Notes under the pieces: model-generated
What the model was told of the DNA's origin: nothing
Databases searched by the model: none
Seen by the model: only the letters and a program-made list of their open reading frames with translations
Translations under genes and position numbers: made by a program
NCBI RefSeq assembly: GCF_014062315.1
Contig: NZ_JACGLT010000006.1
Span: 1-64,000, forward strand
Length of the DNA stretch: 64,000 nucleotides
Direction: 5' to 3'
Origin: Gelidibacter maritimus
GTDB lineage: Bacteria > Bacteroidota > Bacteroidia > Flavobacteriales > Flavobacteriaceae
Shown here: positions 1 to 64,000 of the stretch, one piece after another
Position numbering within the stretch: position 1 is the first letter of the stretch
Layout: each line of letters begins with the position of its first letter

Positions 1-437
1 ATATGTTCTGGAAGGTTGTCCAAGGGCAATATCAGTCCATCGACCATTACCATGTTGTTAAAAGGGCTGTTCTCCTGCATGGCACCGGTAGAAAATTCAG
101 GGCTATAATACCATAGATCGAACATATCCTTTATGATCCGGGCCTTGCTCGAGACCGTAGCCCCCTTGGTCCCGAAGTATTCGTTCATCTCTTTGGAACT
201 TATATACGGCTCGAAGGATCTGTCGAACAAAAAATTTATCGACCCTATGGCATGGACCACAGCTGCCGCCCATATCTCTAATTTTCCCCTTGTGAACGGG
301 ACGTCTCTTTTTCTACCCATCTTTTTGATGAGTTTTTCACAGAGTACGAAGTATTCATCATTGAGTTTCTGCGCACAGAAGGCCCCCGTTATTTCCAATA
401 ATTGTTTTTCCTTTTCCTTTACCTGTTCTTTGGTCAT
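1..437 (-). CDS. DUF6398-type passenger protein of the IS66 element (partial)
   Basis: An open frame on the minus strand starts at an ATG whose last bases overlap the stop of the IS66 transposase (ATGA arrangement). It runs off the left window edge, so at least 145 residues are visible and the C-terminus is missing. The translation shows [18 protein letters not shown] near residue 20, then a segment with [19 protein letters not shown], then [20 protein letters not shown], which reads like a helix-turn-helix. I recognise this order as the DUF6398 family, from memory. The family has no established function. Translational coupling to tnpC suggests it travels with the element. The plus-strand frame over the same bases has no recognisable protein features. 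Confidence 0.75.
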
Positions 438-1912
438 ATGCTGTTCTGTTTTTGGTATCCGGGCAGGAGTTCTTCGAGTTTTTGTATGCTATGATCTGGG
501 ATCCGCCCGAGGGTCTCCTTTAGCCATTCCCGGGGATTGACGCCCTGCATCTTGCAGCTACCGAAGAAAGAATAGAGCATGGCGGCATTTTGTGCCGCTT
601 TATGTGATCCACAGAAAAGGAAGTTCTTTCTGCCTATGGCCATGGGGCGGATGGCATTTTCGATCAGGTTATTGTCAAGTTCGATGCGTCCATCCTCAAA
701 TATGGCCTCCAGTTTTGGGTATTGATTGATGAAGTAGGTCATCGCCTTGCCGATGGGACTTTGCGGCAGCACTCTGAATTGTTGCCCTTCGATCCACGTT
801 TTGATCTGTACCAATAGCGGCTTGATCCTTATGTCTCGTTGTCTTTTTCGGGCTTCAAGATCATCTTGGGCCTCCTCTTTGATCTTACGTTCTTCCAAAT
901 AGATATCCCTAAAGATGGCCAATGCTTTTTCCGCTTGTTTTTTATCACTGTCCAGCGCGTCGTGGAACTTGCGCCTGGCATGTACCAGACATCCGGCAAG
1001 TGCGATCTTGGGGTCGGTACCTATTTTATCGTACACGGTATAGCCATCGCATTGCAGATACCCACTATAGCCCGCAAGCAATTCTTTGGGGCCGTGCTGT
1101 CCACGGCCTTTTCGGTAATTGAAAAGCACCAATTTTTGAACGGGATCGTGATAGACCCATTGATATCCCTGATGTGTACTGCCTTTTTTATCGGAATCCA
1201 ACACCTTGATCGGACTCTCATCGGCCTGGATATAATCGGAGGCCAGTATTTTTTGTTTCAGTGTATTGTAGAGCGGTTCCAGCAGCTGGCAACAACTGGC
1301 CATCCAGTCGCTCATGGTGCTCTGTGCGGGTTCCCATCCAAAGTCCCGTTTGAACATTTGGATCTGCCGGTAGAACGGAAGGTGATCGATATATTTGCCC
1401 ACCAGGATGTGTGCCAGTAAACAGGCCTCGGCTATCGATTTGTCGATGGGACGGGTAGGAAGTGCCGCGATCAGTACGCCCTCTCCATCCGCTTTGGCAT
1501 ACTTGGGCCGGATCGTCCTTCTTTTGATAAGGCTTGCGGGAGTGTATTCCAAGGTTTCGGTGACCTCTTCCCCGATCTTCTTCAGTCCCGTGGTATCCTC
1601 TTCGGGCTCGATGGTGATTTCCCTGACCGGCAGATGTTCGGGCAGTGCATTGCGCCCATTGTGTTTTTTCTTGTCCCTGGAATAGGTAATGGTCTCTTGC
1701 GGGGTCTCTTCTACGGTTTCTGGGGAATCATCCCCTGAAAAGAGCGATAACTGGTCGACCACAGCTTGGGATATGAAACTCTCGGATTTGAATCCACTTA
1801 TGAGTTTGTAGAGCTGTGCCAGTTGATGTTCCAAGGAAACTATTCTGGCCGTGGAGGCCTTCTCCTTTTTTTGAAGGTCCCGGTTCTCGACAAGCAGCTC
1901 TTGATAGGTCAT
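434..1912 (-). CDS. tnpC: IS66 family transposase (TnpC)
   Basis: 492 residues, normal length for the IS66 DDE transposase. The N-terminus is a coiled-coil leucine-zipper-like region (residues about 5-45). It is followed by a low-complexity linker rich in E and T, a zinc-finger-like/TnpC segment, and the catalytic core. Recognisable IS66 signatures are [13 protein letters not shown] in the core (first acidic residue), [23 protein letters not shown] and near the end [20 protein letters not shown] (catalytic E region) followed by [18 protein letters not shown]. No frameshift or stop is seen, so the gene looks intact. It is the last of the three canonical IS66 genes, lying 45 bp downstream of tnpB. 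Its bases are clearly richer in GC than the host genes further right, consistent with acquisition. Confidence 0.95.
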
Positions 1913-1957
1913 AGCAGGGCTAAGATAAAAATTGCCCTGTTAAAAAACAACCTAATA

Positions 1958-2308
1958 TCACGTTTTTTTGTAACGTTTTCTCCTGGTTATATTGGTAATG
2001 GAGATCCCATCGATGAGCAGGACCAATTGAGCGTAATCCAGCCGTAGACTGCCGACTGATCCATCGTAATCGGGAAGTTCAAAAGTACCGGATTCCAGCC
2101 TTTTGTAGTACAGCATAAACCCTCCCGATTGCCAGTGCAACAACTTTGCCTTGTTGCGGACCTTGTTGATAAAGATATATACCGTACCGTCATCGGGGCT
2201 CTGGTCCAGATCGTTGATGACAAGTCCACTCAGGCTATCGAAGCTTTTTCGCATATCGGTGGGGAGGCTGTAGAGTTGGAACCGGTGCGAAGTACCAAGT
2301 GCGAACAT
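1958..2308 (-). CDS. tnpB: IS66 accessory protein TnpB (Orf2-like)
   Basis: 116 residues, typical of the IS66 Orf2/TnpB family. The family hallmarks are an early YSLPTDMRKSFDSLSGLV segment (about residues 13-30), then GTVYIFINKVRNKAKLLHWQ and GGFMLYYKRLESGTF. It starts immediately after the stop of the upstream accessory gene with no spacer, as expected for a coupled IS66 operon. The exact role of TnpB is not settled, although the family is needed for IS66 transposition. The frame is intact. Confidence 0.93.
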   Translation of the reverse strand: MFALGTSHRFQLYSLPTDMRKSFDSLSGLVINDLDQSPDDGTVYIFINKVRNKAKLLHWQSGGFMLYYKRLESGTFELPDYDGSVGSLRLDYAQLVLLIDGISITNITRRKRYKKT

Positions 2309-2575
2309 CTATACTGGGATTTCGATCTCGATCCCGTTTTTGCAACGGATCAAAATGGTTCTGCCATCCTGGACAGGGACGACTTCGATAGGAACGAAAT
2401 GCGAAGGACCTTTATCGGCCGTTACATCCACAGGCCGCGATAATTTTGATCGCCAATAATGAAGTTTGCCTTCCTTGATCCCATGGGCAGAGGCAAACTC
2501 TTTTTGACTCCGACCAGAGTCCAGAAACTCCTTTACCAATTTACGCATCCACAAATCATTCTCCTTTTTTGTCAT
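2309..2575 (-). CDS. tnpA: IS66 accessory protein TnpA (helix-turn-helix)
   Basis: 88 residues, the first gene of the IS66 operon. The N-terminal half (WMRKLVKEFLDSGRSQKEFASAHGIKEGKLHYWRSKL) is a Xre/IS66-Orf1-like helix-turn-helix in which the sequence after SQKEFA is the recognition region. The C-terminal half is a beta-rich tail ending in GRTILIRCKNGIEIEIPV, which is typical of the family. The family is thought to bind DNA at the element ends. Its stop codon abuts the tnpB start. Confidence 0.88.
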   Translation of the reverse strand: MTKKENDLWMRKLVKEFLDSGRSQKEFASAHGIKEGKLHYWRSKLSRPVDVTADKGPSHFVPIEVVPVQDGRTILIRCKNGIEIEIPV

Positions 2576-3156
2576 AATACATATAGTTTATGCCACCAAA
2601 GGTAAAAAGCCAGATCATGTCATAAAAGACGTAGTTGCTCGGATGAATACTGCCTTTCCCACCTACGAGCAAAAAATCGCGCCAGCCCTGAGGTAAAACA
2701 TCAACAACTGCTGTCCTCATCCTACCTTAAAATAGCGTCCACTCAAACAAAACGGCATGATTCAATTTCTACTCAAAGAATATTCTTAGCTTTACATAGA
2801 CGGTATAAACGGTCGTACTCCCATTTACACAAGGGCTTTCTCCTTCTGTTTTTCATGCGAGTTTGAGAAGTGATTTGGGGTGTAATTGTTGAAAGTCTGG
2901 AAAGCGTTAGAGATACCTTCAATTATTTTCCAAACTCATGAGGGGAGATTTTTTCTACTTACTGATTGAGACCCAATTTTTTATTTGTATAAAGCACCTT
3001 TAAAATACGTGTATTGAGTCATGCTTATCTGCGTTCAGAAACAAGCTTTCCCAACGTAATCAAAAACTACATAATACACTTTTGAGGTTTGATTCCATAG
3101 GTTTGGGATTTTTTACAGTAGTGCGTATTTAAACAAGAATTATTTTGAAATTATAG
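2576..3156. other. Flank of the IS66 element, decayed DNA
   Basis: No intact gene is visible. The outer IS66 terminal repeat should lie in the first 200 bases, probably near 2630-2680, but the other end is outside the window, so the boundary cannot be proved. On the minus strand, 2825-2935 reads as a short open stretch ending in the residues FNNYTPNHFSNSHEKQKEKA and then a stop. It is preceded by a stop and a probable frameshift. It looks like the tail of a lost gene, possibly a transposase or regulator, but I do not recognise it. Confidence 0.4.
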
Positions 3157-3430
3157 CCTATAGATTGTAGTGCGCTAGGAACAATTACGGCCAGGTTTGG
3201 TGAGGTTATACGGGATGTTTCACTAAGTAATATTCCGATTATCATCCAAAAGGAAATTTATGCCACCATCACTATTCTTTGGTGGATCTATATTTTTATG
3301 TTAAACGAGACAGGCGCATCCCAGATGTTACTTAAAGTTACTGGTTTAGTTGCAATAATGTACTGAGATTATTGCCTGTAAGATTCATTGGCAATTGCCA
3401 ACAATCTGGAAGTCAAATGGATTTTCTTAA
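3157..3430 (+). pseudogene. TRIC (trimeric intracellular cation channel, UPF0126) 3' remnant
   Basis: From 3157 the frame reads GTITARFGEVIRDVSLSNIP, then IIIQKEIYATITILWW. This closely matches the second repeat of the bacterial TRIC/YicG channel family, whose usual pattern is GTITA-GGVIRDVL-IP-RKEIYA. The frame stops at 3364-3366. The family C-terminus resumes in another frame as IIACKIHWQLPTIWKS and ends at a TAA at 3428-3430, so at least one frameshift is present. No N-terminal half or start codon is visible upstream. The family forms small membrane cation channels. This copy is dead. Confidence 0.7.
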
Positions 3431-3802
3431 CAATCATTGATTTCCTTTTGAAATATGCCTTCTGAATAATAGAGGAGCTCTGCCTCAGGAACATGACAGT
3501 CATAAGGACGGGGTTTATCAGATCGAGTGAGGATTTAGTAAATAGGGTTGATTGAAAACCATTATTTGTTAAACTTTTGTTTGATCTTTTTTACTTTGTT
3601 ACGGTGGATGTTGCTGCTGATAAACATGACATTCTAGGATTGAATCAAGAACTTCTAGTGTGAACATAGACTTAATTTTGTGGAAGGTTAGGCATTATTT
3701 TGGCAAAATAATTTCGATATTTTGAAATAACTTAATTTTCTTATTTAATTACCTATCTTTAACTTAAGATTGAAAGTCTAACAAACAAATTGAAAATCAA
3801 TC
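3431..3802. other. Intergenic stretch without recognisable features
   Basis: AT-rich DNA with stops in every frame. I see no gene, no strong hairpin and no repeat that I recognise. Confidence 0.5.
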
Positions 3803-3901
3803 CCCGTGGTAGCTATCAGGCTACCTCATAATAGGAAATTTTGACAAAGCCTTTGTACAAGAGGGTTTGCGTGACAGGGTTTGAATCCTGTCGAGGTCAC
3901 G
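3803..3901 (+). ncRNA. Structured element with a tRNA-like T-arm hairpin
   Basis: Several hairpins are packed together: GGTAGC/GCTACC with a six-base loop (3808-3825), ACAAAG/CTTTGT around 3845-3856, and a T-arm-like GACAGG-GTTTGAAT-CCTGTC (3873-3892). The last is nested in an outer CGTGAC/GTCACG pair (3870-3901). The last 30 bases resemble the 3' end of a tRNA with the TTTGAAT loop, but the loop is one base too long and no matching 5' half is found. A terminator follows 20 bases on. This could be a tRNA 3' remnant left by an integrative element or a small RNA. The sequence alone cannot decide. Confidence 0.35.
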
Positions 3902-3920
3902 AATAAATCAAAAAAAATAA

Positions 3921-3951
3921 AAAACGCCAAGTTTACTTGAGCGTTTTTTTT
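3921..3951 (+). terminator. Rho-independent terminator
   Basis: AAAACGC and GCGTTTT arms enclose an inner CAAG/CTTG stem with a TTTA loop, followed by a run of eight T. It directly follows the structured tRNA-like element, which supports that element being or having been transcribed. Confidence 0.7.
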
Positions 3952-4019
3952 GTTTTAATGATTTTCTAAGCGGAGCTTTACTGTAAGCGCGCAACGAATC
4001 CGGATCAAGCGCAATTAAA

Positions 4020-4235
4020 CATGCTGAAACAGCAATAAACGAACGTCAGAAAAAATTATTAAATAAAATTCTTGATGGCTTCGACGGAAAACTGATCTCC
4101 TCCAAATGGGCCAAGATCGCTAAATGCTCAAAGGACACCGCCATACGCGACATCAATGATCTGATAGAAAAAGAGATTTTGCAAAAGGAAGCAGCGGGGG
4201 GAAGAAGCACAAATTATGAATTAATTCGAAAATAA
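4020..4235 (+). pseudogene. Fic family protein, C-terminal winged-helix remnant
   Basis: The frame ending at TAA 4233-4235 reads INERQKKLLNKILDGFDGKL, then SSKWAKIAKCSKDTAIRDIN, then GGRSTNYELIRK. This is the characteristic C-terminal helix-turn-helix of Bacteroidota Fic/DUF4172 proteins (AMPylation or related transfer of nucleotides to target proteins). The catalytic Fic core with its HPFxxGNGR motif is absent upstream, where a stop lies at 3984-3986. Only the last 70 or so codons of the gene survive, and they carry no internal stop, which suggests recent truncation. The intact parent gene may have been removed by the insertion or excision event at the adjacent tRNA-like site. Confidence 0.72.
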
Positions 4236-4472
4236 TATTCAAATCCAGATTTATTGGTCAGTAAACCTTTTTCATGTTTACTGCAGAATAATAATTCGTT
4301 TTCATGCTAATTAAATGCTTTTCATAATGAACTTACTAATTTATCAATCCATTATTTATAATTAGAGTTTCTATGCCTTTAGCAATACAGGATGATAACG
4401 GATTTTTAGCGTTTGCGATACCCTGTCGTTCTCAGATCATAAGATTCAACTTTCTACTATTTAAGTTTTTGT

Positions 4473-4514
4473 CTTGGCTGTCAATCCCGATAGCCATCGG
4501 GATTGACAGCCAAG
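4473..4514. repeat. Perfect hairpin with 19-bp arms (REP-like)
   Basis: CTTGGCTGTCAATCCCGAT (4473-4491) is followed by a four-base loop AGCC and its exact reverse complement (4496-4514). Its apex, CCCGAT-AGCC-ATCGGG, resembles the CCGATAGCGATCGG hairpin near 63500 in the htpG upstream region. From memory, CCGATAGC-type palindromes are common in Bacteroidota intergenic DNA. No T run follows, so it is not a canonical terminator. Confidence 0.7.
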
Positions 4515-4630
4515 CGCCTGCCTAAGCAGGGTCTTAATTCCTTTTCTAGTTAAAAACATTCTATTGCGAATCACATCAAACTGTATCACTATTTTTTAAG
4601 GGCAGGTAATAAGTAGTTCGTAACTCGTTC

Positions 4631-4660
4631 CGTCATTGCGAGCAAAGCGAAGCAATCTCT
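4631..4660. repeat. Dispersed-repeat-like sequence (GCGAGC-AAGCGAAGC type)
   Basis: CGTCATTGCGAGCAAAGCGA followed by AGCAATCTCT. I recognise this, from memory, as a short sequence recurring in intergenic DNA of many Bacteroidota genomes. Only one copy is seen in this window. A second repeat-like string, GTCACCCTGAGCGCAGTC, lies 40 bases on at 4703-4720. Confidence 0.45.
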
Positions 4661-5055
4661 ACATTGTTCCATAAAACATTCCAAGCCAATCTATGATCCA
4701 TTGTCACCCTGAGCGCAGTCTATGGGCCACTAACTTGCACCGCCAACCTCATCTCCAATTCATCCACCTCACACCAATTCAGTCCATTATAAAAAGAGAG
4801 CAGGGAATAAGGAGGTCCTCAGTCTTTCCATCAATTCGTAGGCAAGAAATCAAAGATTCAGTGCAGCTATTTTCCATTCCCTGCGCATGCTTTATTAAGT
4901 CTAATGAACCTGCCAATATTAGTGTTTTTTAGAACCGATTAAGAATTTCATCTTTTGAGTTAAAGAAAAACAAGATTAAGTCATATTCTGTATTCCGATA
5001 AATGATTTTCAAAAGTTTATCTCATTTTTCACATAAAAATCAAAAATAGAAAGGC

Positions 5056-6795
5056 ATGGCAAAGAAAGTAGCAGATTTACTCGTAGAAAACTTAGTAAAT
5101 GCGGGTGTTAAAAGATTATATGCAGTCACGGGTGATAGTTTAAATCCCATTAATGACGCAGTAAGAAGGGATGGCAGATTGGAGTGGATTCACGTTCGTC
5201 ATGAAGAAGCTGGAGCCTATGCAGCATCTATGGATGCAGAATTGGACGGTATAGGTTGCTGTATGGGCAGCAGCGGACCGGGTCACGTTCATTTAATCAA
5301 CGGTCTATATGACGCTAACCGTTCAGGAAACCCTGTAATTGCCATTGCTACCACTATTACTACCGATAAATTTGGGATGGATAATTTTCAGGAAACCAAC
5401 GTCGTCAAATTATTTGGCGATTGCAGTAAATATTGTGTGATGGCCAACACGCCAGAGCAGGCGGCTAATGCATTTCAATCAGCTATTCAACATGCCATCC
5501 AAGACAGAGGCGTTGCAGTGGTGGGCTTGCCTGGCGATGTGTCAGAGTCTGAAGTGACTCATATAACCACTGCCAATAAAAATTTCTACACAAATTCCAG
5601 ACTTATTCCAGGACAGGAAGAAATGGAACAACTGGCAGAGGTGATCAATGCTAACAAAAAAGTCATGTTGTTCTGTGGTTATGGCTGCAAAGACGCTCAA
5701 GCAGAAGCCATGCAGCTTTCTGAACAGTTAAATGCACCGATGGGTTATAGTTTTCGAGGTAAAATATTCTTTGATAAAACAAGCAATCCTTATGCGGTAG
5801 GCTTGAACGGGTTGTTGGGAAGTAAATCAGGGTTTAAGGCGATGCAGGAAGCTGATCTCCTAATTTTATTGGGTACTGATTTTCCTTATACAGATTTTCT
5901 GCCGGAAGACAATACCATCATTCAAATTGATGATAAGCCCGAACGCATTGGCAGACGAGCAAAAGTAGATTATGGCTATGCAGGAAAAATTAAAGACACT
6001 TTGGAAGCCTTAATTCCGATGTTGGATAAAAAATCAGATGACGGGTTTTTAAAAGACATGCGAAAATTACATGACGAGCAAGAAGAAAAATATGCTTCCT
6101 ATGTAGCGGCAAAATCCGAGGAAAAAAATATTCATCCTGAATTTGCGGCCTCTATAATTGATGATGTGGCTGCCGACGATGCTATATTTACGGTCGATAC
6201 CGGAATGTCAGCGGTTTGGGCGGCACGATACATTAAGGGTAAACGCAATCGGTACCTCACGGGTTCATTTAACCATGGTTCCATGGCCAATGCTATGCCA
6301 ATGGCTATTGGTGCGGGATTATCGCACCCAGACAGACAAGTCATAGCACTTTGTGGCGACGGTGGTATTAGTATGCTTTTGGGCGATTTGATGACGATAA
6401 GCCAATACAACATTCCTGTAAAAATTATTGTATTTAACAATAGGTCTTTGGGAATGGTTAAAGTGGAAATGCTGGTTGCTGGATATCCCGATTGGCAAAC
6501 TGATATGAAAAACCCTGATTTTGCAAAGGTTGCAGAAGCCATGGATATTAAAGCTTGGAATGTGGATGAATGCCAAAATGTAAAAAGCACCTTGCAGGAG
6601 GCATTTGCGCATGATGGTCCTGCGCTCATAAACATTTTTACAGACCCTGACGCCTTGGCCATGCCTCCAAAAGTGGAATTTGATCAAATAAAGGGATTCA
6701 CAAAAAGTATGGGAAAATTGATGCTGAACGGCCAAGTTGCTGAGGTGATTGATACAGCAAAATCTAATATGAAATACTTGAAGGAACTGTTTTAG
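5056..6795 (+). CDS. poxB: Thiamine-pyrophosphate-dependent pyruvate oxidase/dehydrogenase (PoxB-like)
   Basis: 579 residues, the normal length for PoxB-type enzymes, which oxidatively decarboxylate pyruvate to acetate and pass electrons to quinone (or oxygen). The N-terminal pyrimidine domain has GVKRLYAVTGDSLNPINDAV and the catalytic glutamate region HVRHEEAGAYAAS (about residues 47-59). The central domain contains the FAD/nucleotide-fold region (LLILLGTDFPYTDFLP). The C-terminal domain has the TPP/Mg motif GDGGISMLLGDLM ending in IVFNNRSLGMV (about residues 435-470). The start is the ATG right after a purine-rich stretch. It stands alone, with a small GNAT gene 52 bp downstream. An acetolactate-synthase-like TPP enzyme is possible, but the MGSSGPGHVHLINGLYDANR block fits PoxB better. 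Confidence 0.87.
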   Translation: MAKKVADLLVENLVNAGVKRLYAVTGDSLNPINDAVRRDGRLEWIHVRHEEAGAYAASMDAELDGIGCCMGSSGPGHVHLINGLYDANRSGNPVIAIATTITTDKFGMDNFQETNVVKLFGDCSKYCVMANTPEQAANAFQSAIQHAIQDRGVAVVGLPGDVSESEVTHITTANKNFYTNSRLIPGQEEMEQLAEVINANKKVMLFCGYGCKDAQAEAMQLSEQLNAPMGYSFRGKIFFDKTSNPYAVGLNGLLGSKSGFKAMQEADLLILLGTDFPYTDFLPEDNTIIQIDDKPERIGRRAKVDYGYAGKIKDTLEALIPMLDKKSDDGFLKDMRKLHDEQEEKYASYVAAKSEEKNIHPEFAASIIDDVAADDAIFTVDTGMSAVWAARYIKGKRNRYLTGSFNHGSMANAMPMAIGAGLSHPDRQVIALCGDGGISMLLGDLMTISQYNIPVKIIVFNNRSLGMVKVEMLVAGYPDWQTDMKNPDFAKVAEAMDIKAWNVDECQNVKSTLQEAFAHDGPALINIFTDPDALAMPPKVEFDQIKGFTKSMGKLMLNGQVAEVIDTAKSNMKYLKELF

Positions 6796-6847
6796 ACGGT
6801 ATCATTAAAGGATAAGTGGTTTTATTCAAATGCTTTAAATTATAAAT

Positions 6848-7165
6848 ATGAAAACAGAATATATTGACATTCCATTAGTTAAAAACGAAGATAAAAAACG
6901 TTTTGAAATAGAAATTGACGGACACTTCGCGTTTATAGACTATAAGGAATATGGCAGCCAAATGGCGTTAGTGCATACCGAAACGGAGCCAGAACTGAGA
7001 GGAAAAGGAGCGGCGGCGGCCGTAGTTGAGAAAACGCTGACTTATCTTGAAAATGAGAACGTCATGGTACTTCCTTTTTGTCCTTACATATTTGCATACA
7101 TAAAGAAAAATCCAGAATGGAAGCGTGTCGTGAGTCCGAAGTTTAAAGGATACGATAAGCTATAA
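6848..7165 (+). CDS. Small GNAT-fold N-acetyltransferase (YjdJ/GtTR-like)
   Basis: 105 residues. It is one of the short GCN5-related proteins with a minimal acetyl-CoA fold. The sequence ALVHTETEPELRGKGAAAAVVEKTLTYLE (about residues 38-66) contains the pyrophosphate-binding RGKGAA loop. CPYIFAYIKKNPEWKRVV near the C-terminus is the usual family ending. The substrate is unknown. Such proteins have been linked to general N-acetylation, but the function is not established. It lies just downstream of the PoxB-like gene on the same strand and may be co-transcribed. Confidence 0.82.
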   Translation: MKTEYIDIPLVKNEDKKRFEIEIDGHFAFIDYKEYGSQMALVHTETEPELRGKGAAAAVVEKTLTYLENENVMVLPFCPYIFAYIKKNPEWKRVVSPKFKGYDKL

Positions 7166-7752
7166 AATTATTTTGTAAGCTAACGATTCCACAAGAATCT
7201 CAATAATAGAAAGGACATAAACGGTAAAAAATCTTAGGCATCTGTGATGAAAACATACACAAGTCTAACGTTAAAAAATAGTAACTAATGTGTAATATAA
7301 CTGTATTGAATTGGAAAAGCTTCCACCGTAATCATTGGCTATAATTTTAGTTTATTTTCTTTCGATGGGGTTTCGGCTCAAGACAGCGGAATTACGTGTC
7401 CTTATGAAGATAAGAGAATTAAAAGGATAGCTATTGAAATAACACATCCTTCTCAAGACATCGTGTTCAATGAACGCCTAATTGATAAAGTGAATCAAAA
7501 TTTAAAAGCCTTTTAGATAAGAGATTTTTACGTAGCCAAGTTGATTTTGCTTTATCGCATCTCGTCAATATTCTGCCATTGCTGAAACTAAATTAGAACC
7601 ATAATTTGGACCATTCGGAGGGGTTTGAGTAACAATTTTTCTCACATTGGGTGCCGGCATAGGTGTTTCAGCAGAAAACGGTCTCTTAAAGGCTGGAAAA
7701 TTTGGTAATCTTCCAAAAGTCTATTTATTTGAGATCGAAAAATACACATATA
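7166..7752. other. Degenerate intergenic stretch
   Basis: No intact gene. From 7310 an open frame without a start codon reads VIIGYNFSLFSFDGV, then SGITCPYEDKRIKRIAIEIT, and ends at TAG 7514-7516 after NERLIDKVNQNLKAF. The composition is protein-like, so it may be the 3' tail of a lost gene, but I do not recognise the family. 7630-7752 also has a start-less frame of similar character. Confidence 0.35.
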
Positions 7753-7782
7753 AAAAACCCCTTCAAGGCTGAAGGGGTTTTT
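7753..7782. terminator. Bidirectional rho-independent terminator
   Basis: Perfect hairpin: an A-rich arm with CCCCTTCA, loop AGGC, and TGAAGGGG followed by five T. It reads as a terminator in both directions and lies about 70 bp beyond the stop of the minus-strand histone-H1-like gene. Confidence 0.85.
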
Positions 7783-7848
7783 GACTCTTTTTTAATAAAC
7801 ATTAAGTTCTATTCCTTTTGAGTAGGACTCTTACAGGACACTTAATGC

Positions 7849-8025
7849 TTATTTTTTTGATTCCGCTATTGAAACCTTACGAAATTCTTTCAATAATTTC
7901 TCTAAGGCCAATGATGATTTTCTCGCTCTTGTTCCCGCTGATTTATTTCCGCTTTCTAGCTGTGTCTTAGCGTCATTTTCAAATGATTCGTAAGTGCTTT
8001 GCATGTTCTCAATAAGTTCTTTCAT
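7849..8025 (-). CDS. Histone-H1-like small basic protein
   Basis: 58 residues. The minus-strand ATG is at 8025-8023 and the TAA at 7851-7849. The protein begins MKELIENMQSTYESFEND, then GNKSAGTRARKSSLALEKLL, then KEFRKVSIAESKK. This is the short histone H1/Hc1-like protein found widely in Bacteroidota, with the conserved GNKxAGTRARKxSLxLEKLLKEFRK core. The central and C-terminal parts are rich in K and R, and such proteins are thought to bind DNA in the nucleoid. It stands alone with its own terminator downstream. The length is normal for the family. Confidence 0.88.
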   Translation of the reverse strand: MKELIENMQSTYESFENDAKTQLESGNKSAGTRARKSSLALEKLLKEFRKVSIAESKK

Positions 8026-8592
8026 AAGATTTGTGTTTTAAATTTTTAAAAGAGCGAAAATATACCTTTTTCCTTTAAATACCTGCAACAGTTGAAGAAA
8101 TTACCCAAGTTAGTGCTCGTTTGTCACTAGTGCCGCAAAGAATGGAAACAGATAAAATCCGCCCCCTACGCCCTTACTGATTAATATATAGGCCACTATG
8201 TAAATTTGGGACTATAGGTAATAATGAGTTCGTTAACATTCCTGCGAAAGCAGAGGTCTTCAATCTGTTTAAGTCGATTCTTTGTTTTCAACCTTGAGCA
8301 CAATAGAAGCAGCTCCCCGCCAATACTACTTTTAAATCCACGATATGTTGAAATTTTACAATACGATATTATAGTATTAGTTATGGATAATAGTCTATTA
8401 ATATTATCCTCGGCCAGCCTCTAAATTTGTATTAATGTAAAATGTTGGGCTCAGATTCCAATTCTTAAAATGGATGGAGCCATCGATTTGCAATATTGAG
8501 ATTATCGTAGCACTCATCTTGATAATAAGAATATTTAGGAATTATTCGATAGTAATTGATAGAGGATCAGCTCATTAAAAAAACAATGACAA
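8026..8592. other. Intergenic region upstream of the hydroxyproline operon
   Basis: No credible gene; the plus-strand frame at 8224-8424 has no protein-like features. A short hairpin CTGC-GAAA-GCAG at 8242-8253 sits inside CATTCCTGCGAAAGCAG, a sequence type I recall as dispersed in Bacteroidota. The strings ACTATAGGTA (8211-8220) and ATAGTATTA (8371-8379) both recur close together upstream of the deaminase gene at 15107-15132, so they may be regulator contacts. The promoter of the downstream dehydrogenase must lie here. Confidence 0.4.
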
Positions 8593-10116
8593 ATGATAAC
8601 AGGAAAAAACTATATAGGCAATACCTTAAAGGCCAGTGGTGATAAAACACACAAAACGATAAACCCAAGACTTAATACTCAAAATCCAACGGCATTTTAT
8701 GAAGCTACTTCTGATGAAGTTGATGAGGCCGTTGCATTGGCTTGGAGTGCTTTTAAATCTTATCGGAAAGTTGCTGGGAAGAAAAGAGCAGCATTTTTGA
8801 ATGCTATTGCCGATGAGATTTTAGCGCTGGACCAAGAGTTGTTGGATGTTTACACAACAGAATCTGGACTTCCTGAAGCCAGGGCCATTGGTGAGCGGGG
8901 ACGGACAGTATTTCAACTGCGATCTTTTGCAGACTTAGTATCCAGTGAAGAGTGGAGAGAGAACACCATTGACGAAGCTGTGCCAGAACGAACGCCCATG
9001 CCAAAGGATGATATCAGACGCACTCTAATACCCATAGGTCCAGTAGTGGTTTTTGCCGCAAGTAACTTTCCTTTGGCTTTTTCGACGGCTGGAGGAGATA
9101 CTGCTAGCGCATTAGCTGCGGGATGCCCAGTTATTGTTAAAGCACATGCCATGCATTCGGGCACAGCAGAGTTGGTGGCTTCGGCTATTATTAAAGCGGC
9201 GGATAAAACTGGAATGCCGAACGGCGTCTTTTCAAATATTATGGGTCGTGGAAGAACCGTTGGTGTTAAATTGGTAAAGCATGATAAGGTGAAAGCAGTA
9301 GGTTTTACGGGGAGTATTTCTGGCGGTCGCGCGCTTTTTGATATTGCCGCACAACGTAAAGAGCCTATTCCTGTTTTTGCGGAAATGGGAAGTATCAATC
9401 CAGTAATCATCACCCCGAAAGCATTAGCAAATAGATCGGATGCTGTTGCAACTGCCTTTGCCGGCTCAATAACAATGGGAGCTGGACAATTTTGTACAAA
9501 ACCAGGTTTATTATTGACTGTTGAAGGTGATAGGACTGATCAATTTATAAAAGATTTAGCCCAAAAAACAACAGCTATCGATCCGCAATATATGCTGCAT
9601 CCAGATATCAAAAAAGCATTTGTTGATAATGTAAACATAGTATCTTCTCAATCAGGAACAGAGGTTGTTGGAAAGGTGGAATGCGCAATTGATGACAATC
9701 ATGCGCCATCACAGATTGCAAGTGTTTCAGGAAAGGAATTTTTGGCAAACCCTAAGTTGCACCTTGAAGCTTTTGGTCCATTTGCATTGGTGGTCAGCGC
9801 TAAGGATCAGGAGGAGTTGATCAAAATCATCAATGGATTGGAAGGCCAATTAACGGGTACCATTATTGCCGAAAAAGAAGATTATCAGAATCTACATGAG
9901 GTCATTGATGCGCTTGAAAATAGAGTTGGACGAATCATTTTTAACGGTGTTCCTACAGGGGTTGAGGTGTGTCCGTCAATGCAACATGGCGGTCCCTATC
10001 CCGCATCGACCGATTCAAGATTTACTGCGGTAGGAACCAATTCCATAAAAAGATGGGTGCGGCCGGTGAGTTATCAATCGTTTCCTAAAGAGTTGTTACC
10101 AGCTGCATTGAGGTAA
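8593..10116 (+). CDS. Alpha-ketoglutarate semialdehyde dehydrogenase (NADP+)
   Basis: 507 residues, an aldehyde dehydrogenase of the 2,5-dioxovalerate (alpha-ketoglutarate semialdehyde) group, which makes 2-oxoglutarate in the last step of hydroxyproline degradation. The substrate/cofactor region reads PIGPVVVFAASNFPLAFSTAGGD, followed by KAHAMHSGTAELV. The catalytic glutamate is in VFAEMGSINPVI (E264) and the nucleophile in GAGQFCTKPGLL (C301). The C-terminus has PTGVEVCPSMQHGGPYPAS, typical of this subgroup. The start gives an N-terminus in family register. The role follows from the neighbours (epimerase, D-amino-acid dehydrogenase, DapA-like deaminase). Without that context a sugar-acid pathway would be equally possible. 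It is followed by a 204-bp gap. Confidence 0.9.
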   Translation: MITGKNYIGNTLKASGDKTHKTINPRLNTQNPTAFYEATSDEVDEAVALAWSAFKSYRKVAGKKRAAFLNAIADEILALDQELLDVYTTESGLPEARAIGERGRTVFQLRSFADLVSSEEWRENTIDEAVPERTPMPKDDIRRTLIPIGPVVVFAASNFPLAFSTAGGDTASALAAGCPVIVKAHAMHSGTAELVASAIIKAADKTGMPNGVFSNIMGRGRTVGVKLVKHDKVKAVGFTGSISGGRALFDIAAQRKEPIPVFAEMGSINPVIITPKALANRSDAVATAFAGSITMGAGQFCTKPGLLLTVEGDRTDQFIKDLAQKTTAIDPQYMLHPDIKKAFVDNVNIVSSQSGTEVVGKVECAIDDNHAPSQIASVSGKEFLANPKLHLEAFGPFALVVSAKDQEELIKIINGLEGQLTGTIIAEKEDYQNLHEVIDALENRVGRIIFNGVPTGVEVCPSMQHGGPYPASTDSRFTAVGTNSIKRWVRPVSYQSFPKELLPAALR

Positions 10117-10320
10117 TATTACTAGAAATGTTAATGATAAATTATAGAACGATTTTCGTAAAGATGACACGGACACGTTGAAAACATCATAATTCATCGC
10201 TATTTTATCTGTTTGTTTTTTGTAACATACTGTTTTGATAGGTTAAAAACTATGATTTGAAGCTCCCAATCGATTAAGGACTATAGCGATGTCAATTGCC
10301 TTAAATAATTTAATAAAGCA
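10117..10320. other. Intergenic gap between dehydrogenase and epimerase genes
   Basis: AT-rich, without a gene or a clear terminator hairpin. It may hold a second promoter for the epimerase-oxidase-peptidase genes. Confidence 0.35.
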
Positions 10321-11328
10321 ATGAGTAGAAGTACATTTGTTTGTATTGACGCACATACCTGCGGAAATCCAGTAAGAGTAATTAAAGAAGGCGGTCCTCA
10401 TCTGATTGGAGAAACGATGAGTCAAAAACGATTACATTTTTTAAAAGAATTCGATTGGATTCGGAGAGGCCTGATGTTTGAACCTCGTGGACACGATATT
10501 ATGAGTGGCAGTATCCTCTATCCGCCTCATAATCCTGAAAATGATTTTGCCATTTTATTTATTGAGACCTCAGGCTGTTTGCCGATGTGCGGACATGGTA
10601 CAATTGGTACTATAACCATAGCTATTGAAGAAGGTTTGATTACGCCAAAGGTGCCTGGTAAGATTAGGATGGAGGCTCCTGCAGGCCTGGTGGAGGTTGA
10701 ATATAGCACCACTGGAACTAAAGTGGATTGGGTGCGTTTGATCAATGTTAAGAGTTATCTGGCGGCTGAAGGTTTGAACATTGATTGTCCTGAATTGGGA
10801 GCACTGACTTTTGATGTAGCTTATGGCGGAAACTATTATGCCATAATAGATCCACAGCCAAACTTTTCAGGTGTAAACAATTTTACCGCGGTTAAGTTGA
10901 TTCAATATTCTCAGATATTGAGGGATGAAATTAACCAAAAATATCCAAACATGTTTATCCATCCAGAGAATGATTCTATTAAAGATGTGTCACATATACT
11001 TTGGACCGGAAAACCAACTGATGCTACATCAACATCAAAAAATGCGGTATTTTATGGCGATAAAGCTATTGATAGAAGCCCTTGCGGCACAGGAACCTCC
11101 GCTGTAATGGCACAACGCTATGCAAAGGGCACTCTAAAAATAGGAGAGGAGTTCATCCACGAAAGCTTTATAGGAAGTAAATTTATTGGGAAGATCGTTA
11201 AAGCAACCACGTTAGATGGCAAACCTGCAATTATTCCAAGCGTACAAGGCTGGGCCAAAGTGTATGGGTACAATACTATTATAATTGATGATGACGATCC
11301 GTACGCTTTAGGGTTTCAGGTCATTTGA
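10321..11328 (+). CDS. 4-hydroxyproline 2-epimerase (proline racemase family)
   Basis: 335 residues, the usual size of the proline racemase superfamily. These enzymes epimerise trans-4-hydroxy-L-proline to cis-4-hydroxy-D-proline using two cysteines as acid and base. Both are visible: C90 in the MCGHGTIG motif and C255 in DRSPCGTGTSA. The related trans-3-hydroxyproline dehydratases lack one of these cysteines, so epimerase activity is favoured. The N-terminal FVCIDAHTCGNPVRVI and EPRGHDIMSGSILYPP blocks are also standard. It is followed after 72 bp by the FAD oxidase gene, which would use its product. Confidence 0.9.
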   Translation: MSRSTFVCIDAHTCGNPVRVIKEGGPHLIGETMSQKRLHFLKEFDWIRRGLMFEPRGHDIMSGSILYPPHNPENDFAILFIETSGCLPMCGHGTIGTITIAIEEGLITPKVPGKIRMEAPAGLVEVEYSTTGTKVDWVRLINVKSYLAAEGLNIDCPELGALTFDVAYGGNYYAIIDPQPNFSGVNNFTAVKLIQYSQILRDEINQKYPNMFIHPENDSIKDVSHILWTGKPTDATSTSKNAVFYGDKAIDRSPCGTGTSAVMAQRYAKGTLKIGEEFIHESFIGSKFIGKIVKATTLDGKPAIIPSVQGWAKVYGYNTIIIDDDDPYALGFQVI

Positions 11329-11400
11329 AAATCCTTTAGGGTAAAAGATTTTTTTATTCTTTTGGGGGCAAAGCCAATTTGAGAATCTAATTTTGAATAA

Positions 11401-12648
11401 ATGAACAAGGAAGTCATTATTATTGGCGGCGGAATTATCGGGTTGTGCTCTGCATATTATCTTCACAAAGCAGGACATAACGTATCCATTATAGATCAAT
11501 CCAATTTAGATATGGGCGCTTCTTATGTAAATGCAGGCTTCTTATCGCCGAGCCATTTTATTCCCTTGTCAGCGCCAGGGGTAATGCGGCAAGGAATTAA
11601 ATGGATGTTCAATAAATCAAGTCCTTTGTATATCAAACCACGATTGGATGTCGATTTCATGAAATGGACCTTGGCGTTCAATAAATCCTGTACCGCCAAA
11701 CATGTAAACAAATCCATCCCGATAATTAGAGACGTTACGCTGTTGAGCCAAGAACTATACAGTAGTATAAAGCAAGATGAAGGTTTTCAGTTTCAACTGG
11801 AAAATAAAGGCTTGTTGATGCTCTGTCAGTCGGAAAGAATGCTTGAAGAAGAAGTTAAAGTAGCCGAGTTAGCGCGCCAAATAGGTTTAGAGGCTTCAGA
11901 AATCGGTCTGGACCATTTGAAAAAACTACAGCCTAATGTCCAGTTAAATGTGAAAGGAGCAACTTATTATAAATGTGATTCACACATGACCCCTCAAGAG
12001 TTTATGAGCGACATGAAGACCTATTTAAAAGAATCGAGGGTGGCATTTTTTACCAATGAAAAAGTGAGCGATTTTAAGATGGTAAATGGATATATCACAT
12101 CTATATCAACAAATATAAAAAATTATCGAGCCGACGAATTTGTTCTTGCAGCGGGTTCGTGGAGTTCATTCCTAAGTAAAAAACTATCTTTGCAATTGCT
12201 ATTACAGGCGGGAAAAGGATATCGTGTTAATACTGATCAAGATACGGGGATATCCATTCCAGCCATACTGTCTGAAGCTAAAGTTGCGGTTACGCCAATG
12301 CATGGATTCACCCGCTTTGCTGGGACTATGGAAATAGCCGGGATTAATCAACAAATAAATAAAGCAAGAGTTAATGCCATTGCTCATGCCGTAAGCAAGT
12401 ATTATCCTGAAATCACATTGAGTCAGGAAGATAAAAATAATGCACAGTCAGGGTTGCGTCCAGTCTCACCTGACGGGTTGCCTTATATAGGAAGGTCAAA
12501 AAAGTGTTTTAACTTGACCATTGCAACAGGACATGCCATGATGGGGTGGGGGCTGGGTCCTGCTACGGGTAAATTGGTTTCGGAGGTGATTTCAAACAAG
12601 AAGACCTCATTGAACCTTGATCCGTTTCACCCAGACAGAACTTTTTAA
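11401..12648 (+). CDS. FAD-dependent D-amino acid (D-hydroxyproline) dehydrogenase
   Basis: 415 residues, DadA/DAO-type. The N-terminal dinucleotide-binding fold reads VIIIGGGIIGLCSAYYLHKAGH (residues 4-25), with the acidic residue of the second strand in SIIDQSN. The C-terminal half has GLRPVSPDGLPYIGRS and ATGHAMMGWGLGPATGKLV, as in D-amino-acid dehydrogenases. In this cluster it should oxidise cis-4-hydroxy-D-proline to pyrroline-4-hydroxy-2-carboxylate and pass electrons to the respiratory chain. No signal peptide is seen, so it is probably on the cytoplasmic side of the membrane. It lies 13 bp from the M24 peptidase gene, so the two are very likely co-transcribed. Confidence 0.87.
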   Translation: MNKEVIIIGGGIIGLCSAYYLHKAGHNVSIIDQSNLDMGASYVNAGFLSPSHFIPLSAPGVMRQGIKWMFNKSSPLYIKPRLDVDFMKWTLAFNKSCTAKHVNKSIPIIRDVTLLSQELYSSIKQDEGFQFQLENKGLLMLCQSERMLEEEVKVAELARQIGLEASEIGLDHLKKLQPNVQLNVKGATYYKCDSHMTPQEFMSDMKTYLKESRVAFFTNEKVSDFKMVNGYITSISTNIKNYRADEFVLAAGSWSSFLSKKLSLQLLLQAGKGYRVNTDQDTGISIPAILSEAKVAVTPMHGFTRFAGTMEIAGINQQINKARVNAIAHAVSKYYPEITLSQEDKNNAQSGLRPVSPDGLPYIGRSKKCFNLTIATGHAMMGWGLGPATGKLVSEVISNKKTSLNLDPFHPDRTF

Positions 12649-12661
12649 AATTTAATAATTT

Positions 12662-13876
12662 ATGAAAACAACAGGAATCGGCGGTAGTACAATTGAAGCC
12701 GAATTAAATGCTATCACGCCTAAGGCACATTTAGTAAAGCCAATACAAAAAAGTGAGTTTTATGCACGTATTGATAAAGCGTGTAAATTAATGCAAGAAC
12801 ATAAAGGGGAAGTCATGTATTTAGATGCAGGGACAAACCTGTATTATTTTACCGGAACCAAATGGAGTTCCAGCGAACGTATGGTCGGAGCTTTATTATT
12901 TCCTGATGGAAGTTTACACTATATCGCGCCAAATTTTGAAAGAGGGACAATTTTAGATTTTATGGAGGTTGAAGGTGTCATTCATGGTTGGGAGGAACAC
13001 GAAAGTCCCTATCAATTATTGGCTCAGGTATGCTCAGAAAATGGCGTGGATAAGGGTGTTATCCTTATTGATGAAAGTACGCCGTTTTTTATTAGTGATG
13101 GTATTGCAAAAGCAAATTCAAAATTTGAACTTGTTAATTCTAAACCGATCACTGCGGGATGCCGAATGGTAAAATCGGAAGCTGAAATCGCGATTATTCA
13201 ACATGTCATGAATATTACTTTGGAGGTGCAAAAAGCCGTAGCAAGAATTTTGCATGTGGGCATAAGCGCTAAAGAAGTTACTGACTTCATTCACGAAGCA
13301 CATAAAAGATACGGTATTCCGTCAGGGTCCTATTTTTGTATCGTCTTGTTTGGCGTGGATACCTCATTTCCGCATGGGGTTAAGACACCTAAAGACTTGG
13401 AAGACGGCGAAATGGTTCTGATAGATACCGGTTGCGAATTGCATGGTTACCTCTCGGATATTACTCGCACCTATGTGTACGGAACCATAAAAGCATCGCA
13501 AAGACGTATTTGGAATATAGAAAAAGAAACCCAATTGGCAGCTTTTGATGCTGCACAGTTAGGAAACACATTTTCTTCCATTGATAATGCATCGCGGGTG
13601 GTTATAGAAGCGCATGGCCTCGGACCAGATTATGAATTGCCCGGACTGCCACATCGTACAGGGCATGGTATTGGTTTGGATATTCACGAGTGGCCTTATG
13701 TCATAAGAAATGAAGAGACTGTTATAGAACCTGGAATGTGTTTTAGTATAGAGCCAATGCTTTGCGTGCCAGATGAATTTGGGATTCGCCTTGAAGATCA
13801 TATTTACATGACTGAGCAAGGACCAAAATGGTTTACACAACCCATGCATTCCATTGACAATCCATTTGGGGAATAA
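12662..13876 (+). CDS. M24 family Xaa-Pro (prolidase-like) peptidase
   Basis: 404 residues. It has an N-terminal creatinase-type domain (about 1-180, with YLDAGTNLYYFTGTKWSSSER) and a C-terminal pita-bread domain. Metal ligands of the M24 family are visible: VLIDTGCELHGYLSDITRTY (two aspartates), HRTGHGIGLDIHEWPY (histidine), MCFSIEPML (glutamate) and GIRLEDHIYMTEQG (glutamate). The family cleaves the bond next to proline in di- or short peptides. Within a hydroxyproline catabolic operon a role in releasing Pro/Hyp from collagen-type peptides is a sound inference. No signal peptide is seen, so it acts in the cytoplasm on imported peptides. Confidence 0.88.
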   Translation: MKTTGIGGSTIEAELNAITPKAHLVKPIQKSEFYARIDKACKLMQEHKGEVMYLDAGTNLYYFTGTKWSSSERMVGALLFPDGSLHYIAPNFERGTILDFMEVEGVIHGWEEHESPYQLLAQVCSENGVDKGVILIDESTPFFISDGIAKANSKFELVNSKPITAGCRMVKSEAEIAIIQHVMNITLEVQKAVARILHVGISAKEVTDFIHEAHKRYGIPSGSYFCIVLFGVDTSFPHGVKTPKDLEDGEMVLIDTGCELHGYLSDITRTYVYGTIKASQRRIWNIEKETQLAAFDAAQLGNTFSSIDNASRVVIEAHGLGPDYELPGLPHRTGHGIGLDIHEWPYVIRNEETVIEPGMCFSIEPMLCVPDEFGIRLEDHIYMTEQGPKWFTQPMHSIDNPFGE

Positions 13877-14121
13877 TATATAGATCTTGGTTTTTATATT
13901 TTTTGCGTACAATTAACTTCTGAACATTCCGATGGAAAGAAGACTTTGTATAATTCAAATAGCGGTATAATGAGCCAAGTGCGTACTGTGTTTTATAGTC
14001 TGGGTTTTCGGAGGTTGTCTTAACAGAAACTTTTGACCAACATTCGGAAATTCAGATAATCTATAGGGTGCTGTTTTTAAATCACCTAAGTGCTTTTTGC
14101 CTACCCTACCAATATAAAAAA

Positions 14122-14967
14122 TTAAGCTCTTTCCTTTCTGAACTCAGAAGGTGTGTTTTTCTTAATTTCCTTAAACTGTCTATTAAAATTGGATATGTTT
14201 TTAAATCCAGATTCATAGGCGATTTCGGCAATGGTAAATTTGTTGTTTGATAGCAATAACTTAGTGGCATGCTCTACGCGTAATTCGGTCAAGAACTGAA
14301 AATACGTTTTATTCGTTCTTTTTTTAAAGTATTTACAGAAGGCATTCTTGGTCATGTTGGCCTTTTCTGAGACCGCTTCTAAAGTAATATTGGTGTTAAA
14401 ATGGCTCATTGTGAATTCAAAGATATTTCGCATTCGATTGCCTTCGTGGTCCGTGTACTGCTTGTCATAAACAAAAGAGGATAAGCTTTTGTAGTCACAG
14501 GTAGATGTCATTTTTAATAATTCCAACAAAATTAAAAACTGGTCGAGTTTTTCAGACAATCTTAATTTTAGGAATAAGTTGGCCATTTCCTCTTTCTCTG
14601 AATTTACTTTAAAACCATGTGTGGCTCGCATAAAGAATGCCTGTAAACTCTTAGTCTCTTCCAGTTCAAAAAATTTTTCGCCAAAAGAATCTTTTGTAAA
14701 GAACAAACTTAACATCTGCGATGTCTTATAAGCACTGGTATCACTTTTAAGAAGATGGGGTAGATAACTGCCAATGACCAAAATATCATTGGGCTTATAG
14801 AAATTGATGGTATCTCCAACAATCAACTTGCCCTCACCTTCAATGATATAGCTCAACTGGATTTCTTCATGTTGGTGTAATTGGTCATAGAATGACAGCC
14901 CAATGTCTTCCTGATAGACCAGAGCGTCATGTTCCGGTTTCGGTATTTTAAAAGGTAATACTTTCAT
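14122..14967 (-). CDS. AraC family transcriptional regulator
   Basis: 281 residues. The N-terminal half is cupin-like (FYDQLHQHEEIQLSYIIEGE, then GKLIVGDTINFYKPNDILVIG), a typical ligand-sensing fold. The C-terminal 100 residues form the double helix-turn-helix: ITLEAVSEKANMTKNAFCKYFKKRTNKTY and then KFTIAEIAYESGFKNISNFNRQFK. It is transcribed on the minus strand between the two halves of the hydroxyproline cluster, convergent with the M24 gene and divergent from the deaminase gene at 15217. It is therefore the likely local regulator. The inducer may be hydroxyproline or an intermediate (inference). Confidence 0.9.
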   Translation of the reverse strand: MKVLPFKIPKPEHDALVYQEDIGLSFYDQLHQHEEIQLSYIIEGEGKLIVGDTINFYKPNDILVIGSYLPHLLKSDTSAYKTSQMLSLFFTKDSFGEKFFELEETKSLQAFFMRATHGFKVNSEKEEMANLFLKLRLSEKLDQFLILLELLKMTSTCDYKSLSSFVYDKQYTDHEGNRMRNIFEFTMSHFNTNITLEAVSEKANMTKNAFCKYFKKRTNKTYFQFLTELRVEHATKLLLSNNKFTIAEIAYESGFKNISNFNRQFKEIKKNTPSEFRKERA

Positions 14968-15106
14968 ATCGATTGATCTTATAGCTGAATTTTACAAAAA
15001 TCTGGGGTTCTACGGTTTTGTACCTATTTATATTTTATGGTGAAACTTGTAGTTTCGGTATTTGGCTAGAAATCCATTCTAATATTACTCAAAAAAAATG
15101 TTATTT

Positions 15107-15132
15107 ACTATAGGTAGGACAATATAGTATTA
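15107..15132. promoter_or_regulatory. Candidate AraC-regulator site upstream of the deaminase gene
   Basis: CTATA and TATAG half-sites (15109-15113 and 15124-15128 region) flank GGTAGGACAA in the AraC/deaminase divergent region. The ten-base ACTATAGGTA and the nine-base ATAGTATTA found here each recur upstream of the dehydrogenase gene (8211 and 8371). The match is short in AT-rich DNA and could be chance. Confidence 0.25.
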
Positions 15133-15216
15133 ACACTTGATAAATATGAGCTATAACACCACAGGTTTCTTAATTAAATTTGGTAGGTAATTAAGACAGC
15201 AATAAAATTTATATCT

Positions 15217-16131
15217 ATGAGTGTAAAATGGGAAGGCATTATGCCAGCAGTCACAACAAAATTTAATGATGATGATACTTTAGATTTTGCAATGTTTGAA
15301 ACTAATTTAAAAGCACAACTCGATGCTGGTGTACACGGTATTGTTTTGGGAGGTACCTTGGGTGAAGCAAGTACCTTAACAGAATCTGAGAAACGTAGTT
15401 TGACAAAATCTACAGTTGACATGGTTAAAGGAAAAGTTCCTGTAATGATCACCTTGGCGGAACAATCTACCAAAGCGGCGGTTAAGGCAGCAAACATGGC
15501 GGAAGAAGACGGTGCGTCAGGGTTAATGATGTTGCCTCCAATGCGTTATAAATCCACGGACAGAGAGACTTTGGAGTTTTTCAACTCAGTTGCCATAAAC
15601 ACGTCGCTACCGATAATGGTGTATAATAATCCCGTGGATTATAAAATAGAAATCACCCATAAAATGTTTGATGAGTTATTAAAACATGACAATATAGAAG
15701 CGGTGAAAGAATCGACACGAAACACAATGAATATCACCCGTATAAAAAATCGTTTTGGCGATAGGTTAAAAATTATGACCGGCGTTGACACCATTGCTTT
15801 TGAAAGTATGGTACTTGGTGCTGATGGTTGGGTGGCGGGCTTGGTCTGTGCATTTCCTGAAGAAACCGTGGCGATGTACGAATTGATTAAAGCCGGACAA
15901 ATTAAGGAGGCCTTAGACATTCATAGATGGTTTATGCCATTGTTTGAATTGGATATTGTTCCAGAATTGGTGCAGAACATAAAATTGGCTGAGGTTTATA
16001 CTGGTCTTGGAACTGAAAATGTACGGGCACCACGCTTACCACTTATTGGGGACGAAAGAAAATTTGCTATAAAAACAATTGAGGAGAGTCTAAAAACCAG
16101 ACCTGCTTTACCAGATTACAAAAATCTCTAA
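15217..16131 (+). CDS. Delta1-pyrroline-4-hydroxy-2-carboxylate deaminase (DapA family)
   Basis: 304 residues, a dihydrodipicolinate-synthase-family TIM barrel. The Schiff-base lysine is K164 in IEAVKESTRN and the conserved tyrosine Y136 is in IMVYNNPVDYK. The N-terminus MSVKWEGIMPAVTTKFNDDD and the GGTLGEASTLTESE loop are typical. The family is broad (aldolases, dehydratases, deaminases). Placed with an epimerase, a D-hydroxyproline dehydrogenase and an alpha-ketoglutarate semialdehyde dehydrogenase, the deaminase of the hydroxyproline route is by far the best assignment. The RLPLIGDERKFAIKTIEESL tail also fits that subgroup. It is transcribed divergently from the AraC gene. Confidence 0.85.
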   Translation: MSVKWEGIMPAVTTKFNDDDTLDFAMFETNLKAQLDAGVHGIVLGGTLGEASTLTESEKRSLTKSTVDMVKGKVPVMITLAEQSTKAAVKAANMAEEDGASGLMMLPPMRYKSTDRETLEFFNSVAINTSLPIMVYNNPVDYKIEITHKMFDELLKHDNIEAVKESTRNTMNITRIKNRFGDRLKIMTGVDTIAFESMVLGADGWVAGLVCAFPEETVAMYELIKAGQIKEALDIHRWFMPLFELDIVPELVQNIKLAEVYTGLGTENVRAPRLPLIGDERKFAIKTIEESLKTRPALPDYKNL

Positions 16132-16184
16132 GTGCTATTCTTCGTTTAATATTCAACGGAAATCCATAAAAAGAACAACCTAAA

Positions 16185-16223
16185 AAATCTCATTAGCTAA
16201 GCAGTTTTAGTTAATGGGATTTA
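16185..16223 (+). terminator. Hairpin terminator after the deaminase gene
   Basis: AAATCTCATTAGCTAA pairs, with two mismatches or wobbles, with TTAGTTAATGGGATTT and is followed by a T-rich stretch. It lies 55 bp after the stop codon. Confidence 0.5.
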
Positions 16224-16353
16224 TTTGCTTTTTGGTTTATCAGTTTTGAATGTTATATTTTGATAATTGTCAAAGCCCGAAGTGGGCGTTCAGAGTAAAT
16301 GGGTTTATCCAATTTATAAAGACAAAATTAATAATCATATATCCATAACCTTT

Positions 16354-17310
16354 ATGAAAAATATCGTCCAAATTGATGCAGATTTTGTTGAGAATAACAC
16401 AAATTTCCCAAATTTAATCACGGCCATAGAAAATATGTTTGCCAATAAGGAACTTTTAGTGCCAATGCGACATCATCATGATTTTCCCAATCCGGAAGTT
16501 GGTATGGAATCCACGCTATTATTGATGCCTGCTTGGGATCCAGGGAAGGATGCGGGTGTGAAAATAGCGACAGTTAGTCCAGCCAATGGAAAATTTGATT
16601 TACCTGCCATTCAAGCCATTTATATTTATTTAGATGCCTTAAAAGGCTCAGTTAAGGCCTTCATAGAAGCTAAAAGTTTAACCGTGAAACGCACTGCCGC
16701 GGCATCAGCCTTGGCATCGAAATTTCTAAGTCGAAAGAACTCCAAATCATTATTGATGATTGGAACTGGAGCTTTATCTCCAAACCTTATTAAGGCTCAC
16801 GCAAGTGTAAGGCCCATAGAGCAGGTTTTTGTTTGGGGCAGGAATTTTGACAAAGCAAAGGCTATCTGTGAGGACTTAAGTGAGGAAAGTTTTGAAATAG
16901 TACCTATAAAAACCATTGAAGCTAAAATTAGCGAAGTTGACATCATTTCGGCTGCAACGCTTTCACCGACACCACTTGTTTTGGGCAAGTACCTAAAACC
17001 TGGTCAACATATCGATTTGGTTGGGGCTTATCGTCCTGATATGCGAGAAGCCGATGATGATGCCATAAGAAAATCGGAAGTTTTTGTAGATACTTATGAA
17101 GGCGGACTAAAGGAAAGTGGTGATATCGTCATTCCGTTAAAAACTAAAGTATTGGCGGAGCAGGATATTAAAGCCGACTTATTTTTAATGGCTGCTAAAA
17201 AACATCAAGGTAGAAGTAATGATGAACAAATTACATTATTCAAGTCTGTAGGACACGCTTTAGAAGATCTTGCAGCCGCTACGCATTATTATAATTTATT
17301 TAAAAAATGA
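16354..17310 (+). CDS. Ornithine cyclodeaminase/mu-crystallin family reductase
   Basis: 318 residues from the ATG at 16354. A longer frame opens at a TTG (16267) but its extra 29 residues do not look like the family, so I reject that start. The NAD(P)-binding part contains SLLMIGTGALSPNLIKAHASVRP followed by VFVWGRNFDKA. ADIISAATLSPTP-like and GQHIDLVGAYRPDMREADDDA blocks follow. The family includes ornithine cyclodeaminase and delta1-pyrroline-2-carboxylate reductases. In this cluster a reductase acting on pyrroline-2-carboxylate from 3-hydroxyproline or D-proline is the likely role, but the substrate is inferred only. Confidence 0.85.
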   Translation: MKNIVQIDADFVENNTNFPNLITAIENMFANKELLVPMRHHHDFPNPEVGMESTLLLMPAWDPGKDAGVKIATVSPANGKFDLPAIQAIYIYLDALKGSVKAFIEAKSLTVKRTAAASALASKFLSRKNSKSLLMIGTGALSPNLIKAHASVRPIEQVFVWGRNFDKAKAICEDLSEESFEIVPIKTIEAKISEVDIISAATLSPTPLVLGKYLKPGQHIDLVGAYRPDMREADDDAIRKSEVFVDTYEGGLKESGDIVIPLKTKVLAEQDIKADLFLMAAKKHQGRSNDEQITLFKSVGHALEDLAAATHYYNLFKK

Positions 17311-17608
17311 GAAAACTCTTAAAGTGAAATTGAGAAAATTATGTAACAAAAGTCTCGCTCCGAGAGGTGTTTTCTAAATCTGTATGGGTCGAGATTTTTT
17401 ATTTGGTCTTAATGATGTGATCTCCTTTTGAAGTTCTGATTTTTATTTTCAAGAATAATATCCTAATTTCAACATATAGGATTTTAAGTGGTCACTCCTT
17501 TATTTTTCTACTCACAGAACGAGAAACTACAAGTCTATATTATTATCTGAAAGGCTAAGTGTCCAGATGAAAAAACCTACATAATCATAAATTAATTAAA
17601 ATAAAATC

Positions 17609-18001
17609 ATGGAAAAATCAAAACGCTATCAGCAGGGAATGGACATTATAAAAAAATATGAAGACCCATCAGAAAAACCTGCTTACTCTATCACTTTTGA
17701 CAGTTTAATGGATTTAGATTCCGAGTTGGAAAATTATATTGTTGAATTTGCTTTTGGTGACATTTATTCCAGAGCAGGACTATCCGATGAGAATAAAACG
17801 CTGATTACAATTTCTTCATTGGTCACCCAGGGGTTGGAACCGCAATTGAGATTGCACGTCAATATTGGCCTTACCATAGGGTTGACTCCAAAGGAAATAA
17901 TTGGCGCTATCATTCACTTGCTGCCATACACTGGCTTCCCGCGTGTGCTGAATGCCTTGAAAATAGCAAAAGAGGTTTTTACTGAAAGAGATATTAAATA
18001 A
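17609..18001 (+). CDS. Carboxymuconolactone decarboxylase family protein
   Basis: 130 residues, one CMD domain: FAFGDIYSRAGLSDENKTLITIS, then LEPQLRLHVNIGLTIGLTPKEI, then IHLLPYTGFPRVLNAL. There is no cysteine, so it cannot be an AhpD-like peroxidase and belongs to the gamma-carboxymuconolactone decarboxylase side of the family. The substrate is unknown. It lies between the hydroxyproline genes and marC on the same strand, preceded by a 298-bp gap with no gene. Its place in the pathway, if any, is unclear. Confidence 0.85.
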   Translation: MEKSKRYQQGMDIIKKYEDPSEKPAYSITFDSLMDLDSELENYIVEFAFGDIYSRAGLSDENKTLITISSLVTQGLEPQLRLHVNIGLTIGLTPKEIIGAIIHLLPYTGFPRVLNALKIAKEVFTERDIK

Positions 18002-18148
18002 GGAATCAAGTTAATTAGCTATGGAGCTTATGAATTGCACACCAAAAAGGGGCGAAACTATTTTTTATGAGCGATTAAAATTAAATCAGAATTATTTAGG
18101 AAGTAAAGCAGTGATTCAAGTTCTTTGAACATTGAAATACTTTAACCA

Positions 18149-18769
18149 ATGGATAACCTATTAACATTTTCGATTACAGTATTTACCGGGTTTTTTGCGA
18201 TTACCAACCCAATCTCAAACATGACCATTTTCTTATCCTTGACCCAAGGTGCTGACGAAAGAACTAAACGGGATATTAATAAGAGGGCAAATATTATTGC
18301 TTTTATTATTGTTGTCGTTTTTGTTTTATTGGGGAAATATATTTTCGAACTGTTTAACATTAGTATTCCTGCGTTTAAGATTACTGGAGGAATCCTAATA
18401 TTTTACATTGGTTTTGAAATGCTACAATCAAAAAAATCGAACGTAAAAAACATTAAAGATGTCCATATTGATGAGAATATTGCGGTCTCGCCATTGGCCA
18501 TTCCTATTTTGGCCGGGCCAGGAACAATTGTTACGGCTATGAACTTTGTGGCTAATGTGACGCCATTCCAGGTGTTTTTAGTCATTGCTATTTTTGGATC
18601 CATGAGTTTATTGACTTATATAACTTTTAGACTCAGTAGGTATATTGTAAAAGTTGTTGGATTTAATGTGATTTCAGTAATTGGCAAAATAATGGGATTA
18701 ATCATTGCAATCATAGGAACGGGGATGATCATAGAAGGGATTAAACTTGCATTTAATTTGATGTCATAA
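18149..18769 (+). CDS. MarC family integral membrane protein
   Basis: 206 residues with about six hydrophobic segments. The family signatures are visible: an N-terminal TGFFAITNPISNMTIFLSLTQG (about residues 12-33) and a central AVSPLAIPILAGPGTIVTAM (about residues 112-131). MarC proteins are membrane proteins of unknown function, once wrongly linked to multiple antibiotic resistance. It ends 37 bp before a strong bidirectional terminator shared with the convergent SusD gene. It may be part of the hydroxyproline transcript or stand alone. Confidence 0.9.
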   Translation: MDNLLTFSITVFTGFFAITNPISNMTIFLSLTQGADERTKRDINKRANIIAFIIVVVFVLLGKYIFELFNISIPAFKITGGILIFYIGFEMLQSKKSNVKNIKDVHIDENIAVSPLAIPILAGPGTIVTAMNFVANVTPFQVFLVIAIFGSMSLLTYITFRLSRYIVKVVGFNVISVIGKIMGLIIAIIGTGMIIEGIKLAFNLMS

Positions 18770-18805
18770 CTGTTGCTTCATTTGGCTTTAGCGCTATATA
18801 AAATA

Positions 18806-18840
18806 AAAAGAGCTGTCACCAATAAAATGACAGCTCTTTT
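18806..18840. terminator. Bidirectional terminator between marC and susD
   Basis: AAAAGAGCTGTCA and TGACAGCTCTTTT form a perfect 13-bp stem around a nine-base loop. The A and T runs on either side serve both convergent transcripts. Confidence 0.88.
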
Positions 18841-18869
18841 CGACTAAATCAAATTAAAACTATATTTAT

Positions 18870-20414
18870 TTAATTAATGGCTGAGTTGGAGTTAATCTCT
18901 GATAACGGTATTGGCAAATAAGCGTGAGATGCCGCATTAAATCCGCTTCTGCCTGCGTCCTGCATGGCTTGGTCCAACATATTCCATCGTCTTAAATCAA
19001 AAAACCGTACAGATTCTAAGGTTAATTCCATGGTTCGTTCATGGATGATCTGTTTTTTGACATCAGCTTGAGAGGTTACTGTTATTGGAGGCATGTAGCC
19101 ATGAACAGCCCTTAAGTTATTAATGATGTCTATGGCCTGAGGTGTAGCTCCGGTTTCGTTCAGAGCTTCGGCATACATCAGTAAAACATCAGCATATCGC
19201 ATCAATACCACATTCACACCAACATAGCTATTGTTCCAAACATAATTAGGTAACCATTTTCTAAAATAAACGGCATCATCATTTGTGTTTTCATAAGTTT
19301 CCAACATTAGTTCGTCCCATGTACTTCCCTGCATTTGGTTGGTATCAGGATCATTATAAAACGGATCTCTAAAGTATAGCGAACCGTAAAGTCTATTGTC
19401 ATACAGACCGTTGCTGGCAATCATGCCTTCACTTTTCATTTCGTTGACAATGTCCATGGTGGCGGCAATTCCGCCCCATCCACCTACAGACCAATCGCCT
19501 ACAAAAGCATGTAATCTTGTCGAATTATTTGAAGTGGCATCTGCGGTTTTAAACTGGAGTTCAAAGATGGATTCTTTATTGTTTTCATTTTCGCCATTAA
19601 ACAGACTTGAAAAATCAGACTCTAAGGCATAAGAACCCGCTGAGCCTTCAACAATAGGCTTAAACGCCAAGGCTGCATTTTCAAAGTCAGAGGCTTCAGA
19701 TGAAGAAGGATCGCCAGCTTTATACATATAAGCTTTTCCTAAATAGGCCAGGGCGGCTCCTTTTGTGGCTCTTCCAGGCTCGGTATTGTCCACTGTTTGT
19801 AACATCTCGGCAGCTTGTTTGAAGTCGTTAATGATCACTTCCCAAGCTTCTGGACGAGTGGATAACGGTTTATCTAAGGTCTCGTTGGAGATTAACTCAG
19901 TCCTTAAGATAATTTGCTCATAAAGCGTCAATAATTTAAAGTGGTAATAGCCTCTTAAAAAAGTAGCTTCTCCAATTATTTGCTTTTTCTCGGCATCCGA
20001 TATTTTGTCAGAGGTCATTTCTCCAACTTTGGTAATAACTTGATTGGCAAAATTTAATCCTTTATAGTTGGTGGTCCATATCACATCTATAAAAGTATGG
20101 CCATTGGTGTAACTGAAATTATATATGGACATCCAATGGGCATAGTTGCTCGCATCCGGTCCTGGTAAAGCATAATCAGATCTGAAATATTCGACCACTG
20201 GACGTCCTTCTTGCCAGCCATCCCAGAAATTGCTTCTTGATTCCAATTCTGAATAGGCAGCTACTAAACCAGACTGCGCGTCTTCGGCATTTCTCCAAAA
20301 ACTGGCAGAGGTTAATTGATCAACTGATGTTTGTTCTAAGAAATCATCGTCATTACATGATGTTGTAGTTGTTAATATTAAAGCAACTAAAACTATTTTA
20401 TATACGTTTTTCAT
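18870..20414 (-). CDS. SusD/RagB family glycan-binding lipoprotein
   Basis: 514 residues. The lipoprotein signal peptide is MKNVYKIVLVALILTTTTSC with the lipidated cysteine followed by NDDDFLEQ. SusD features are DFLEQTSVDQLTSASFWRN at the N-terminus, the TPR-like IIGEATFLRGYYHFKLLTLYEQIIL (about residues 145-170), LMYAEALNETGATPQAIDIINNLRAVHGY and HERTMELTLESVRFFDLRRW near the end. It is a cell-surface partner of the SusC transporter, capturing glycan for import. It lies 20 bp downstream of susC on the same strand, forming a transcriptional unit. Confidence 0.95.
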   Translation of the reverse strand: MKNVYKIVLVALILTTTTSCNDDDFLEQTSVDQLTSASFWRNAEDAQSGLVAAYSELESRSNFWDGWQEGRPVVEYFRSDYALPGPDASNYAHWMSIYNFSYTNGHTFIDVIWTTNYKGLNFANQVITKVGEMTSDKISDAEKKQIIGEATFLRGYYHFKLLTLYEQIILRTELISNETLDKPLSTRPEAWEVIINDFKQAAEMLQTVDNTEPGRATKGAALAYLGKAYMYKAGDPSSSEASDFENAALAFKPIVEGSAGSYALESDFSSLFNGENENNKESIFELQFKTADATSNNSTRLHAFVGDWSVGGWGGIAATMDIVNEMKSEGMIASNGLYDNRLYGSLYFRDPFYNDPDTNQMQGSTWDELMLETYENTNDDAVYFRKWLPNYVWNNSYVGVNVVLMRYADVLLMYAEALNETGATPQAIDIINNLRAVHGYMPPITVTSQADVKKQIIHERTMELTLESVRFFDLRRWNMLDQAMQDAGRSGFNAASHAYLPIPLSEINSNSAIN

Positions 20415-20434
20415 ATTGTTTTATTTTGTAATTT

Positions 20435-23400
20435 TTAAAATGCCAATTGAACTCCAAAAATTATCGATTTATATTTCGGATATAAATTAATATCAATACC
20501 TCTTGACAATACACTTCCTCCAACTTCAGGGTCTAAGCCACTATATTTGGTAAATGTAAATAAGTCCTGTCCGGTAAGGTAAACTCTGAATTTATCCAAC
20601 TCTAAAGTTTCTAGAATATTGGTCGGTAACGAATACCCAATCTGAATGGTCTTGATTCTTAAATAATCACCTTTTTCTAAAAATCGCGTTGAGGCTCTAC
20701 TGTTTCTGTTAGGATCGCCCAATACAGCTCTTGGAATGTTGGTGTTGGTATTGGAAGGTGTCCAAGCGTTCTCCGCTTCAGCTCTGTAATTCCTTCCGGT
20801 ATCTAAACTTAACAATCTAAAGTCATTGCCGTTATAAATTTTATTGCCTCCAACACCTTGGAAGAATATATTGAAGTCAAATTTCTTGTAATCGGCTGCA
20901 AGACTCAAACTGTATTCGTATTTAGGTATTGCGGTGCCTTGATAGGTTTCGTCCATTGAATCTATTACACCATCACCATTTTGATCTACAAATCTAATGT
21001 CTCCAGGAGAGGCATTTGGTTGCGCACCGTGAGCATCAATTTCGGCCTGTGATTGGAAAATGCCATCGGCTACAGGTAAAAAATAGGCGCCAGGTTCATA
21101 GTCTACTTGGGTTTGATTCACAAAATGATCCGATCCGAACAATAAACCAATACCATATAATTTTTGATTGGCGTTACTTAGTTTTGTGACTTCACTGTTA
21201 ATGGTGGTAAAGGTTCCAAAAGCCGAGTAACCAAATTCGCTGTCTTTATTGACATAGCCCAATTCTAATTCCAATCCTTTATTTTCAAATTCACCAACGT
21301 TTACAATCGGATTGTTGACCCCGCTTGATGGGGAGACCTCTTTTGTAATGAGCAAATCTTGAGTAGTTGTACTGTAATAATTGATGGCCCCTTTCAACTT
21401 ATTGCGCAATGAGGCAAAGTCGATTCCGAAGTTTGATGAGGTGTTCGTTTCCCATTGAAGATCGTCATTCTGCAAATCGCGAGCGATACTTCCTAAATAT
21501 GAGGTTTGTGGATTTCCAAAAACGTAACCTCCATTGCTCCTGTCTTTTCCTTGAGAGATAAGGGCTATATAATCATAATATCCTAAAGCACTATCATTAC
21601 CCGCTTGTCCCCAGCTAAAGCGTAGTTTTAGGAAGTTGAAGATATTTTGATTCTTCATAAAATCTTCATCTGTTATCTTCCAACCAGCAGCTACTGATGG
21701 GAAAACACCGTATTGATTGTTTTTTCCAAATTTTGAACTGCCATCCCTTCGGACACTTGCTTGAAATAAGTAGCGATCATTGTAGGCATAATTGACCCTT
21801 CCAAATTGTGATACCAATGCATATTCTGCGTTTGTTCCTTCGGCAGAATAAGTGCCGTCGCCAAAAGCATTCATAGTGTTGAAACTTGGATCTAATATTG
21901 TAGCTGGGATTTTATCGCCATTCTCATCAAATTTATAACCTTCGGCTTGAACATAGGTCTCCTTAAATGGTTCAGAAATTCTTTGATATCCTGCCAATAA
22001 ATTAACCGAATGCTTACCTATATCAAACTGGTAATTGAGCGTATACTCTTGATTTAACCTTCTAAATTCGCTGTTGTACTCAGAAACAAAAGCGTATTCA
22101 TTCTGAGGATTGTCATCAATATCCCTTACCTGAAATGGAGGATGAAAAGCATAAGTATAAGTATCTCTGTTGGCCAAGGAGAAGTTTGCGTTGGCATTTA
22201 GTCCCTCAATTATTTCATAAGTAAAGCCTACATTTCCTAAGAAATACTTCATCTTGGTGTAGCCATCAATAATAGCAGCTTCACCAACTGGATTTCGATG
22301 GTCAGGTAGATCGCCACTTCTATAACCATATCCTGATGGTTTAGACGGATCTAAAACAGGAATCAAGGGTGATATGAAATAGGTTTCCCTAAGGGAGAAT
22401 TTATAATCCTCTTGATTTGTTTCACTATAATTTAAACTCGTATTGATTTTTAATTTCCCTTTCGTGGATGAAAGGTTGGCATTGATACCTTTTTTGGTAA
22501 AGCCAGAACCGATTAAGATTCCTTTTTCATCAGCGTAACTACCAGCTACACTATAATTGATATTATCTGATGCGCCACTGACCCGAACATTCAATAGGTT
22601 TAATTGGCCGGTTCTATGAGTTTCATCAATCCAATTAGTATTTACATTGGGTGGGTTTTGAACATACTGCGGTAGACTTGCACCTGCATTCTCGTACATC
22701 TGCCTATGTACTGAGACATAACCATCAGCATCAAGTAACTTCATGTCCTCTCTAGCTGTATTGGAACTTAAAGAACTTTCAATCTCGATTTTTGTTTTGC
22801 CAGCTTTACCCTTTTTTGTGGTAATGATAATGACACCATTAGCGGCTCGTGTTCCGTAAATAGCACCAGAAGCCGCGTCTTTTAAAACTTCAATGGACTC
22901 AATATCATTGGCATTTAAAAAATACGGATCAGCTTGTACGCCATCAACAATATAAAGCGGTTGATTGTTTCCAAAGCTTCCAATCCCTCTAATGGTGATA
23001 TCAGAAGTTGAGCCAGGACTTCCAGAAGAAGCCGTGACCGTCACACCCGACACCCTGCCCTGAAGTGCATCTACCGGATTTGTGGTGACCACTTTAGTGA
23101 GGTCTTCGCTTTTGACGGAGCTTATGGCCCCAGTAACATCACTTTTCTTTTGGGTACCATAGCCTACAATTACGATTTCATCCAAATCTTCAGCACTTTC
23201 TTGTAATGATACATTGATGGTTGTTTGAGTGCCTACCGTGATTTCCTGAGTTGAAAAACCTAGGTAACTATATACTAATATAGTTTGGCTGTTTGGTACT
23301 TCAAGAGAATAATTTCCGTCAAAGTCTGACTGTGTTCCAACAGAAGGATCGCTTTTGACCATAACCGTTGCTCCTGCGACAGGTATTCCAGCATTATCTG

Positions 23401-23530
23401 TAATAGTTCCTTTCACCAAAATGCCTTGAGCATGCGTGTTGGTCATAAATCCAAAAGACACAAATACAAAAAGTAATAAAAACAGACTTTTATAAGTGTG
23501 AATTTGATTTTTTGATTGTTGTTTTTTCAT
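20435..23530 (-). CDS. SusC/RagA family TonB-linked outer membrane transporter
   Basis: 1031 residues. The signal peptide comes first, then a carboxypeptidase-regulatory-like beta sandwich (GTITDNAGIPVAGATVMVKS, about residues 38-115). A TonB box-like DEIVIVGYGTQKKSD follows, then the plug domain (GRVSGVTVTASSGSPGS, then IYGTRAANGVIIITTKKG) and a beta barrel ending in GVQLAF. There is no STN domain, so it does not signal through an anti-sigma factor. The pair with SusD imports an oligosaccharide. The associated glycosidases (GH37/63-like, GH2) lie on the other side of the divergent regulator. Confidence 0.96.
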   Translation of the reverse strand: MKKQQSKNQIHTYKSLFLLLFVFVSFGFMTNTHAQGILVKGTITDNAGIPVAGATVMVKSDPSVGTQSDFDGNYSLEVPNSQTILVYSYLGFSTQEITVGTQTTINVSLQESAEDLDEIVIVGYGTQKKSDVTGAISSVKSEDLTKVVTTNPVDALQGRVSGVTVTASSGSPGSTSDITIRGIGSFGNNQPLYIVDGVQADPYFLNANDIESIEVLKDAASGAIYGTRAANGVIIITTKKGKAGKTKIEIESSLSSNTAREDMKLLDADGYVSVHRQMYENAGASLPQYVQNPPNVNTNWIDETHRTGQLNLLNVRVSGASDNINYSVAGSYADEKGILIGSGFTKKGINANLSSTKGKLKINTSLNYSETNQEDYKFSLRETYFISPLIPVLDPSKPSGYGYRSGDLPDHRNPVGEAAIIDGYTKMKYFLGNVGFTYEIIEGLNANANFSLANRDTYTYAFHPPFQVRDIDDNPQNEYAFVSEYNSEFRRLNQEYTLNYQFDIGKHSVNLLAGYQRISEPFKETYVQAEGYKFDENGDKIPATILDPSFNTMNAFGDGTYSAEGTNAEYALVSQFGRVNYAYNDRYLFQASVRRDGSSKFGKNNQYGVFPSVAAGWKITDEDFMKNQNIFNFLKLRFSWGQAGNDSALGYYDYIALISQGKDRSNGGYVFGNPQTSYLGSIARDLQNDDLQWETNTSSNFGIDFASLRNKLKGAINYYSTTTQDLLITKEVSPSSGVNNPIVNVGEFENKGLELELGYVNKDSEFGYSAFGTFTTINSEVTKLSNANQKLYGIGLLFGSDHFVNQTQVDYEPGAYFLPVADGIFQSQAEIDAHGAQPNASPGDIRFVDQNGDGVIDSMDETYQGTAIPKYEYSLSLAADYKKFDFNIFFQGVGGNKIYNGNDFRLLSLDTGRNYRAEAENAWTPSNTNTNIPRAVLGDPNRNSRASTRFLEKGDYLRIKTIQIGYSLPTNILETLELDKFRVYLTGQDLFTFTKYSGLDPEVGGSVLSRGIDINLYPKYKSIIFGVQLAF

Positions 23531-23617
23531 GTTAGTAATTTCTTTATTAGTTAGCTGAAACTTCGGTTTAACTTAAGTTTAAGAATACCAAATATGAAAT
23601 TAATTTGAGACAAAACA

Positions 23618-23647
23618 TTGTAAATCACCTTTACTTGACCTTTACAA
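23618..23647. promoter_or_regulatory. Candidate operator upstream of susC
   Basis: An inverted repeat TTGTAAA - 16 bases - TTTACAA, enclosing CACCTTTACTTGACCTT (23626-23642). The same 17 bases occur exactly, on the other strand, at 25596-25612 in the regulator/glycosidase divergent region. It lies about 90 bp upstream of the susC start, a sensible place for an activator site. Confidence 0.65.
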
Positions 23648-23790
23648 CCTATATAAAATTTGGTTTTATTAAGGTTTTTGAAATCTTAACATTGATGTTT
23701 AAGTAACTGATTATGTGGGTATAATTTACTGATCCGTTTGTGTTGTAAGAAGAGGTGAAAGCAAAATGGTATGAGAAATAACCTTATAAC

Positions 23791-25485
23791 TCAAATGTTT
23801 TCTAAAAAAGTTACAAGATTGTCTTTTGACTCCAAGCCGAGTTTTTTTCTTAATCGATGTCTGCCAATTTCTACGGAATTTAAAGAGATATTATTAATGT
23901 TGGCAATTTCTTTGGAGCTAAGTTTGAGTTTGACCTGTACTGCTAGCTGAACATCCTTATCCGTTAAGTGCGGAAATTTTTCTTTGATTTTAAACAAGAA
24001 GTCGCTTTGCAGATTTTCTATATTGGCATGGAAGCGTTGAATGTCTTCGTTAAAATCAAACTTAAACGTATATTCTTTTATAAGATTATCGATGTTTTTT
24101 TTGAGCTCTTTTAAATCGGTGAATTTTAAGTTTTTTAAAGACTTGGTGAAGTCTTTATATATGGAGGTGCGTTGCGAGATAAACAAGGCTAAGTTTGTGA
24201 GTTCCTTCTGGCGGAATTCTAATTTGTGTTCAAGGTTCTCGCGTTCTAAAGATTGTGTTTTTAGTTTCTCTTTAGATAGTCTGTGGTTTTGTAGGTAAAG
24301 GGCTTTCTTCTTTTTAATATTATTCCAGAGACTTGCAATAATTAAAATAGCAATAATTGCCAATAAGATTGAGCCAATAAGTAAGAAGTTTCTTTTTTGG
24401 GCTTCTAAGTTACGTTCTTGCTCCAATAACTTTATTTCGTTTTCACGACGTTCGGCTTCGAATAGAATCCTCATTTCTGCGAGCCTTTCACTTTCTGTGT
24501 TCGAGAAAATTTCAGAGGTTTCATCAATGTATTTCTTATAGTAATTATAGGCCTCCCTATAATTGTTTGTTGCTACATAATAATCGGATGTGATTCTATT
24601 GTTCTCTAAAATTAATTCCTTATTGTTTTTTATGGTTTGAATAATCATCCGCGATTCTTCCAGTAAAGCATAGGCTTTTTTAAAATCTTCCTGTTTCAAA
24701 TAAACAATGGAAAGTTCATGGAGTATATAAACTTTTTTGTGATCGAATTTGATTTCATTGGTAATCGCTAGCGCCGATTCTAAGTATTTTATGGCCAAAT
24801 CAAGGTCGTCGATTTTACGATAACAGATGCCCATATTGGTCATGGCCTCGGCAATTCTGTCCTTGTTGTCGAGCGCTTCGATGAGTTCTAAGGATCTCTT
24901 AAAAAATGATAATGCTAAATTACAATCGCCTTTCCCCTCATAAATCAGTCCTATACTATTGTAACTGTAGGCAATCCGTTGTTTAGAGCCTATTCTTTCG
25001 TGTATTTTGAGTACTTCCGTATGATATTCTAAGGCTTTGTCAAAATATCCAATGTCATAATAGAGCCATCCAAGCGTGCGTAGGGTAAAAGCTAAATCGT
25101 AGTCATTTCCTATCTCTTTCCGAATTTCTAAAGACTGTAATCCATATTGTAATGCCTTGTCATAAATGTCATTAAACAAATAGCCTTGGCAAAGATTGAT
25201 AAGGGCCAAACCTTCTTGCTCTTTTTGATTAAATTCCTTTGAAAGCTGTAAGGCTTCAGAAGCATATTCTATGGTTTTGTCAGGGTTGATTGACCAAAAG
25301 ATCTCTGCAATCCTATTTAACAAAGGTGTTTTGTCCGCGCGATTTACCGTTGGCAATACGGTTAACAAACTGTCCAGCTCAACTTGCGAGTCGGCTGGAT
25401 TCTCATCCCATATATTCGTTTGTGCCTGTGTTGTAAAACAGAGACATATAAAGGTGAAAAGAACAAAATGTGTCAACGTCTTCAT
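23791..25485 (-). CDS. TPR-containing LuxR-type transcriptional regulator
   Basis: 564 residues. A signal peptide (MKTLTHFVLFTFICLCFTTQ) is followed by about seven TPR repeats (for example ALINLCQGYLFNDIYDKALQYG). A single transmembrane segment follows at about residues 355-375 (FLLIGSILLAIIAILIIASLW). After it come a coiled coil and a C-terminal helix-turn-helix (LSSKEIANINNISLNSVEIGRHRLRKKL). This is the Bacteroidota layout of a membrane-bound sensor with periplasmic TPR and cytoplasmic DNA-binding domains. It lies just upstream of susC on the same strand and divergent from the glycosidase operon. It is the likely regulator of both, and may act through the shared 17-bp site (inference). Confidence 0.88.
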   Translation of the reverse strand: MKTLTHFVLFTFICLCFTTQAQTNIWDENPADSQVELDSLLTVLPTVNRADKTPLLNRIAEIFWSINPDKTIEYASEALQLSKEFNQKEQEGLALINLCQGYLFNDIYDKALQYGLQSLEIRKEIGNDYDLAFTLRTLGWLYYDIGYFDKALEYHTEVLKIHERIGSKQRIAYSYNSIGLIYEGKGDCNLALSFFKRSLELIEALDNKDRIAEAMTNMGICYRKIDDLDLAIKYLESALAITNEIKFDHKKVYILHELSIVYLKQEDFKKAYALLEESRMIIQTIKNNKELILENNRITSDYYVATNNYREAYNYYKKYIDETSEIFSNTESERLAEMRILFEAERRENEIKLLEQERNLEAQKRNFLLIGSILLAIIAILIIASLWNNIKKKKALYLQNHRLSKEKLKTQSLERENLEHKLEFRQKELTNLALFISQRTSIYKDFTKSLKNLKFTDLKELKKNIDNLIKEYTFKFDFNEDIQRFHANIENLQSDFLFKIKEKFPHLTDKDVQLAVQVKLKLSSKEIANINNISLNSVEIGRHRLRKKLGLESKDNLVTFLENI

Positions 25486-25591
25486 GAATCAGAATTTCTT
25501 ATTAACAGAGCTGTACTTATACTTTTTAGAATGATTTGCGTGTTATCAAATATCGACAATATTAATTTAATAATTTTAATCAAAGAGGCAT

Positions 25592-25620
25592 TTGTAAGGT
25601 CAAGTAAAGGTGAGATTTAC
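25592..25620. promoter_or_regulatory. Candidate operator in the regulator/glycosidase divergent region
   Basis: Carries on the minus strand the same 17 bases, CACCTTTACTTGACCTT (25596-25612), as the site upstream of susC. The flanks also correspond (GTAAAT before and ACAA after), with small indels. It lies 72 bp upstream of the glycosidase start and about 110 bp upstream of the regulator start. Confidence 0.65.
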
Positions 25621-25683
25621 GTTATTGTCAATAAAAATTCGAAATTTGCTATGTCATAATATAAATGGATTTAAAACTTTGAA

Positions 25684-27714
25684 ATGGTTAAAAAGATGTA
25701 TCTGAAAACAATGGCCAAATATTTAATTGCACTCGGGATGTTGTTTAATTTGAGTTGCAATTCTTCAAAAGAAAAACAGAAAACTGAGGACACAAATAAT
25801 TTCCTGGATTTCAGTGAAAACATTTTGGATTATCATATTATACCGAAAGATGCCAAAGATAGGTCAGGTCTTATGTTTTCTGATCAAGGCGCTTGGTTTG
25901 CCTATGGGATGCCTGAAGATACAAGTGATGTGATTGGCTTTACAGGGCCTTTTTTAATGACGCAACAAAACGGGATTTGGTTAAGTACTTCTTTTATTAA
26001 TTCTATGATTCAGGTGGACAACGCCCCTGAATCATTAAATACAGATTCATCACGTAGTTATTCCAGTCACTTGGAAATGCATTATTCAAGCAATAAAATA
26101 GCTGTTGATGAAACCTTGTTTTTCAAAAACGGGCACACAGCTTTATTGCAGACCAAAATCAAGAACACTGGCAACGAAACAATCGATGTGGAAGTGCTTT
26201 ATGAAAATGCACCAATATTGATTGAAGGTATTTCATTATCACAAAATAATCACACCATCACGATTAATTCTTCAAAAACAAATGCCGTCGGCTACCTCAC
26301 TTTTCCTAAAAACACGAAGGTTGAATTGGTCGATAGCTTATACTACAAAGCAAAAGACGTTTTAACATTAAATCCCAACGAGACCAAAGAAATTGTTGTG
26401 GCGCAAACCTTTATTTTTCCTGAATATTCTTGGGAAGAGGAGCAACAAAGTATAACAAACGTGAATTTTGATTCTTTATTTGAGGCTCGAAAAAACGAAA
26501 AGAATGCTCAGTTAAAAGCCATTATTGAAAATAGAAAACCAGAATTTAAGGAGGATAAATATGCTGGAGTTCTGGCAAAATCACATTTGACTTTACAAAA
26601 CAACTGGCGAATCCCTGCAGGGGAATTGACCAATGAAGGCTTGTTTCCGAGTTATCATTATATAGGCTTCCACGGCTTTTGGGCCTGGGATTCGTGGAAA
26701 CATGCTGTTGGATTATCCTATTACAATATTGACTTGGCGAAAAATCAAATGCGCGCCATGTTCGATTTTCAGAGTGATGATGGATTTATAGTCGACTGTA
26801 TTTTTCGAGACACCACCATTGAAGCGCATAACTACCGAGATACGAAACCGCCACTTTCGGCTTGGGCGGTAGCTCATATCTACGAAAAGGATAAAGATTT
26901 GGAATTTGTAAAAGAGTTGTATCCAAAAATTAAAAAATACCACGAGTGGTGGTACACCAAACGCGATCATGACCAAGATGGTCTGGCTGAGTATGGTTCT
27001 ACGGACGGCACCGTAGTTGCTGCAAAATGGGAAAGCGGGATGGATAATGCCATTCGTTTTGACGATTCCAAAATTCTTAAAAACGGAGAAGGGGCGTATT
27101 CTTTGGATCAGGAAAGTGTCGATTTAAATGCTTATTTATATGCTGAAAAGCTCTATTTAAGTGAATTGGCAGAGATAATCAATAAATTAGAGGAGGCAAA
27201 AACCTATAAAGACGAGGCAGCAATTTTAAAAGATAAAATCCAAGAGCAATTTTTTGACCCCGAAGACGGTTGGTTTTACGACACCACTCTTGACGGTAAA
27301 ACCTTTATTAAAGGTGAAGGAAGTGAAGGTTGGACCGCACTTTGGGCAAATGCCGCAACACAAGAGCAAGCAAATGCTGTAAAACTTAAAATGATGGATC
27401 CTGAAAAATTTTATACTAAAGTGCCATTTCAAACCATGAGCGCAGATCATGAGAAATTCAATCCACTAAGAGGTTATTGGAGAGGACCAAACTGGCTGGA
27501 TCAAGCTTATTTTGGAGTTCAAGGCCTGCGTAATTACGGATTTAATACCGAGGCAGATCAAGCGACCATTCAAATTATTGAAGGAGCCGATGGGGTTTTA
27601 GGCAAAGGAAAAGCCATTCGTGAAAATTACCATCCCATTACTGGAGAAGGCTTAAATGCTCAAAATTTCAGTTGGAGTGCAGCACATCTTATCATGCTAT
27701 TACAAAACGACTAA
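25684..27714 (+). CDS. MGH1-like glycoside hydrolase (GH37/GH63-type) lipoprotein
   Basis: 676 residues. The lipoprotein signal is LGMLFNLSCNSSKEK. The N-terminal part is beta-rich (about 40-260). The C-terminal (alpha/alpha)6 barrel carries GFHGFWAWDSWKHAVGLSYY, YRDTKPPLSAWAVAHIYEKD, YGSTDGTVVAAKWESGMDN and GYWRGPNWLDQAYFGVQG. These aromatic and acidic blocks are those of the trehalase/mannosyl-oligosaccharide glucosidase clan (GH37 and GH63). Possible substrates are an alpha-glucoside, trehalose or glucosyl/mannosyl-glycerate, and the sequence does not decide. As an outer-membrane or periplasmic lipoprotein it would act on glycan brought by SusCD. It abuts the next gene (TAA then ATG), so translation is coupled. 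Confidence 0.82.
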   Translation: MVKKMYLKTMAKYLIALGMLFNLSCNSSKEKQKTEDTNNFLDFSENILDYHIIPKDAKDRSGLMFSDQGAWFAYGMPEDTSDVIGFTGPFLMTQQNGIWLSTSFINSMIQVDNAPESLNTDSSRSYSSHLEMHYSSNKIAVDETLFFKNGHTALLQTKIKNTGNETIDVEVLYENAPILIEGISLSQNNHTITINSSKTNAVGYLTFPKNTKVELVDSLYYKAKDVLTLNPNETKEIVVAQTFIFPEYSWEEEQQSITNVNFDSLFEARKNEKNAQLKAIIENRKPEFKEDKYAGVLAKSHLTLQNNWRIPAGELTNEGLFPSYHYIGFHGFWAWDSWKHAVGLSYYNIDLAKNQMRAMFDFQSDDGFIVDCIFRDTTIEAHNYRDTKPPLSAWAVAHIYEKDKDLEFVKELYPKIKKYHEWWYTKRDHDQDGLAEYGSTDGTVVAAKWESGMDNAIRFDDSKILKNGEGAYSLDQESVDLNAYLYAEKLYLSELAEIINKLEEAKTYKDEAAILKDKIQEQFFDPEDGWFYDTTLDGKTFIKGEGSEGWTALWANAATQEQANAVKLKMMDPEKFYTKVPFQTMSADHEKFNPLRGYWRGPNWLDQAYFGVQGLRNYGFNTEADQATIQIIEGADGVLGKGKAIRENYHPITGEGLNAQNFSWSAAHLIMLLQND

Positions 27715-33883
<6,169 letters not shown>

Positions 33884-33910
33884 AAATCATCTTAGAATAG
33901 ATAAATATGT

Positions 33911-33944
33911 CAGGGTAGCTCTAATCAGCTGCCCTTGCTTTTTT
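33911..33944 (+). terminator. Terminator of the glycosidase operon
   Basis: AGGG-T-AGCT and AGCT-G-CCCT arms around a CTAATC loop, followed by TGCTTTTTT. It overlaps the 3' end of the convergent Lrp gene. Confidence 0.6.
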
Positions 33945-34353
33945 CAATTTCTGATAGAATGAGAAGGGTAGTGGGGCTGCCATATCGGATGAGTTTATCT
34001 ATAAATTGTTGTAGATGTAGCTGATCGCGAAGCACAACGCGAACGTGGATGTTATATGGTCCAGTGATTCTATATGCTTCCTTTACCTCAGGATATGTAT
34101 TGATTTCTGTTAAAATATATTTTAGCTTCCCGTCAAAGATTTTTAGTAGAATAAACACCTCCAATCCATTTCCTAAAAGAGCCTGATTTAATTTAACGCC
34201 ATAAGATTTTATAACTCCCAGATCTTCTAATTTCTGAACGCGTTCTCGAACTGCAGAGGGAGAAAGTGCTATTTTTCTTCCAATTTCGGCAAAAGAGGCT
34301 CGAGCATTTGTTTTTAAGATGTCGATTATTTCTCTGTCTGTTTCTGTAACCAT
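33925..34353 (-). CDS. Lrp/AsnC family transcriptional regulator
   Basis: 142 residues. The N-terminal helix-turn-helix reads IIDILKTNARASFAEIGRKIALSPSAVRERVQKLEDLG (about 9-46). The C-terminal RAM ligand-binding domain contains LEVFILLKIFDGKLKYILTEI and EAYRITGPYNIHVRVVLRD. It is a compact amino-acid-responsive regulator of normal length. It is divergent from the TauE-type exporter at 34480, with 126 bp between the starts. A local autoregulated pair is plausible, in which the regulator controls export of a small amino-acid-derived compound. Confidence 0.92.
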   Translation of the reverse strand: MVTETDREIIDILKTNARASFAEIGRKIALSPSAVRERVQKLEDLGVIKSYGVKLNQALLGNGLEVFILLKIFDGKLKYILTEINTYPEVKEAYRITGPYNIHVRVVLRDQLHLQQFIDKLIRYGSPTTLLILSEIEKSKGS

Positions 34354-34479
34354 TGATTCAATTGTTTTTAATTAAAAATACATGTTTTATTTGGAATTAT
34401 AGTATGATTACCAATCAATCTATTTATGTATTGACCGCTTATCTTGTAATTTTATCTTGTTTAATAAGATGGTTTTAAG

Positions 34480-35196
34480 ATGTCATTAGAAGTTTTTATT
34501 ATTCTCGCAATTGGAATATTCGTGGGTTTTTATGTGCAGACTGTTGTCGGGTTTGCTGGGTCTTTAATGGCGCTTCCTATTTTGCTTTTCAAAATGGAAC
34601 TCCCCGATGCAATTGCTTTTATTTCCATTTTTTATCTGTTTTCGAGTGTTTTTCTAATCATAAAGGAATGGCAGAATATTGATAGGAAAATTATTTTACA
34701 GTTGGCATTAACCTCAGTTATAGGTGTCGTTTTAGGGATTGTAGTGCTTAGCTATGCAAAACCCATCATTTTAAAAAGAGGGTTGGGAGTCTTTATCTTA
34801 CTCTACGTCGTCTATGTCTCTTTTGGAAAAACGAAAATAAAACTTAATAAGAGTGGAGTTATTGGATTTGGGGTGATGGGCGGATTTTTTTCAGGTGTAT
34901 TCTTAACTGGTGGGCCGTTGTATGTAATTTGCGTTGAAAACACCGCTCATAATATTAAAGTGTTTCGAGCCACAATGATAGGAGTATTAGGACTGGTGAC
35001 GATCACTCGTGTCCCAGCTTTAGCAGTAAGTGGTATATTAAATCTCAATCACTTAAAAACGGCATTATTTGTCTTTCCTATATTTCTACTTGCTCAGTTT
35101 TTGGGGAAACGGACGTTTACAAAGATTGATGAAAAATTATTTAAAAGATCATTGATGCTGCTCTTGTGTATTTCGGGGGCGATTATGATAGTTTAA
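34480..35196 (+). CDS. TauE/SafE family membrane permease
   Basis: 238 residues, about eight hydrophobic helices. The family signatures are AIGIFVGFYVQTVVGFAGSLMALPILLF at the N-terminus and the internal repeat GFGVMGGFFSGVFLTGGPLYVICV in the middle. Members move small organic anions such as sulfite, sulfoacetate or taurine-derived compounds, but substrates are mostly unproven. It lies divergent from an Lrp regulator and convergent with the TonB receptor gene. Confidence 0.87.
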   Translation: MSLEVFIILAIGIFVGFYVQTVVGFAGSLMALPILLFKMELPDAIAFISIFYLFSSVFLIIKEWQNIDRKIILQLALTSVIGVVLGIVVLSYAKPIILKRGLGVFILLYVVYVSFGKTKIKLNKSGVIGFGVMGGFFSGVFLTGGPLYVICVENTAHNIKVFRATMIGVLGLVTITRVPALAVSGILNLNHLKTALFVFPIFLLAQFLGKRTFTKIDEKLFKRSLMLLLCISGAIMIV

Positions 35197-35263
35197 GACC
35201 TAATTTTAACTTCATTAATTTCTAATATTAAGCGGGAAGGTTTTACACCGATGGGATAATATA

Positions 35264-37081
35264 CTAATCGAATTTATAAGCTACCCCAAACAGAAGATTT
35301 CCTTTTGGCATTGGCACTAAATTAGTTTCCGTGTATTCGGCATTGAAAATATTATTAGCCGACAACGAAATATCAAAATTGTTTTTTTGATAGTTTAATG
35401 AGATATCCATTACGCCATATTCATCTCCCGCGTTACGAACTGCGTATTTATAGAGAATCGTTTGTGAAAAATTCTTGATCAGTTGTGATCTGAAATTCGC
35501 GATAAATTGATGTTTCAAAGAGTTGATGGCATATCTGGAGTATGGAAGATCCAGTTCCTTTATTTTATCCTCAATAAAGGTGTAGCCAAAATTGATTTTC
35601 TGATCAAAGTTCAACATCGAAAATCTATAATCGATGGAAGTCTCAAAGCCTTTTGTGTTGAGGCTTCTGATATTGGTGGCCTTAAAAGGTTCATCCTCGG
35701 TGGTTTTGATGAAGTCTATTAGGTTTTTCGAATCCCTATTGAACAAACTAAGCGTCAAATTAACGTTTGATTTTCTATATTTTAATCCAAATTCTTCCGC
35801 AATGGCCTCTTCAGGTTTTAGTTGATCATTGCCTAAAGTGGTGGGGTCGCTGTAGTACAAATCAGTATAGGTCGGGATTCTATAGGTATAGCCAATATTG
35901 GCATAAGCACGAAGGTTATTCGTAATCTGCATTCCTGCATCAATACCGGGGAAGGCATGAAATTTAAAATCTGAATAGTAAGACATGGCAACTCCAGGAG
36001 TTAAATCGACACGATCATTCAAAAGTTTAAAACGTTGTTCCAAAAACAAGGTTGTTATGGTTCGGGAATGGTTACCTAAATTATTGCTAGATATAAAGAC
36101 TTTTTCAAAATTGACCCCGAAGCCTGTAATTCCAATATTGGAATGATAGGATCCATTTACTTGTGCGCCAACTTTATTTGAAATATGCAGATTTCTATAA
36201 CCGGTTGGATTTTGACGGTCATATAAATACAAATCTTGATTGCGCCTCCAATAAACTTGTGGCGTAATGGTGAAGTTATTCTTTTTATATCTTGTGGTGA
36301 TTCCTACAAGACTGGTTTGCGTTTCTTCGTATTGATCGGTTGCCGATGGTGTGGCATAAAATCCGTTGGCTCCAAATTTTCTATCCGTAAATGTGGCTAA
36401 AACTTCAATAGGCCTGTTATGAGTGTTGAATGCGCTCTTAAGTAGGTAGTTTTGTGTGTCATAATCGGTGTTATAGCGATAGCCTTCAGAGACGTTTTTA
36501 GAATAATGCATTAAGTGATTTGAGTTGTCAAAATTGCTGCTGGCGGTAACTGCGGCGCCCAACTGTTCGTACGAACCACCTCTCAATGCAACGGACAATT
36601 GATCAGGACTTTTTTTCTTCGTAATGATATTCACCGCACCCGTAAATGCATTCTGACCGTAAACTCGTGCTGCTGGCCCTTTAATAATTTCTACACGTTC
36701 AATGATTTCCAGAGGTAAGGCTGCATTTAAGATATGATGTCCCGTTTGTGCATCGTCCATCTTGATACCATCAATCAGGAGAAGTGTTTGATCAAAACCA
36801 CCACCTCTGATATATAAGTCAGCTTGCATGCCATTGGTGCCGCGTTGTCTGATATCCAAACCTGCTACTTCTTGTAAAAGCTTGGCCAAGGATGTGGCAG
36901 GACTTTTTTCAATATCGGCTGTCGTTATGATTTCTATAGTTCGAGAATCTTTTGAAAACGGAATTTCTATTCGCTGTGCTGAAATAACAATCTCGTCAAG
37001 ATTTTCAGGGCTCTCTTGTATTTCTTGAGCTTTTATTTGAAGAGAAAAAACTAAAAGTAGAATCAGAAATCTAAAGTTCAT
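35264..37081 (-). CDS. TonB-dependent outer membrane receptor (BtuB-like)
   Basis: 605 residues from the ATG at 37081-37079. An open frame begins 45 codons earlier, but this start gives a clean signal peptide (MNFRFLILLLVFSLQIKAQ). The TonB box lies near LDEIVISAQRIEIPF. The plug domain contains SLAKLLQEVAGLDIRQRG, IYIRGGGFDQTLLLIDGIKM-like text and RVYGQNAFTGAVNIITKK. A 22-strand barrel ends in LFGVAYKFD. The short plug plus medium length matches cobalamin/siderophore-type receptors. No cobalamin riboswitch-like element is apparent upstream, so the ligand is uncertain. It is divergent from the RND operon. Confidence 0.9.
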   Translation of the reverse strand: MNFRFLILLLVFSLQIKAQEIQESPENLDEIVISAQRIEIPFSKDSRTIEIITTADIEKSPATSLAKLLQEVAGLDIRQRGTNGMQADLYIRGGGFDQTLLLIDGIKMDDAQTGHHILNAALPLEIIERVEIIKGPAARVYGQNAFTGAVNIITKKKSPDQLSVALRGGSYEQLGAAVTASSNFDNSNHLMHYSKNVSEGYRYNTDYDTQNYLLKSAFNTHNRPIEVLATFTDRKFGANGFYATPSATDQYEETQTSLVGITTRYKKNNFTITPQVYWRRNQDLYLYDRQNPTGYRNLHISNKVGAQVNGSYHSNIGITGFGVNFEKVFISSNNLGNHSRTITTLFLEQRFKLLNDRVDLTPGVAMSYYSDFKFHAFPGIDAGMQITNNLRAYANIGYTYRIPTYTDLYYSDPTTLGNDQLKPEEAIAEEFGLKYRKSNVNLTLSLFNRDSKNLIDFIKTTEDEPFKATNIRSLNTKGFETSIDYRFSMLNFDQKINFGYTFIEDKIKELDLPYSRYAINSLKHQFIANFRSQLIKNFSQTILYKYAVRNAGDEYGVMDISLNYQKNNFDISLSANNIFNAEYTETNLVPMPKGNLLFGVAYKFD

Positions 37082-37322
37082 GGTAGATTTATTAAAGATT
37101 TTTTTTAAGCAGGCAAAGTTACTTAAAGCATATAGGCAAATCCTAAGGAAAGTTGTAACAATTTTTGTGGGATAGTAAAGGTTAGAATTCTCAATTAAAA
37201 CTTTACTTTCCAACAATTTCCTTAAAATTTGTTAAAATAACCGATGTTTTACCACTTGTTGATTTAAAAAATTAGATTTGTGAAACCATGAACTAGCGTC
37301 AACTAACATAACCCATCTTTTA

Positions 37323-38381
37323 ATGAAAAAAAGATACATTATTCTCACGATTATTATTTGTGGACTAATCGCATTAATCGCTTATAGAATAAGTGCCAAT
37401 TCAAAAGCCAGTAGTCCTAAAAAGGCACAAGCGACAGCTAACATTATGGGCGTGGAAGGTCAAGTCCTCAAAGCTGAGAAATTTGCTGAAAATCTCACAC
37501 TATCCGGCACCTTGGAAGCCAATGAGGAAATTGAAATACGAAGTGAAATTTCCGGAATTGTAGAAAGCATCAATTTTCAAGAAGGGAAAAAAGTTTCAAA
37601 AGGACAAGTTCTGTTTAAAGTCAATGACATTGAACTTCGTGCCCAACTATCGCAAGTGAAAACGGCGCAACAGTTGGCTTCTGAAAATCAAAGAAGAGCC
37701 AAACTTTTATTAGAGAAACAAGCCATAAGTCAGGAGGAGTTTGATGTGTCCAACGCCGATTTTGAATCTGCAAGGGCTCAATCCGATTTGATTGCGGCGC
37801 AACTGTCAAAAACAACCGTCCGTGCACCCTTTTCAGGAACTATCGGTTTACGCTCCATTTCAAAAGGAACCTACGTAACACCTACAACGCCAATTGCCAA
37901 TTTGGTCAATACAAGTCAATTAAAACTCACCTTTGCCGTACCCGAAAAGTATGTTTCCCGAATGGAAGTGGGCACTGTCTTGACATTTACAACATCCAAT
38001 TCCAAAGAAGAACACACGGCCAAAATATACGCCATAGAACCACAGGTTGATATTGCCACAAGAACTTTGAAAATGAGAGCTATCGCCGAAAACAAGGAAG
38101 GTAAATTGTACCCAGGTACCTTTTCCAATGTGACCTTACCTCTTACAACAGTCGATGATGCTTTACTTGTCCCAACAGAAGCACTGATTCCTATACAGAA
38201 CGGAAAAAAGATATTTGTGGTAGAAAACGGAAAAGCCAAAGAAGTAGAGGTTGAAACGGGCGTTAGAACAGATAAATCTGTGCGCGTACTATCTGGAATT
38301 AAGGAAGGGGATACCATTTTAACTTCTGGGGTCATGTCACTCAGAAATGGAACTCCTGTTCAAGTCAATTTAAAGAATTAG
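37323..38381 (+). CDS. RND efflux periplasmic adaptor (membrane fusion protein)
   Basis: 352 residues. It has an N-terminal signal/anchor (KRYIILTIIICGLIALIAY) and a barrel-sandwich lipoyl-like motif around residues 60-100 (LEANEEIEIRSEISGIVESI, then GKKVSKGQVLFKVND). An alpha-helical hairpin spans about 105-150 and is followed by the second lipoyl half (TTVRAPFSGTIGLRSISKG). Beta-barrel and membrane-proximal domains complete it. It links the RND pump to TolC. It lies 7 bp upstream of the pump gene, so this is one operon. Confidence 0.94.
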   Translation: MKKRYIILTIIICGLIALIAYRISANSKASSPKKAQATANIMGVEGQVLKAEKFAENLTLSGTLEANEEIEIRSEISGIVESINFQEGKKVSKGQVLFKVNDIELRAQLSQVKTAQQLASENQRRAKLLLEKQAISQEEFDVSNADFESARAQSDLIAAQLSKTTVRAPFSGTIGLRSISKGTYVTPTTPIANLVNTSQLKLTFAVPEKYVSRMEVGTVLTFTTSNSKEEHTAKIYAIEPQVDIATRTLKMRAIAENKEGKLYPGTFSNVTLPLTTVDDALLVPTEALIPIQNGKKIFVVENGKAKEVEVETGVRTDKSVRVLSGIKEGDTILTSGVMSLRNGTPVQVNLKN

Positions 38382-38388
38382 CTAACAG

Positions 38389-41300
38389 ATGAGTTTATCC
38401 ACCTTAAGTATTAAACGTCCCGTACTGGCCATTGTGATGAATTTGGTCATCATGCTCTTCGGTATTATTGGCTTTACCTATCTTGGTGTCCGAGAGTTTC
38501 CATCTATTGACCCTGCACAGATATCGGTCAGCACCAGTTATGCGGGTGCCAATGCTGATATTATCGAATCCCAAATTACAGAGCCACTCGAGAAATCCAT
38601 TAACGGGATTGATGGTATTAGAAATATAACCTCTTCTAGTAATCAAGGGAGCAGTAGGATTAGTATTGAATTTAATCTCGACAAAGACCTTGAGGAAGCT
38701 GCCAATGACGTTCGCGACAAGGTTTCTCAAGCCATCAGGAGTTTGCCTCAGGATATTGACGCAGCACCGGTGGTTTCAAAAGCTGATGCCGACTCGCAGG
38801 CCATCATTTCTATGACCGTTCAGAGTGATAACCGGAACATTTTAGAGCTGACAGACTATGCTGACAATGTTCTGGCGCAACGTTTACAGACCATTCCCGG
38901 AGTCAGTAGCGTGCAAATTTGGGGACAGCGCCGTTATGCGATGCGGCTATGGATTGACCCGATTAAATTGGCGTCTTATGGCGTGACAGTTTCTGAAGTG
39001 AGACAAGCCTTATTGTCTCAAAATGTCGAATTGCCTTCCGGAAAACTCACTGGAGCCAATACTGAATTGACCGTAAAGACGATTGGAAACCTTTCTACCG
39101 AAGAAGAATTCAATGATATCATAATTACATCGGAAGGTGGAAAAGTGGTCCGATTCAGTGACGTGGGTAATGCCACCTTGGAAGCGGAAAATATGGAAAC
39201 CAAGTTGAGCGATTCTGGGCAGCCTATGGTTGCCTTGGCAATCGTGCCACAACCTGGAGCAAACTATGTAGCCATTGCCGATGATTTTTATGAGGAGTTT
39301 GAGAAACTTAAGGAAGATCTTCCGGAAGATTTTAAACTGAACGTTGTTATAGACAATACGCTTTTTGTAAAACGTGCCATTACCGAGGTGGTAGAGACCT
39401 TGGCTATTTCCATTGTTTTAGTAATCTTGGTTATTTATTTCTTTTTTAGAAACTGGTCCATGGCACTTCGTCCGCTTATTGATATACCCGTTTCTTTAAT
39501 TTCCACATTCTTTATCATGTGGATGCTCGGATTTTCCATCAACGTTTTAACGCTTCTTGCAATTGTTCTCGCAACGGGATTGGTGGTGGATGACGGTATT
39601 GTGGTCACCGAAAATATCTATAAAAAGATTGAAGAAGGCATGTCGCCCATTGAAGCTGCCATCAAAGGGTCCAACGAGATTTTCTTTGCCGTAATTTCCA
39701 TTTCGGTAACCTTGGCCGCAGTATTCCTCCCGGTTATTTTCTTGGAAGGATTTGTGGGTCGCTTATTTAGAGAGTTTGGTGTAGTCATTGGTGCCGCAGT
39801 AATGATTTCGGCCTTTGTGTCCCTATCATTAACACCAATGTTGAATGCCTATATGATAAAACCAGGTAAGCAAAAGCGTTCCAGGTTTTACAATTTCACG
39901 GAGCGTTACTTCGTGAAGATGAATGCCGTTTATGCAAGTACCTTAGGGAAATTCATGAAAAACAAATGGTGGAGTTTTCCTATTTTGGCAATTTGTATTG
40001 TGATGATTGGCTTGTTCTATAGCCTACTTCAAAAAGAAACCGCACCTTATGATGATAGGAGCTACTTACGGGTCAGTGTTACCGCTCCAGAGGGCGCCTC
40101 TTATGATTATATGGATCGGTTTATGAATGAAATGACCGATCTTATCAATGATTCCATTCCAGAAAAAAAGGTAAGTTTGATCATCACTTCTCCAGGTTGG
40201 GGATCGTCTTCAGTAAATAGTGGCCGAGCCATCATTTCCTTGGTAGATCCGAGTGAGCGCGATCGTTCGCAAAAGGAAATCGCTGAGAATTTGACCCGAT
40301 GGACCCGAAACTTTGAAAATGCGCGTTCAAGTGTTTCCGAAACACCAACTATTGCCGTCAATAGAAGGGGAGGAATGCCTATCCAATATATCATTCAAGC
40401 ACCAAATTTTGAAAAGCTAAAAGAAAAGATTCCTGAGTTTATGGAAGAAGCAGAGGTCAATCCTGTTTTTGCCAATACGGATGTGAATCTGAAATTCAAT
40501 AAACCTGAAATCTACGTTACCATTGATCGCGAAAAGGCAAAAAGTTTGGGAGTGTCCGTTCTGGATGTTGCTCAGACCTTGCAATTGTCTTTAAGTGGGC
40601 AGCGTTTTGGATATTTCATGATGAATGGGAAGCAGTATCAGGTGATTGGGCAATTTGATAAAAAAGATCGTAATAAACCAATGGACTTAAAGTCGATGTT
40701 TGTTAAAAACGATAAGGGCGAATTGATTCAAATGGATAATTTGGTGACCACTGCCGAGCATAGTAGTCCACCACAGCTATATCATAATAACCGATATATG
40801 TCGGCCACAGTATCGGCAAGTTTAGCTCCGGGAATGAGTATTGGTGACGGTATTGAAGCCATGGAATCTATAAGGGCGAAAGTTTTGGATGATTCTTTTA
40901 CGACCGATTTAGGTGGTGAATCCCGTGATTTTGTCGAAAGCAGCTCCAACACCCTATTTGCTTTCGGGTTGGCATTATTGCTCATATTTTTGATTCTTGC
41001 AGCTCAATTTGAAAGTTTTATAGATCCGTTTGTGATCATCTTAACCGTGCCAATGGCTGTTGCGGGAGCTCTATTTTCGTTATGGTTATTTGGACAGACT
41101 TGGAATATCTTTAGCCAGATTGGAACCATTATGTTAATTGGGTTGGTGACGAAAAACGGGATCTTGATTGTGGAATTTGCCAATCAACTTCGAGACGAAG
41201 GGATTGAAAAACACAAAGCCATCCTAACAGCTTCTGAAGCGCGATTGCGACCTATTTTAATGACCAGTTTAACCATTGCCCTTGGAGCCTTGCCAATTGC

Positions 41301-41478
41301 ATTGTCCCTGGGTGCAGCATCTACAAGTCGTATCGGGATGGGCGTAGTGATTATTGGAGGGACCATGTTTTCACTTGTTTTAACCTTGTTCGTCATCCCT
41401 GCCATTTATATGATGTGGTCCCGAGAGAAAAAACACCATCCAGAATTTGATAAAATTGATAGTTATGAAAAGGTTTAA
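38389..41478 (+). CDS. RND family efflux pump (inner-membrane transporter)
   Basis: 1029 residues, normal for HAE-1-type RND pumps. TM1 starts at residue 12. The proton-relay aspartate pair is visible in LLAIVLATGLVVDDGIVVTENIYK (around residue 400), and the two periplasmic porter domains sit between TM1-2 and TM7-8. The C-terminal helices contain NIFSQIGTIMLIGLVTKNGILIVEFANQ and RLRPILMTSLTIALGALPIAL. It exports drugs, dyes, bile-type detergents or metabolites using the proton gradient. Substrates cannot be read from sequence. The stop overlaps the start of the TolC gene by 14 bp. Confidence 0.95.
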   Translation: MSLSTLSIKRPVLAIVMNLVIMLFGIIGFTYLGVREFPSIDPAQISVSTSYAGANADIIESQITEPLEKSINGIDGIRNITSSSNQGSSRISIEFNLDKDLEEAANDVRDKVSQAIRSLPQDIDAAPVVSKADADSQAIISMTVQSDNRNILELTDYADNVLAQRLQTIPGVSSVQIWGQRRYAMRLWIDPIKLASYGVTVSEVRQALLSQNVELPSGKLTGANTELTVKTIGNLSTEEEFNDIIITSEGGKVVRFSDVGNATLEAENMETKLSDSGQPMVALAIVPQPGANYVAIADDFYEEFEKLKEDLPEDFKLNVVIDNTLFVKRAITEVVETLAISIVLVILVIYFFFRNWSMALRPLIDIPVSLISTFFIMWMLGFSINVLTLLAIVLATGLVVDDGIVVTENIYKKIEEGMSPIEAAIKGSNEIFFAVISISVTLAAVFLPVIFLEGFVGRLFREFGVVIGAAVMISAFVSLSLTPMLNAYMIKPGKQKRSRFYNFTERYFVKMNAVYASTLGKFMKNKWWSFPILAICIVMIGLFYSLLQKETAPYDDRSYLRVSVTAPEGASYDYMDRFMNEMTDLINDSIPEKKVSLIITSPGWGSSSVNSGRAIISLVDPSERDRSQKEIAENLTRWTRNFENARSSVSETPTIAVNRRGGMPIQYIIQAPNFEKLKEKIPEFMEEAEVNPVFANTDVNLKFNKPEIYVTIDREKAKSLGVSVLDVAQTLQLSLSGQRFGYFMMNGKQYQVIGQFDKKDRNKPMDLKSMFVKNDKGELIQMDNLVTTAEHSSPPQLYHNNRYMSATVSASLAPGMSIGDGIEAMESIRAKVLDDSFTTDLGGESRDFVESSSNTLFAFGLALLLIFLILAAQFESFIDPFVIILTVPMAVAGALFSLWLFGQTWNIFSQIGTIMLIGLVTKNGILIVEFANQLRDEGIEKHKAILTASEARLRPILMTSLTIALGALPIALSLGAASTSRIGMGVVIIGGTMFSLVLTLFVIPAIYMMWSREKKHHPEFDKIDSYEKV

Positions 41479-42784
41479 GCTCTGGTCTATACATCTCGCT
41501 ATAGGAATGGGATTGGTTGCCATACCAGCGAAAGCTCAAGAATTGTTGACGCTCGAAGAAGCCATTGAAATTACCTTGGATAATAACTATGAGATACGGT
41601 TGGCAAAAAACAATTTGATAACAGATTCTCTTGGTGTCAGTCCCGGATTTGCTGGAATGCTCCCGCGGGTGTTTGCCCAGGCCACTACTAATAACAGTAC
41701 ACAAAATATTTCGCAAACACGTTCAAATGGTGATGTCATTGAATTGGATAATGCCAAAAATAACAGTCTTAATTATGGCGTTGGACTGGACTGGACTATT
41801 TTTGATGGCTTTGGCATGTTTGCACGTTATGACCAACTGAAAGAACTTGAAAAATTAGGAAAAGCAGAATTGCAAAGTACTTTATTGAATCGGGTAAGTG
41901 ATGTGATGGTTACTTATTATGATTTGGTCCAGCACCAGCAGCAATTGACCGCTTTAGACAGTACTCTGGTAATCTCACGACAGCGCTTAGAACTTGCCGA
42001 TAACCGATTTAATATTGGAAAGGCTTCTAAGCTGGAAGTGTTAAATGCACAGGTGGATCTCAATACAGATAAAACACTGTATATTCGGCAAAGTGAAGCT
42101 TATGCGAATACAAAAATTAGGTTGAACGAATTGATGGGACGAGACCCAGAAACCAAATTTAAGGTGAGGGATGAGGTTCTAATAGCGAGTGACTTGCAAC
42201 TTTCTGAATTGGAAGATTTGGCAACGACCCAAAATCCGGAATTGCAGGCACAATTGATCAATAAACGAATTTCTGAATTGGAACTCAAACAGGTTAAGGG
42301 CAATCGCTATCCCAGAATTTCAGCCAATACAGGTTATAATTTCAGCGATTCAGAATCAAGTTTGGGTTTCACCACAAAAAATAATGCGCATGGCTGGAAC
42401 TACGGATTTTCTGCCAGTATCGATATTTTTAACGGCTCCAATCAAAATAGAAATGAAAAAATAGCGAAGCTTCAAATTGAAAATTCAACCATTGCCATTG
42501 CACGGCTGACACAGACTATAAAAACGCAATTACATACCGCATTCCAAACCTACCAGACCAATTTGAGCCTGATTGAACTTGAGACCAAGAATGAAAATAT
42601 TGCTAAAGAAAATCTTGATATCACTTTAGCGAAATATAAAATAGGAACTATCCCAACTATAGAATTCAGAACAGCACAACTCAATTATATCCAAGCCACC
42701 TTGCGTTTGAGCAACGCCATTTACCAGGCTAAACTGTCTGAAATCACCTTGAAGCAACTAGCGGGTAGTTTGTCTTTGAATTAA
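41465..42784 (+). CDS. TolC family outer membrane efflux protein
   Basis: 439 residues from the ATG at 41465, which gives a clean signal peptide (MKRFKLWSIHLAIGMGLVAI, then PAKAQ). An open frame starts six codons earlier but is not needed. There are two internal repeats of the TolC fold, with helical segments such as LLTLEEAIEITLDNNYEIRLA at the N-terminus and LDITLAKYKIGTIPTIEFRT near the end. It forms the outer-membrane channel of the adjacent RND pump, with which it overlaps. Confidence 0.93.
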   Translation: MKRFKLWSIHLAIGMGLVAIPAKAQELLTLEEAIEITLDNNYEIRLAKNNLITDSLGVSPGFAGMLPRVFAQATTNNSTQNISQTRSNGDVIELDNAKNNSLNYGVGLDWTIFDGFGMFARYDQLKELEKLGKAELQSTLLNRVSDVMVTYYDLVQHQQQLTALDSTLVISRQRLELADNRFNIGKASKLEVLNAQVDLNTDKTLYIRQSEAYANTKIRLNELMGRDPETKFKVRDEVLIASDLQLSELEDLATTQNPELQAQLINKRISELELKQVKGNRYPRISANTGYNFSDSESSLGFTTKNNAHGWNYGFSASIDIFNGSNQNRNEKIAKLQIENSTIAIARLTQTIKTQLHTAFQTYQTNLSLIELETKNENIAKENLDITLAKYKIGTIPTIEFRTAQLNYIQATLRLSNAIYQAKLSEITLKQLAGSLSLN

Positions 42785-42872
42785 ATAGTGAAAGCCTTGG
42801 TCTTTTTTAGCTTATTTTCTTCGGTTTTGATTATTTTTTATACTTTTAGGCCTCTATCCTTTGTTCAAAAAC

Positions 42873-43451
42873 ATGTTTACGTCCTATACCAATCATGAAC
42901 TGTTGAAACGAATAGCTGTTGATGATATAAAAGCTTTTGAAGAGCTCTATCAGAGACACGCTAGCAAGATGCTTGTGTATGCCTTGAATATATTGAAAAA
43001 GAGAGATGTTTGTGAAGACTTGGTGCAGAATATTTTTATCGATTTCTGGTCAAAAAGAAAGTCCAATTCTATTCAAAATGTAGAGGCTTATCTCTTCCGC
43101 GCCGTTAAATTTCAGGTGTTTAATTATTTCAGAGATCATAAGTTTTCAAATGAGGATTTAACTCGTCTAAATATTGTTGATGTCTCCATGAATGCTGCAA
43201 AAAAAATGGAATATGACGAATTAGAGTCTGCCATTAAAGATGTTGTTAATCAATTACCGCCGCGTTGTAAGGAAATATTTGAATTGAGTCGCTATGATCA
43301 CAAATCTAATAAGGAGATAGCTGAAACCTTGAATGTATCCATTCAGGCCGTAAAAAATCAAATCTCCAAAGCCTTAATCACAATTAGGACGAATCTTCAT
43401 AGAGAAGAACTATTCTTCTTTTTCATAGTATTCTTTAAGCACCACTTCTAA
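42873..43451 (+). CDS. ECF-type RNA polymerase sigma factor (FecI-like)
   Basis: 192 residues from the ATG at 42873 (a TTG four codons earlier is an alternative). Region 2 contains ELYQRHASKMLVYALNILK and EDLVQNIFIDFWSKR. Region 4 contains LPPRCKEIFELSRYDHKSNKEIAETLNVSIQAVKNQISKA. This is the Bacteroidota RpoE/FecI-type ECF sigma factor with a FecR anti-sigma partner directly downstream. The TonB transducer with an STN domain comes next, so the sigma should switch on its own SusCD operon on ligand binding. The C-terminus ends in a hydrophobic LFFFFIVFFKHHF tail, and a 17-base T run follows the stop. Confidence 0.9.
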   Translation: MFTSYTNHELLKRIAVDDIKAFEELYQRHASKMLVYALNILKKRDVCEDLVQNIFIDFWSKRKSNSIQNVEAYLFRAVKFQVFNYFRDHKFSNEDLTRLNIVDVSMNAAKKMEYDELESAIKDVVNQLPPRCKEIFELSRYDHKSNKEIAETLNVSIQAVKNQISKALITIRTNLHREELFFFFIVFFKHHF

Positions 43452-43456
43452 ACTTG

Positions 43457-43473
43457 TTTTTTTTTTTTTTTTT
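43457..43473. repeat. Homopolymeric T tract (17 bases)
   Basis: An uninterrupted run of 17 T just after the sigma-factor stop and 136 bp before the FecR start. Long homopolymers are prone to slippage. Here a length change would alter sigma/anti-sigma spacing or termination rather than a reading frame. Confidence 0.8.
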
Positions 43474-43608
43474 ATGGATTAAAGCGCTTGTAATCAGTTG
43501 CATAAGGGTGATTTTATATTTTTTTACGATAAAATCCAATATCTGACGTGTACCAATGTGTTCATTTGGGTACATATAATAAATCAATCGATTTTAATTT
43601 TTATTTCA

Positions 43609-44766
43609 ATGAATTTAAAACAAGCGAAAGAGCTTTTTGATAAATATATAAATAATCAATGTTCTCCTGAAGAATTAGAATTATTAGAAACTTTTCTTGA
43701 CTCCTATCAAGATGGGTATACCGTTCGATCTGACAACAATCTACAGGATGTTAAGAAGAGTCAAGACAAAATTTGGAAAGATATCCTCACCCAAATTGAG
43801 GACAAAACTTCAAACAGAAACACCTATCCGTTTAAATCGTATTTGGCATATGCTATTGCGGCATCTGTTCTTGTCTTTTTGGCTATTGGATTCTTTAACC
43901 AATTTGATAAAGTTGAAATTGAAACACAATCCAAAATTGTTTCCGAGGAGGCTATAAAGATTGGTACCGATAAAGCTATATTGACACTGGAAGATGGTAC
44001 TGTAATTGCTTTGGAGAAGGGTAAGAACTATGATGATGATAATGTACGTAGCGACGGTGAAAGTGTGATATATGAAGGTGATGAGCAAGAAAATGTTGAA
44101 AGCAAAATAACATACAATTATTTGACAATTCCTAGAGGTGGTCAGTTTTTCGTGAAACTATCTGATGGCACTCAAGTTTGGTTAAATTCAGAAACACAGT
44201 TAAAATACCCTGTAAGTTTTATTAAAGGACAGCCTCGCAATGTTGAGTTAGTTTATGGCGAGGCTTACTTTGATGTATCACCAAGTAAACTTCATAATGG
44301 TTCAACATTTAGTGTCGCTTCCAAAGGACAGCATGTTGAAGTACTCGGGACTGAATTTAATGTTAAAGCTTATCGAGATGAAGACTTGACTTATACGACA
44401 TTGGTAGAAGGCATGGTTATGGTAGCTGCTGAAAATCAAGAGGGATTGAAGCTTAAACCAGGACAGCAAGCTGTGTTAAATGAAATGGATAGCACTTTGG
44501 TGGTTTCATCAGTTGATGTTTACGGTGAAACTTCATGGATAAATGGAATGTTCAGTTTCAAGAATTTAGCCTTAAAAGATATCATGACAGTGTTATCAAG
44601 ATGGTATGATGTTGAAGTTACATTTAAGGATAGAGAGACAAAAAATATAAAATTTAACGGTGTCTTGAGTAAACATCAGGATCTTGAAAAGATTCTTACA
44701 ACCATTCAAAATACTGGATTTATAAATCAATTCAAAATAGAAAATATGAAAGTAACTATCGAGTAA
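43609..44766 (+). CDS. FecR family anti-sigma factor
   Basis: 385 residues from the ATG at 43609. A longer open frame from 43498 begins with TTG and adds a tail unlike the family. The N-terminal cytoplasmic part (about 1-75, with LLETFLDSYQDGY) binds the sigma factor. A single transmembrane helix lies near residues 77-97 (YLAYAIAASVLVFLAIGFF). The periplasmic FecR domain has LTIPRGGQFFVKLSDGTQVWLN, VELVYGEAYFDVS and VLGTEFNVKAYRDE, and the DUF4974-type C-terminal domain contains LKDIMTVLSRWYDVEVTF. It transmits the signal from the STN-carrying SusC to the sigma factor. Confidence 0.94.
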   Translation: MNLKQAKELFDKYINNQCSPEELELLETFLDSYQDGYTVRSDNNLQDVKKSQDKIWKDILTQIEDKTSNRNTYPFKSYLAYAIAASVLVFLAIGFFNQFDKVEIETQSKIVSEEAIKIGTDKAILTLEDGTVIALEKGKNYDDDNVRSDGESVIYEGDEQENVESKITYNYLTIPRGGQFFVKLSDGTQVWLNSETQLKYPVSFIKGQPRNVELVYGEAYFDVSPSKLHNGSTFSVASKGQHVEVLGTEFNVKAYRDEDLTYTTLVEGMVMVAAENQEGLKLKPGQQAVLNEMDSTLVVSSVDVYGETSWINGMFSFKNLALKDIMTVLSRWYDVEVTFKDRETKNIKFNGVLSKHQDLEKILTTIQNTGFINQFKIENMKVTIE

Positions 44767-44864
44767 AAAAATAAAGGGACAAGTCACGACCTCTCACAGT
44801 AATGCACTTAATCCCTTTTGAGTATTTAATTAATTAAAAATTTAACTAACTAAAACACAAATTT

Positions 44865-47800
44865 ATGGAAATTAAGTTTACCAACACGCTTTTCTATCCT
44901 CGGAAAGCTATTCTAAAATGTATCATGAAAACATTTATCCTTTTATTTTGTACTTCAGTATTTAGTTTGACATCAACGACAATTTTATCACAGGATGCTA
45001 AAATTAGTATTGACCAGAATAAAGTATTGTCCATTGACCAAGTTTTTGACCTGATAAGGACGCAAACCCAATATACATTTATATATCAGGAGGATATGTT
45101 TAAGAATGCGCCTAAGGTTACTTTGGAAAAAGGAGTAATTACAGCAAATAAACTTCTTGAACTTAGTTTAGGAAACAACAATTATGAAGTTATCCTAACT
45201 GGAACCAATGAGATTATTATCAAAAAGAAAAAACAACAGTCTGTTGTAACTGGTCAGGTCAAGGATGAAAACGGTATGCCCTTGGGTGGTGTTACAGTGT
45301 TGGTTAAGGGATCCGCTAATGGTGTCGCCACTGACATAGATGGGAGGTACTCAATAAAGGCCTCAAAAGGAGAGGTTTTAAAGTTTAGCTACGTTGGCAT
45401 GATGCCAGTTGAAATTCCAGTTGGAGATGATTTAATAATAAATATAGTTCTTACGGTAGATTCTGAGTCTTTGGAAGAGGTTGTTTTAGTAGGTTACGGT
45501 TCTCAAAAGCGAAGTGATATTACGGGTTCAGTTACTAAAGTTAATGTTGCTGAAATGAATAAAACTAATCCAATAAGTGTTGATAACGCATTGGTCGGGA
45601 GGGCTTCTGGAGTTCATGTAGTAACTGCGTCAGGAGCACCTGGGTCAAATGCCTCTATAAGAATTCGTGGTATAACTTCAGTTTTTGGTAACAACGAACC
45701 TTTGTATGTTATTGACGGTTTACCAATGGAAATTGGTCAAGGGCAGGGCAACGATTTTTATGCTCAAAATTTCTCAAGTACTTTGTCGCCACTTTCATCG
45801 ATCAACCCGATGGATATTGAGAGTATTGATATTTTAAAAGACGCATCCGCAACCGCTATATATGGATCAAGAGGTGCTAATGGAGTAGTTATCATAACTA
45901 CTAAAAAGGGAAGTTATTCTTCGGTCCCAAATATTAGTTTAAGTTCTACCACATCCATATCAAGCTTTACCAATGATTATTCCATGCTTGATGCGAACCA
46001 ATATCATAGCGTTGTTGAAGAGGCATATGGAAATGCAGGAGCGACAATTCCTAATGATGATGAGCTTTATCCATTTGGTAGAGAAGTGAATACCAACTGG
46101 CAAGAGCAAACAGATCAAACAGCAATTAATACTAACTATTATTTAAACGCTAATGGAGGGTCACTTAATGGATCTTCACTTTATTCCCTTTCGGCAGGCG
46201 TTACAGACCAGAAGGGTGTTATATACGGCACCAATTACAAAAGGAACAATTTAAGAGCAAAACTTGAAACGAGTTTATCTGATAAGTTAAGAGTAGGCGT
46301 CAATTTTAACTATAGTGACTCCAATAATAAAGGAAGTAATACCACATTTTATTACCAAATCATAAAATATAGACCGGACATTCCAATTTTTGAAGAAGAT
46401 GGCAGTTATGCAAATGATCCCGCCAACTTTCAGTCTAACCCTTACGCTAAAGTGAGGTATCCATCTTATGTAGATAGTAAAAATTTGATCCTTTCCTTGT
46501 TTGCTGAATATGAACTTACTAAAGGATTACAGTTCAAGTCCACTTATTCTTACACAAAGGGAGATAATGAAAGCTTTAGATATACGCCAAGTTATGATCC
46601 ATTTGAGTTAAGAAATAACAGAAAAGGGACTTTAAATCAATCAAACTCTGGTTACTCTTCAAGAATCTGGGATAATACTTTGACTTTTAGTAAATCTTTT
46701 AACAGACATGATATCAATACTGTGGCAGGAGTTTCTTTCACAGAAAATAGTAGTGAATATACGAGTATAAGAGCCACCGATTTTCCTGATGATGATGTGA
46801 TGGTGACGCCTGGAGCAGCATCTAGTTTGAACTTAACTAGTGGTGGGACTATTAGCGGACTGGCTTCCTACTTTTTAAGAGCTAATTATAACTTTGATAA
46901 TAAATATTACCTAACATTCACAGGAAGAGCAGATAATTCAACAAAGTTTGGACCTAAAAACCAGTGGGGCTATTTCCCATCGGGAGCTATAGCATGGCGA
47001 ATTTCTAAGGAGAAATTTTTCAATGTCGATTTTATAGATGATTTAAAATTAAGAACGTCTTATGGGAAAACGGGATCTGCCAATTTTTCAGATTTTCAGT
47101 ATGCAACATTCTTTGAAGCGGGAAGTTATTACAATAACAACAATGGGGTTATATCCAATACCATTCCTAATCCAGACATTAAATGGGAAACCACTGACCA
47201 ATTGGATATCGCTTTGGATTTCTCAATGTGGGATAGAAGAATCAATGGTAGCGTTGGTTACTTTAATAAAAATACTTCCGATCAGATTTTACTGCGAGAT
47301 GTCATTCTCGAAACAGGAGGAACAAGCCAATATTCGAATATTGGAGATTTCTTGAATAAAGGTTTTGAATTTCAGATTGGCGTGGATGTTATTGCTACAG
47401 AGAGATTTCAATGGACTTCTGAGTTTAATATGACCACCATTAAGAGTAAAGTGTTAAAATTGAATGGAGGTTATTACAGGAATTTGATTGAAGGAGAATC
47501 TATTAGTTATTTCGAAGGGTATAGAGTAGCTAAAATTTTTCAGAACCAAGAAGAAATAGACGCACTAAATGCCGCATCTCCTAATGGTGTTTATCAATCA
47601 AATAATACAGCTCCTGGAGATTTTATGTATGTTGATGTTAATAATGACGGTTATATAGGTGGAGATGATAGAGATATTATTGGAAACGCAGAACCAGACT
47701 TCTTTGGTGGATTCAATAACATCTTCAGATTTGGGAATTTTGAAGTCTCAGCCTTATTTAATTATAGTGTTGGTAATTATTTGTACAACAGCAATAAGAA

Positions 47801-48197
47801 GGATCTGTTGATCTTTAGTAATTACAATAACAATTATTCTAAGGAAATTCTTGGGGCATGGACATCACAAAATCCGAATGTGGATATACCTCGATTAGTT
47901 TCTGGCGATCCAAACAACAATAGAAGAGATTCTGATTTTTTCATTGAAGATGCCTCCTTTATTAAATTGAAAAACTTAAATATCACTTATAAATTTAATC
48001 CAGATATATTAAAAAAGTTATTTATACAACGTGCTAGTGTCTCTTTATCGGCAAGCAATGTATTTGTAATTACAAAATACAGCGGCTTAGACCCAGAGGT
48101 AAACTATAACGCTGCCAGTAATTTCAGCCAAGGGTATGACAGCGCAAGCTATCCATCCGTTAGAACTTTTACATTAGGATTAAACTTAAACTTATAA
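44865..48197 (+). CDS. SusC/RagA TonB-linked transporter with STN signalling domain
   Basis: 1110 residues. Signal peptide first, then an STN (secretin/TonB short N-terminal) domain (about residues 50-110, with VFDLIRTQTQYTFIYQEDMF). Next come a carboxypeptidase-regulatory-like domain (VTGQVKDENGMPLGGVTVLVKG, about 125-205), a DEVVLVGYGSQKRSD-like TonB box and a plug with RIRGITSVFGNNEPLYVIDG and AIYGSRGANGVVIITTKKG. The barrel ends in LGLNLNL. The STN domain identifies it as the transducer for the FecR/ECF sigma pair just upstream, so it is both transporter and ligand sensor. Confidence 0.96.
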   Translation: MEIKFTNTLFYPRKAILKCIMKTFILLFCTSVFSLTSTTILSQDAKISIDQNKVLSIDQVFDLIRTQTQYTFIYQEDMFKNAPKVTLEKGVITANKLLELSLGNNNYEVILTGTNEIIIKKKKQQSVVTGQVKDENGMPLGGVTVLVKGSANGVATDIDGRYSIKASKGEVLKFSYVGMMPVEIPVGDDLIINIVLTVDSESLEEVVLVGYGSQKRSDITGSVTKVNVAEMNKTNPISVDNALVGRASGVHVVTASGAPGSNASIRIRGITSVFGNNEPLYVIDGLPMEIGQGQGNDFYAQNFSSTLSPLSSINPMDIESIDILKDASATAIYGSRGANGVVIITTKKGSYSSVPNISLSSTTSISSFTNDYSMLDANQYHSVVEEAYGNAGATIPNDDELYPFGREVNTNWQEQTDQTAINTNYYLNANGGSLNGSSLYSLSAGVTDQKGVIYGTNYKRNNLRAKLETSLSDKLRVGVNFNYSDSNNKGSNTTFYYQIIKYRPDIPIFEEDGSYANDPANFQSNPYAKVRYPSYVDSKNLILSLFAEYELTKGLQFKSTYSYTKGDNESFRYTPSYDPFELRNNRKGTLNQSNSGYSSRIWDNTLTFSKSFNRHDINTVAGVSFTENSSEYTSIRATDFPDDDVMVTPGAASSLNLTSGGTISGLASYFLRANYNFDNKYYLTFTGRADNSTKFGPKNQWGYFPSGAIAWRISKEKFFNVDFIDDLKLRTSYGKTGSANFSDFQYATFFEAGSYYNNNNGVISNTIPNPDIKWETTDQLDIALDFSMWDRRINGSVGYFNKNTSDQILLRDVILETGGTSQYSNIGDFLNKGFEFQIGVDVIATERFQWTSEFNMTTIKSKVLKLNGGYYRNLIEGESISYFEGYRVAKIFQNQEEIDALNAASPNGVYQSNNTAPGDFMYVDVNNDGYIGGDDRDIIGNAEPDFFGGFNNIFRFGNFEVSALFNYSVGNYLYNSNKKDLLIFSNYNNNYSKEILGAWTSQNPNVDIPRLVSGDPNNNRRDSDFFIEDASFIKLKNLNITYKFNPDILKKLFIQRASVSLSASNVFVITKYSGLDPEVNYNAASNFSQGYDSASYPSVRTFTLGLNLNL

Positions 48198-48201
48198 TAT
48201 T

Positions 48202-49578
48202 ATGAAACTATTTAAAATATATACATACGCTATTCTCGTCTTAGCGCTTTTAGTTAACACCTCCTGTAACTTAACAGATGTTACAGATGTAGAGCCAGTA
48301 TACCAGGTTTCTGAAGACAAGGTGATTACAAATTTAGATCAAGCTCAAACCGTTTTATATGGTACATATGGAATTCTAAAGAGTCTAGAGTTTACAGGAT
48401 ACGCTCCTGGATTGACTTCCTTGATGGGTGTTACCATGAAACCTGGGTCGTTTGCTGGAAGTTCTGAACATGCGTTTTTTAATAACGATGTGTCTCCTGA
48501 TAATTTTTATGCAGAAATTATTTATGCTAAAATGTATTTTTTGATCAATAATGCTAATCATGTAATCACTAAAACGGAGTTACTAGAGGCTGATGAAACA
48601 AGAAAAAAAGAAATCATTGGAGAAGCAAGAGCTTTGAGGGCCTTGTCTCATTTTTATTTGTTGCGTCTTTGGGGACAATTTTATGATATCAATTCTGAAT
48701 ATGGTATCGTCTTGAAAGAACAGCCAATTAAAGATGCTACAGTTCAGCCACGAGCTACAGTGTCAGAAGTATATGACTTGATTTTGGCCGATTTGGAATA
48801 TGCCATTCAAAATGCGCCTGACTTTTCAGATACATTTTACACCTCAAAAATATTTGCGAAAGGATTAAAGAGTAAGGTGTTATTGTATAAAAAAGAATAT
48901 GTACAAGCCGCACAAGCAGCTTTAGAAGTAATAGATTTAGAGCAAAGAACACTTGAAGATACTTTTGCCGATATTTTTATAAAAAAAATCATTGACACTA
49001 AAGAGGTACTCTTTCAAACACCTTTTGATAATCAAAATGACCGTAATAATAAGGCATTTATATTTCGAGCTTATTATTTGCCTTCAGATTATTATGTTGA
49101 CTTTATGGATGGTGATGCGAGAAAGGACGCTGCAATCGCTTACACCACTTCAGGAGCTGCACGGAACGCAAAGTTTAATAACTCTACCTATAATGGGGTT
49201 CCTTTAACCGCTGATACAGAGTATTTCCTTCGTTTAGACGAAGTCTATTTAATTTATGCCGAAGCAGTTTTAAGAGGTAATGATGATGTAGATGCCGCAT
49301 TAGATGCTCTTAATGAGATTAGGGAACGTAGTGAAAACCCGCTGGTTACGACTACCGATAAATCTGAACTCATAGAGATTATTCGTAACGAAAAGATTTA
49401 TGAATTGGGTGCTGAAAGTGGTGAAGATTGGTTTGATTTGGTGCGGTTCCATAAAGAAGGAGATCTTGATATCAGTAATTTTAAAACCATTTCATCAGAT
49501 TCAAAACTTATTTTACCAATACCTATGCAATCTGTCGACTTGTCCAATGGCCAAATTGTTCAAAACCCTGACTACTAA
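48202..49578 (+). CDS. SusD/RagB family lipoprotein
   Basis: 458 residues. The lipoprotein signal is LVLALLVNTSCNLTDV. SusD features are TNLDQAQTVLYGTYGILKSL, EIIGEARALRALSHFYLLRLWGQFYD, RLDEVYLIYAEAVLRGNDD and IRNEKIYELGAESGEDWFDLVRFHKEG. It is shorter than typical SusD (500-plus) but complete. Its stop overlaps the start of the next gene (TAATG), so translation is coupled to the thioredoxin-like lipoprotein. Confidence 0.94.
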   Translation: MKLFKIYTYAILVLALLVNTSCNLTDVTDVEPVYQVSEDKVITNLDQAQTVLYGTYGILKSLEFTGYAPGLTSLMGVTMKPGSFAGSSEHAFFNNDVSPDNFYAEIIYAKMYFLINNANHVITKTELLEADETRKKEIIGEARALRALSHFYLLRLWGQFYDINSEYGIVLKEQPIKDATVQPRATVSEVYDLILADLEYAIQNAPDFSDTFYTSKIFAKGLKSKVLLYKKEYVQAAQAALEVIDLEQRTLEDTFADIFIKKIIDTKEVLFQTPFDNQNDRNNKAFIFRAYYLPSDYYVDFMDGDARKDAAIAYTTSGAARNAKFNNSTYNGVPLTADTEYFLRLDEVYLIYAEAVLRGNDDVDAALDALNEIRERSENPLVTTTDKSELIEIIRNEKIYELGAESGEDWFDLVRFHKEGDLDISNFKTISSDSKLILPIPMQSVDLSNGQIVQNPDY

Positions 49579-50792
49579 TGAAAAATGTAATCGTATTAGT
49601 AATTTTAAGTTTAGCGTTATTCTCATGTAAGGATAAGCCGTCTGAAGTAAATGAAAAAATAGAGAGTTTCGGAGAAATTGATTTTCGGGAATCAAATTTT
49701 GAAAGTCTTTTAGACATGGCTGCTAAAGAAAATAAATTAATTTTCATTGATTGTTACACTTCTTGGTGTGCCCCTTGTAAGTGGATGGATAAAAATATTT
49801 TTGTGAAACAAGATGTTTATGAGTTTTATAATAAATCTTTCATCAATGCTAAAATAGATATGGAAAAGGGTGAAGGTCCTAAACTGGGCAAGAGATTCGG
49901 TGTCCAATCTTATCCAACGTATCTTTTTATCAATAGTAAAGGAGAATTGGTTCATAAAGCCACCTCTAAAATGAGTGCGGAAGAATTTATTAACGAAGGT
50001 AAGAATGCCATAGATCCTTCAAAAGCATTAGGCTCACTTTCTGAAAAATATGAAGAGGGTGTTATGACTAATGAAGAAATGTTGGATTATTTGATGGCGT
50101 TAAACCAAATCAGAGACTCAAAAACAAATCAAGTTTATGACAAATTACTTACCAACGTTGATGATAGTTGGCTGAAGTCGGTTTTGGGTTGGCGACTTAT
50201 TGAGGCCTTTGTTTATGATGATACTCATAAGCTTTTCAAGTTTTTAGATGACAATAAACAGCATTATATAGATTTGATTGGAATTAATGTGGTTAATAAA
50301 GTATACAAACGAGCACTGACCAGAAATATATACCGTACCTCTAAAAATACAGATGAAAAGCTGTTTTTTGAGCAATTGGATTCCTTAAAGAAATTGTCTG
50401 AGACACCTCGTGATGTTGCAATTATACATTCTTCCTATTACGCAAATACTGATAATGCTGAAGAATTTATCAATACCACGAATTATTATTTAGATAATTA
50501 TTTGCAGGATGACCCAGAAACTATTGCGTTTATTGCACGCTCTGCCGCTCGTGAAGATCAAAAAAACATGGCCATTTTAAAACAAGCTGCTTATATTATT
50601 GATAAGGCTTATAAAATAGATCCTGATAATTATGGCACCGTAGGGACCTATGCACAAATATTGAGCGCCATTGGTGAGAAAGAAAAAGCAATTGAGTTGG
50701 GAGAAATCGCTGTTAAAATGGCAGATACTATTAGTAGTAAGGTTAAGAACCGTGCTATGGAAAATTTAGAAGCCATAAAAAAAGCGAATTAA
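49578..50792 (+). CDS. Thioredoxin-fold lipoprotein
   Basis: 404 residues. The lipoprotein signal is MKNVIVLVILSLALFSCKDK. A thioredoxin-like domain (about residues 40-155) has the active-site SWCAPCK (C64 and C67) and the cis-proline region QSYPTYLF. The remainder (about 160-404) is helical and TPR-like, of unknown role. It is translationally coupled to SusD. In the periplasm it could reduce disulfides or help fold surface proteins, or act on a cysteine-containing substrate. Confidence 0.87.
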   Translation: MKNVIVLVILSLALFSCKDKPSEVNEKIESFGEIDFRESNFESLLDMAAKENKLIFIDCYTSWCAPCKWMDKNIFVKQDVYEFYNKSFINAKIDMEKGEGPKLGKRFGVQSYPTYLFINSKGELVHKATSKMSAEEFINEGKNAIDPSKALGSLSEKYEEGVMTNEEMLDYLMALNQIRDSKTNQVYDKLLTNVDDSWLKSVLGWRLIEAFVYDDTHKLFKFLDDNKQHYIDLIGINVVNKVYKRALTRNIYRTSKNTDEKLFFEQLDSLKKLSETPRDVAIIHSSYYANTDNAEEFINTTNYYLDNYLQDDPETIAFIARSAAREDQKNMAILKQAAYIIDKAYKIDPDNYGTVGTYAQILSAIGEKEKAIELGEIAVKMADTISSKVKNRAMENLEAIKKAN

Positions 50793-50814
50793 ATAATCAA
50801 AAATCAAGAATTAA

Positions 50815-52191
50815 ATGAAAAGACTATTAATTGTTTTAACAATAGCGACTATAACTCTGTCTTGTAGAAATGAAATGCCTAACGACTTTACTGTGTTTTC
50901 AGGTGAGATCACAAATATAATAGATGATAAAATCATATTGGCAAATCATGATAACAGTGAGAGAGACACTATTGCGGTATCTGAATCTGGTAAGTTTTTA
51001 GATACTCTAAAGATTAGCACAGGATCATATTTAGTTACATACGGTAAAATTTTTATGAGGGTCCATCTTGAACCAGCATCACATTTAAACATCACCTTTG
51101 ACACAAAAGATTTTAAAAACACTCTAAACTTTTCTGGAAAAGGAGCTGCTGTCAATACTTATTTGCAAGAAAAAATTAAGAGAGAAAGAGAATTGATGGG
51201 AAGTTTTGAGGAATTCTATAGTCTGGATGAAGTTGAGTTTAAGAAGAAGGCTAATGATATCAAAACGAGTATGGAACATTTCATTGATGACCAAATGAAT
51301 ATTTCCGATGATTTCAAAAAGAAAGAAATTCGAAACATTGGACATGAATTTGTTGCAAAGTTATTGGGATATGAAAGGTCTCATAGCTATGTTATTAAAG
51401 TGCCTGATTTTAAGGTTTCTGCTGATTTTTTGCCAGAAATGACAGGATTTGATTACAATAATTCTGAAGATTTTAATTTCTCAAGTTCATACAGACGTCT
51501 TGTGTCAAGCCATTTTAGAGAGACTGCCAAAAACATTTCAGACTCAGAGAATCTTGAAGAAGATGTGGCGTATTTAAAGGTTGTTTCCGAATCTCCAAAT
51601 CAGGAGATAAAAAACAAGCTGTTGTTTGATGAAGCTAAAAATGGAATCTCATATACTGCTAATTTGGAGGATTATTATGAGGTCTACATAAAGGCTTCTA
51701 CTGATATAAAAAATAATGAGATTATTACAGAGAGTTATCATAAACTTAGAACCGTAGCCAAAGGAATGCCATCTCCAAAGTTTTTTGATTATGAAAACAA
51801 TGACGGAAGTAAAACTTCTTTAGAAGATTTAAAAGGGAAATATATTTATGTAGATGTTTGGGCAACTTGGTGTGGGCCATGTATAAAAGAAATTCCTTCC
51901 TTAAAGAGAGTTGAAAAGGAGTATCATGGCAAGAACATTGAGTTCTTAAGCGTATCGATTGACAAACAATCTGATCATGGAAAGTGGAAAAAAATGATTG
52001 TGGATGAGAATTTGGGTGGCATTCAAGTATTAGCAGATAATGCTTGGGAGTCAAAGTTTGTGCGAGATTATTTAATCATGGGTATTCCACGTTTCATTTT
52101 GTTGGACCCCGATGGCAATATTGTCACAGCTAATGCACCAAGACCTTCAGATGATAAATTGATTGATTTGTTTAATGAATTAAATATTTAA
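50815..52191 (+). CDS. TlpA-like thioredoxin-fold lipoprotein
   Basis: 458 residues. The lipoprotein signal is MKRLLIVLTIATITLSCRNE. An N-terminal beta-rich domain (about 20-110, FSGEITNIIDDKIILAN) is followed by a helical region and a C-terminal AhpC/TSA-Redoxin (TlpA/ResA) domain with WATWCGPCIKEIPSL (C353 and C356) and the cis-proline region MGIPRFILLD. Such proteins reduce disulfides in the periplasm. It lies 22 bp after the previous thioredoxin gene, ending the FecIR-SusCD operon. Confidence 0.88.
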   Translation: MKRLLIVLTIATITLSCRNEMPNDFTVFSGEITNIIDDKIILANHDNSERDTIAVSESGKFLDTLKISTGSYLVTYGKIFMRVHLEPASHLNITFDTKDFKNTLNFSGKGAAVNTYLQEKIKRERELMGSFEEFYSLDEVEFKKKANDIKTSMEHFIDDQMNISDDFKKKEIRNIGHEFVAKLLGYERSHSYVIKVPDFKVSADFLPEMTGFDYNNSEDFNFSSSYRRLVSSHFRETAKNISDSENLEEDVAYLKVVSESPNQEIKNKLLFDEAKNGISYTANLEDYYEVYIKASTDIKNNEIITESYHKLRTVAKGMPSPKFFDYENNDGSKTSLEDLKGKYIYVDVWATWCGPCIKEIPSLKRVEKEYHGKNIEFLSVSIDKQSDHGKWKKMIVDENLGGIQVLADNAWESKFVRDYLIMGIPRFILLDPDGNIVTANAPRPSDDKLIDLFNELNI

Positions 52192-52496
52192 TTGCAGTTT
52201 TTGTGGATTATTAAAACAGGGTGGTTTTGAAAAGTAAGTTTTTATTAATTAGGACTATTAATTTTCTTATATAATAAACCACTTCTTAAACTGTTGTTAA
52301 AAACCTATAGATCGATGAGTAGAGTTGCACCTTCCTACTTCTTTTAATTACCTTTGCACCTTGAATTTTATAAGTATTAAAATTTTTAACATTTTATTAT
52401 AAGGGCATTCTGCATTTGCAACGTCTTCTTGATAGAGAAGTTATATTTCATGTTTCTTCTGTTTTAAATATTCATAATCCTAGCTAATACTACCCT
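52192..52496. other. Intergenic region before the DsbD gene
   Basis: AT-rich without a gene. No convincing terminator for the SusCD operon is visible at its left side. The promoter of the DsbD-type gene must lie in the right half. Confidence 0.4.
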
Positions 52497-54518
52497 ATGA
52501 GAACTATCTTTCTTTACTTTTTATTGGTTTCCTTAACCTGGACAACAGCAAAAGCTCAAGTTTTGGATCCCGTAAAATGGTCTACTTCAGTTGAGAAAAT
52601 CTCCGACACAGAATATGATTTAATTTCAACAGCCACTATTGACAGAGGCTGGCACTTGTATTCACAAGAGGTTCCTGAGGACGGCCCAATTCCAACAACG
52701 TTCATGTACGACACTGGTAAAGATGTTGAACTTATAGGTAATACCACCGAAGAAGAGGGGCGTACCGTTAATGACCCCGTATTTAATATGCGCATCAAAT
52801 ATTTTGATGATTCGGCTGAATTCAGGCAACGCATCAATATCCTTAACAAAGAGTTATCGATAGTTAAGGGTGAAGTAGAATTCATGGTCTGTGATGATAT
52901 GCGATGTTTGCCTCCCGCTTATATCGACTTGGATTTTGATTTGACGAAAGCTAAAGGATTTACAGGTACAGATTCTGTTGTCTCTGAAGAAGAAAGCACT
53001 ATCAATTTTCAGGAACCGGTAAAGGTGGATAGCGATGAAGAGGTTGTTATTACTGAAGAAGAGGAGAAAGAAGCAGAGAACAGTGGTCTGTGGACGATTT
53101 TCATTCTTGGAATGGGCGCTGGGCTTATCGCCTTGTTTACCCCATGCGTTTTCCCATTGATACCTATGACGGTCAGCTTCTTTACCAAACAAAGTCAGAA
53201 CAAGGCTGAGGGAATAAAGAACGCCATTATATACGGCATTTGTATCGTTGTCATCTATGTTATTTTAGGTACGGGCGTTGTAGCCATCTTTGGTGCGAGT
53301 GCTATTAATGAGTTCTCAACGAGTGTGACCTTCAACCTATTGTTCTTTATTATTCTCGTGATATTCGCAGTGTCCTTTTTAGGTGCTTTTGAAATAATGC
53401 TACCTCAATCCTGGGCAAATAAAATTGACAGTAAAGCTGGTAAAGGAGGCTATACAGGTATATTCTTTATGGCTTTGGCCCTTGCCATTGTCTCCTTTTC
53501 TTGTACAGGACCATTTGTTGGTAATATTATCGTCCTTTCAGCCACCAAAGGCGGATTGGCACCTATGATTGGAATGTTAGGTTTCTCCATTGCTTTGGCC
53601 TTGCCATTTGGCTTGTTTGCAGCGTTCCCGGGATGGTTAAATTCACTACCTAAATCTGGTGGCTGGTTGAATACAGTTAAAGTGGTTTTAGGATTCTTGG
53701 AATTGGCATTTGCTTTTAAATTCCTTTCCCAGGCAGATCTGGTGTTGCAGTTGCATTTCTTGGAGCGTGAAGTATTCATCGCTATCTGGATTGCTATTTT
53801 TGGTGCTTTGGCGTTTTATCTGTTTGGAAAGATCAGATTGCCACATGATTCTCCGTTGACGCATATTTCAGTGGGACGTTTAAGCCTTGGCCTGTTGGTG
53901 TTGAGTTTTACTATTTATATGATACCAGGACTATGGGGTGCACCACTTAATTTGATCAGTGCGTTCCCTCCGCCGTTGGATTATTCTGAATCGCCTTATG
54001 GTGTGGGTAATTCCAAAACCGGGGGCGGATTTAGTGCAGGCGAAGCTCAAGTGCTTCCTGACGGTGGCCATTTATTGGCACCGCACCAAATATTGGCCTT
54101 CAATGATTACGATAAAGGCATGGCCTATGCCAAAGAAGTTGGCAAGCCAGTGATGTTGGACTTTACCGGATGGGCTTGTGTCAACTGTAGAAAGATGGAG
54201 CAGAATGTTTGGCCAAATGACCAAGTCCTCAATATGCTTAAAAATGAAGTCGTCCTGATTTCATTATATGTTGATGACAAACGAAAGCTTGAAGACGATG
54301 AAATCGTGGAATCACAACTCCGACCAGGTAAACAATTAAAATACATTGGACAGAAATGGAGTGAGTTCCAGACCATAAAGTTTAAAACAAACACCCAGCC
54401 ATTTTACGCATTAATAGGGCATGACGAAGAAAATCTTAATGATCCTGTTGGCTACACACCGGATGCGCAGGAATATCTTGCATGGTTGAAAGAAGGTGTA
54501 GCTGCATACGAAAATTAG
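52497..54518 (+). CDS. Thiol:disulfide interchange protein DsbD-like (CcdA plus thioredoxin domains)
   Basis: 673 residues. A signal peptide ([20 protein letters not shown]) is followed by an N-terminal DsbD-alpha-like immunoglobulin domain with CDDMRCLPP (about 135). Eight membrane helices of the CcdA type include [20 protein letters not shown] (about 210-230) and [14 protein letters not shown], giving the two core cysteines. The C-terminal thioredoxin domain carries WACVNCRKM (C561 and C564). It moves reducing power from the cytoplasm to periplasmic thiols. It lies after two thioredoxin-like lipoproteins that could be its partners, though it appears to have its own transcript. Confidence 0.93.
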
Positions 54519-54594
54519 TATTAAAGCTATATGTTGAAAGACGCCAACAAAACTGGTTGTTGTTTTTCATCTGATGTAAATATATATAACTATG

Positions 54595-54626
54595 AAAAGC
54601 CACTTCTATTAATGAAGTGGTTTTTT
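54595..54626. terminator. Terminator between dsbD and the FUSC gene
   Basis: A hairpin of GCCACTTC and GAAGTGGT around a seven-base loop, with A and T runs on both sides, so it serves both convergent genes. A weaker CAACAA/TTGTTG hairpin with five T lies just before it at about 54545-54566. Confidence 0.85.
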
Positions 54627-54672
54627 GATTGTTAAGCCACGCTCTTCTATATTATCTGAAGAACTTCAATGG

Positions 54673-56913
54673 CTACAGAACCTCTTGATATTTTGAAGTT
54701 GCTTTTCTAAGATTTTCTGAAAGCGTCTTTAGCCAGATTAATTGATTGGAAATTAAGTATGCTTCTTGAAGATTGTGGAGTGTTTCAGTGTCGATTTCTG
54801 TATGACCATTTTGAATGTTCTCGTCGCGCATTCTAGATAGACTACGATAGGTTTCCATTAATTTCTCCTGGGCTTTTTCAATATCGATTGTGATTGTTTC
54901 ACAATCGGCCTGAACGTTTTTTAAAATAGAGCAGGAGGCTTCAAGAGTATTGGCTATTCTCCGAACTATGGCATCAAATTCTTTGGAAGCTGGCGTGGTT
55001 TGATGGTTGATAATAAAACTGCCAATAGACGCAATAGCCGACACCATGGTTTGGTTTAAGGTGACCATGTCGTAGATCAGTTGAAATTCCACTTGTTTGG
55101 ATTTTGGATCTTGTGTCAATCTTTGGAAAGCGGCATTCAAATTGCTTATAGCTAAAAAAGCTTCCTTCCGAGCCAACTTATATGGGAGTTCATTTTTATT
55201 CTTGTCATAATATAATTCTTGGGTAGCCAAAAGATATCTTCTGTTCTTGTTTAAAGCATCGACAAGTACATTCTTTAGGTTTAAGGCTTCCCAACTTGGC
55301 CATAAAGTGTAATTGGCAATAACGGCAATCCCAGCACCAATGATAGTGTCAATCACCCGGTATTGAATCACCTGAAAGGCATCAGGATTGATAAGTGAAT
55401 ACACGAATATGATATTTATGGTGATAAATGCCGCCGCAGATTTAAGATTTTGTTGTACGAGTGAAAAGGCCAGGGTTAAAGAGATGATTGCTAAAACCCC
55501 GTAAACGATGACATTTTGAGTCAGTAGTACAATACCAATAGCTATGGCGGCACCAATAAGTGTCCCAATAATTCGGTCTTTGGAGCGCTCTTTGGTTAGG
55601 CCGTAGTTGGGTCGCATAATCACAATGATGGTCAGTAGAATCCAATAGGTATTTCTGATGTCGAAAAGAGTTCCTAGCATAAACGCAAATATGATAGCAA
55701 CTGTAAATCGTAGGGCATGCCTGAATAAAGTAGAATTCCAACTGAAATTCTGTACAATAACGTTCAGGCGATACTCTTGAAGCGTTAAAAACTGACTAGT
55801 GTTCTGGCGTTTTAAGGATACCTTTGAAGCATCTTTAACATTGGCCATTATACGACGAATAGCACTGATTTCATCAAAAATATTTTCTTGGTAATCATAA
55901 AGATTCCGAAGTGCTAATGCTCCTTCACGAGCCTTTGGCAATTGGATATCCTCAACATATTTTGATATTGCCTCTTTAGCTTTTGACAGGGCAGTAATTA
56001 GAGTGTCGTTATCTGAAATTTTATCATTTTGGATAAGTAATTCTGATAAAGTCATTAAATGGCGACCCATGACTTTATTTAGGTCCTTAAAGGCTTTAAG
56101 ATGTTTTCGATCACTAAAAAGTCGATCTATTTCGTTATAATCTAAGTGTTTGGCCTCAATAAGTTCAAAAATATTAACCGAAGATATAAAGATCAACAAA
56201 TGTTTTTCATCATAATGCGAACGCCCTGAACGTTTGCGCTCAAACAGAAGTAATTCTCTTAAAGTTTCATGTTTTTCGTTGATCTGGCTTTGCAGTACGA
56301 ATGCTTGTTGTATGAGTTCTTGACGTTCTGATTTTTTTGTCAATAGGCGTGCTCGTAATATCAAATACTCTCCAATAAAAGTCATACTATCAGACAAAAA
56401 TTGGATTTCATCTTTTTTAGGTGATAGTTTCCTGAATAAAAAAGATATGAGCAAATACCAAAGTCCCCCACAACCAATGAGTAAAACATGGGATAAAATT
56501 TCAAATGGCGTTTCCTTTTCAACCGCAAAAGCCAAAACCATAGCTAATAGCCCTGAAAATGATACCATCGAGCCCCTAAACCCATATACGGAAATAAAAG
56601 AGACAAAAAACGAAAAAACGGCAAGTGCCACAATGACGAGTAGGAAGTAAGGTTTGCAAAATAAAATGGTGGCTGTAATCAGCATTGTTAATGCGGTACT
56701 GATTAAAATCGCATTGACCTTACGTTTTAGACTTCCTGGAATATCACCAGGCGCATTTAAAAACGCACCCATAACAATGGCAGGAGCATATTCAAAATGA
56801 CCCAGGAAATAAAAGACCGCCAAAGGAATTATTACGGCAAAGGTGAGTCGGAGCCCTCTGTGAAAATGGGAGCCTTTTAGGAATAATTCTATGGTTTTAA
56901 GGAGTGCTTTCAA
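54673..56913 (-). CDS. FUSC family membrane protein (YccS/YhfK-like)
   Basis: 746 residues with two blocks of membrane helices: about residues 20-155 (FAVIIPLAVFYFLGHFEYAPAIVMGAFLNAPGDIPGS) and about 395-535 (LRFTVAIIFAFMLGTLFDIRNTYWILLTIIVIMRPNYGLTKER). Cytoplasmic helical domains follow each block. The sequence RPNYGLTKERSKDRIIGTLIGAAIAI is the FUSC/YccS signature. The family resembles aromatic-acid efflux proteins (AaeB), but function is unproven in Bacteroidota. It is a single gene, convergent with dsbD. Confidence 0.9.
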   Translation of the reverse strand: MKALLKTIELFLKGSHFHRGLRLTFAVIIPLAVFYFLGHFEYAPAIVMGAFLNAPGDIPGSLKRKVNAILISTALTMLITATILFCKPYFLLVIVALAVFSFFVSFISVYGFRGSMVSFSGLLAMVLAFAVEKETPFEILSHVLLIGCGGLWYLLISFLFRKLSPKKDEIQFLSDSMTFIGEYLILRARLLTKKSERQELIQQAFVLQSQINEKHETLRELLLFERKRSGRSHYDEKHLLIFISSVNIFELIEAKHLDYNEIDRLFSDRKHLKAFKDLNKVMGRHLMTLSELLIQNDKISDNDTLITALSKAKEAISKYVEDIQLPKAREGALALRNLYDYQENIFDEISAIRRIMANVKDASKVSLKRQNTSQFLTLQEYRLNVIVQNFSWNSTLFRHALRFTVAIIFAFMLGTLFDIRNTYWILLTIIVIMRPNYGLTKERSKDRIIGTLIGAAIAIGIVLLTQNVIVYGVLAIISLTLAFSLVQQNLKSAAAFITINIIFVYSLINPDAFQVIQYRVIDTIIGAGIAVIANYTLWPSWEALNLKNVLVDALNKNRRYLLATQELYYDKNKNELPYKLARKEAFLAISNLNAAFQRLTQDPKSKQVEFQLIYDMVTLNQTMVSAIASIGSFIINHQTTPASKEFDAIVRRIANTLEASCSILKNVQADCETITIDIEKAQEKLMETYRSLSRMRDENIQNGHTEIDTETLHNLQEAYLISNQLIWLKTLSENLRKATSKYQEVL

Positions 56914-57010
56914 GAAGTTGTGAGATTGATTGCAAAGGTAAACTAATTGAATTGGTCTAAATACAGGTCAGATTATTATAATGTTATTCATTTACAAATG
57001 TTGGCAAATA

Positions 57011-57040
57011 AAAAACCACATCTTTTTGGAAGTGGTTTTT
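57011..57040. terminator. Terminator after the secreted-protein gene
   Basis: AAAAACCAC and GTGGTTTTT arms around an imperfect inner stem, on the 3' side of the minus-strand gene that ends at 57083. Confidence 0.75.
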
Positions 57041-57082
57041 AGATATTAGTATTATTTTGGTTATCAATGATAAACAATGGGA

Positions 57083-57649
57083 TTAATCTTCACTTCCCCA
57101 TGGTGCACTTGGTGTTTCTACTTCCTTGGTGAGGTCAAATTTCACTGAAAATAATCGGTCTGTACCAATCCGTCGTAGATTATAAGTGAATGAATTTTTA
57201 TCTACAGTAATCCACCATACATTATGTGCAGCATGGGCTAATAGATTGGCGGTAAACTGATCAGCTGGAAAAAACTGAATATTTGAGCGTCCTGTATTTG
57301 GGCTCAGTCCACCGTATTGGGTGACATCATCATCAGTGCCATCCATCTTTCTGTGATCGTGCTTTAAGAGAATCAAGTTATCTTCTCCCATGGTCAATAC
57401 CCAAGTACGCGATTTGTCATCACCAACAAAAAATGGAATTCTGAGTACATTGTCTTCACAACTGCGAACGTGCATGACCAATTTTTCTCCTGTAAAACCA
57501 TCGCCTTCTTGGCCTCCAGCTATTATTTCGCCTTCATAAGCTTTACCACAGTGACTTTTAAGAGTGTCCCAAAATTGAACAGATCCAGGCACCTCCTGCG
57601 CCAATAATTGGAGCGGTACTGCCAATAAAATAAAAAGTAGTTTTTTCAT
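57083..57649 (-). CDS. Secreted protein of unknown function
   Basis: 188 residues with a clear signal peptide (MKKLLFILLAVPLQLLAQ, cleavage after Q). The mature part opens EVPGSVQFWDTLKSHCGKAYEG, then GFTGEKLVMHVRSCEDNVLRIP. It has two cysteines (about residues 34 and 64), which could form a disulfide. The sequence KHDHRKMDGTDDDVTQYGG is also notable. I do not recognise a named family. It lies 60 bp downstream of pyruvate carboxylase on the same strand, so co-transcription is possible but a functional link is not evident. Confidence 0.8.
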   Translation of the reverse strand: MKKLLFILLAVPLQLLAQEVPGSVQFWDTLKSHCGKAYEGEIIAGGQEGDGFTGEKLVMHVRSCEDNVLRIPFFVGDDKSRTWVLTMGEDNLILLKHDHRKMDGTDDDVTQYGGLSPNTGRSNIQFFPADQFTANLLAHAAHNVWWITVDKNSFTYNLRRIGTDRLFSVKFDLTKEVETPSAPWGSED

Positions 57650-57709
57650 GGTTCCAAGATATGTATTTAAATGGTAGTTGGCAATTGAATTGAATTATCA
57701 ACCCCAAAA

Positions 57710-60700
57710 TCATTCCACCGTCAAAATCAAATCATCCTGCATCACCATTGTGCCTTCCTTAATGGTGATAGATTTTACTTTTCCTGCTTTAAATGCCGTT
57801 ACTGTAGTTTCCATCTTCATGGCTTCAATGATAAATAATGGATCATTTTCTTTGACCTTTTGACCTCTTTTCACCAACACTTTGTATAGTGAACCTTGTA
57901 AAGGCGCACCAATTTGATTGGCATCAGCAGGATCAATTTTCTCATGGGTTTCTTTTTTGATATTGAGTGATCTGTCCAAAACCTCTACCAAACGGTTTTC
58001 GCCGTTTACTTTAAAGAAAACAATTCTGACACCTTCCTCATTGGGAACACCTACCGAAAGTAATCTGACAATTATGGTTTTTCCAGGTTCCAGTTCAATG
58101 AGGATTTCTTCACGTTGCTTCATGCCGTAAAAGAAATTCTTGGTAGGCACTAAACTTATATTACCATACAGCTTATAATTCTCGTGCGCTTGTTCAAAAA
58201 CTTTTGGATATAAGGTATAGGATAAGAAATCTTCAATTTCAATAGCCCTGGTAAATCCTTTCTGAAACTTCTTTTTGAAAGCGTCGTATTCCACATCAAA
58301 ATCTATAGGTTTTAAGTGAGCATTAGGTCTATCGGTATAGGCTTTGTGATTTCTTAAAATGATTTTTTGTAATTTCTTTGGAAACCCGCCGGTCGGTTGA
58401 CCTAAATCGCCTTTAAAGAAATTTATCACGGATTCTGGGAAGGATATTTCCGAGCCGCGTTCCAATACATCCTCTGGGGTGAGATTATTGGTGACCATAA
58501 AAATGGCCATATCACCCACTACTTTAGAACTTGGCGTTACTTTTATCAAGTTGCCAAACATGGCATTAACCTGAGCATACATTTTTTTGACCTCGTCAAA
58601 TCGATCGCCCAATCCTAGTGCAATGGCCTGTGGTCGCAAATTGGAATACTGACCACCTGGAATTTCGTGTTGAAAAACTTCGGCTGTACCAGCTTTTAAT
58701 CCAGATTCGAAAGGATAATAAAGTTCGCGGGTGTCTTCCCAGAAATTTGAGAACTGATTTAAGGTGTTCATATCAAAGTCGTGGGCTCTTGGTTGACCCT
58801 TCATCATTTCAACAATCCCATTGAAATTGGGTTGTGAGGTCAATCCTGACAAACCACCCAAGGCCACATCCACCACATCTACACCGGCTTCAATGGCTTT
58901 AAGGTATGTTGCCGTTTGTAAAGATGAGGTGTCATGGGTATGCAAATGAACCGGCAGCTTGACTGTGTCTTTTAGTGCGCCCACCAATTCCGTTGCGGCA
59001 TAGGGCTTTAATAGTCCCGCCATATCCTTAATGGCGATCATGTGGGCACCTGCATTTTCAAGGTCTTTCGCTAATTGGGTATAATATTTTAGGGTGTATT
59101 TGGTTTCGTTGACATCTAAAACATTCCCAGTATAACTTATGGCAGCCTGTGCAATACCTCCTGTTTTGTTTCTTACGAAATTAATGCTCGGTTCCATGGC
59201 TTTGACCCAGTTGAGGGAATCAAAGATTCTAAAAATATCCACGCCATTTTCCCAAGATTTTTCTACGAATTTCTCTATAAGATTGTCTGGATAGGCTTTA
59301 TATCCCACACCATTACTGCCACGCAATAACATCTGAAACAAAATATTTGGGATTGCTTTTCGCAATTCGCGCAAACGTGTCCATGGACTTTCGTGTAAGA
59401 AACGAAGACAGACATCAAATGTCGCGCCGCCCCAAACTTCCATGCTGAACGTATTCGGGTGGTTTTTGGCAAAACTTTCAGCAACTTTCATCATATCGAA
59501 AGTCCGCATTCGAGTGGCGAGCAGCGATTGGTGTGCATCACGCATGGTGGTGTCGGTATAATGAATTTTAGTATCATTTTTGAGCCACTCACAGAATTTC
59601 TCTGGTCCCATTTCTGTCAACAGATCCTTTGTGCCTTGGGGATGCGGTGCGGCTAAGTTGAATTTTGGCACCTTCGGATTTCTGAAAACTTTATTTTCTT
59701 CTTTATATTTTACATCCGGATTGCCGTTGACGATCACTTCAGCCAAATACTGGGTTACTTTGGTAGTTCGGTCTTGTGGTAGTTTAATTTTGAAAAGGGA
59801 AGGGGTATTCTGAATGAAATTTACAGTTACTTTTCCTTCTTTAAATGTATCATGTAGGATCACATTCTGTAAAAAGTGGATGTTGGTGTTGACACCTCTA
59901 ATCCGAAACTCTTTTAGTGCGCGCACCATTTTACGAACGGCACCGTCCAAAGTCCTACCGTGGGCAGAAACTTTTACGAGCATCGAGTCAAAAAACGGGC
60001 TCACACTGTAGCCTTGGTAGATACTTCCTGCATCCAAACGGATGCCCATTCCCGACGCACTTCTATAGGTAGTTATTGTGCCATAATCTGGAGTGAAATT
60101 ATTACCAGGATCTTCAGTGGTCAATCGGCACTGTAAGGCAAAACCATAAGTTTTTATGGACTCTTGATCGTAGATCTTAATTTGTTTATCCGATAACTTA
60201 TAGCCTCCTGCAACAAAAATTTGCGTTTTGACCAAATCAATACCGGTAATCATTTCGGTAACCGTATGTTCCACTTGAATACGTGGATTGACTTCAATAA
60301 AATAGACGTTATCAGCTTTGTCCACTAAAAACTCTACGGTTCCAATATTATTATAATTGACTTCCGTTGCTATGTCTACAGCGTATTTATAAAGATCTTG
60401 CTTGACTTTTTCGGAAACGTTATGTGAAGGCGCAATCTCCACCACTTTCTGATGACGACGTTGTACCGAACAATCTCGTTCAAATAAATGGCGGATGTTC
60501 CCGTGATTATCGGCCACAATTTGAACTTCAATATGTTTGGGGTCTTCGACATACTTTTCAAGGAACATGGTGTCGTCACCGAATGAATTGAGGGCCTCAT
60601 TTCTGGCAGAATCGAAATTCTGTTCCAGATCTTCGGCTTTTCTGATGATACGCATCCCACGCCCACCGCCACCTGAAGCCGCTTTCAACATAAGAGGATA

Positions 60701-61162
60701 GCCAATGTCTTGTGCCTCTGATAAGGCGATTTTTAATGAGGATAATTTCTTTTTATTACTTTCTATAATGGGCACTTTGCACTTGACAGCAATCTTCTTA
60801 GCGGTTATTTTATCGCCTAAGGCATCCATGACCTCAGGAGAGGGGCCGATAAAAACGATATCGTTTTTGGCACATTTTCGAGCAAATTCTGAATTCTCTG
60901 AAAGGAAACCATAGCCTGGATGAATAGCATCAACATTCTTGGACTTAGCCAAAGCGATGATTTCATCCATGTCCAAATAGGGCTTTAAAGGCTGATTGTC
61001 TTCGCCAATTTGATAGGATTCATCCGCCTTATTGCGATGTTGTGAATAGCGGTCTTCATAGGTGTAAACGGCAACTGTAGCAATGTTTAATTCTGTACAG
61101 GCGCGCATGGTGCGAATGGCAATTTCTCCTCGGTTGGCAATAAGTACCTTTTTTATTTTCAT
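57710..61162 (-). CDS. pyc: Pyruvate carboxylase
   Basis: 1150 residues, the full single-chain enzyme that carboxylates pyruvate to oxaloacetate using biotin and ATP. The biotin carboxylase domain (about 1-450) has KVLIANRGEIAIRTMRACTEL, KAASGGGGRGMRII and EVNPRIQVEHTVTE. The carboxyltransferase barrel (about 535-800) has TDTTMRDAHQSLLATRMRT and DMAGLLKPYAA, with LHLHTHDTSSLQ-type metal ligands. The C-terminal biotinyl domain carries IIEAMKMETTVT with biotin on K1116. It is anaplerotic and complements the catabolic 2-oxoglutarate produced elsewhere. Confidence 0.97.
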   Translation of the reverse strand: MKIKKVLIANRGEIAIRTMRACTELNIATVAVYTYEDRYSQHRNKADESYQIGEDNQPLKPYLDMDEIIALAKSKNVDAIHPGYGFLSENSEFARKCAKNDIVFIGPSPEVMDALGDKITAKKIAVKCKVPIIESNKKKLSSLKIALSEAQDIGYPLMLKAASGGGGRGMRIIRKAEDLEQNFDSARNEALNSFGDDTMFLEKYVEDPKHIEVQIVADNHGNIRHLFERDCSVQRRHQKVVEIAPSHNVSEKVKQDLYKYAVDIATEVNYNNIGTVEFLVDKADNVYFIEVNPRIQVEHTVTEMITGIDLVKTQIFVAGGYKLSDKQIKIYDQESIKTYGFALQCRLTTEDPGNNFTPDYGTITTYRSASGMGIRLDAGSIYQGYSVSPFFDSMLVKVSAHGRTLDGAVRKMVRALKEFRIRGVNTNIHFLQNVILHDTFKEGKVTVNFIQNTPSLFKIKLPQDRTTKVTQYLAEVIVNGNPDVKYKEENKVFRNPKVPKFNLAAPHPQGTKDLLTEMGPEKFCEWLKNDTKIHYTDTTMRDAHQSLLATRMRTFDMMKVAESFAKNHPNTFSMEVWGGATFDVCLRFLHESPWTRLRELRKAIPNILFQMLLRGSNGVGYKAYPDNLIEKFVEKSWENGVDIFRIFDSLNWVKAMEPSINFVRNKTGGIAQAAISYTGNVLDVNETKYTLKYYTQLAKDLENAGAHMIAIKDMAGLLKPYAATELVGALKDTVKLPVHLHTHDTSSLQTATYLKAIEAGVDVVDVALGGLSGLTSQPNFNGIVEMMKGQPRAHDFDMNTLNQFSNFWEDTRELYYPFESGLKAGTAEVFQHEIPGGQYSNLRPQAIALGLGDRFDEVKKMYAQVNAMFGNLIKVTPSSKVVGDMAIFMVTNNLTPEDVLERGSEISFPESVINFFKGDLGQPTGGFPKKLQKIILRNHKAYTDRPNAHLKPIDFDVEYDAFKKKFQKGFTRAIEIEDFLSYTLYPKVFEQAHENYKLYGNISLVPTKNFFYGMKQREEILIELEPGKTIIVRLLSVGVPNEEGVRIVFFKVNGENRLVEVLDRSLNIKKETHEKIDPADANQIGAPLQGSLYKVLVKRGQKVKENDPLFIIEAMKMETTVTAFKAGKVKSITIKEGTMVMQDDLILTVE

Positions 61163-61483
61163 TTTTAATAGTATATGATGATGTGTGGATCCTTTATGAA
61201 TGTAAACTTCCTGAAGTATAGCTGTTAGATATTCTGTCCCAAAACAGCTCTTAGGGAAGTTGTTTTATTTGGAAATGAGCTTTTCAACCACCGAATCCTA
61301 CGATGTCTTCGAAGATAATTTTTAAATTATTTAAAAACAAAGAGTAGGCCTAAAAATATAAGTATTTTAATTTGGGAGATGATTGAGATTAAATAGTTAG
61401 GAGCAAGATTGTATGTGAAGAAATGGGCCCTTGCTACGTGGTTTTTTAAAACGAAATTGTAGAACTAGACTTAATGGCACAAA
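61163..61483. other. Intergenic region upstream of pyruvate carboxylase
   Basis: No gene seen. The minus-strand promoter for pyc must lie here, but no convincing -33/-7 pair can be fixed. Confidence 0.4.
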
Positions 61484-61514
61484 AAAACCATCCCGGTTTT
61501 GACAGGATGGTTTT
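61484..61514. terminator. Terminator of htpG
   Basis: AAAACCATCC and GGATGGTTTT form a perfect ten-base stem on the 3' side of the minus-strand htpG gene. Its T run on the minus strand comes from the plus-strand A run. Confidence 0.82.
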
Positions 61515-61555
61515 AATCTTAAGACTTAATTCTAAAAGCGTAGCGCTCTTAATTC

Positions 61556-63469
61556 TTACTTTATCATCTCATAAGAGCGTTTGATGAATTCGCTCAGTTC
61601 TTTTCCTTTAAGCAAGCCTTGAGATAGGCGCGCTAAATCTAAACTTTGAGATATCAAGCGTTCTTGTTTTTTCTTGGTCTTGGTGCTTAAAATTTCACCT
61701 ACCAAATCAGAATTAGTATTGACGACCAGGTTGTACATCTCTGGCATATTTCCCATGCCAAACATACCGCCACCACCAGTTGCTTGCATCTCTTTCATAC
61801 GACGCATAAACTCTGGTTGGGTGATGATAAATGGTGAGGCATCACTATCCATAGCTTCCAATTGAACGGTAAACTTCTCTGAAGGAATGGCTTCCTTAAG
61901 AATCGTTTCCAAATCAGTTTGTTGCTCTTCAGATAGCTTTGAAATTTTAGTGTCCTCTTTCTTAATCAAGTTATCAATATGGTCAGCATCCACACGTGCA
62001 AAAGTGATGTTCTCTTTTGTAGTTTCCATTTTTTGCATCAAGTGACTAATAATTGGCGAATCCAATAGCAACACCTCATAGCCTTTAGCTTTAGCTGCCT
62101 CCGTATAACTGTGTTGTGCATCTTCATCAGACGCATATAGGATGACTAACTTACCATCTTTATCAGTTTGATTGTCCTTGATTTTGTCGAACAATTCTTG
62201 ATAAGTATAATATTCCCCATCAACCGTTGGGTATAGAGCAAAGGCATCAGCTTTTTCAAAGAATTTATCTTCTGAAAGCATTCCATATTCAATGACAATT
62301 TTGATGTCGTTCCATTTCTTCTCAAAATCCTCACGGTTCTCATTGAATAAAGATTTCAGTTTATCAGCTACTTTACGGGTGATATATGAAGATATTTTCT
62401 TCACATTACCGTCTGCTTGCAAATAACTACGGGATACGTTCAGTGGGATATCTGGTGAATCAATGACTCCTTTCAGCATGGTCAAGAATTCCGGAACGAT
62501 ACCCTCTACATTATCTGTAACGAATACCTGATTTTGGTACAATTGAATTTTATCCTTTTGGATATTCAAATCGGCCGTCATTTTCGGGAAATATAAAATC
62601 CCTGTCAAATTGAATGGATAATCCACATTCAAATGGATATGGAATAATGGTTCCTCAAACTGCATTGGATACAGTTCTCTATAAAATGCAGAGTAGTCTT
62701 TATCTTCTAATTCAGTAGGTTGCTTGGTCCACGCCGGATTAGGGTTGTTGATGATATTATCAACGGTAATTTTCTTTTGAGGCTCTGTAGTTTCTTTACC
62801 GTCTTTATCCTTTTTGGTTTCTGGTTTATGATCTGGATCGTTAACTTCCTTAGTTCCAAATTTGATTGGAATAGGCATGAACTTATTGTACTTGGTCAAT
62901 AATTCGTTGATCTTAGATTCTTCTAAAAACTCAAGAGAATCCTCTGCAATATGAAGGATAATTTCTGTACCGCGTTCTGTTTTTTCCGCTGGTTCTAAAG
63001 TGAATTCAGGAGAGCCATCACAGGTCCAAAGTGCAGCAACAGTATCCTCTTTGTAGGACTTGGTAAGGATTTCAACTTTCTCTGCAACCATAAAAGCGGA
63101 GTAGAATCCTAATCCAAAATGTCCAATTATTCCGGAATCCTTTTCTGCATCCTTATATTTGTCCAAGAACTCTTCGGCTCCTGAAAAGGCGATCTGGTTG
63201 ATGTATTTTTCAACTTCTTCTGCAGTCATCCCAATACCTTGGTCAATGATGTGTAGCTTTTTGCCTTCCTTATCGATTTTTACTTCGATTTTTGGATTGC
63301 CATATTCTACTTTTGCCTCACCGATATTGGTTAGGTGCTTTAATTTTAAAGTGGCATCTGTAGCGTTACTGATTAACTCACGTAAAAATATTTCGTGATC
63401 ACTGTATAAGAACTTCTTAATCAGTGGAAAGATGTTCTCTACCGAAACATTAATATTCCCTTTTGTCAT
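61556..63469 (-). CDS. htpG: Hsp90-type molecular chaperone HtpG
   Basis: 637 residues, typical for bacterial Hsp90. The ATPase domain has SDHEIFLRELISNATDATLKLK (residue 28 onward), DQGIGMTAEEVEKYI and GHFGLGFYSAFMVAE. The middle domain has GILYFPKMTADLN and NVSRSYLQADGNVKKI. The C-terminal dimer domain includes an MQATGGGGMFGMGNMPEM insert, a glycine/methionine stretch typical of Bacteroidota HtpG, and the end is ELSEFIKRSYEMIK. It folds client proteins under heat and other stress. A CCGATAGCGATCGG hairpin lies just upstream. Confidence 0.97.
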   Translation of the reverse strand: MTKGNINVSVENIFPLIKKFLYSDHEIFLRELISNATDATLKLKHLTNIGEAKVEYGNPKIEVKIDKEGKKLHIIDQGIGMTAEEVEKYINQIAFSGAEEFLDKYKDAEKDSGIIGHFGLGFYSAFMVAEKVEILTKSYKEDTVAALWTCDGSPEFTLEPAEKTERGTEIILHIAEDSLEFLEESKINELLTKYNKFMPIPIKFGTKEVNDPDHKPETKKDKDGKETTEPQKKITVDNIINNPNPAWTKQPTELEDKDYSAFYRELYPMQFEEPLFHIHLNVDYPFNLTGILYFPKMTADLNIQKDKIQLYQNQVFVTDNVEGIVPEFLTMLKGVIDSPDIPLNVSRSYLQADGNVKKISSYITRKVADKLKSLFNENREDFEKKWNDIKIVIEYGMLSEDKFFEKADAFALYPTVDGEYYTYQELFDKIKDNQTDKDGKLVILYASDEDAQHSYTEAAKAKGYEVLLLDSPIISHLMQKMETTKENITFARVDADHIDNLIKKEDTKISKLSEEQQTDLETILKEAIPSEKFTVQLEAMDSDASPFIITQPEFMRRMKEMQATGGGGMFGMGNMPEMYNLVVNTNSDLVGEILSTKTKKKQERLISQSLDLARLSQGLLKGKELSEFIKRSYEMIK

Positions 63470-63499
63470 ATTTTAATTTATTAAATGTTACCTCTAATT

Positions 63500-63513
63500 C
63501 CGATAGCGATCGG
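63500..63513. repeat. REP-like hairpin upstream of htpG
   Basis: CCGAT-AGCG-ATCGG, the same apex type as the long hairpin at 4473-4514. It lies 30 bp upstream of the htpG start, in the leader or promoter. Confidence 0.45.
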
Positions 63514-63599
63514 GAGGGAAACTGATTGAACTTTTAGTTTGTTTCATTGTATGAGTCAACAAAAATGCCAATCCGACATTTATGACAAGATGGCATAAA

Positions 63600-63629
63600 A
63601 AAAGCCATTCCGATAATAGAATGGCTTTT
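63600..63629. terminator. Terminator after the S9 peptidase gene
   Basis: AAAAGCCATTC and GAATGGCTTTT arms around an eight-base loop, 20 bp beyond the minus-strand stop at 63649. Confidence 0.85.
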
Positions 63630-63648
63630 GAAAAGAATTTATGTGTTT

Positions 63649-64000
63649 TTACTTTTTGTTTTTAACGTGAGTTTCCAACCATTGGTCTTGCTCCCATAAC
63701 ATGTGCATTACAGATTCTTTGGCACGATAACCATGGCTTTCGTTAGGCAACATAACCAGTCTTACTGGTGCGCCTAAACCTTTCAGGGCGTTAAAATATC
63801 GCTCACTTTGCATAGGATAGGTGCCAGAGTTGTTGTCGGCTTCACCATGAATCAATAACAAAGGTGTTTTCATAGTATGGGAATTCATAAACGGAGACAT
63901 GGTATTGTAAACGTCTGGTGCTTCCCAATAATTTCGTTCTTCACTTTGAAACCCAAAAGGTGTCAAGGTTCTATTATATGCACCGCTTCTTGCAATACCT
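63649..64000 (-). CDS. S9 family (prolyl-oligopeptidase-like) peptidase, C-terminal part
   Basis: The frame runs from the right edge to a stop at 63649-63651, so only the last 117 or so residues are visible. It reads GIARSGAYNRTLTPFGFQSE, then MKTPLLLIHGEADNNSGTYP with the catalytic aspartate, then LVMLPNESHGYRAKESVMHM with the catalytic histidine. The TTG at 63966 is a leucine codon in the middle of the gene, not the real start. This pattern is that of the Bacteroidota S9D-type (glutamyl-endopeptidase-like) peptidases, which are normally over 700 residues and often secreted. The serine and beta-propeller lie off-window. Confidence 0.88.
   Translation of the reverse strand, partial: GIARSGAYNRTLTPFGFQSEERNYWEAPDVYNTMSPFMNSHTMKTPLLLIHGEADNNSGTYPMQSERYFNALKGLGAPVRLVMLPNESHGYRAKESVMHMLWEQDQWLETHVKNKK

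What the first reader, a model, noticed from the sequence alone, without database searches (positions are those of the whole stretch)
23618..25620. A 17-bp sequence shared in opposite orientation by the two promoter regions of the SusCD/glycosidase locus
CACCTTTACTTGACCTT is present exactly at 23626-23642, about 90 bp upstream of susC, and on the other strand at 25596-25612, between the TPR-LuxR regulator and the glycosidase operon. The flanks also match apart from small indels, and the susC copy is framed by TTGTAAA - 16 bases - TTTACAA. A shared site at exactly the two promoters that a local regulator should control is strong evidence for an operator. The regulator is a membrane-bound TPR protein with a LuxR-type HTH. 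Operators of this regulator type are poorly described, so this is a concrete candidate motif.
Basis: partly seen in the sequence, partly recalled or inferred. Interest (0 to 1): 0.72.

Follow-up and report, generated by a model that had tools for sequence, protein, structure and literature searches.

The report
Tandem operator for collagen-sugar genes
A short repeated DNA word sits in front of two gene sets that probably let a marine bacterium eat the sugar-decorated parts of collagen, and it is very likely the docking site of the membrane-bound switch protein encoded between them.

Summary
In detail: the 17-mer (an exact 18-mer) lies at both places, and both copies face the same way relative to their genes. 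It is a direct repeat, GTAAAGGT-N3-GTAAAGGT (11-bp period), usually 32-33 bp before a TTTG that fits a sigma-A -7 box. The TTGTAAA/TTTACAA frame is incidental (the window's copy only, of 20 loci). Both sites recur at 18 of 20 related regulator loci from several flavobacterial genera, 7 with a very different SusC/SusD. In 299 family genomes the site-plus-box pattern occurs in exactly the 8 that encode this regulator and in none of 23 that have the glucosidase without it. The own genome has five sites, all at this locus and a paralogous one. I read it as the activation site of the TPR/membrane/LuxR-type regulator; binding is unshown. The genes look like a collagen-glycan route: GH63 (YgjK-like) glucosidase, LacZ-type galactosidase, and a kinase/phospho-lyase fusion that, by gene context in relatives, fits hydroxylysine. 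No paper listed in ten literature searches describes either. New variant of a known kind: direct-repeat sites before susCD are known in Bacteroides, with longer spacing and other regulators.

The parts
23625..23645 (-). operator 1, susC promoter: GTAAAGGT-CAA-GTAAAGGT-GA, two perfect half-sites 11 bp apart, about -61 to -41 from the predicted start
   Evidence: same site in 18 of 20 related loci
23589..23596 (-). predicted -7 box CATATTTG of the susC promoter; predicted start near 23584
   Evidence: 33 nt from the 17-mer to TTTG; box position relative to the start taken from passages of PMC9723704
25594..25613 (+). operator 2, glucosidase-operon promoter: one perfect and one weaker half-site, about -59 to -40 from the predicted start
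   Evidence: same site in 18 of 20 related loci
25641..25648 (+). predicted -7 box GAAATTTG of the glucosidase promoter; predicted start near 25653
   Evidence: 32 nt from the 17-mer to TTTG; as above
23791..25485 (-). regulator, 564 aa: hydrophobic N-terminus (likely signal peptide), TPR domain, one membrane segment (about 366-386), C-terminal LuxR/GerE-type HTH
20435..23530 (-). susC-like TonB-dependent transporter, predicted target of operator 1
18870..20414 (-). susD-like protein, predicted second gene of that operon
25684..27714 (+). GH63-type glucosidase, nearest solved relative E. coli YgjK; predicted target of operator 2
27715..30741 (+). APH kinase + M23 + class-III aminotransferase-fold fusion, predicted hydroxylysine kinase/phospho-lyase
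   Evidence: context in a relative
30752..33883 (+). LacZ-type GH2 beta-galactosidase (start chosen at the first ATG of the ORF listed from 30716)
   Evidence: NF052611, 1010.4 bits, cut-off 999

Best explanation
The two copies are activator-binding sites of the 564-residue regulator encoded between them. The regulator has a predicted periplasmic TPR domain, one membrane helix and a cytoplasmic LuxR-type HTH. In the most likely mechanism a breakdown product of glycosylated collagen reaches the periplasm and is sensed by the TPR domain; two HTH domains then sit side by side on GTAAAGGT-N3-GTAAAGGT, about 40-60 bp upstream of the start, and recruit RNA polymerase to the susCD operon and to the glucosidase/kinase-lyase/galactosidase operon. 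The enzymes would remove Glc and then Gal from Glc-alpha1,2-Gal-hydroxylysine, and the fusion protein would phosphorylate hydroxylysine and eliminate phosphate and ammonia to give aminoadipate semialdehyde. Shown here: the site, its conservation, its spacing to the -7-like box, and its linkage to the regulator gene. Inferred: binding, activation, topology, ligand, substrate. The confidence given is for 'operator of this regulator'; for the whole chain with a collagen-glycan substrate I would say about 0.6.
For: A pattern made from the own genome's sites alone (AAGGTYRAGTAAAGGTG) is in 4 of 299 family genomes (reversed control 2 of 299), and all 4 are among the 8 of 299 that carry the regulator. 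The looser operator-plus-TTTG pattern is in 8 of 299, the same 8 (reversed control 3 of 299, one of them also a regulator genome). 31 of 299 have the glucosidase; the 8 with the regulator have the pattern and the other 23 do not. GTAAAGGT within 600 bp upstream: 7 of 7 regulator-bearing and 0 of 23 regulator-less glucosidase genes. Both sites at 18 of 20 related loci, in 7 of them with SusC only 37-41% identical. Unsupervised 8-mer count: GTAAAGGT in 26 of 26 upstream regions, 200 shuffles at most 14 (13 of 20 loci used). Five sites in the own genome, at the locus and its paralogue. HTH nearly invariant in the site-bearing homologues, different in L053, where no site was found.
Against: No binding or expression data. 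The looser pattern was tuned on sites that include those of all 8 regulator genomes, so its informative part is the absence in the other 291. The related loci were found by searching with the regulator, so conservation there also reflects shared ancestry (5 genera among the 8 genomes). In 7 of the 23 regulator-less loci another gene lies in the 600 bp looked at, so their promoters may lie further upstream. In W. arenilitoris no site is next to the regulator. The glucosidase-side copy usually has only one perfect half-site. Substrate and ligand rest on gene content; the W. arenilitoris cluster also holds sulfatases, which collagen does not explain. NCBIfam scores for the YgjK model and the 3-hydroxyproline dehydratase model are below cut-off.
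Confidence: 0.85

Rival explanations
1. The site belongs to another transcription factor (the AraC-like protein at 14122, the Lrp-like one at 33925, or one encoded elsewhere) that also controls the locus.
For: Binding by the TPR regulator is not shown; direct repeats are also predicted for AraC-type HTCS in Bacteroides (PMC3878776, passages).
Against: The site occurs in exactly the regulator-bearing genomes of 299. In the flanks held for 20 loci (up to 10 kb a side) the AraC gene is matched in 1 and the Lrp gene in 1, though either could lie further out. The hydroxyproline cluster beside the AraC gene has no site within 2 mismatches.
Confidence: 0.1
2. The word is part of a core promoter for an alternative sigma factor rather than an operator.
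For: It has a nearly fixed spacing to a -7-like box (32 or 33 nt in 48 of 50 sites, which were chosen to have TTTG within 28-42 nt), and parts of the sequence between are conserved.
Against: The downstream box fits the ordinary sigma-A TAnnTTTG (passages of PMC9723704); five sites in a 4.7-Mb genome and co-occurrence with one local regulator gene fit a dedicated activator better.
Confidence: 0.04
3. The two copies are only a leftover of a duplication or gene conversion between the two promoters.
For: The two promoters share more than the 17-mer, and the genome holds a duplicated locus.
Against: Kept in 18 of 20 loci across several genera, while the flanking columns upstream and downstream of the promoter carry little information.
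Confidence: 0.01

Closest known systems
SusR-like regulators of Bacteroides and their predicted sites (Ravcheev 2013, PMC3878776; section 7 and passages seen)
   Same: periplasmic sensing and activation of susCD-type operons; predicted direct-repeat sites
   Different: predicted distance between centres 67 or 77 bp against 11 bp here; that paper says the SusR DNA-binding domain resembles no known TF domain, whereas this C-terminal domain matches LuxR/GerE. SusR itself was not compared by sequence.
AraC-type hybrid two-component systems (HTCS) of PULs (PMC3878776, passages)
   Same: sensor-regulators of PULs with direct repeats in front of the target operons
   Different: average repeat distance 21 bp; this regulator gave TPR and LuxR-type matches and no AraC, kinase or receiver match in Pfam at 0.001. 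Its best NCBIfam match is the sensor kinase FimS over residues 33-396, that is, the sensor and membrane part, at 82 bits against a cut-off of 600.
MalT of E. coli (recalled; one search gave nothing on its boxes)
   Same: MalT-like TPR match (PF17874, 47.5 bits, cut-off 45) and LuxR HTH; asymmetric boxes in direct repeat (recalled)
   Different: MalT is cytoplasmic with an ATPase domain (recalled); no ATPase match seen here
Animal protein-glucosylgalactosylhydroxylysine glucosidase (PMC8626586, passages) and hydroxylysine kinase/phospho-lyase (Veiga-da-Cunha 2012, seen only as a reference-list entry)
   Same: predicted overall chemistry
   Different: the animal glucosidase is GH65, this one GH63-like; kinase and lyase are fused here with an M23 domain

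Membership tests
LuxR/GerE HTH regulators | C-terminal GerE domain | tested here: met
   Isolated C-terminal 72 residues 24.7 bits, cut-off 23.5; 11 of 12 homologous ends match at 0.01, 5 of 12 also match Sigma70_r4_2 weakly. Whole protein 20.4 bits, below cut-off. The domain profile finds no solved structure at 0.01
Membrane-spanning PUL sensor-regulators | signal peptide, periplasmic sensor, one membrane helix, cytoplasmic HTH | tested here: inconclusive
   Hydropathy peak at 366-386 and hydrophobic N-terminus, TPR match 67-279; topology is inferred and the structure prediction failed
SusR-like regulators | sites with centres 67 or 77 bp apart | tested here: not met
   11-bp period
SusR-like regulators | SusR-type DNA-binding domain | not tested
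   no sequence comparison with SusR was run
HTCS | histidine kinase, receiver and AraC domains in one protein | tested here: not met
   none in Pfam at 0.001
Operator of the TPR-LuxR regulator | bound by the regulator | not testable with these tools
   needs gel shift or footprint
Operator of the TPR-LuxR regulator | conserved at corresponding promoters and co-occurring with the regulator | tested here: met
GH63 glucosidase (YgjK type) | sequence match over the catalytic domain | tested here: met
   3d3i at 1.5e-74; Pfam MGH1-like 4.7e-65 and Glyco_hydro_63 9e-11; below the NCBIfam YgjK cut-off, 354.6 against 625
GH63 glucosidase (YgjK type) | catalytic acid and base kept | tested here: inconclusive
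   E647 aligns with a YgjK Glu in a strong stretch; D454 aligns with a YgjK Asp in a 17-residue stretch scored below zero (my count). Asp501 as acid from passages of PMC7263609; Glu727 as base recalled
GH63 glucosidase (YgjK type) | Glc-alpha1,2-Gal specificity | not testable with these tools
   PMC7263609 passages: YgjK complex with galactose at subsite +1
Hydroxylysine kinase/phospho-lyase | kinase plus ammonia/phospho-lyase acting on hydroxylysine | tested here: inconclusive
   PRK06148 (named 'hypothetical protein') 1146.5 bits, cut-off 1128; best solved match is an ethanolamine-phosphate phospho-lyase (6tor); in W. arenilitoris the gene follows one for L-piperidine-6-carboxylate dehydrogenase, 816.9 bits, cut-off 730

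The most novel reading that the evidence does not exclude
A dedicated Bacteroidota utilisation locus for the collagen disaccharide Glc-alpha1,2-Gal-hydroxylysine, switched on by a one-component membrane TPR-LuxR sensor through a tandem 11-bp-period operator: both the substrate class and the operator type would be undescribed.
Probability: 0.6. Interest if true: 0.75.

Novelty: new variant of a known kind. Interest (0 to 1): 0.66.

Why it matters
It gives a testable operator for a sensor architecture (TPR, membrane helix, LuxR-type HTH) for which the papers listed in my searches show no described site, and it points to a bacterial route for collagen glycans that links sugar uptake with hydroxylysine and hydroxyproline breakdown. 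If right, the regulator would be a natural sensor of collagen breakdown products, and the motif can be used to map its regulon from sequence.

Tried and rejected
Inverted-repeat operator: of 20 susC promoters only the window's has the TTGTAAA/TTTACAA frame. Control of the hydroxyproline cluster by the same site: the only other window hit to the site-plus-TTTG pattern with up to 3 of 13 fixed bases wrong is at 7678, with 3 wrong (no shuffle control was run for this). Wider regulon in other genomes: 21 of 22 named handles were searched (L037 is not held); outside W. arenilitoris there were 10 off-locus hits of AAGGTNNNGTAAAGGT; the 9 looked at all lie inside ORFs of 120 aa or more, the tenth (G316) was not looked at. 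That pattern without the TTTG part was not run on the 299 family genomes. A site in the 38%-identical Saprospiraceae homologue L053: none within 3 mismatches, none seen by eye in the two stretches read. Order level: the regulator is in 2 of 395 genomes at E<=1e-100, both already seen. HTH profile against solved structures: nothing at 0.01. Structure prediction of the regulator: never obtained. Probabilities computed as if genomes were independent draws (7e-16, 1.3e-7) are not used, because the genomes are related and the pattern was tuned on these sites. Literature: the listings (bacterial hydroxylysine catabolism, collagen glycans; MalT boxes) showed no paper on this site or locus; all ten searches were capped at 8-25 listed papers, some out of hundreds or more. 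Papers seen: PMC3878776 passages and section 7; PMC8626586, PMC5698469, PMC8154272, PMC9723704, PMC7263609 and PMC8537180 passages only; all others as search listings.

Full report
Observation. The exact shared word is 18 bp, AAGGTCAAGTAAAGGTGA. First-order Markov sequences of 64 kb contain 0-5 exact 17-mer repeat words (20 sequences), so the repeat alone would not be convincing. susC is on the minus strand and the glucosidase on the plus strand, so both copies read the same way relative to the gene they precede.

Own genome. The window is the first 64 kb of a 272-kb contig of a 4.7-Mb genome. Its genus appears to be Gelidibacter: the closest regulator homologues are from Gelidibacter species, and the same-genus genome G013 has a contig of the same length as the G. 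salicanalis record of L038. With up to 3 mismatches there are 15 hits, against 28 for the reversed-pattern control, so the ten three-mismatch hits are no more than chance. The five best (3 exact, one with 1 and one with 2 mismatches) are the two window sites and three on small contigs C22 and C25; all five match AAGGTYRAGTAAAGGTG, whose control count in this genome is 0. These contigs carry a second copy of the regulator (77% identical), a second susC and susD (90% and 89%) and a secreted-looking M43 protease with GEVED and PKD domains. The sites lie upstream of the second regulator, upstream of the protease and upstream of the second susC. A remnant resembling the start of the glucosidase, with stop codons, lies behind the first of these, so this looks like a duplicate of the window locus that lost its glucosidase.

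Related loci. A search of one genome per species with a regulator alignment gave 20 loci: Gelidibacter, Flaviramulus, Gaetbulibacter, Wocania, Winogradskyella, Lutibacter, Arenibacter, Maribacter, an unnamed Flavobacteriaceae bacterium and one Saprospiraceae bacterium. In 18 of 20 both sites are present with 0-3 mismatches, one before susC and one before the glucosidase. In 7 of these 18 (L042, L043, L044, L045, L048, L050, L051) SusC is only 37-41% identical to the window's, yet the site is kept. The two exceptions are W. arenilitoris (L049), which has no susC or glucosidase match in the stretch held around the regulator, and the Saprospiraceae homologue (L053, 38% identical overall), whose HTH also differs.

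Does the site follow the regulator or the target gene? The strict pattern AAGGTYRAGTAAAGGTG, made from the own genome's sites alone, is in 4 of 299 genomes of the family, with the reversed control in 2. The regulator (E<=1e-80) is in 8 of 299, and those 4 are among them. The looser pattern AAGGTNNNGTAAAGGT-N32..35-TTTG is in 8 of 299, exactly the regulator genomes, with 18 sites; the reversed control is in 3, one of them a regulator genome. This looser pattern was settled after the sites of these genomes had been seen, so what it adds is their absence from the other 291. The glucosidase (E<=1e-120) is in 31 of 299; the 23 of these without the regulator (48-64% identical) have no pattern. Looking only for GTAAAGGT within 600 bp upstream, 7 of 7 regulator-bearing and 0 of 23 regulator-less glucosidase genes have it (the 31st genome, W. 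arenilitoris-like G006, gave no locus). In 7 of the 23 a hydroxyproline-type gene lies in that upstream stretch, so the promoter may be further away there. The genomes are related (5 genera among the 8), so I give no probability.

Anatomy. Without any seed motif, GTAAAGGT is the only 8-mer present in all 26 upstream regions of 13 loci (chosen as representatives from 20 held); 200 shuffles reach 14 at most. The susC promoters carry two perfect copies 11 bp apart in 12 of 13; the glucosidase promoters carry one perfect copy in 12 of 13 and two in one, with a weaker AAGGT 11 bp away. Of 50 sites collected (chosen for AAGGT, GTAAAG, at most 4 mismatches and a TTTG 28-42 nt downstream; identical windows dropped), the gap from the 17-mer to TTTG is 33 in 28, 32 in 20, 34 in 1 and 30 in 1. 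In Flavobacterium psychrophilum the sigma-A box TAnnTTTG lies at -12 to -5 (PMC9723704, passages); applied here, the operator spans about -61 to -41, just upstream of where a -33 element would be, a usual place for an activator. This is inference from position.

Regulator. 564 aa with a hydrophobic N-terminus, TPR repeats, one strong membrane segment at 366-386 and a C-terminal LuxR-type HTH. The GerE match is below Pfam's cut-off for the whole protein (20.4 against 23.5 bits) but above it for the isolated C-terminal 72 residues (24.7); 11 of 12 homologous ends match at 0.01. The best NCBIfam match is the sensor kinase FimS over the sensor and membrane part, far below cut-off (82 against 600 bits). 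The domain profile finds no solved structure, and a structure prediction could not be obtained.

What the genes do. The glucosidase is nearest to E. coli YgjK, GH63; its likely base is kept and its likely acid probably so (that stretch of the alignment is weak), and YgjK has been solved with galactose at subsite +1 (PMC7263609, passages). The GH2 protein passes NCBIfam's LacZ-type beta-galactosidase cut-off. The fusion protein passes PRK06148, a model without a function name, and its lyase part is closest to an ethanolamine-phosphate phospho-lyase among solved structures, so hydroxylysine and ethanolamine both remain possible from sequence. Context favours hydroxylysine. In W. arenilitoris the fusion gene (its first 442 residues were compared) follows, on the same strand, genes for CoA-transferase subunits, an aminotransferase-like protein (below cut-off), 3-oxoadipyl-CoA thiolase and L-piperidine-6-carboxylate dehydrogenase (816.9 bits, cut-off 730); the last acts on aminoadipate semialdehyde in its cyclic form, the product of 5-phosphohydroxylysine lysis (pathway recalled). 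In six regulator-less genomes (L129, L130, L134, L140, L142, L143) the glucosidase lies just downstream of a hydroxyproline epimerase/dehydratase homologue and a homologue of the window's pyrroline-carboxylate reductase; three of the six epimerase homologues were scanned and are best matched, below cut-off, by trans-3-hydroxyproline dehydratase. In the window a 4-hydroxyproline epimerase (568 bits, cut-off 376) and a pyrroline-2-carboxylate reductase (376, cut-off 322) lie at 10321-11328 and 16267-17310. Collagen carries Glc-alpha1,2-Gal on hydroxylysine (PMC8626586, passages). Against this, the sulfatases in the W. arenilitoris cluster are not explained by collagen.

Known and new. Ravcheev 2013 (PMC3878776, section 7) predicted direct repeats with centres 67 or 77 bp apart for SusR-like regulators, and about 21 bp apart on average for HTCS (passages). 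The general idea, direct repeats in front of susCD, is therefore known; the 11-bp period, the LuxR-type HTH with a TPR sensor and the collagen-type gene set are not in what I found. None of the papers listed by ten literature searches (others listed each, many more hits in some) is, by its title and start of abstract, about such an operator or a bacterial collagen-glycan utilisation locus; only open-licence papers were searched.

Check against the calls. On re-reading I corrected or added: the frame count (the window's own copy is the one of 20), the tuning of the looser pattern, the upstream genes in 7 of 23 control loci, the weak alignment around the glucosidase's acid, the FimS match, the capped literature listings, and the word 'human' for 6tor, which the call does not give. 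None of these changes the operator confidence of 0.85.

Noticed in passing
L016:8056-10981 and L017:1-2926: 2926 identical bases (start of the M43-PKD protease gene and 89 bp before it) end both contigs: a recent duplication or an assembly repeat.
   Followed up: partly
L017:8541-9203: C-terminal part of a group II intron maturase beside the second susC.
   Followed up: no
L092:7995, L093:6722, L094:10657 (W. arenilitoris): Three operator-like sites outside ORFs of 120 aa or more and away from the regulator: the first before susC/susD/M43 protease, the second before a sulfatase with GH63- and GH2-like genes further down, the third with no gene close behind it (1.4 kb) and an off spacing of 30.
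   Followed up: partly
window 8593-17310: Hydroxyproline catabolism cluster with its own AraC-type regulator and no copy of the operator within 2 mismatches.
   Followed up: partly
window 4473-4514, 47327-47344, 60851-60868: Other exact inverted 17-mer words in the window, two of them near-self-complementary palindromes.
   Followed up: no
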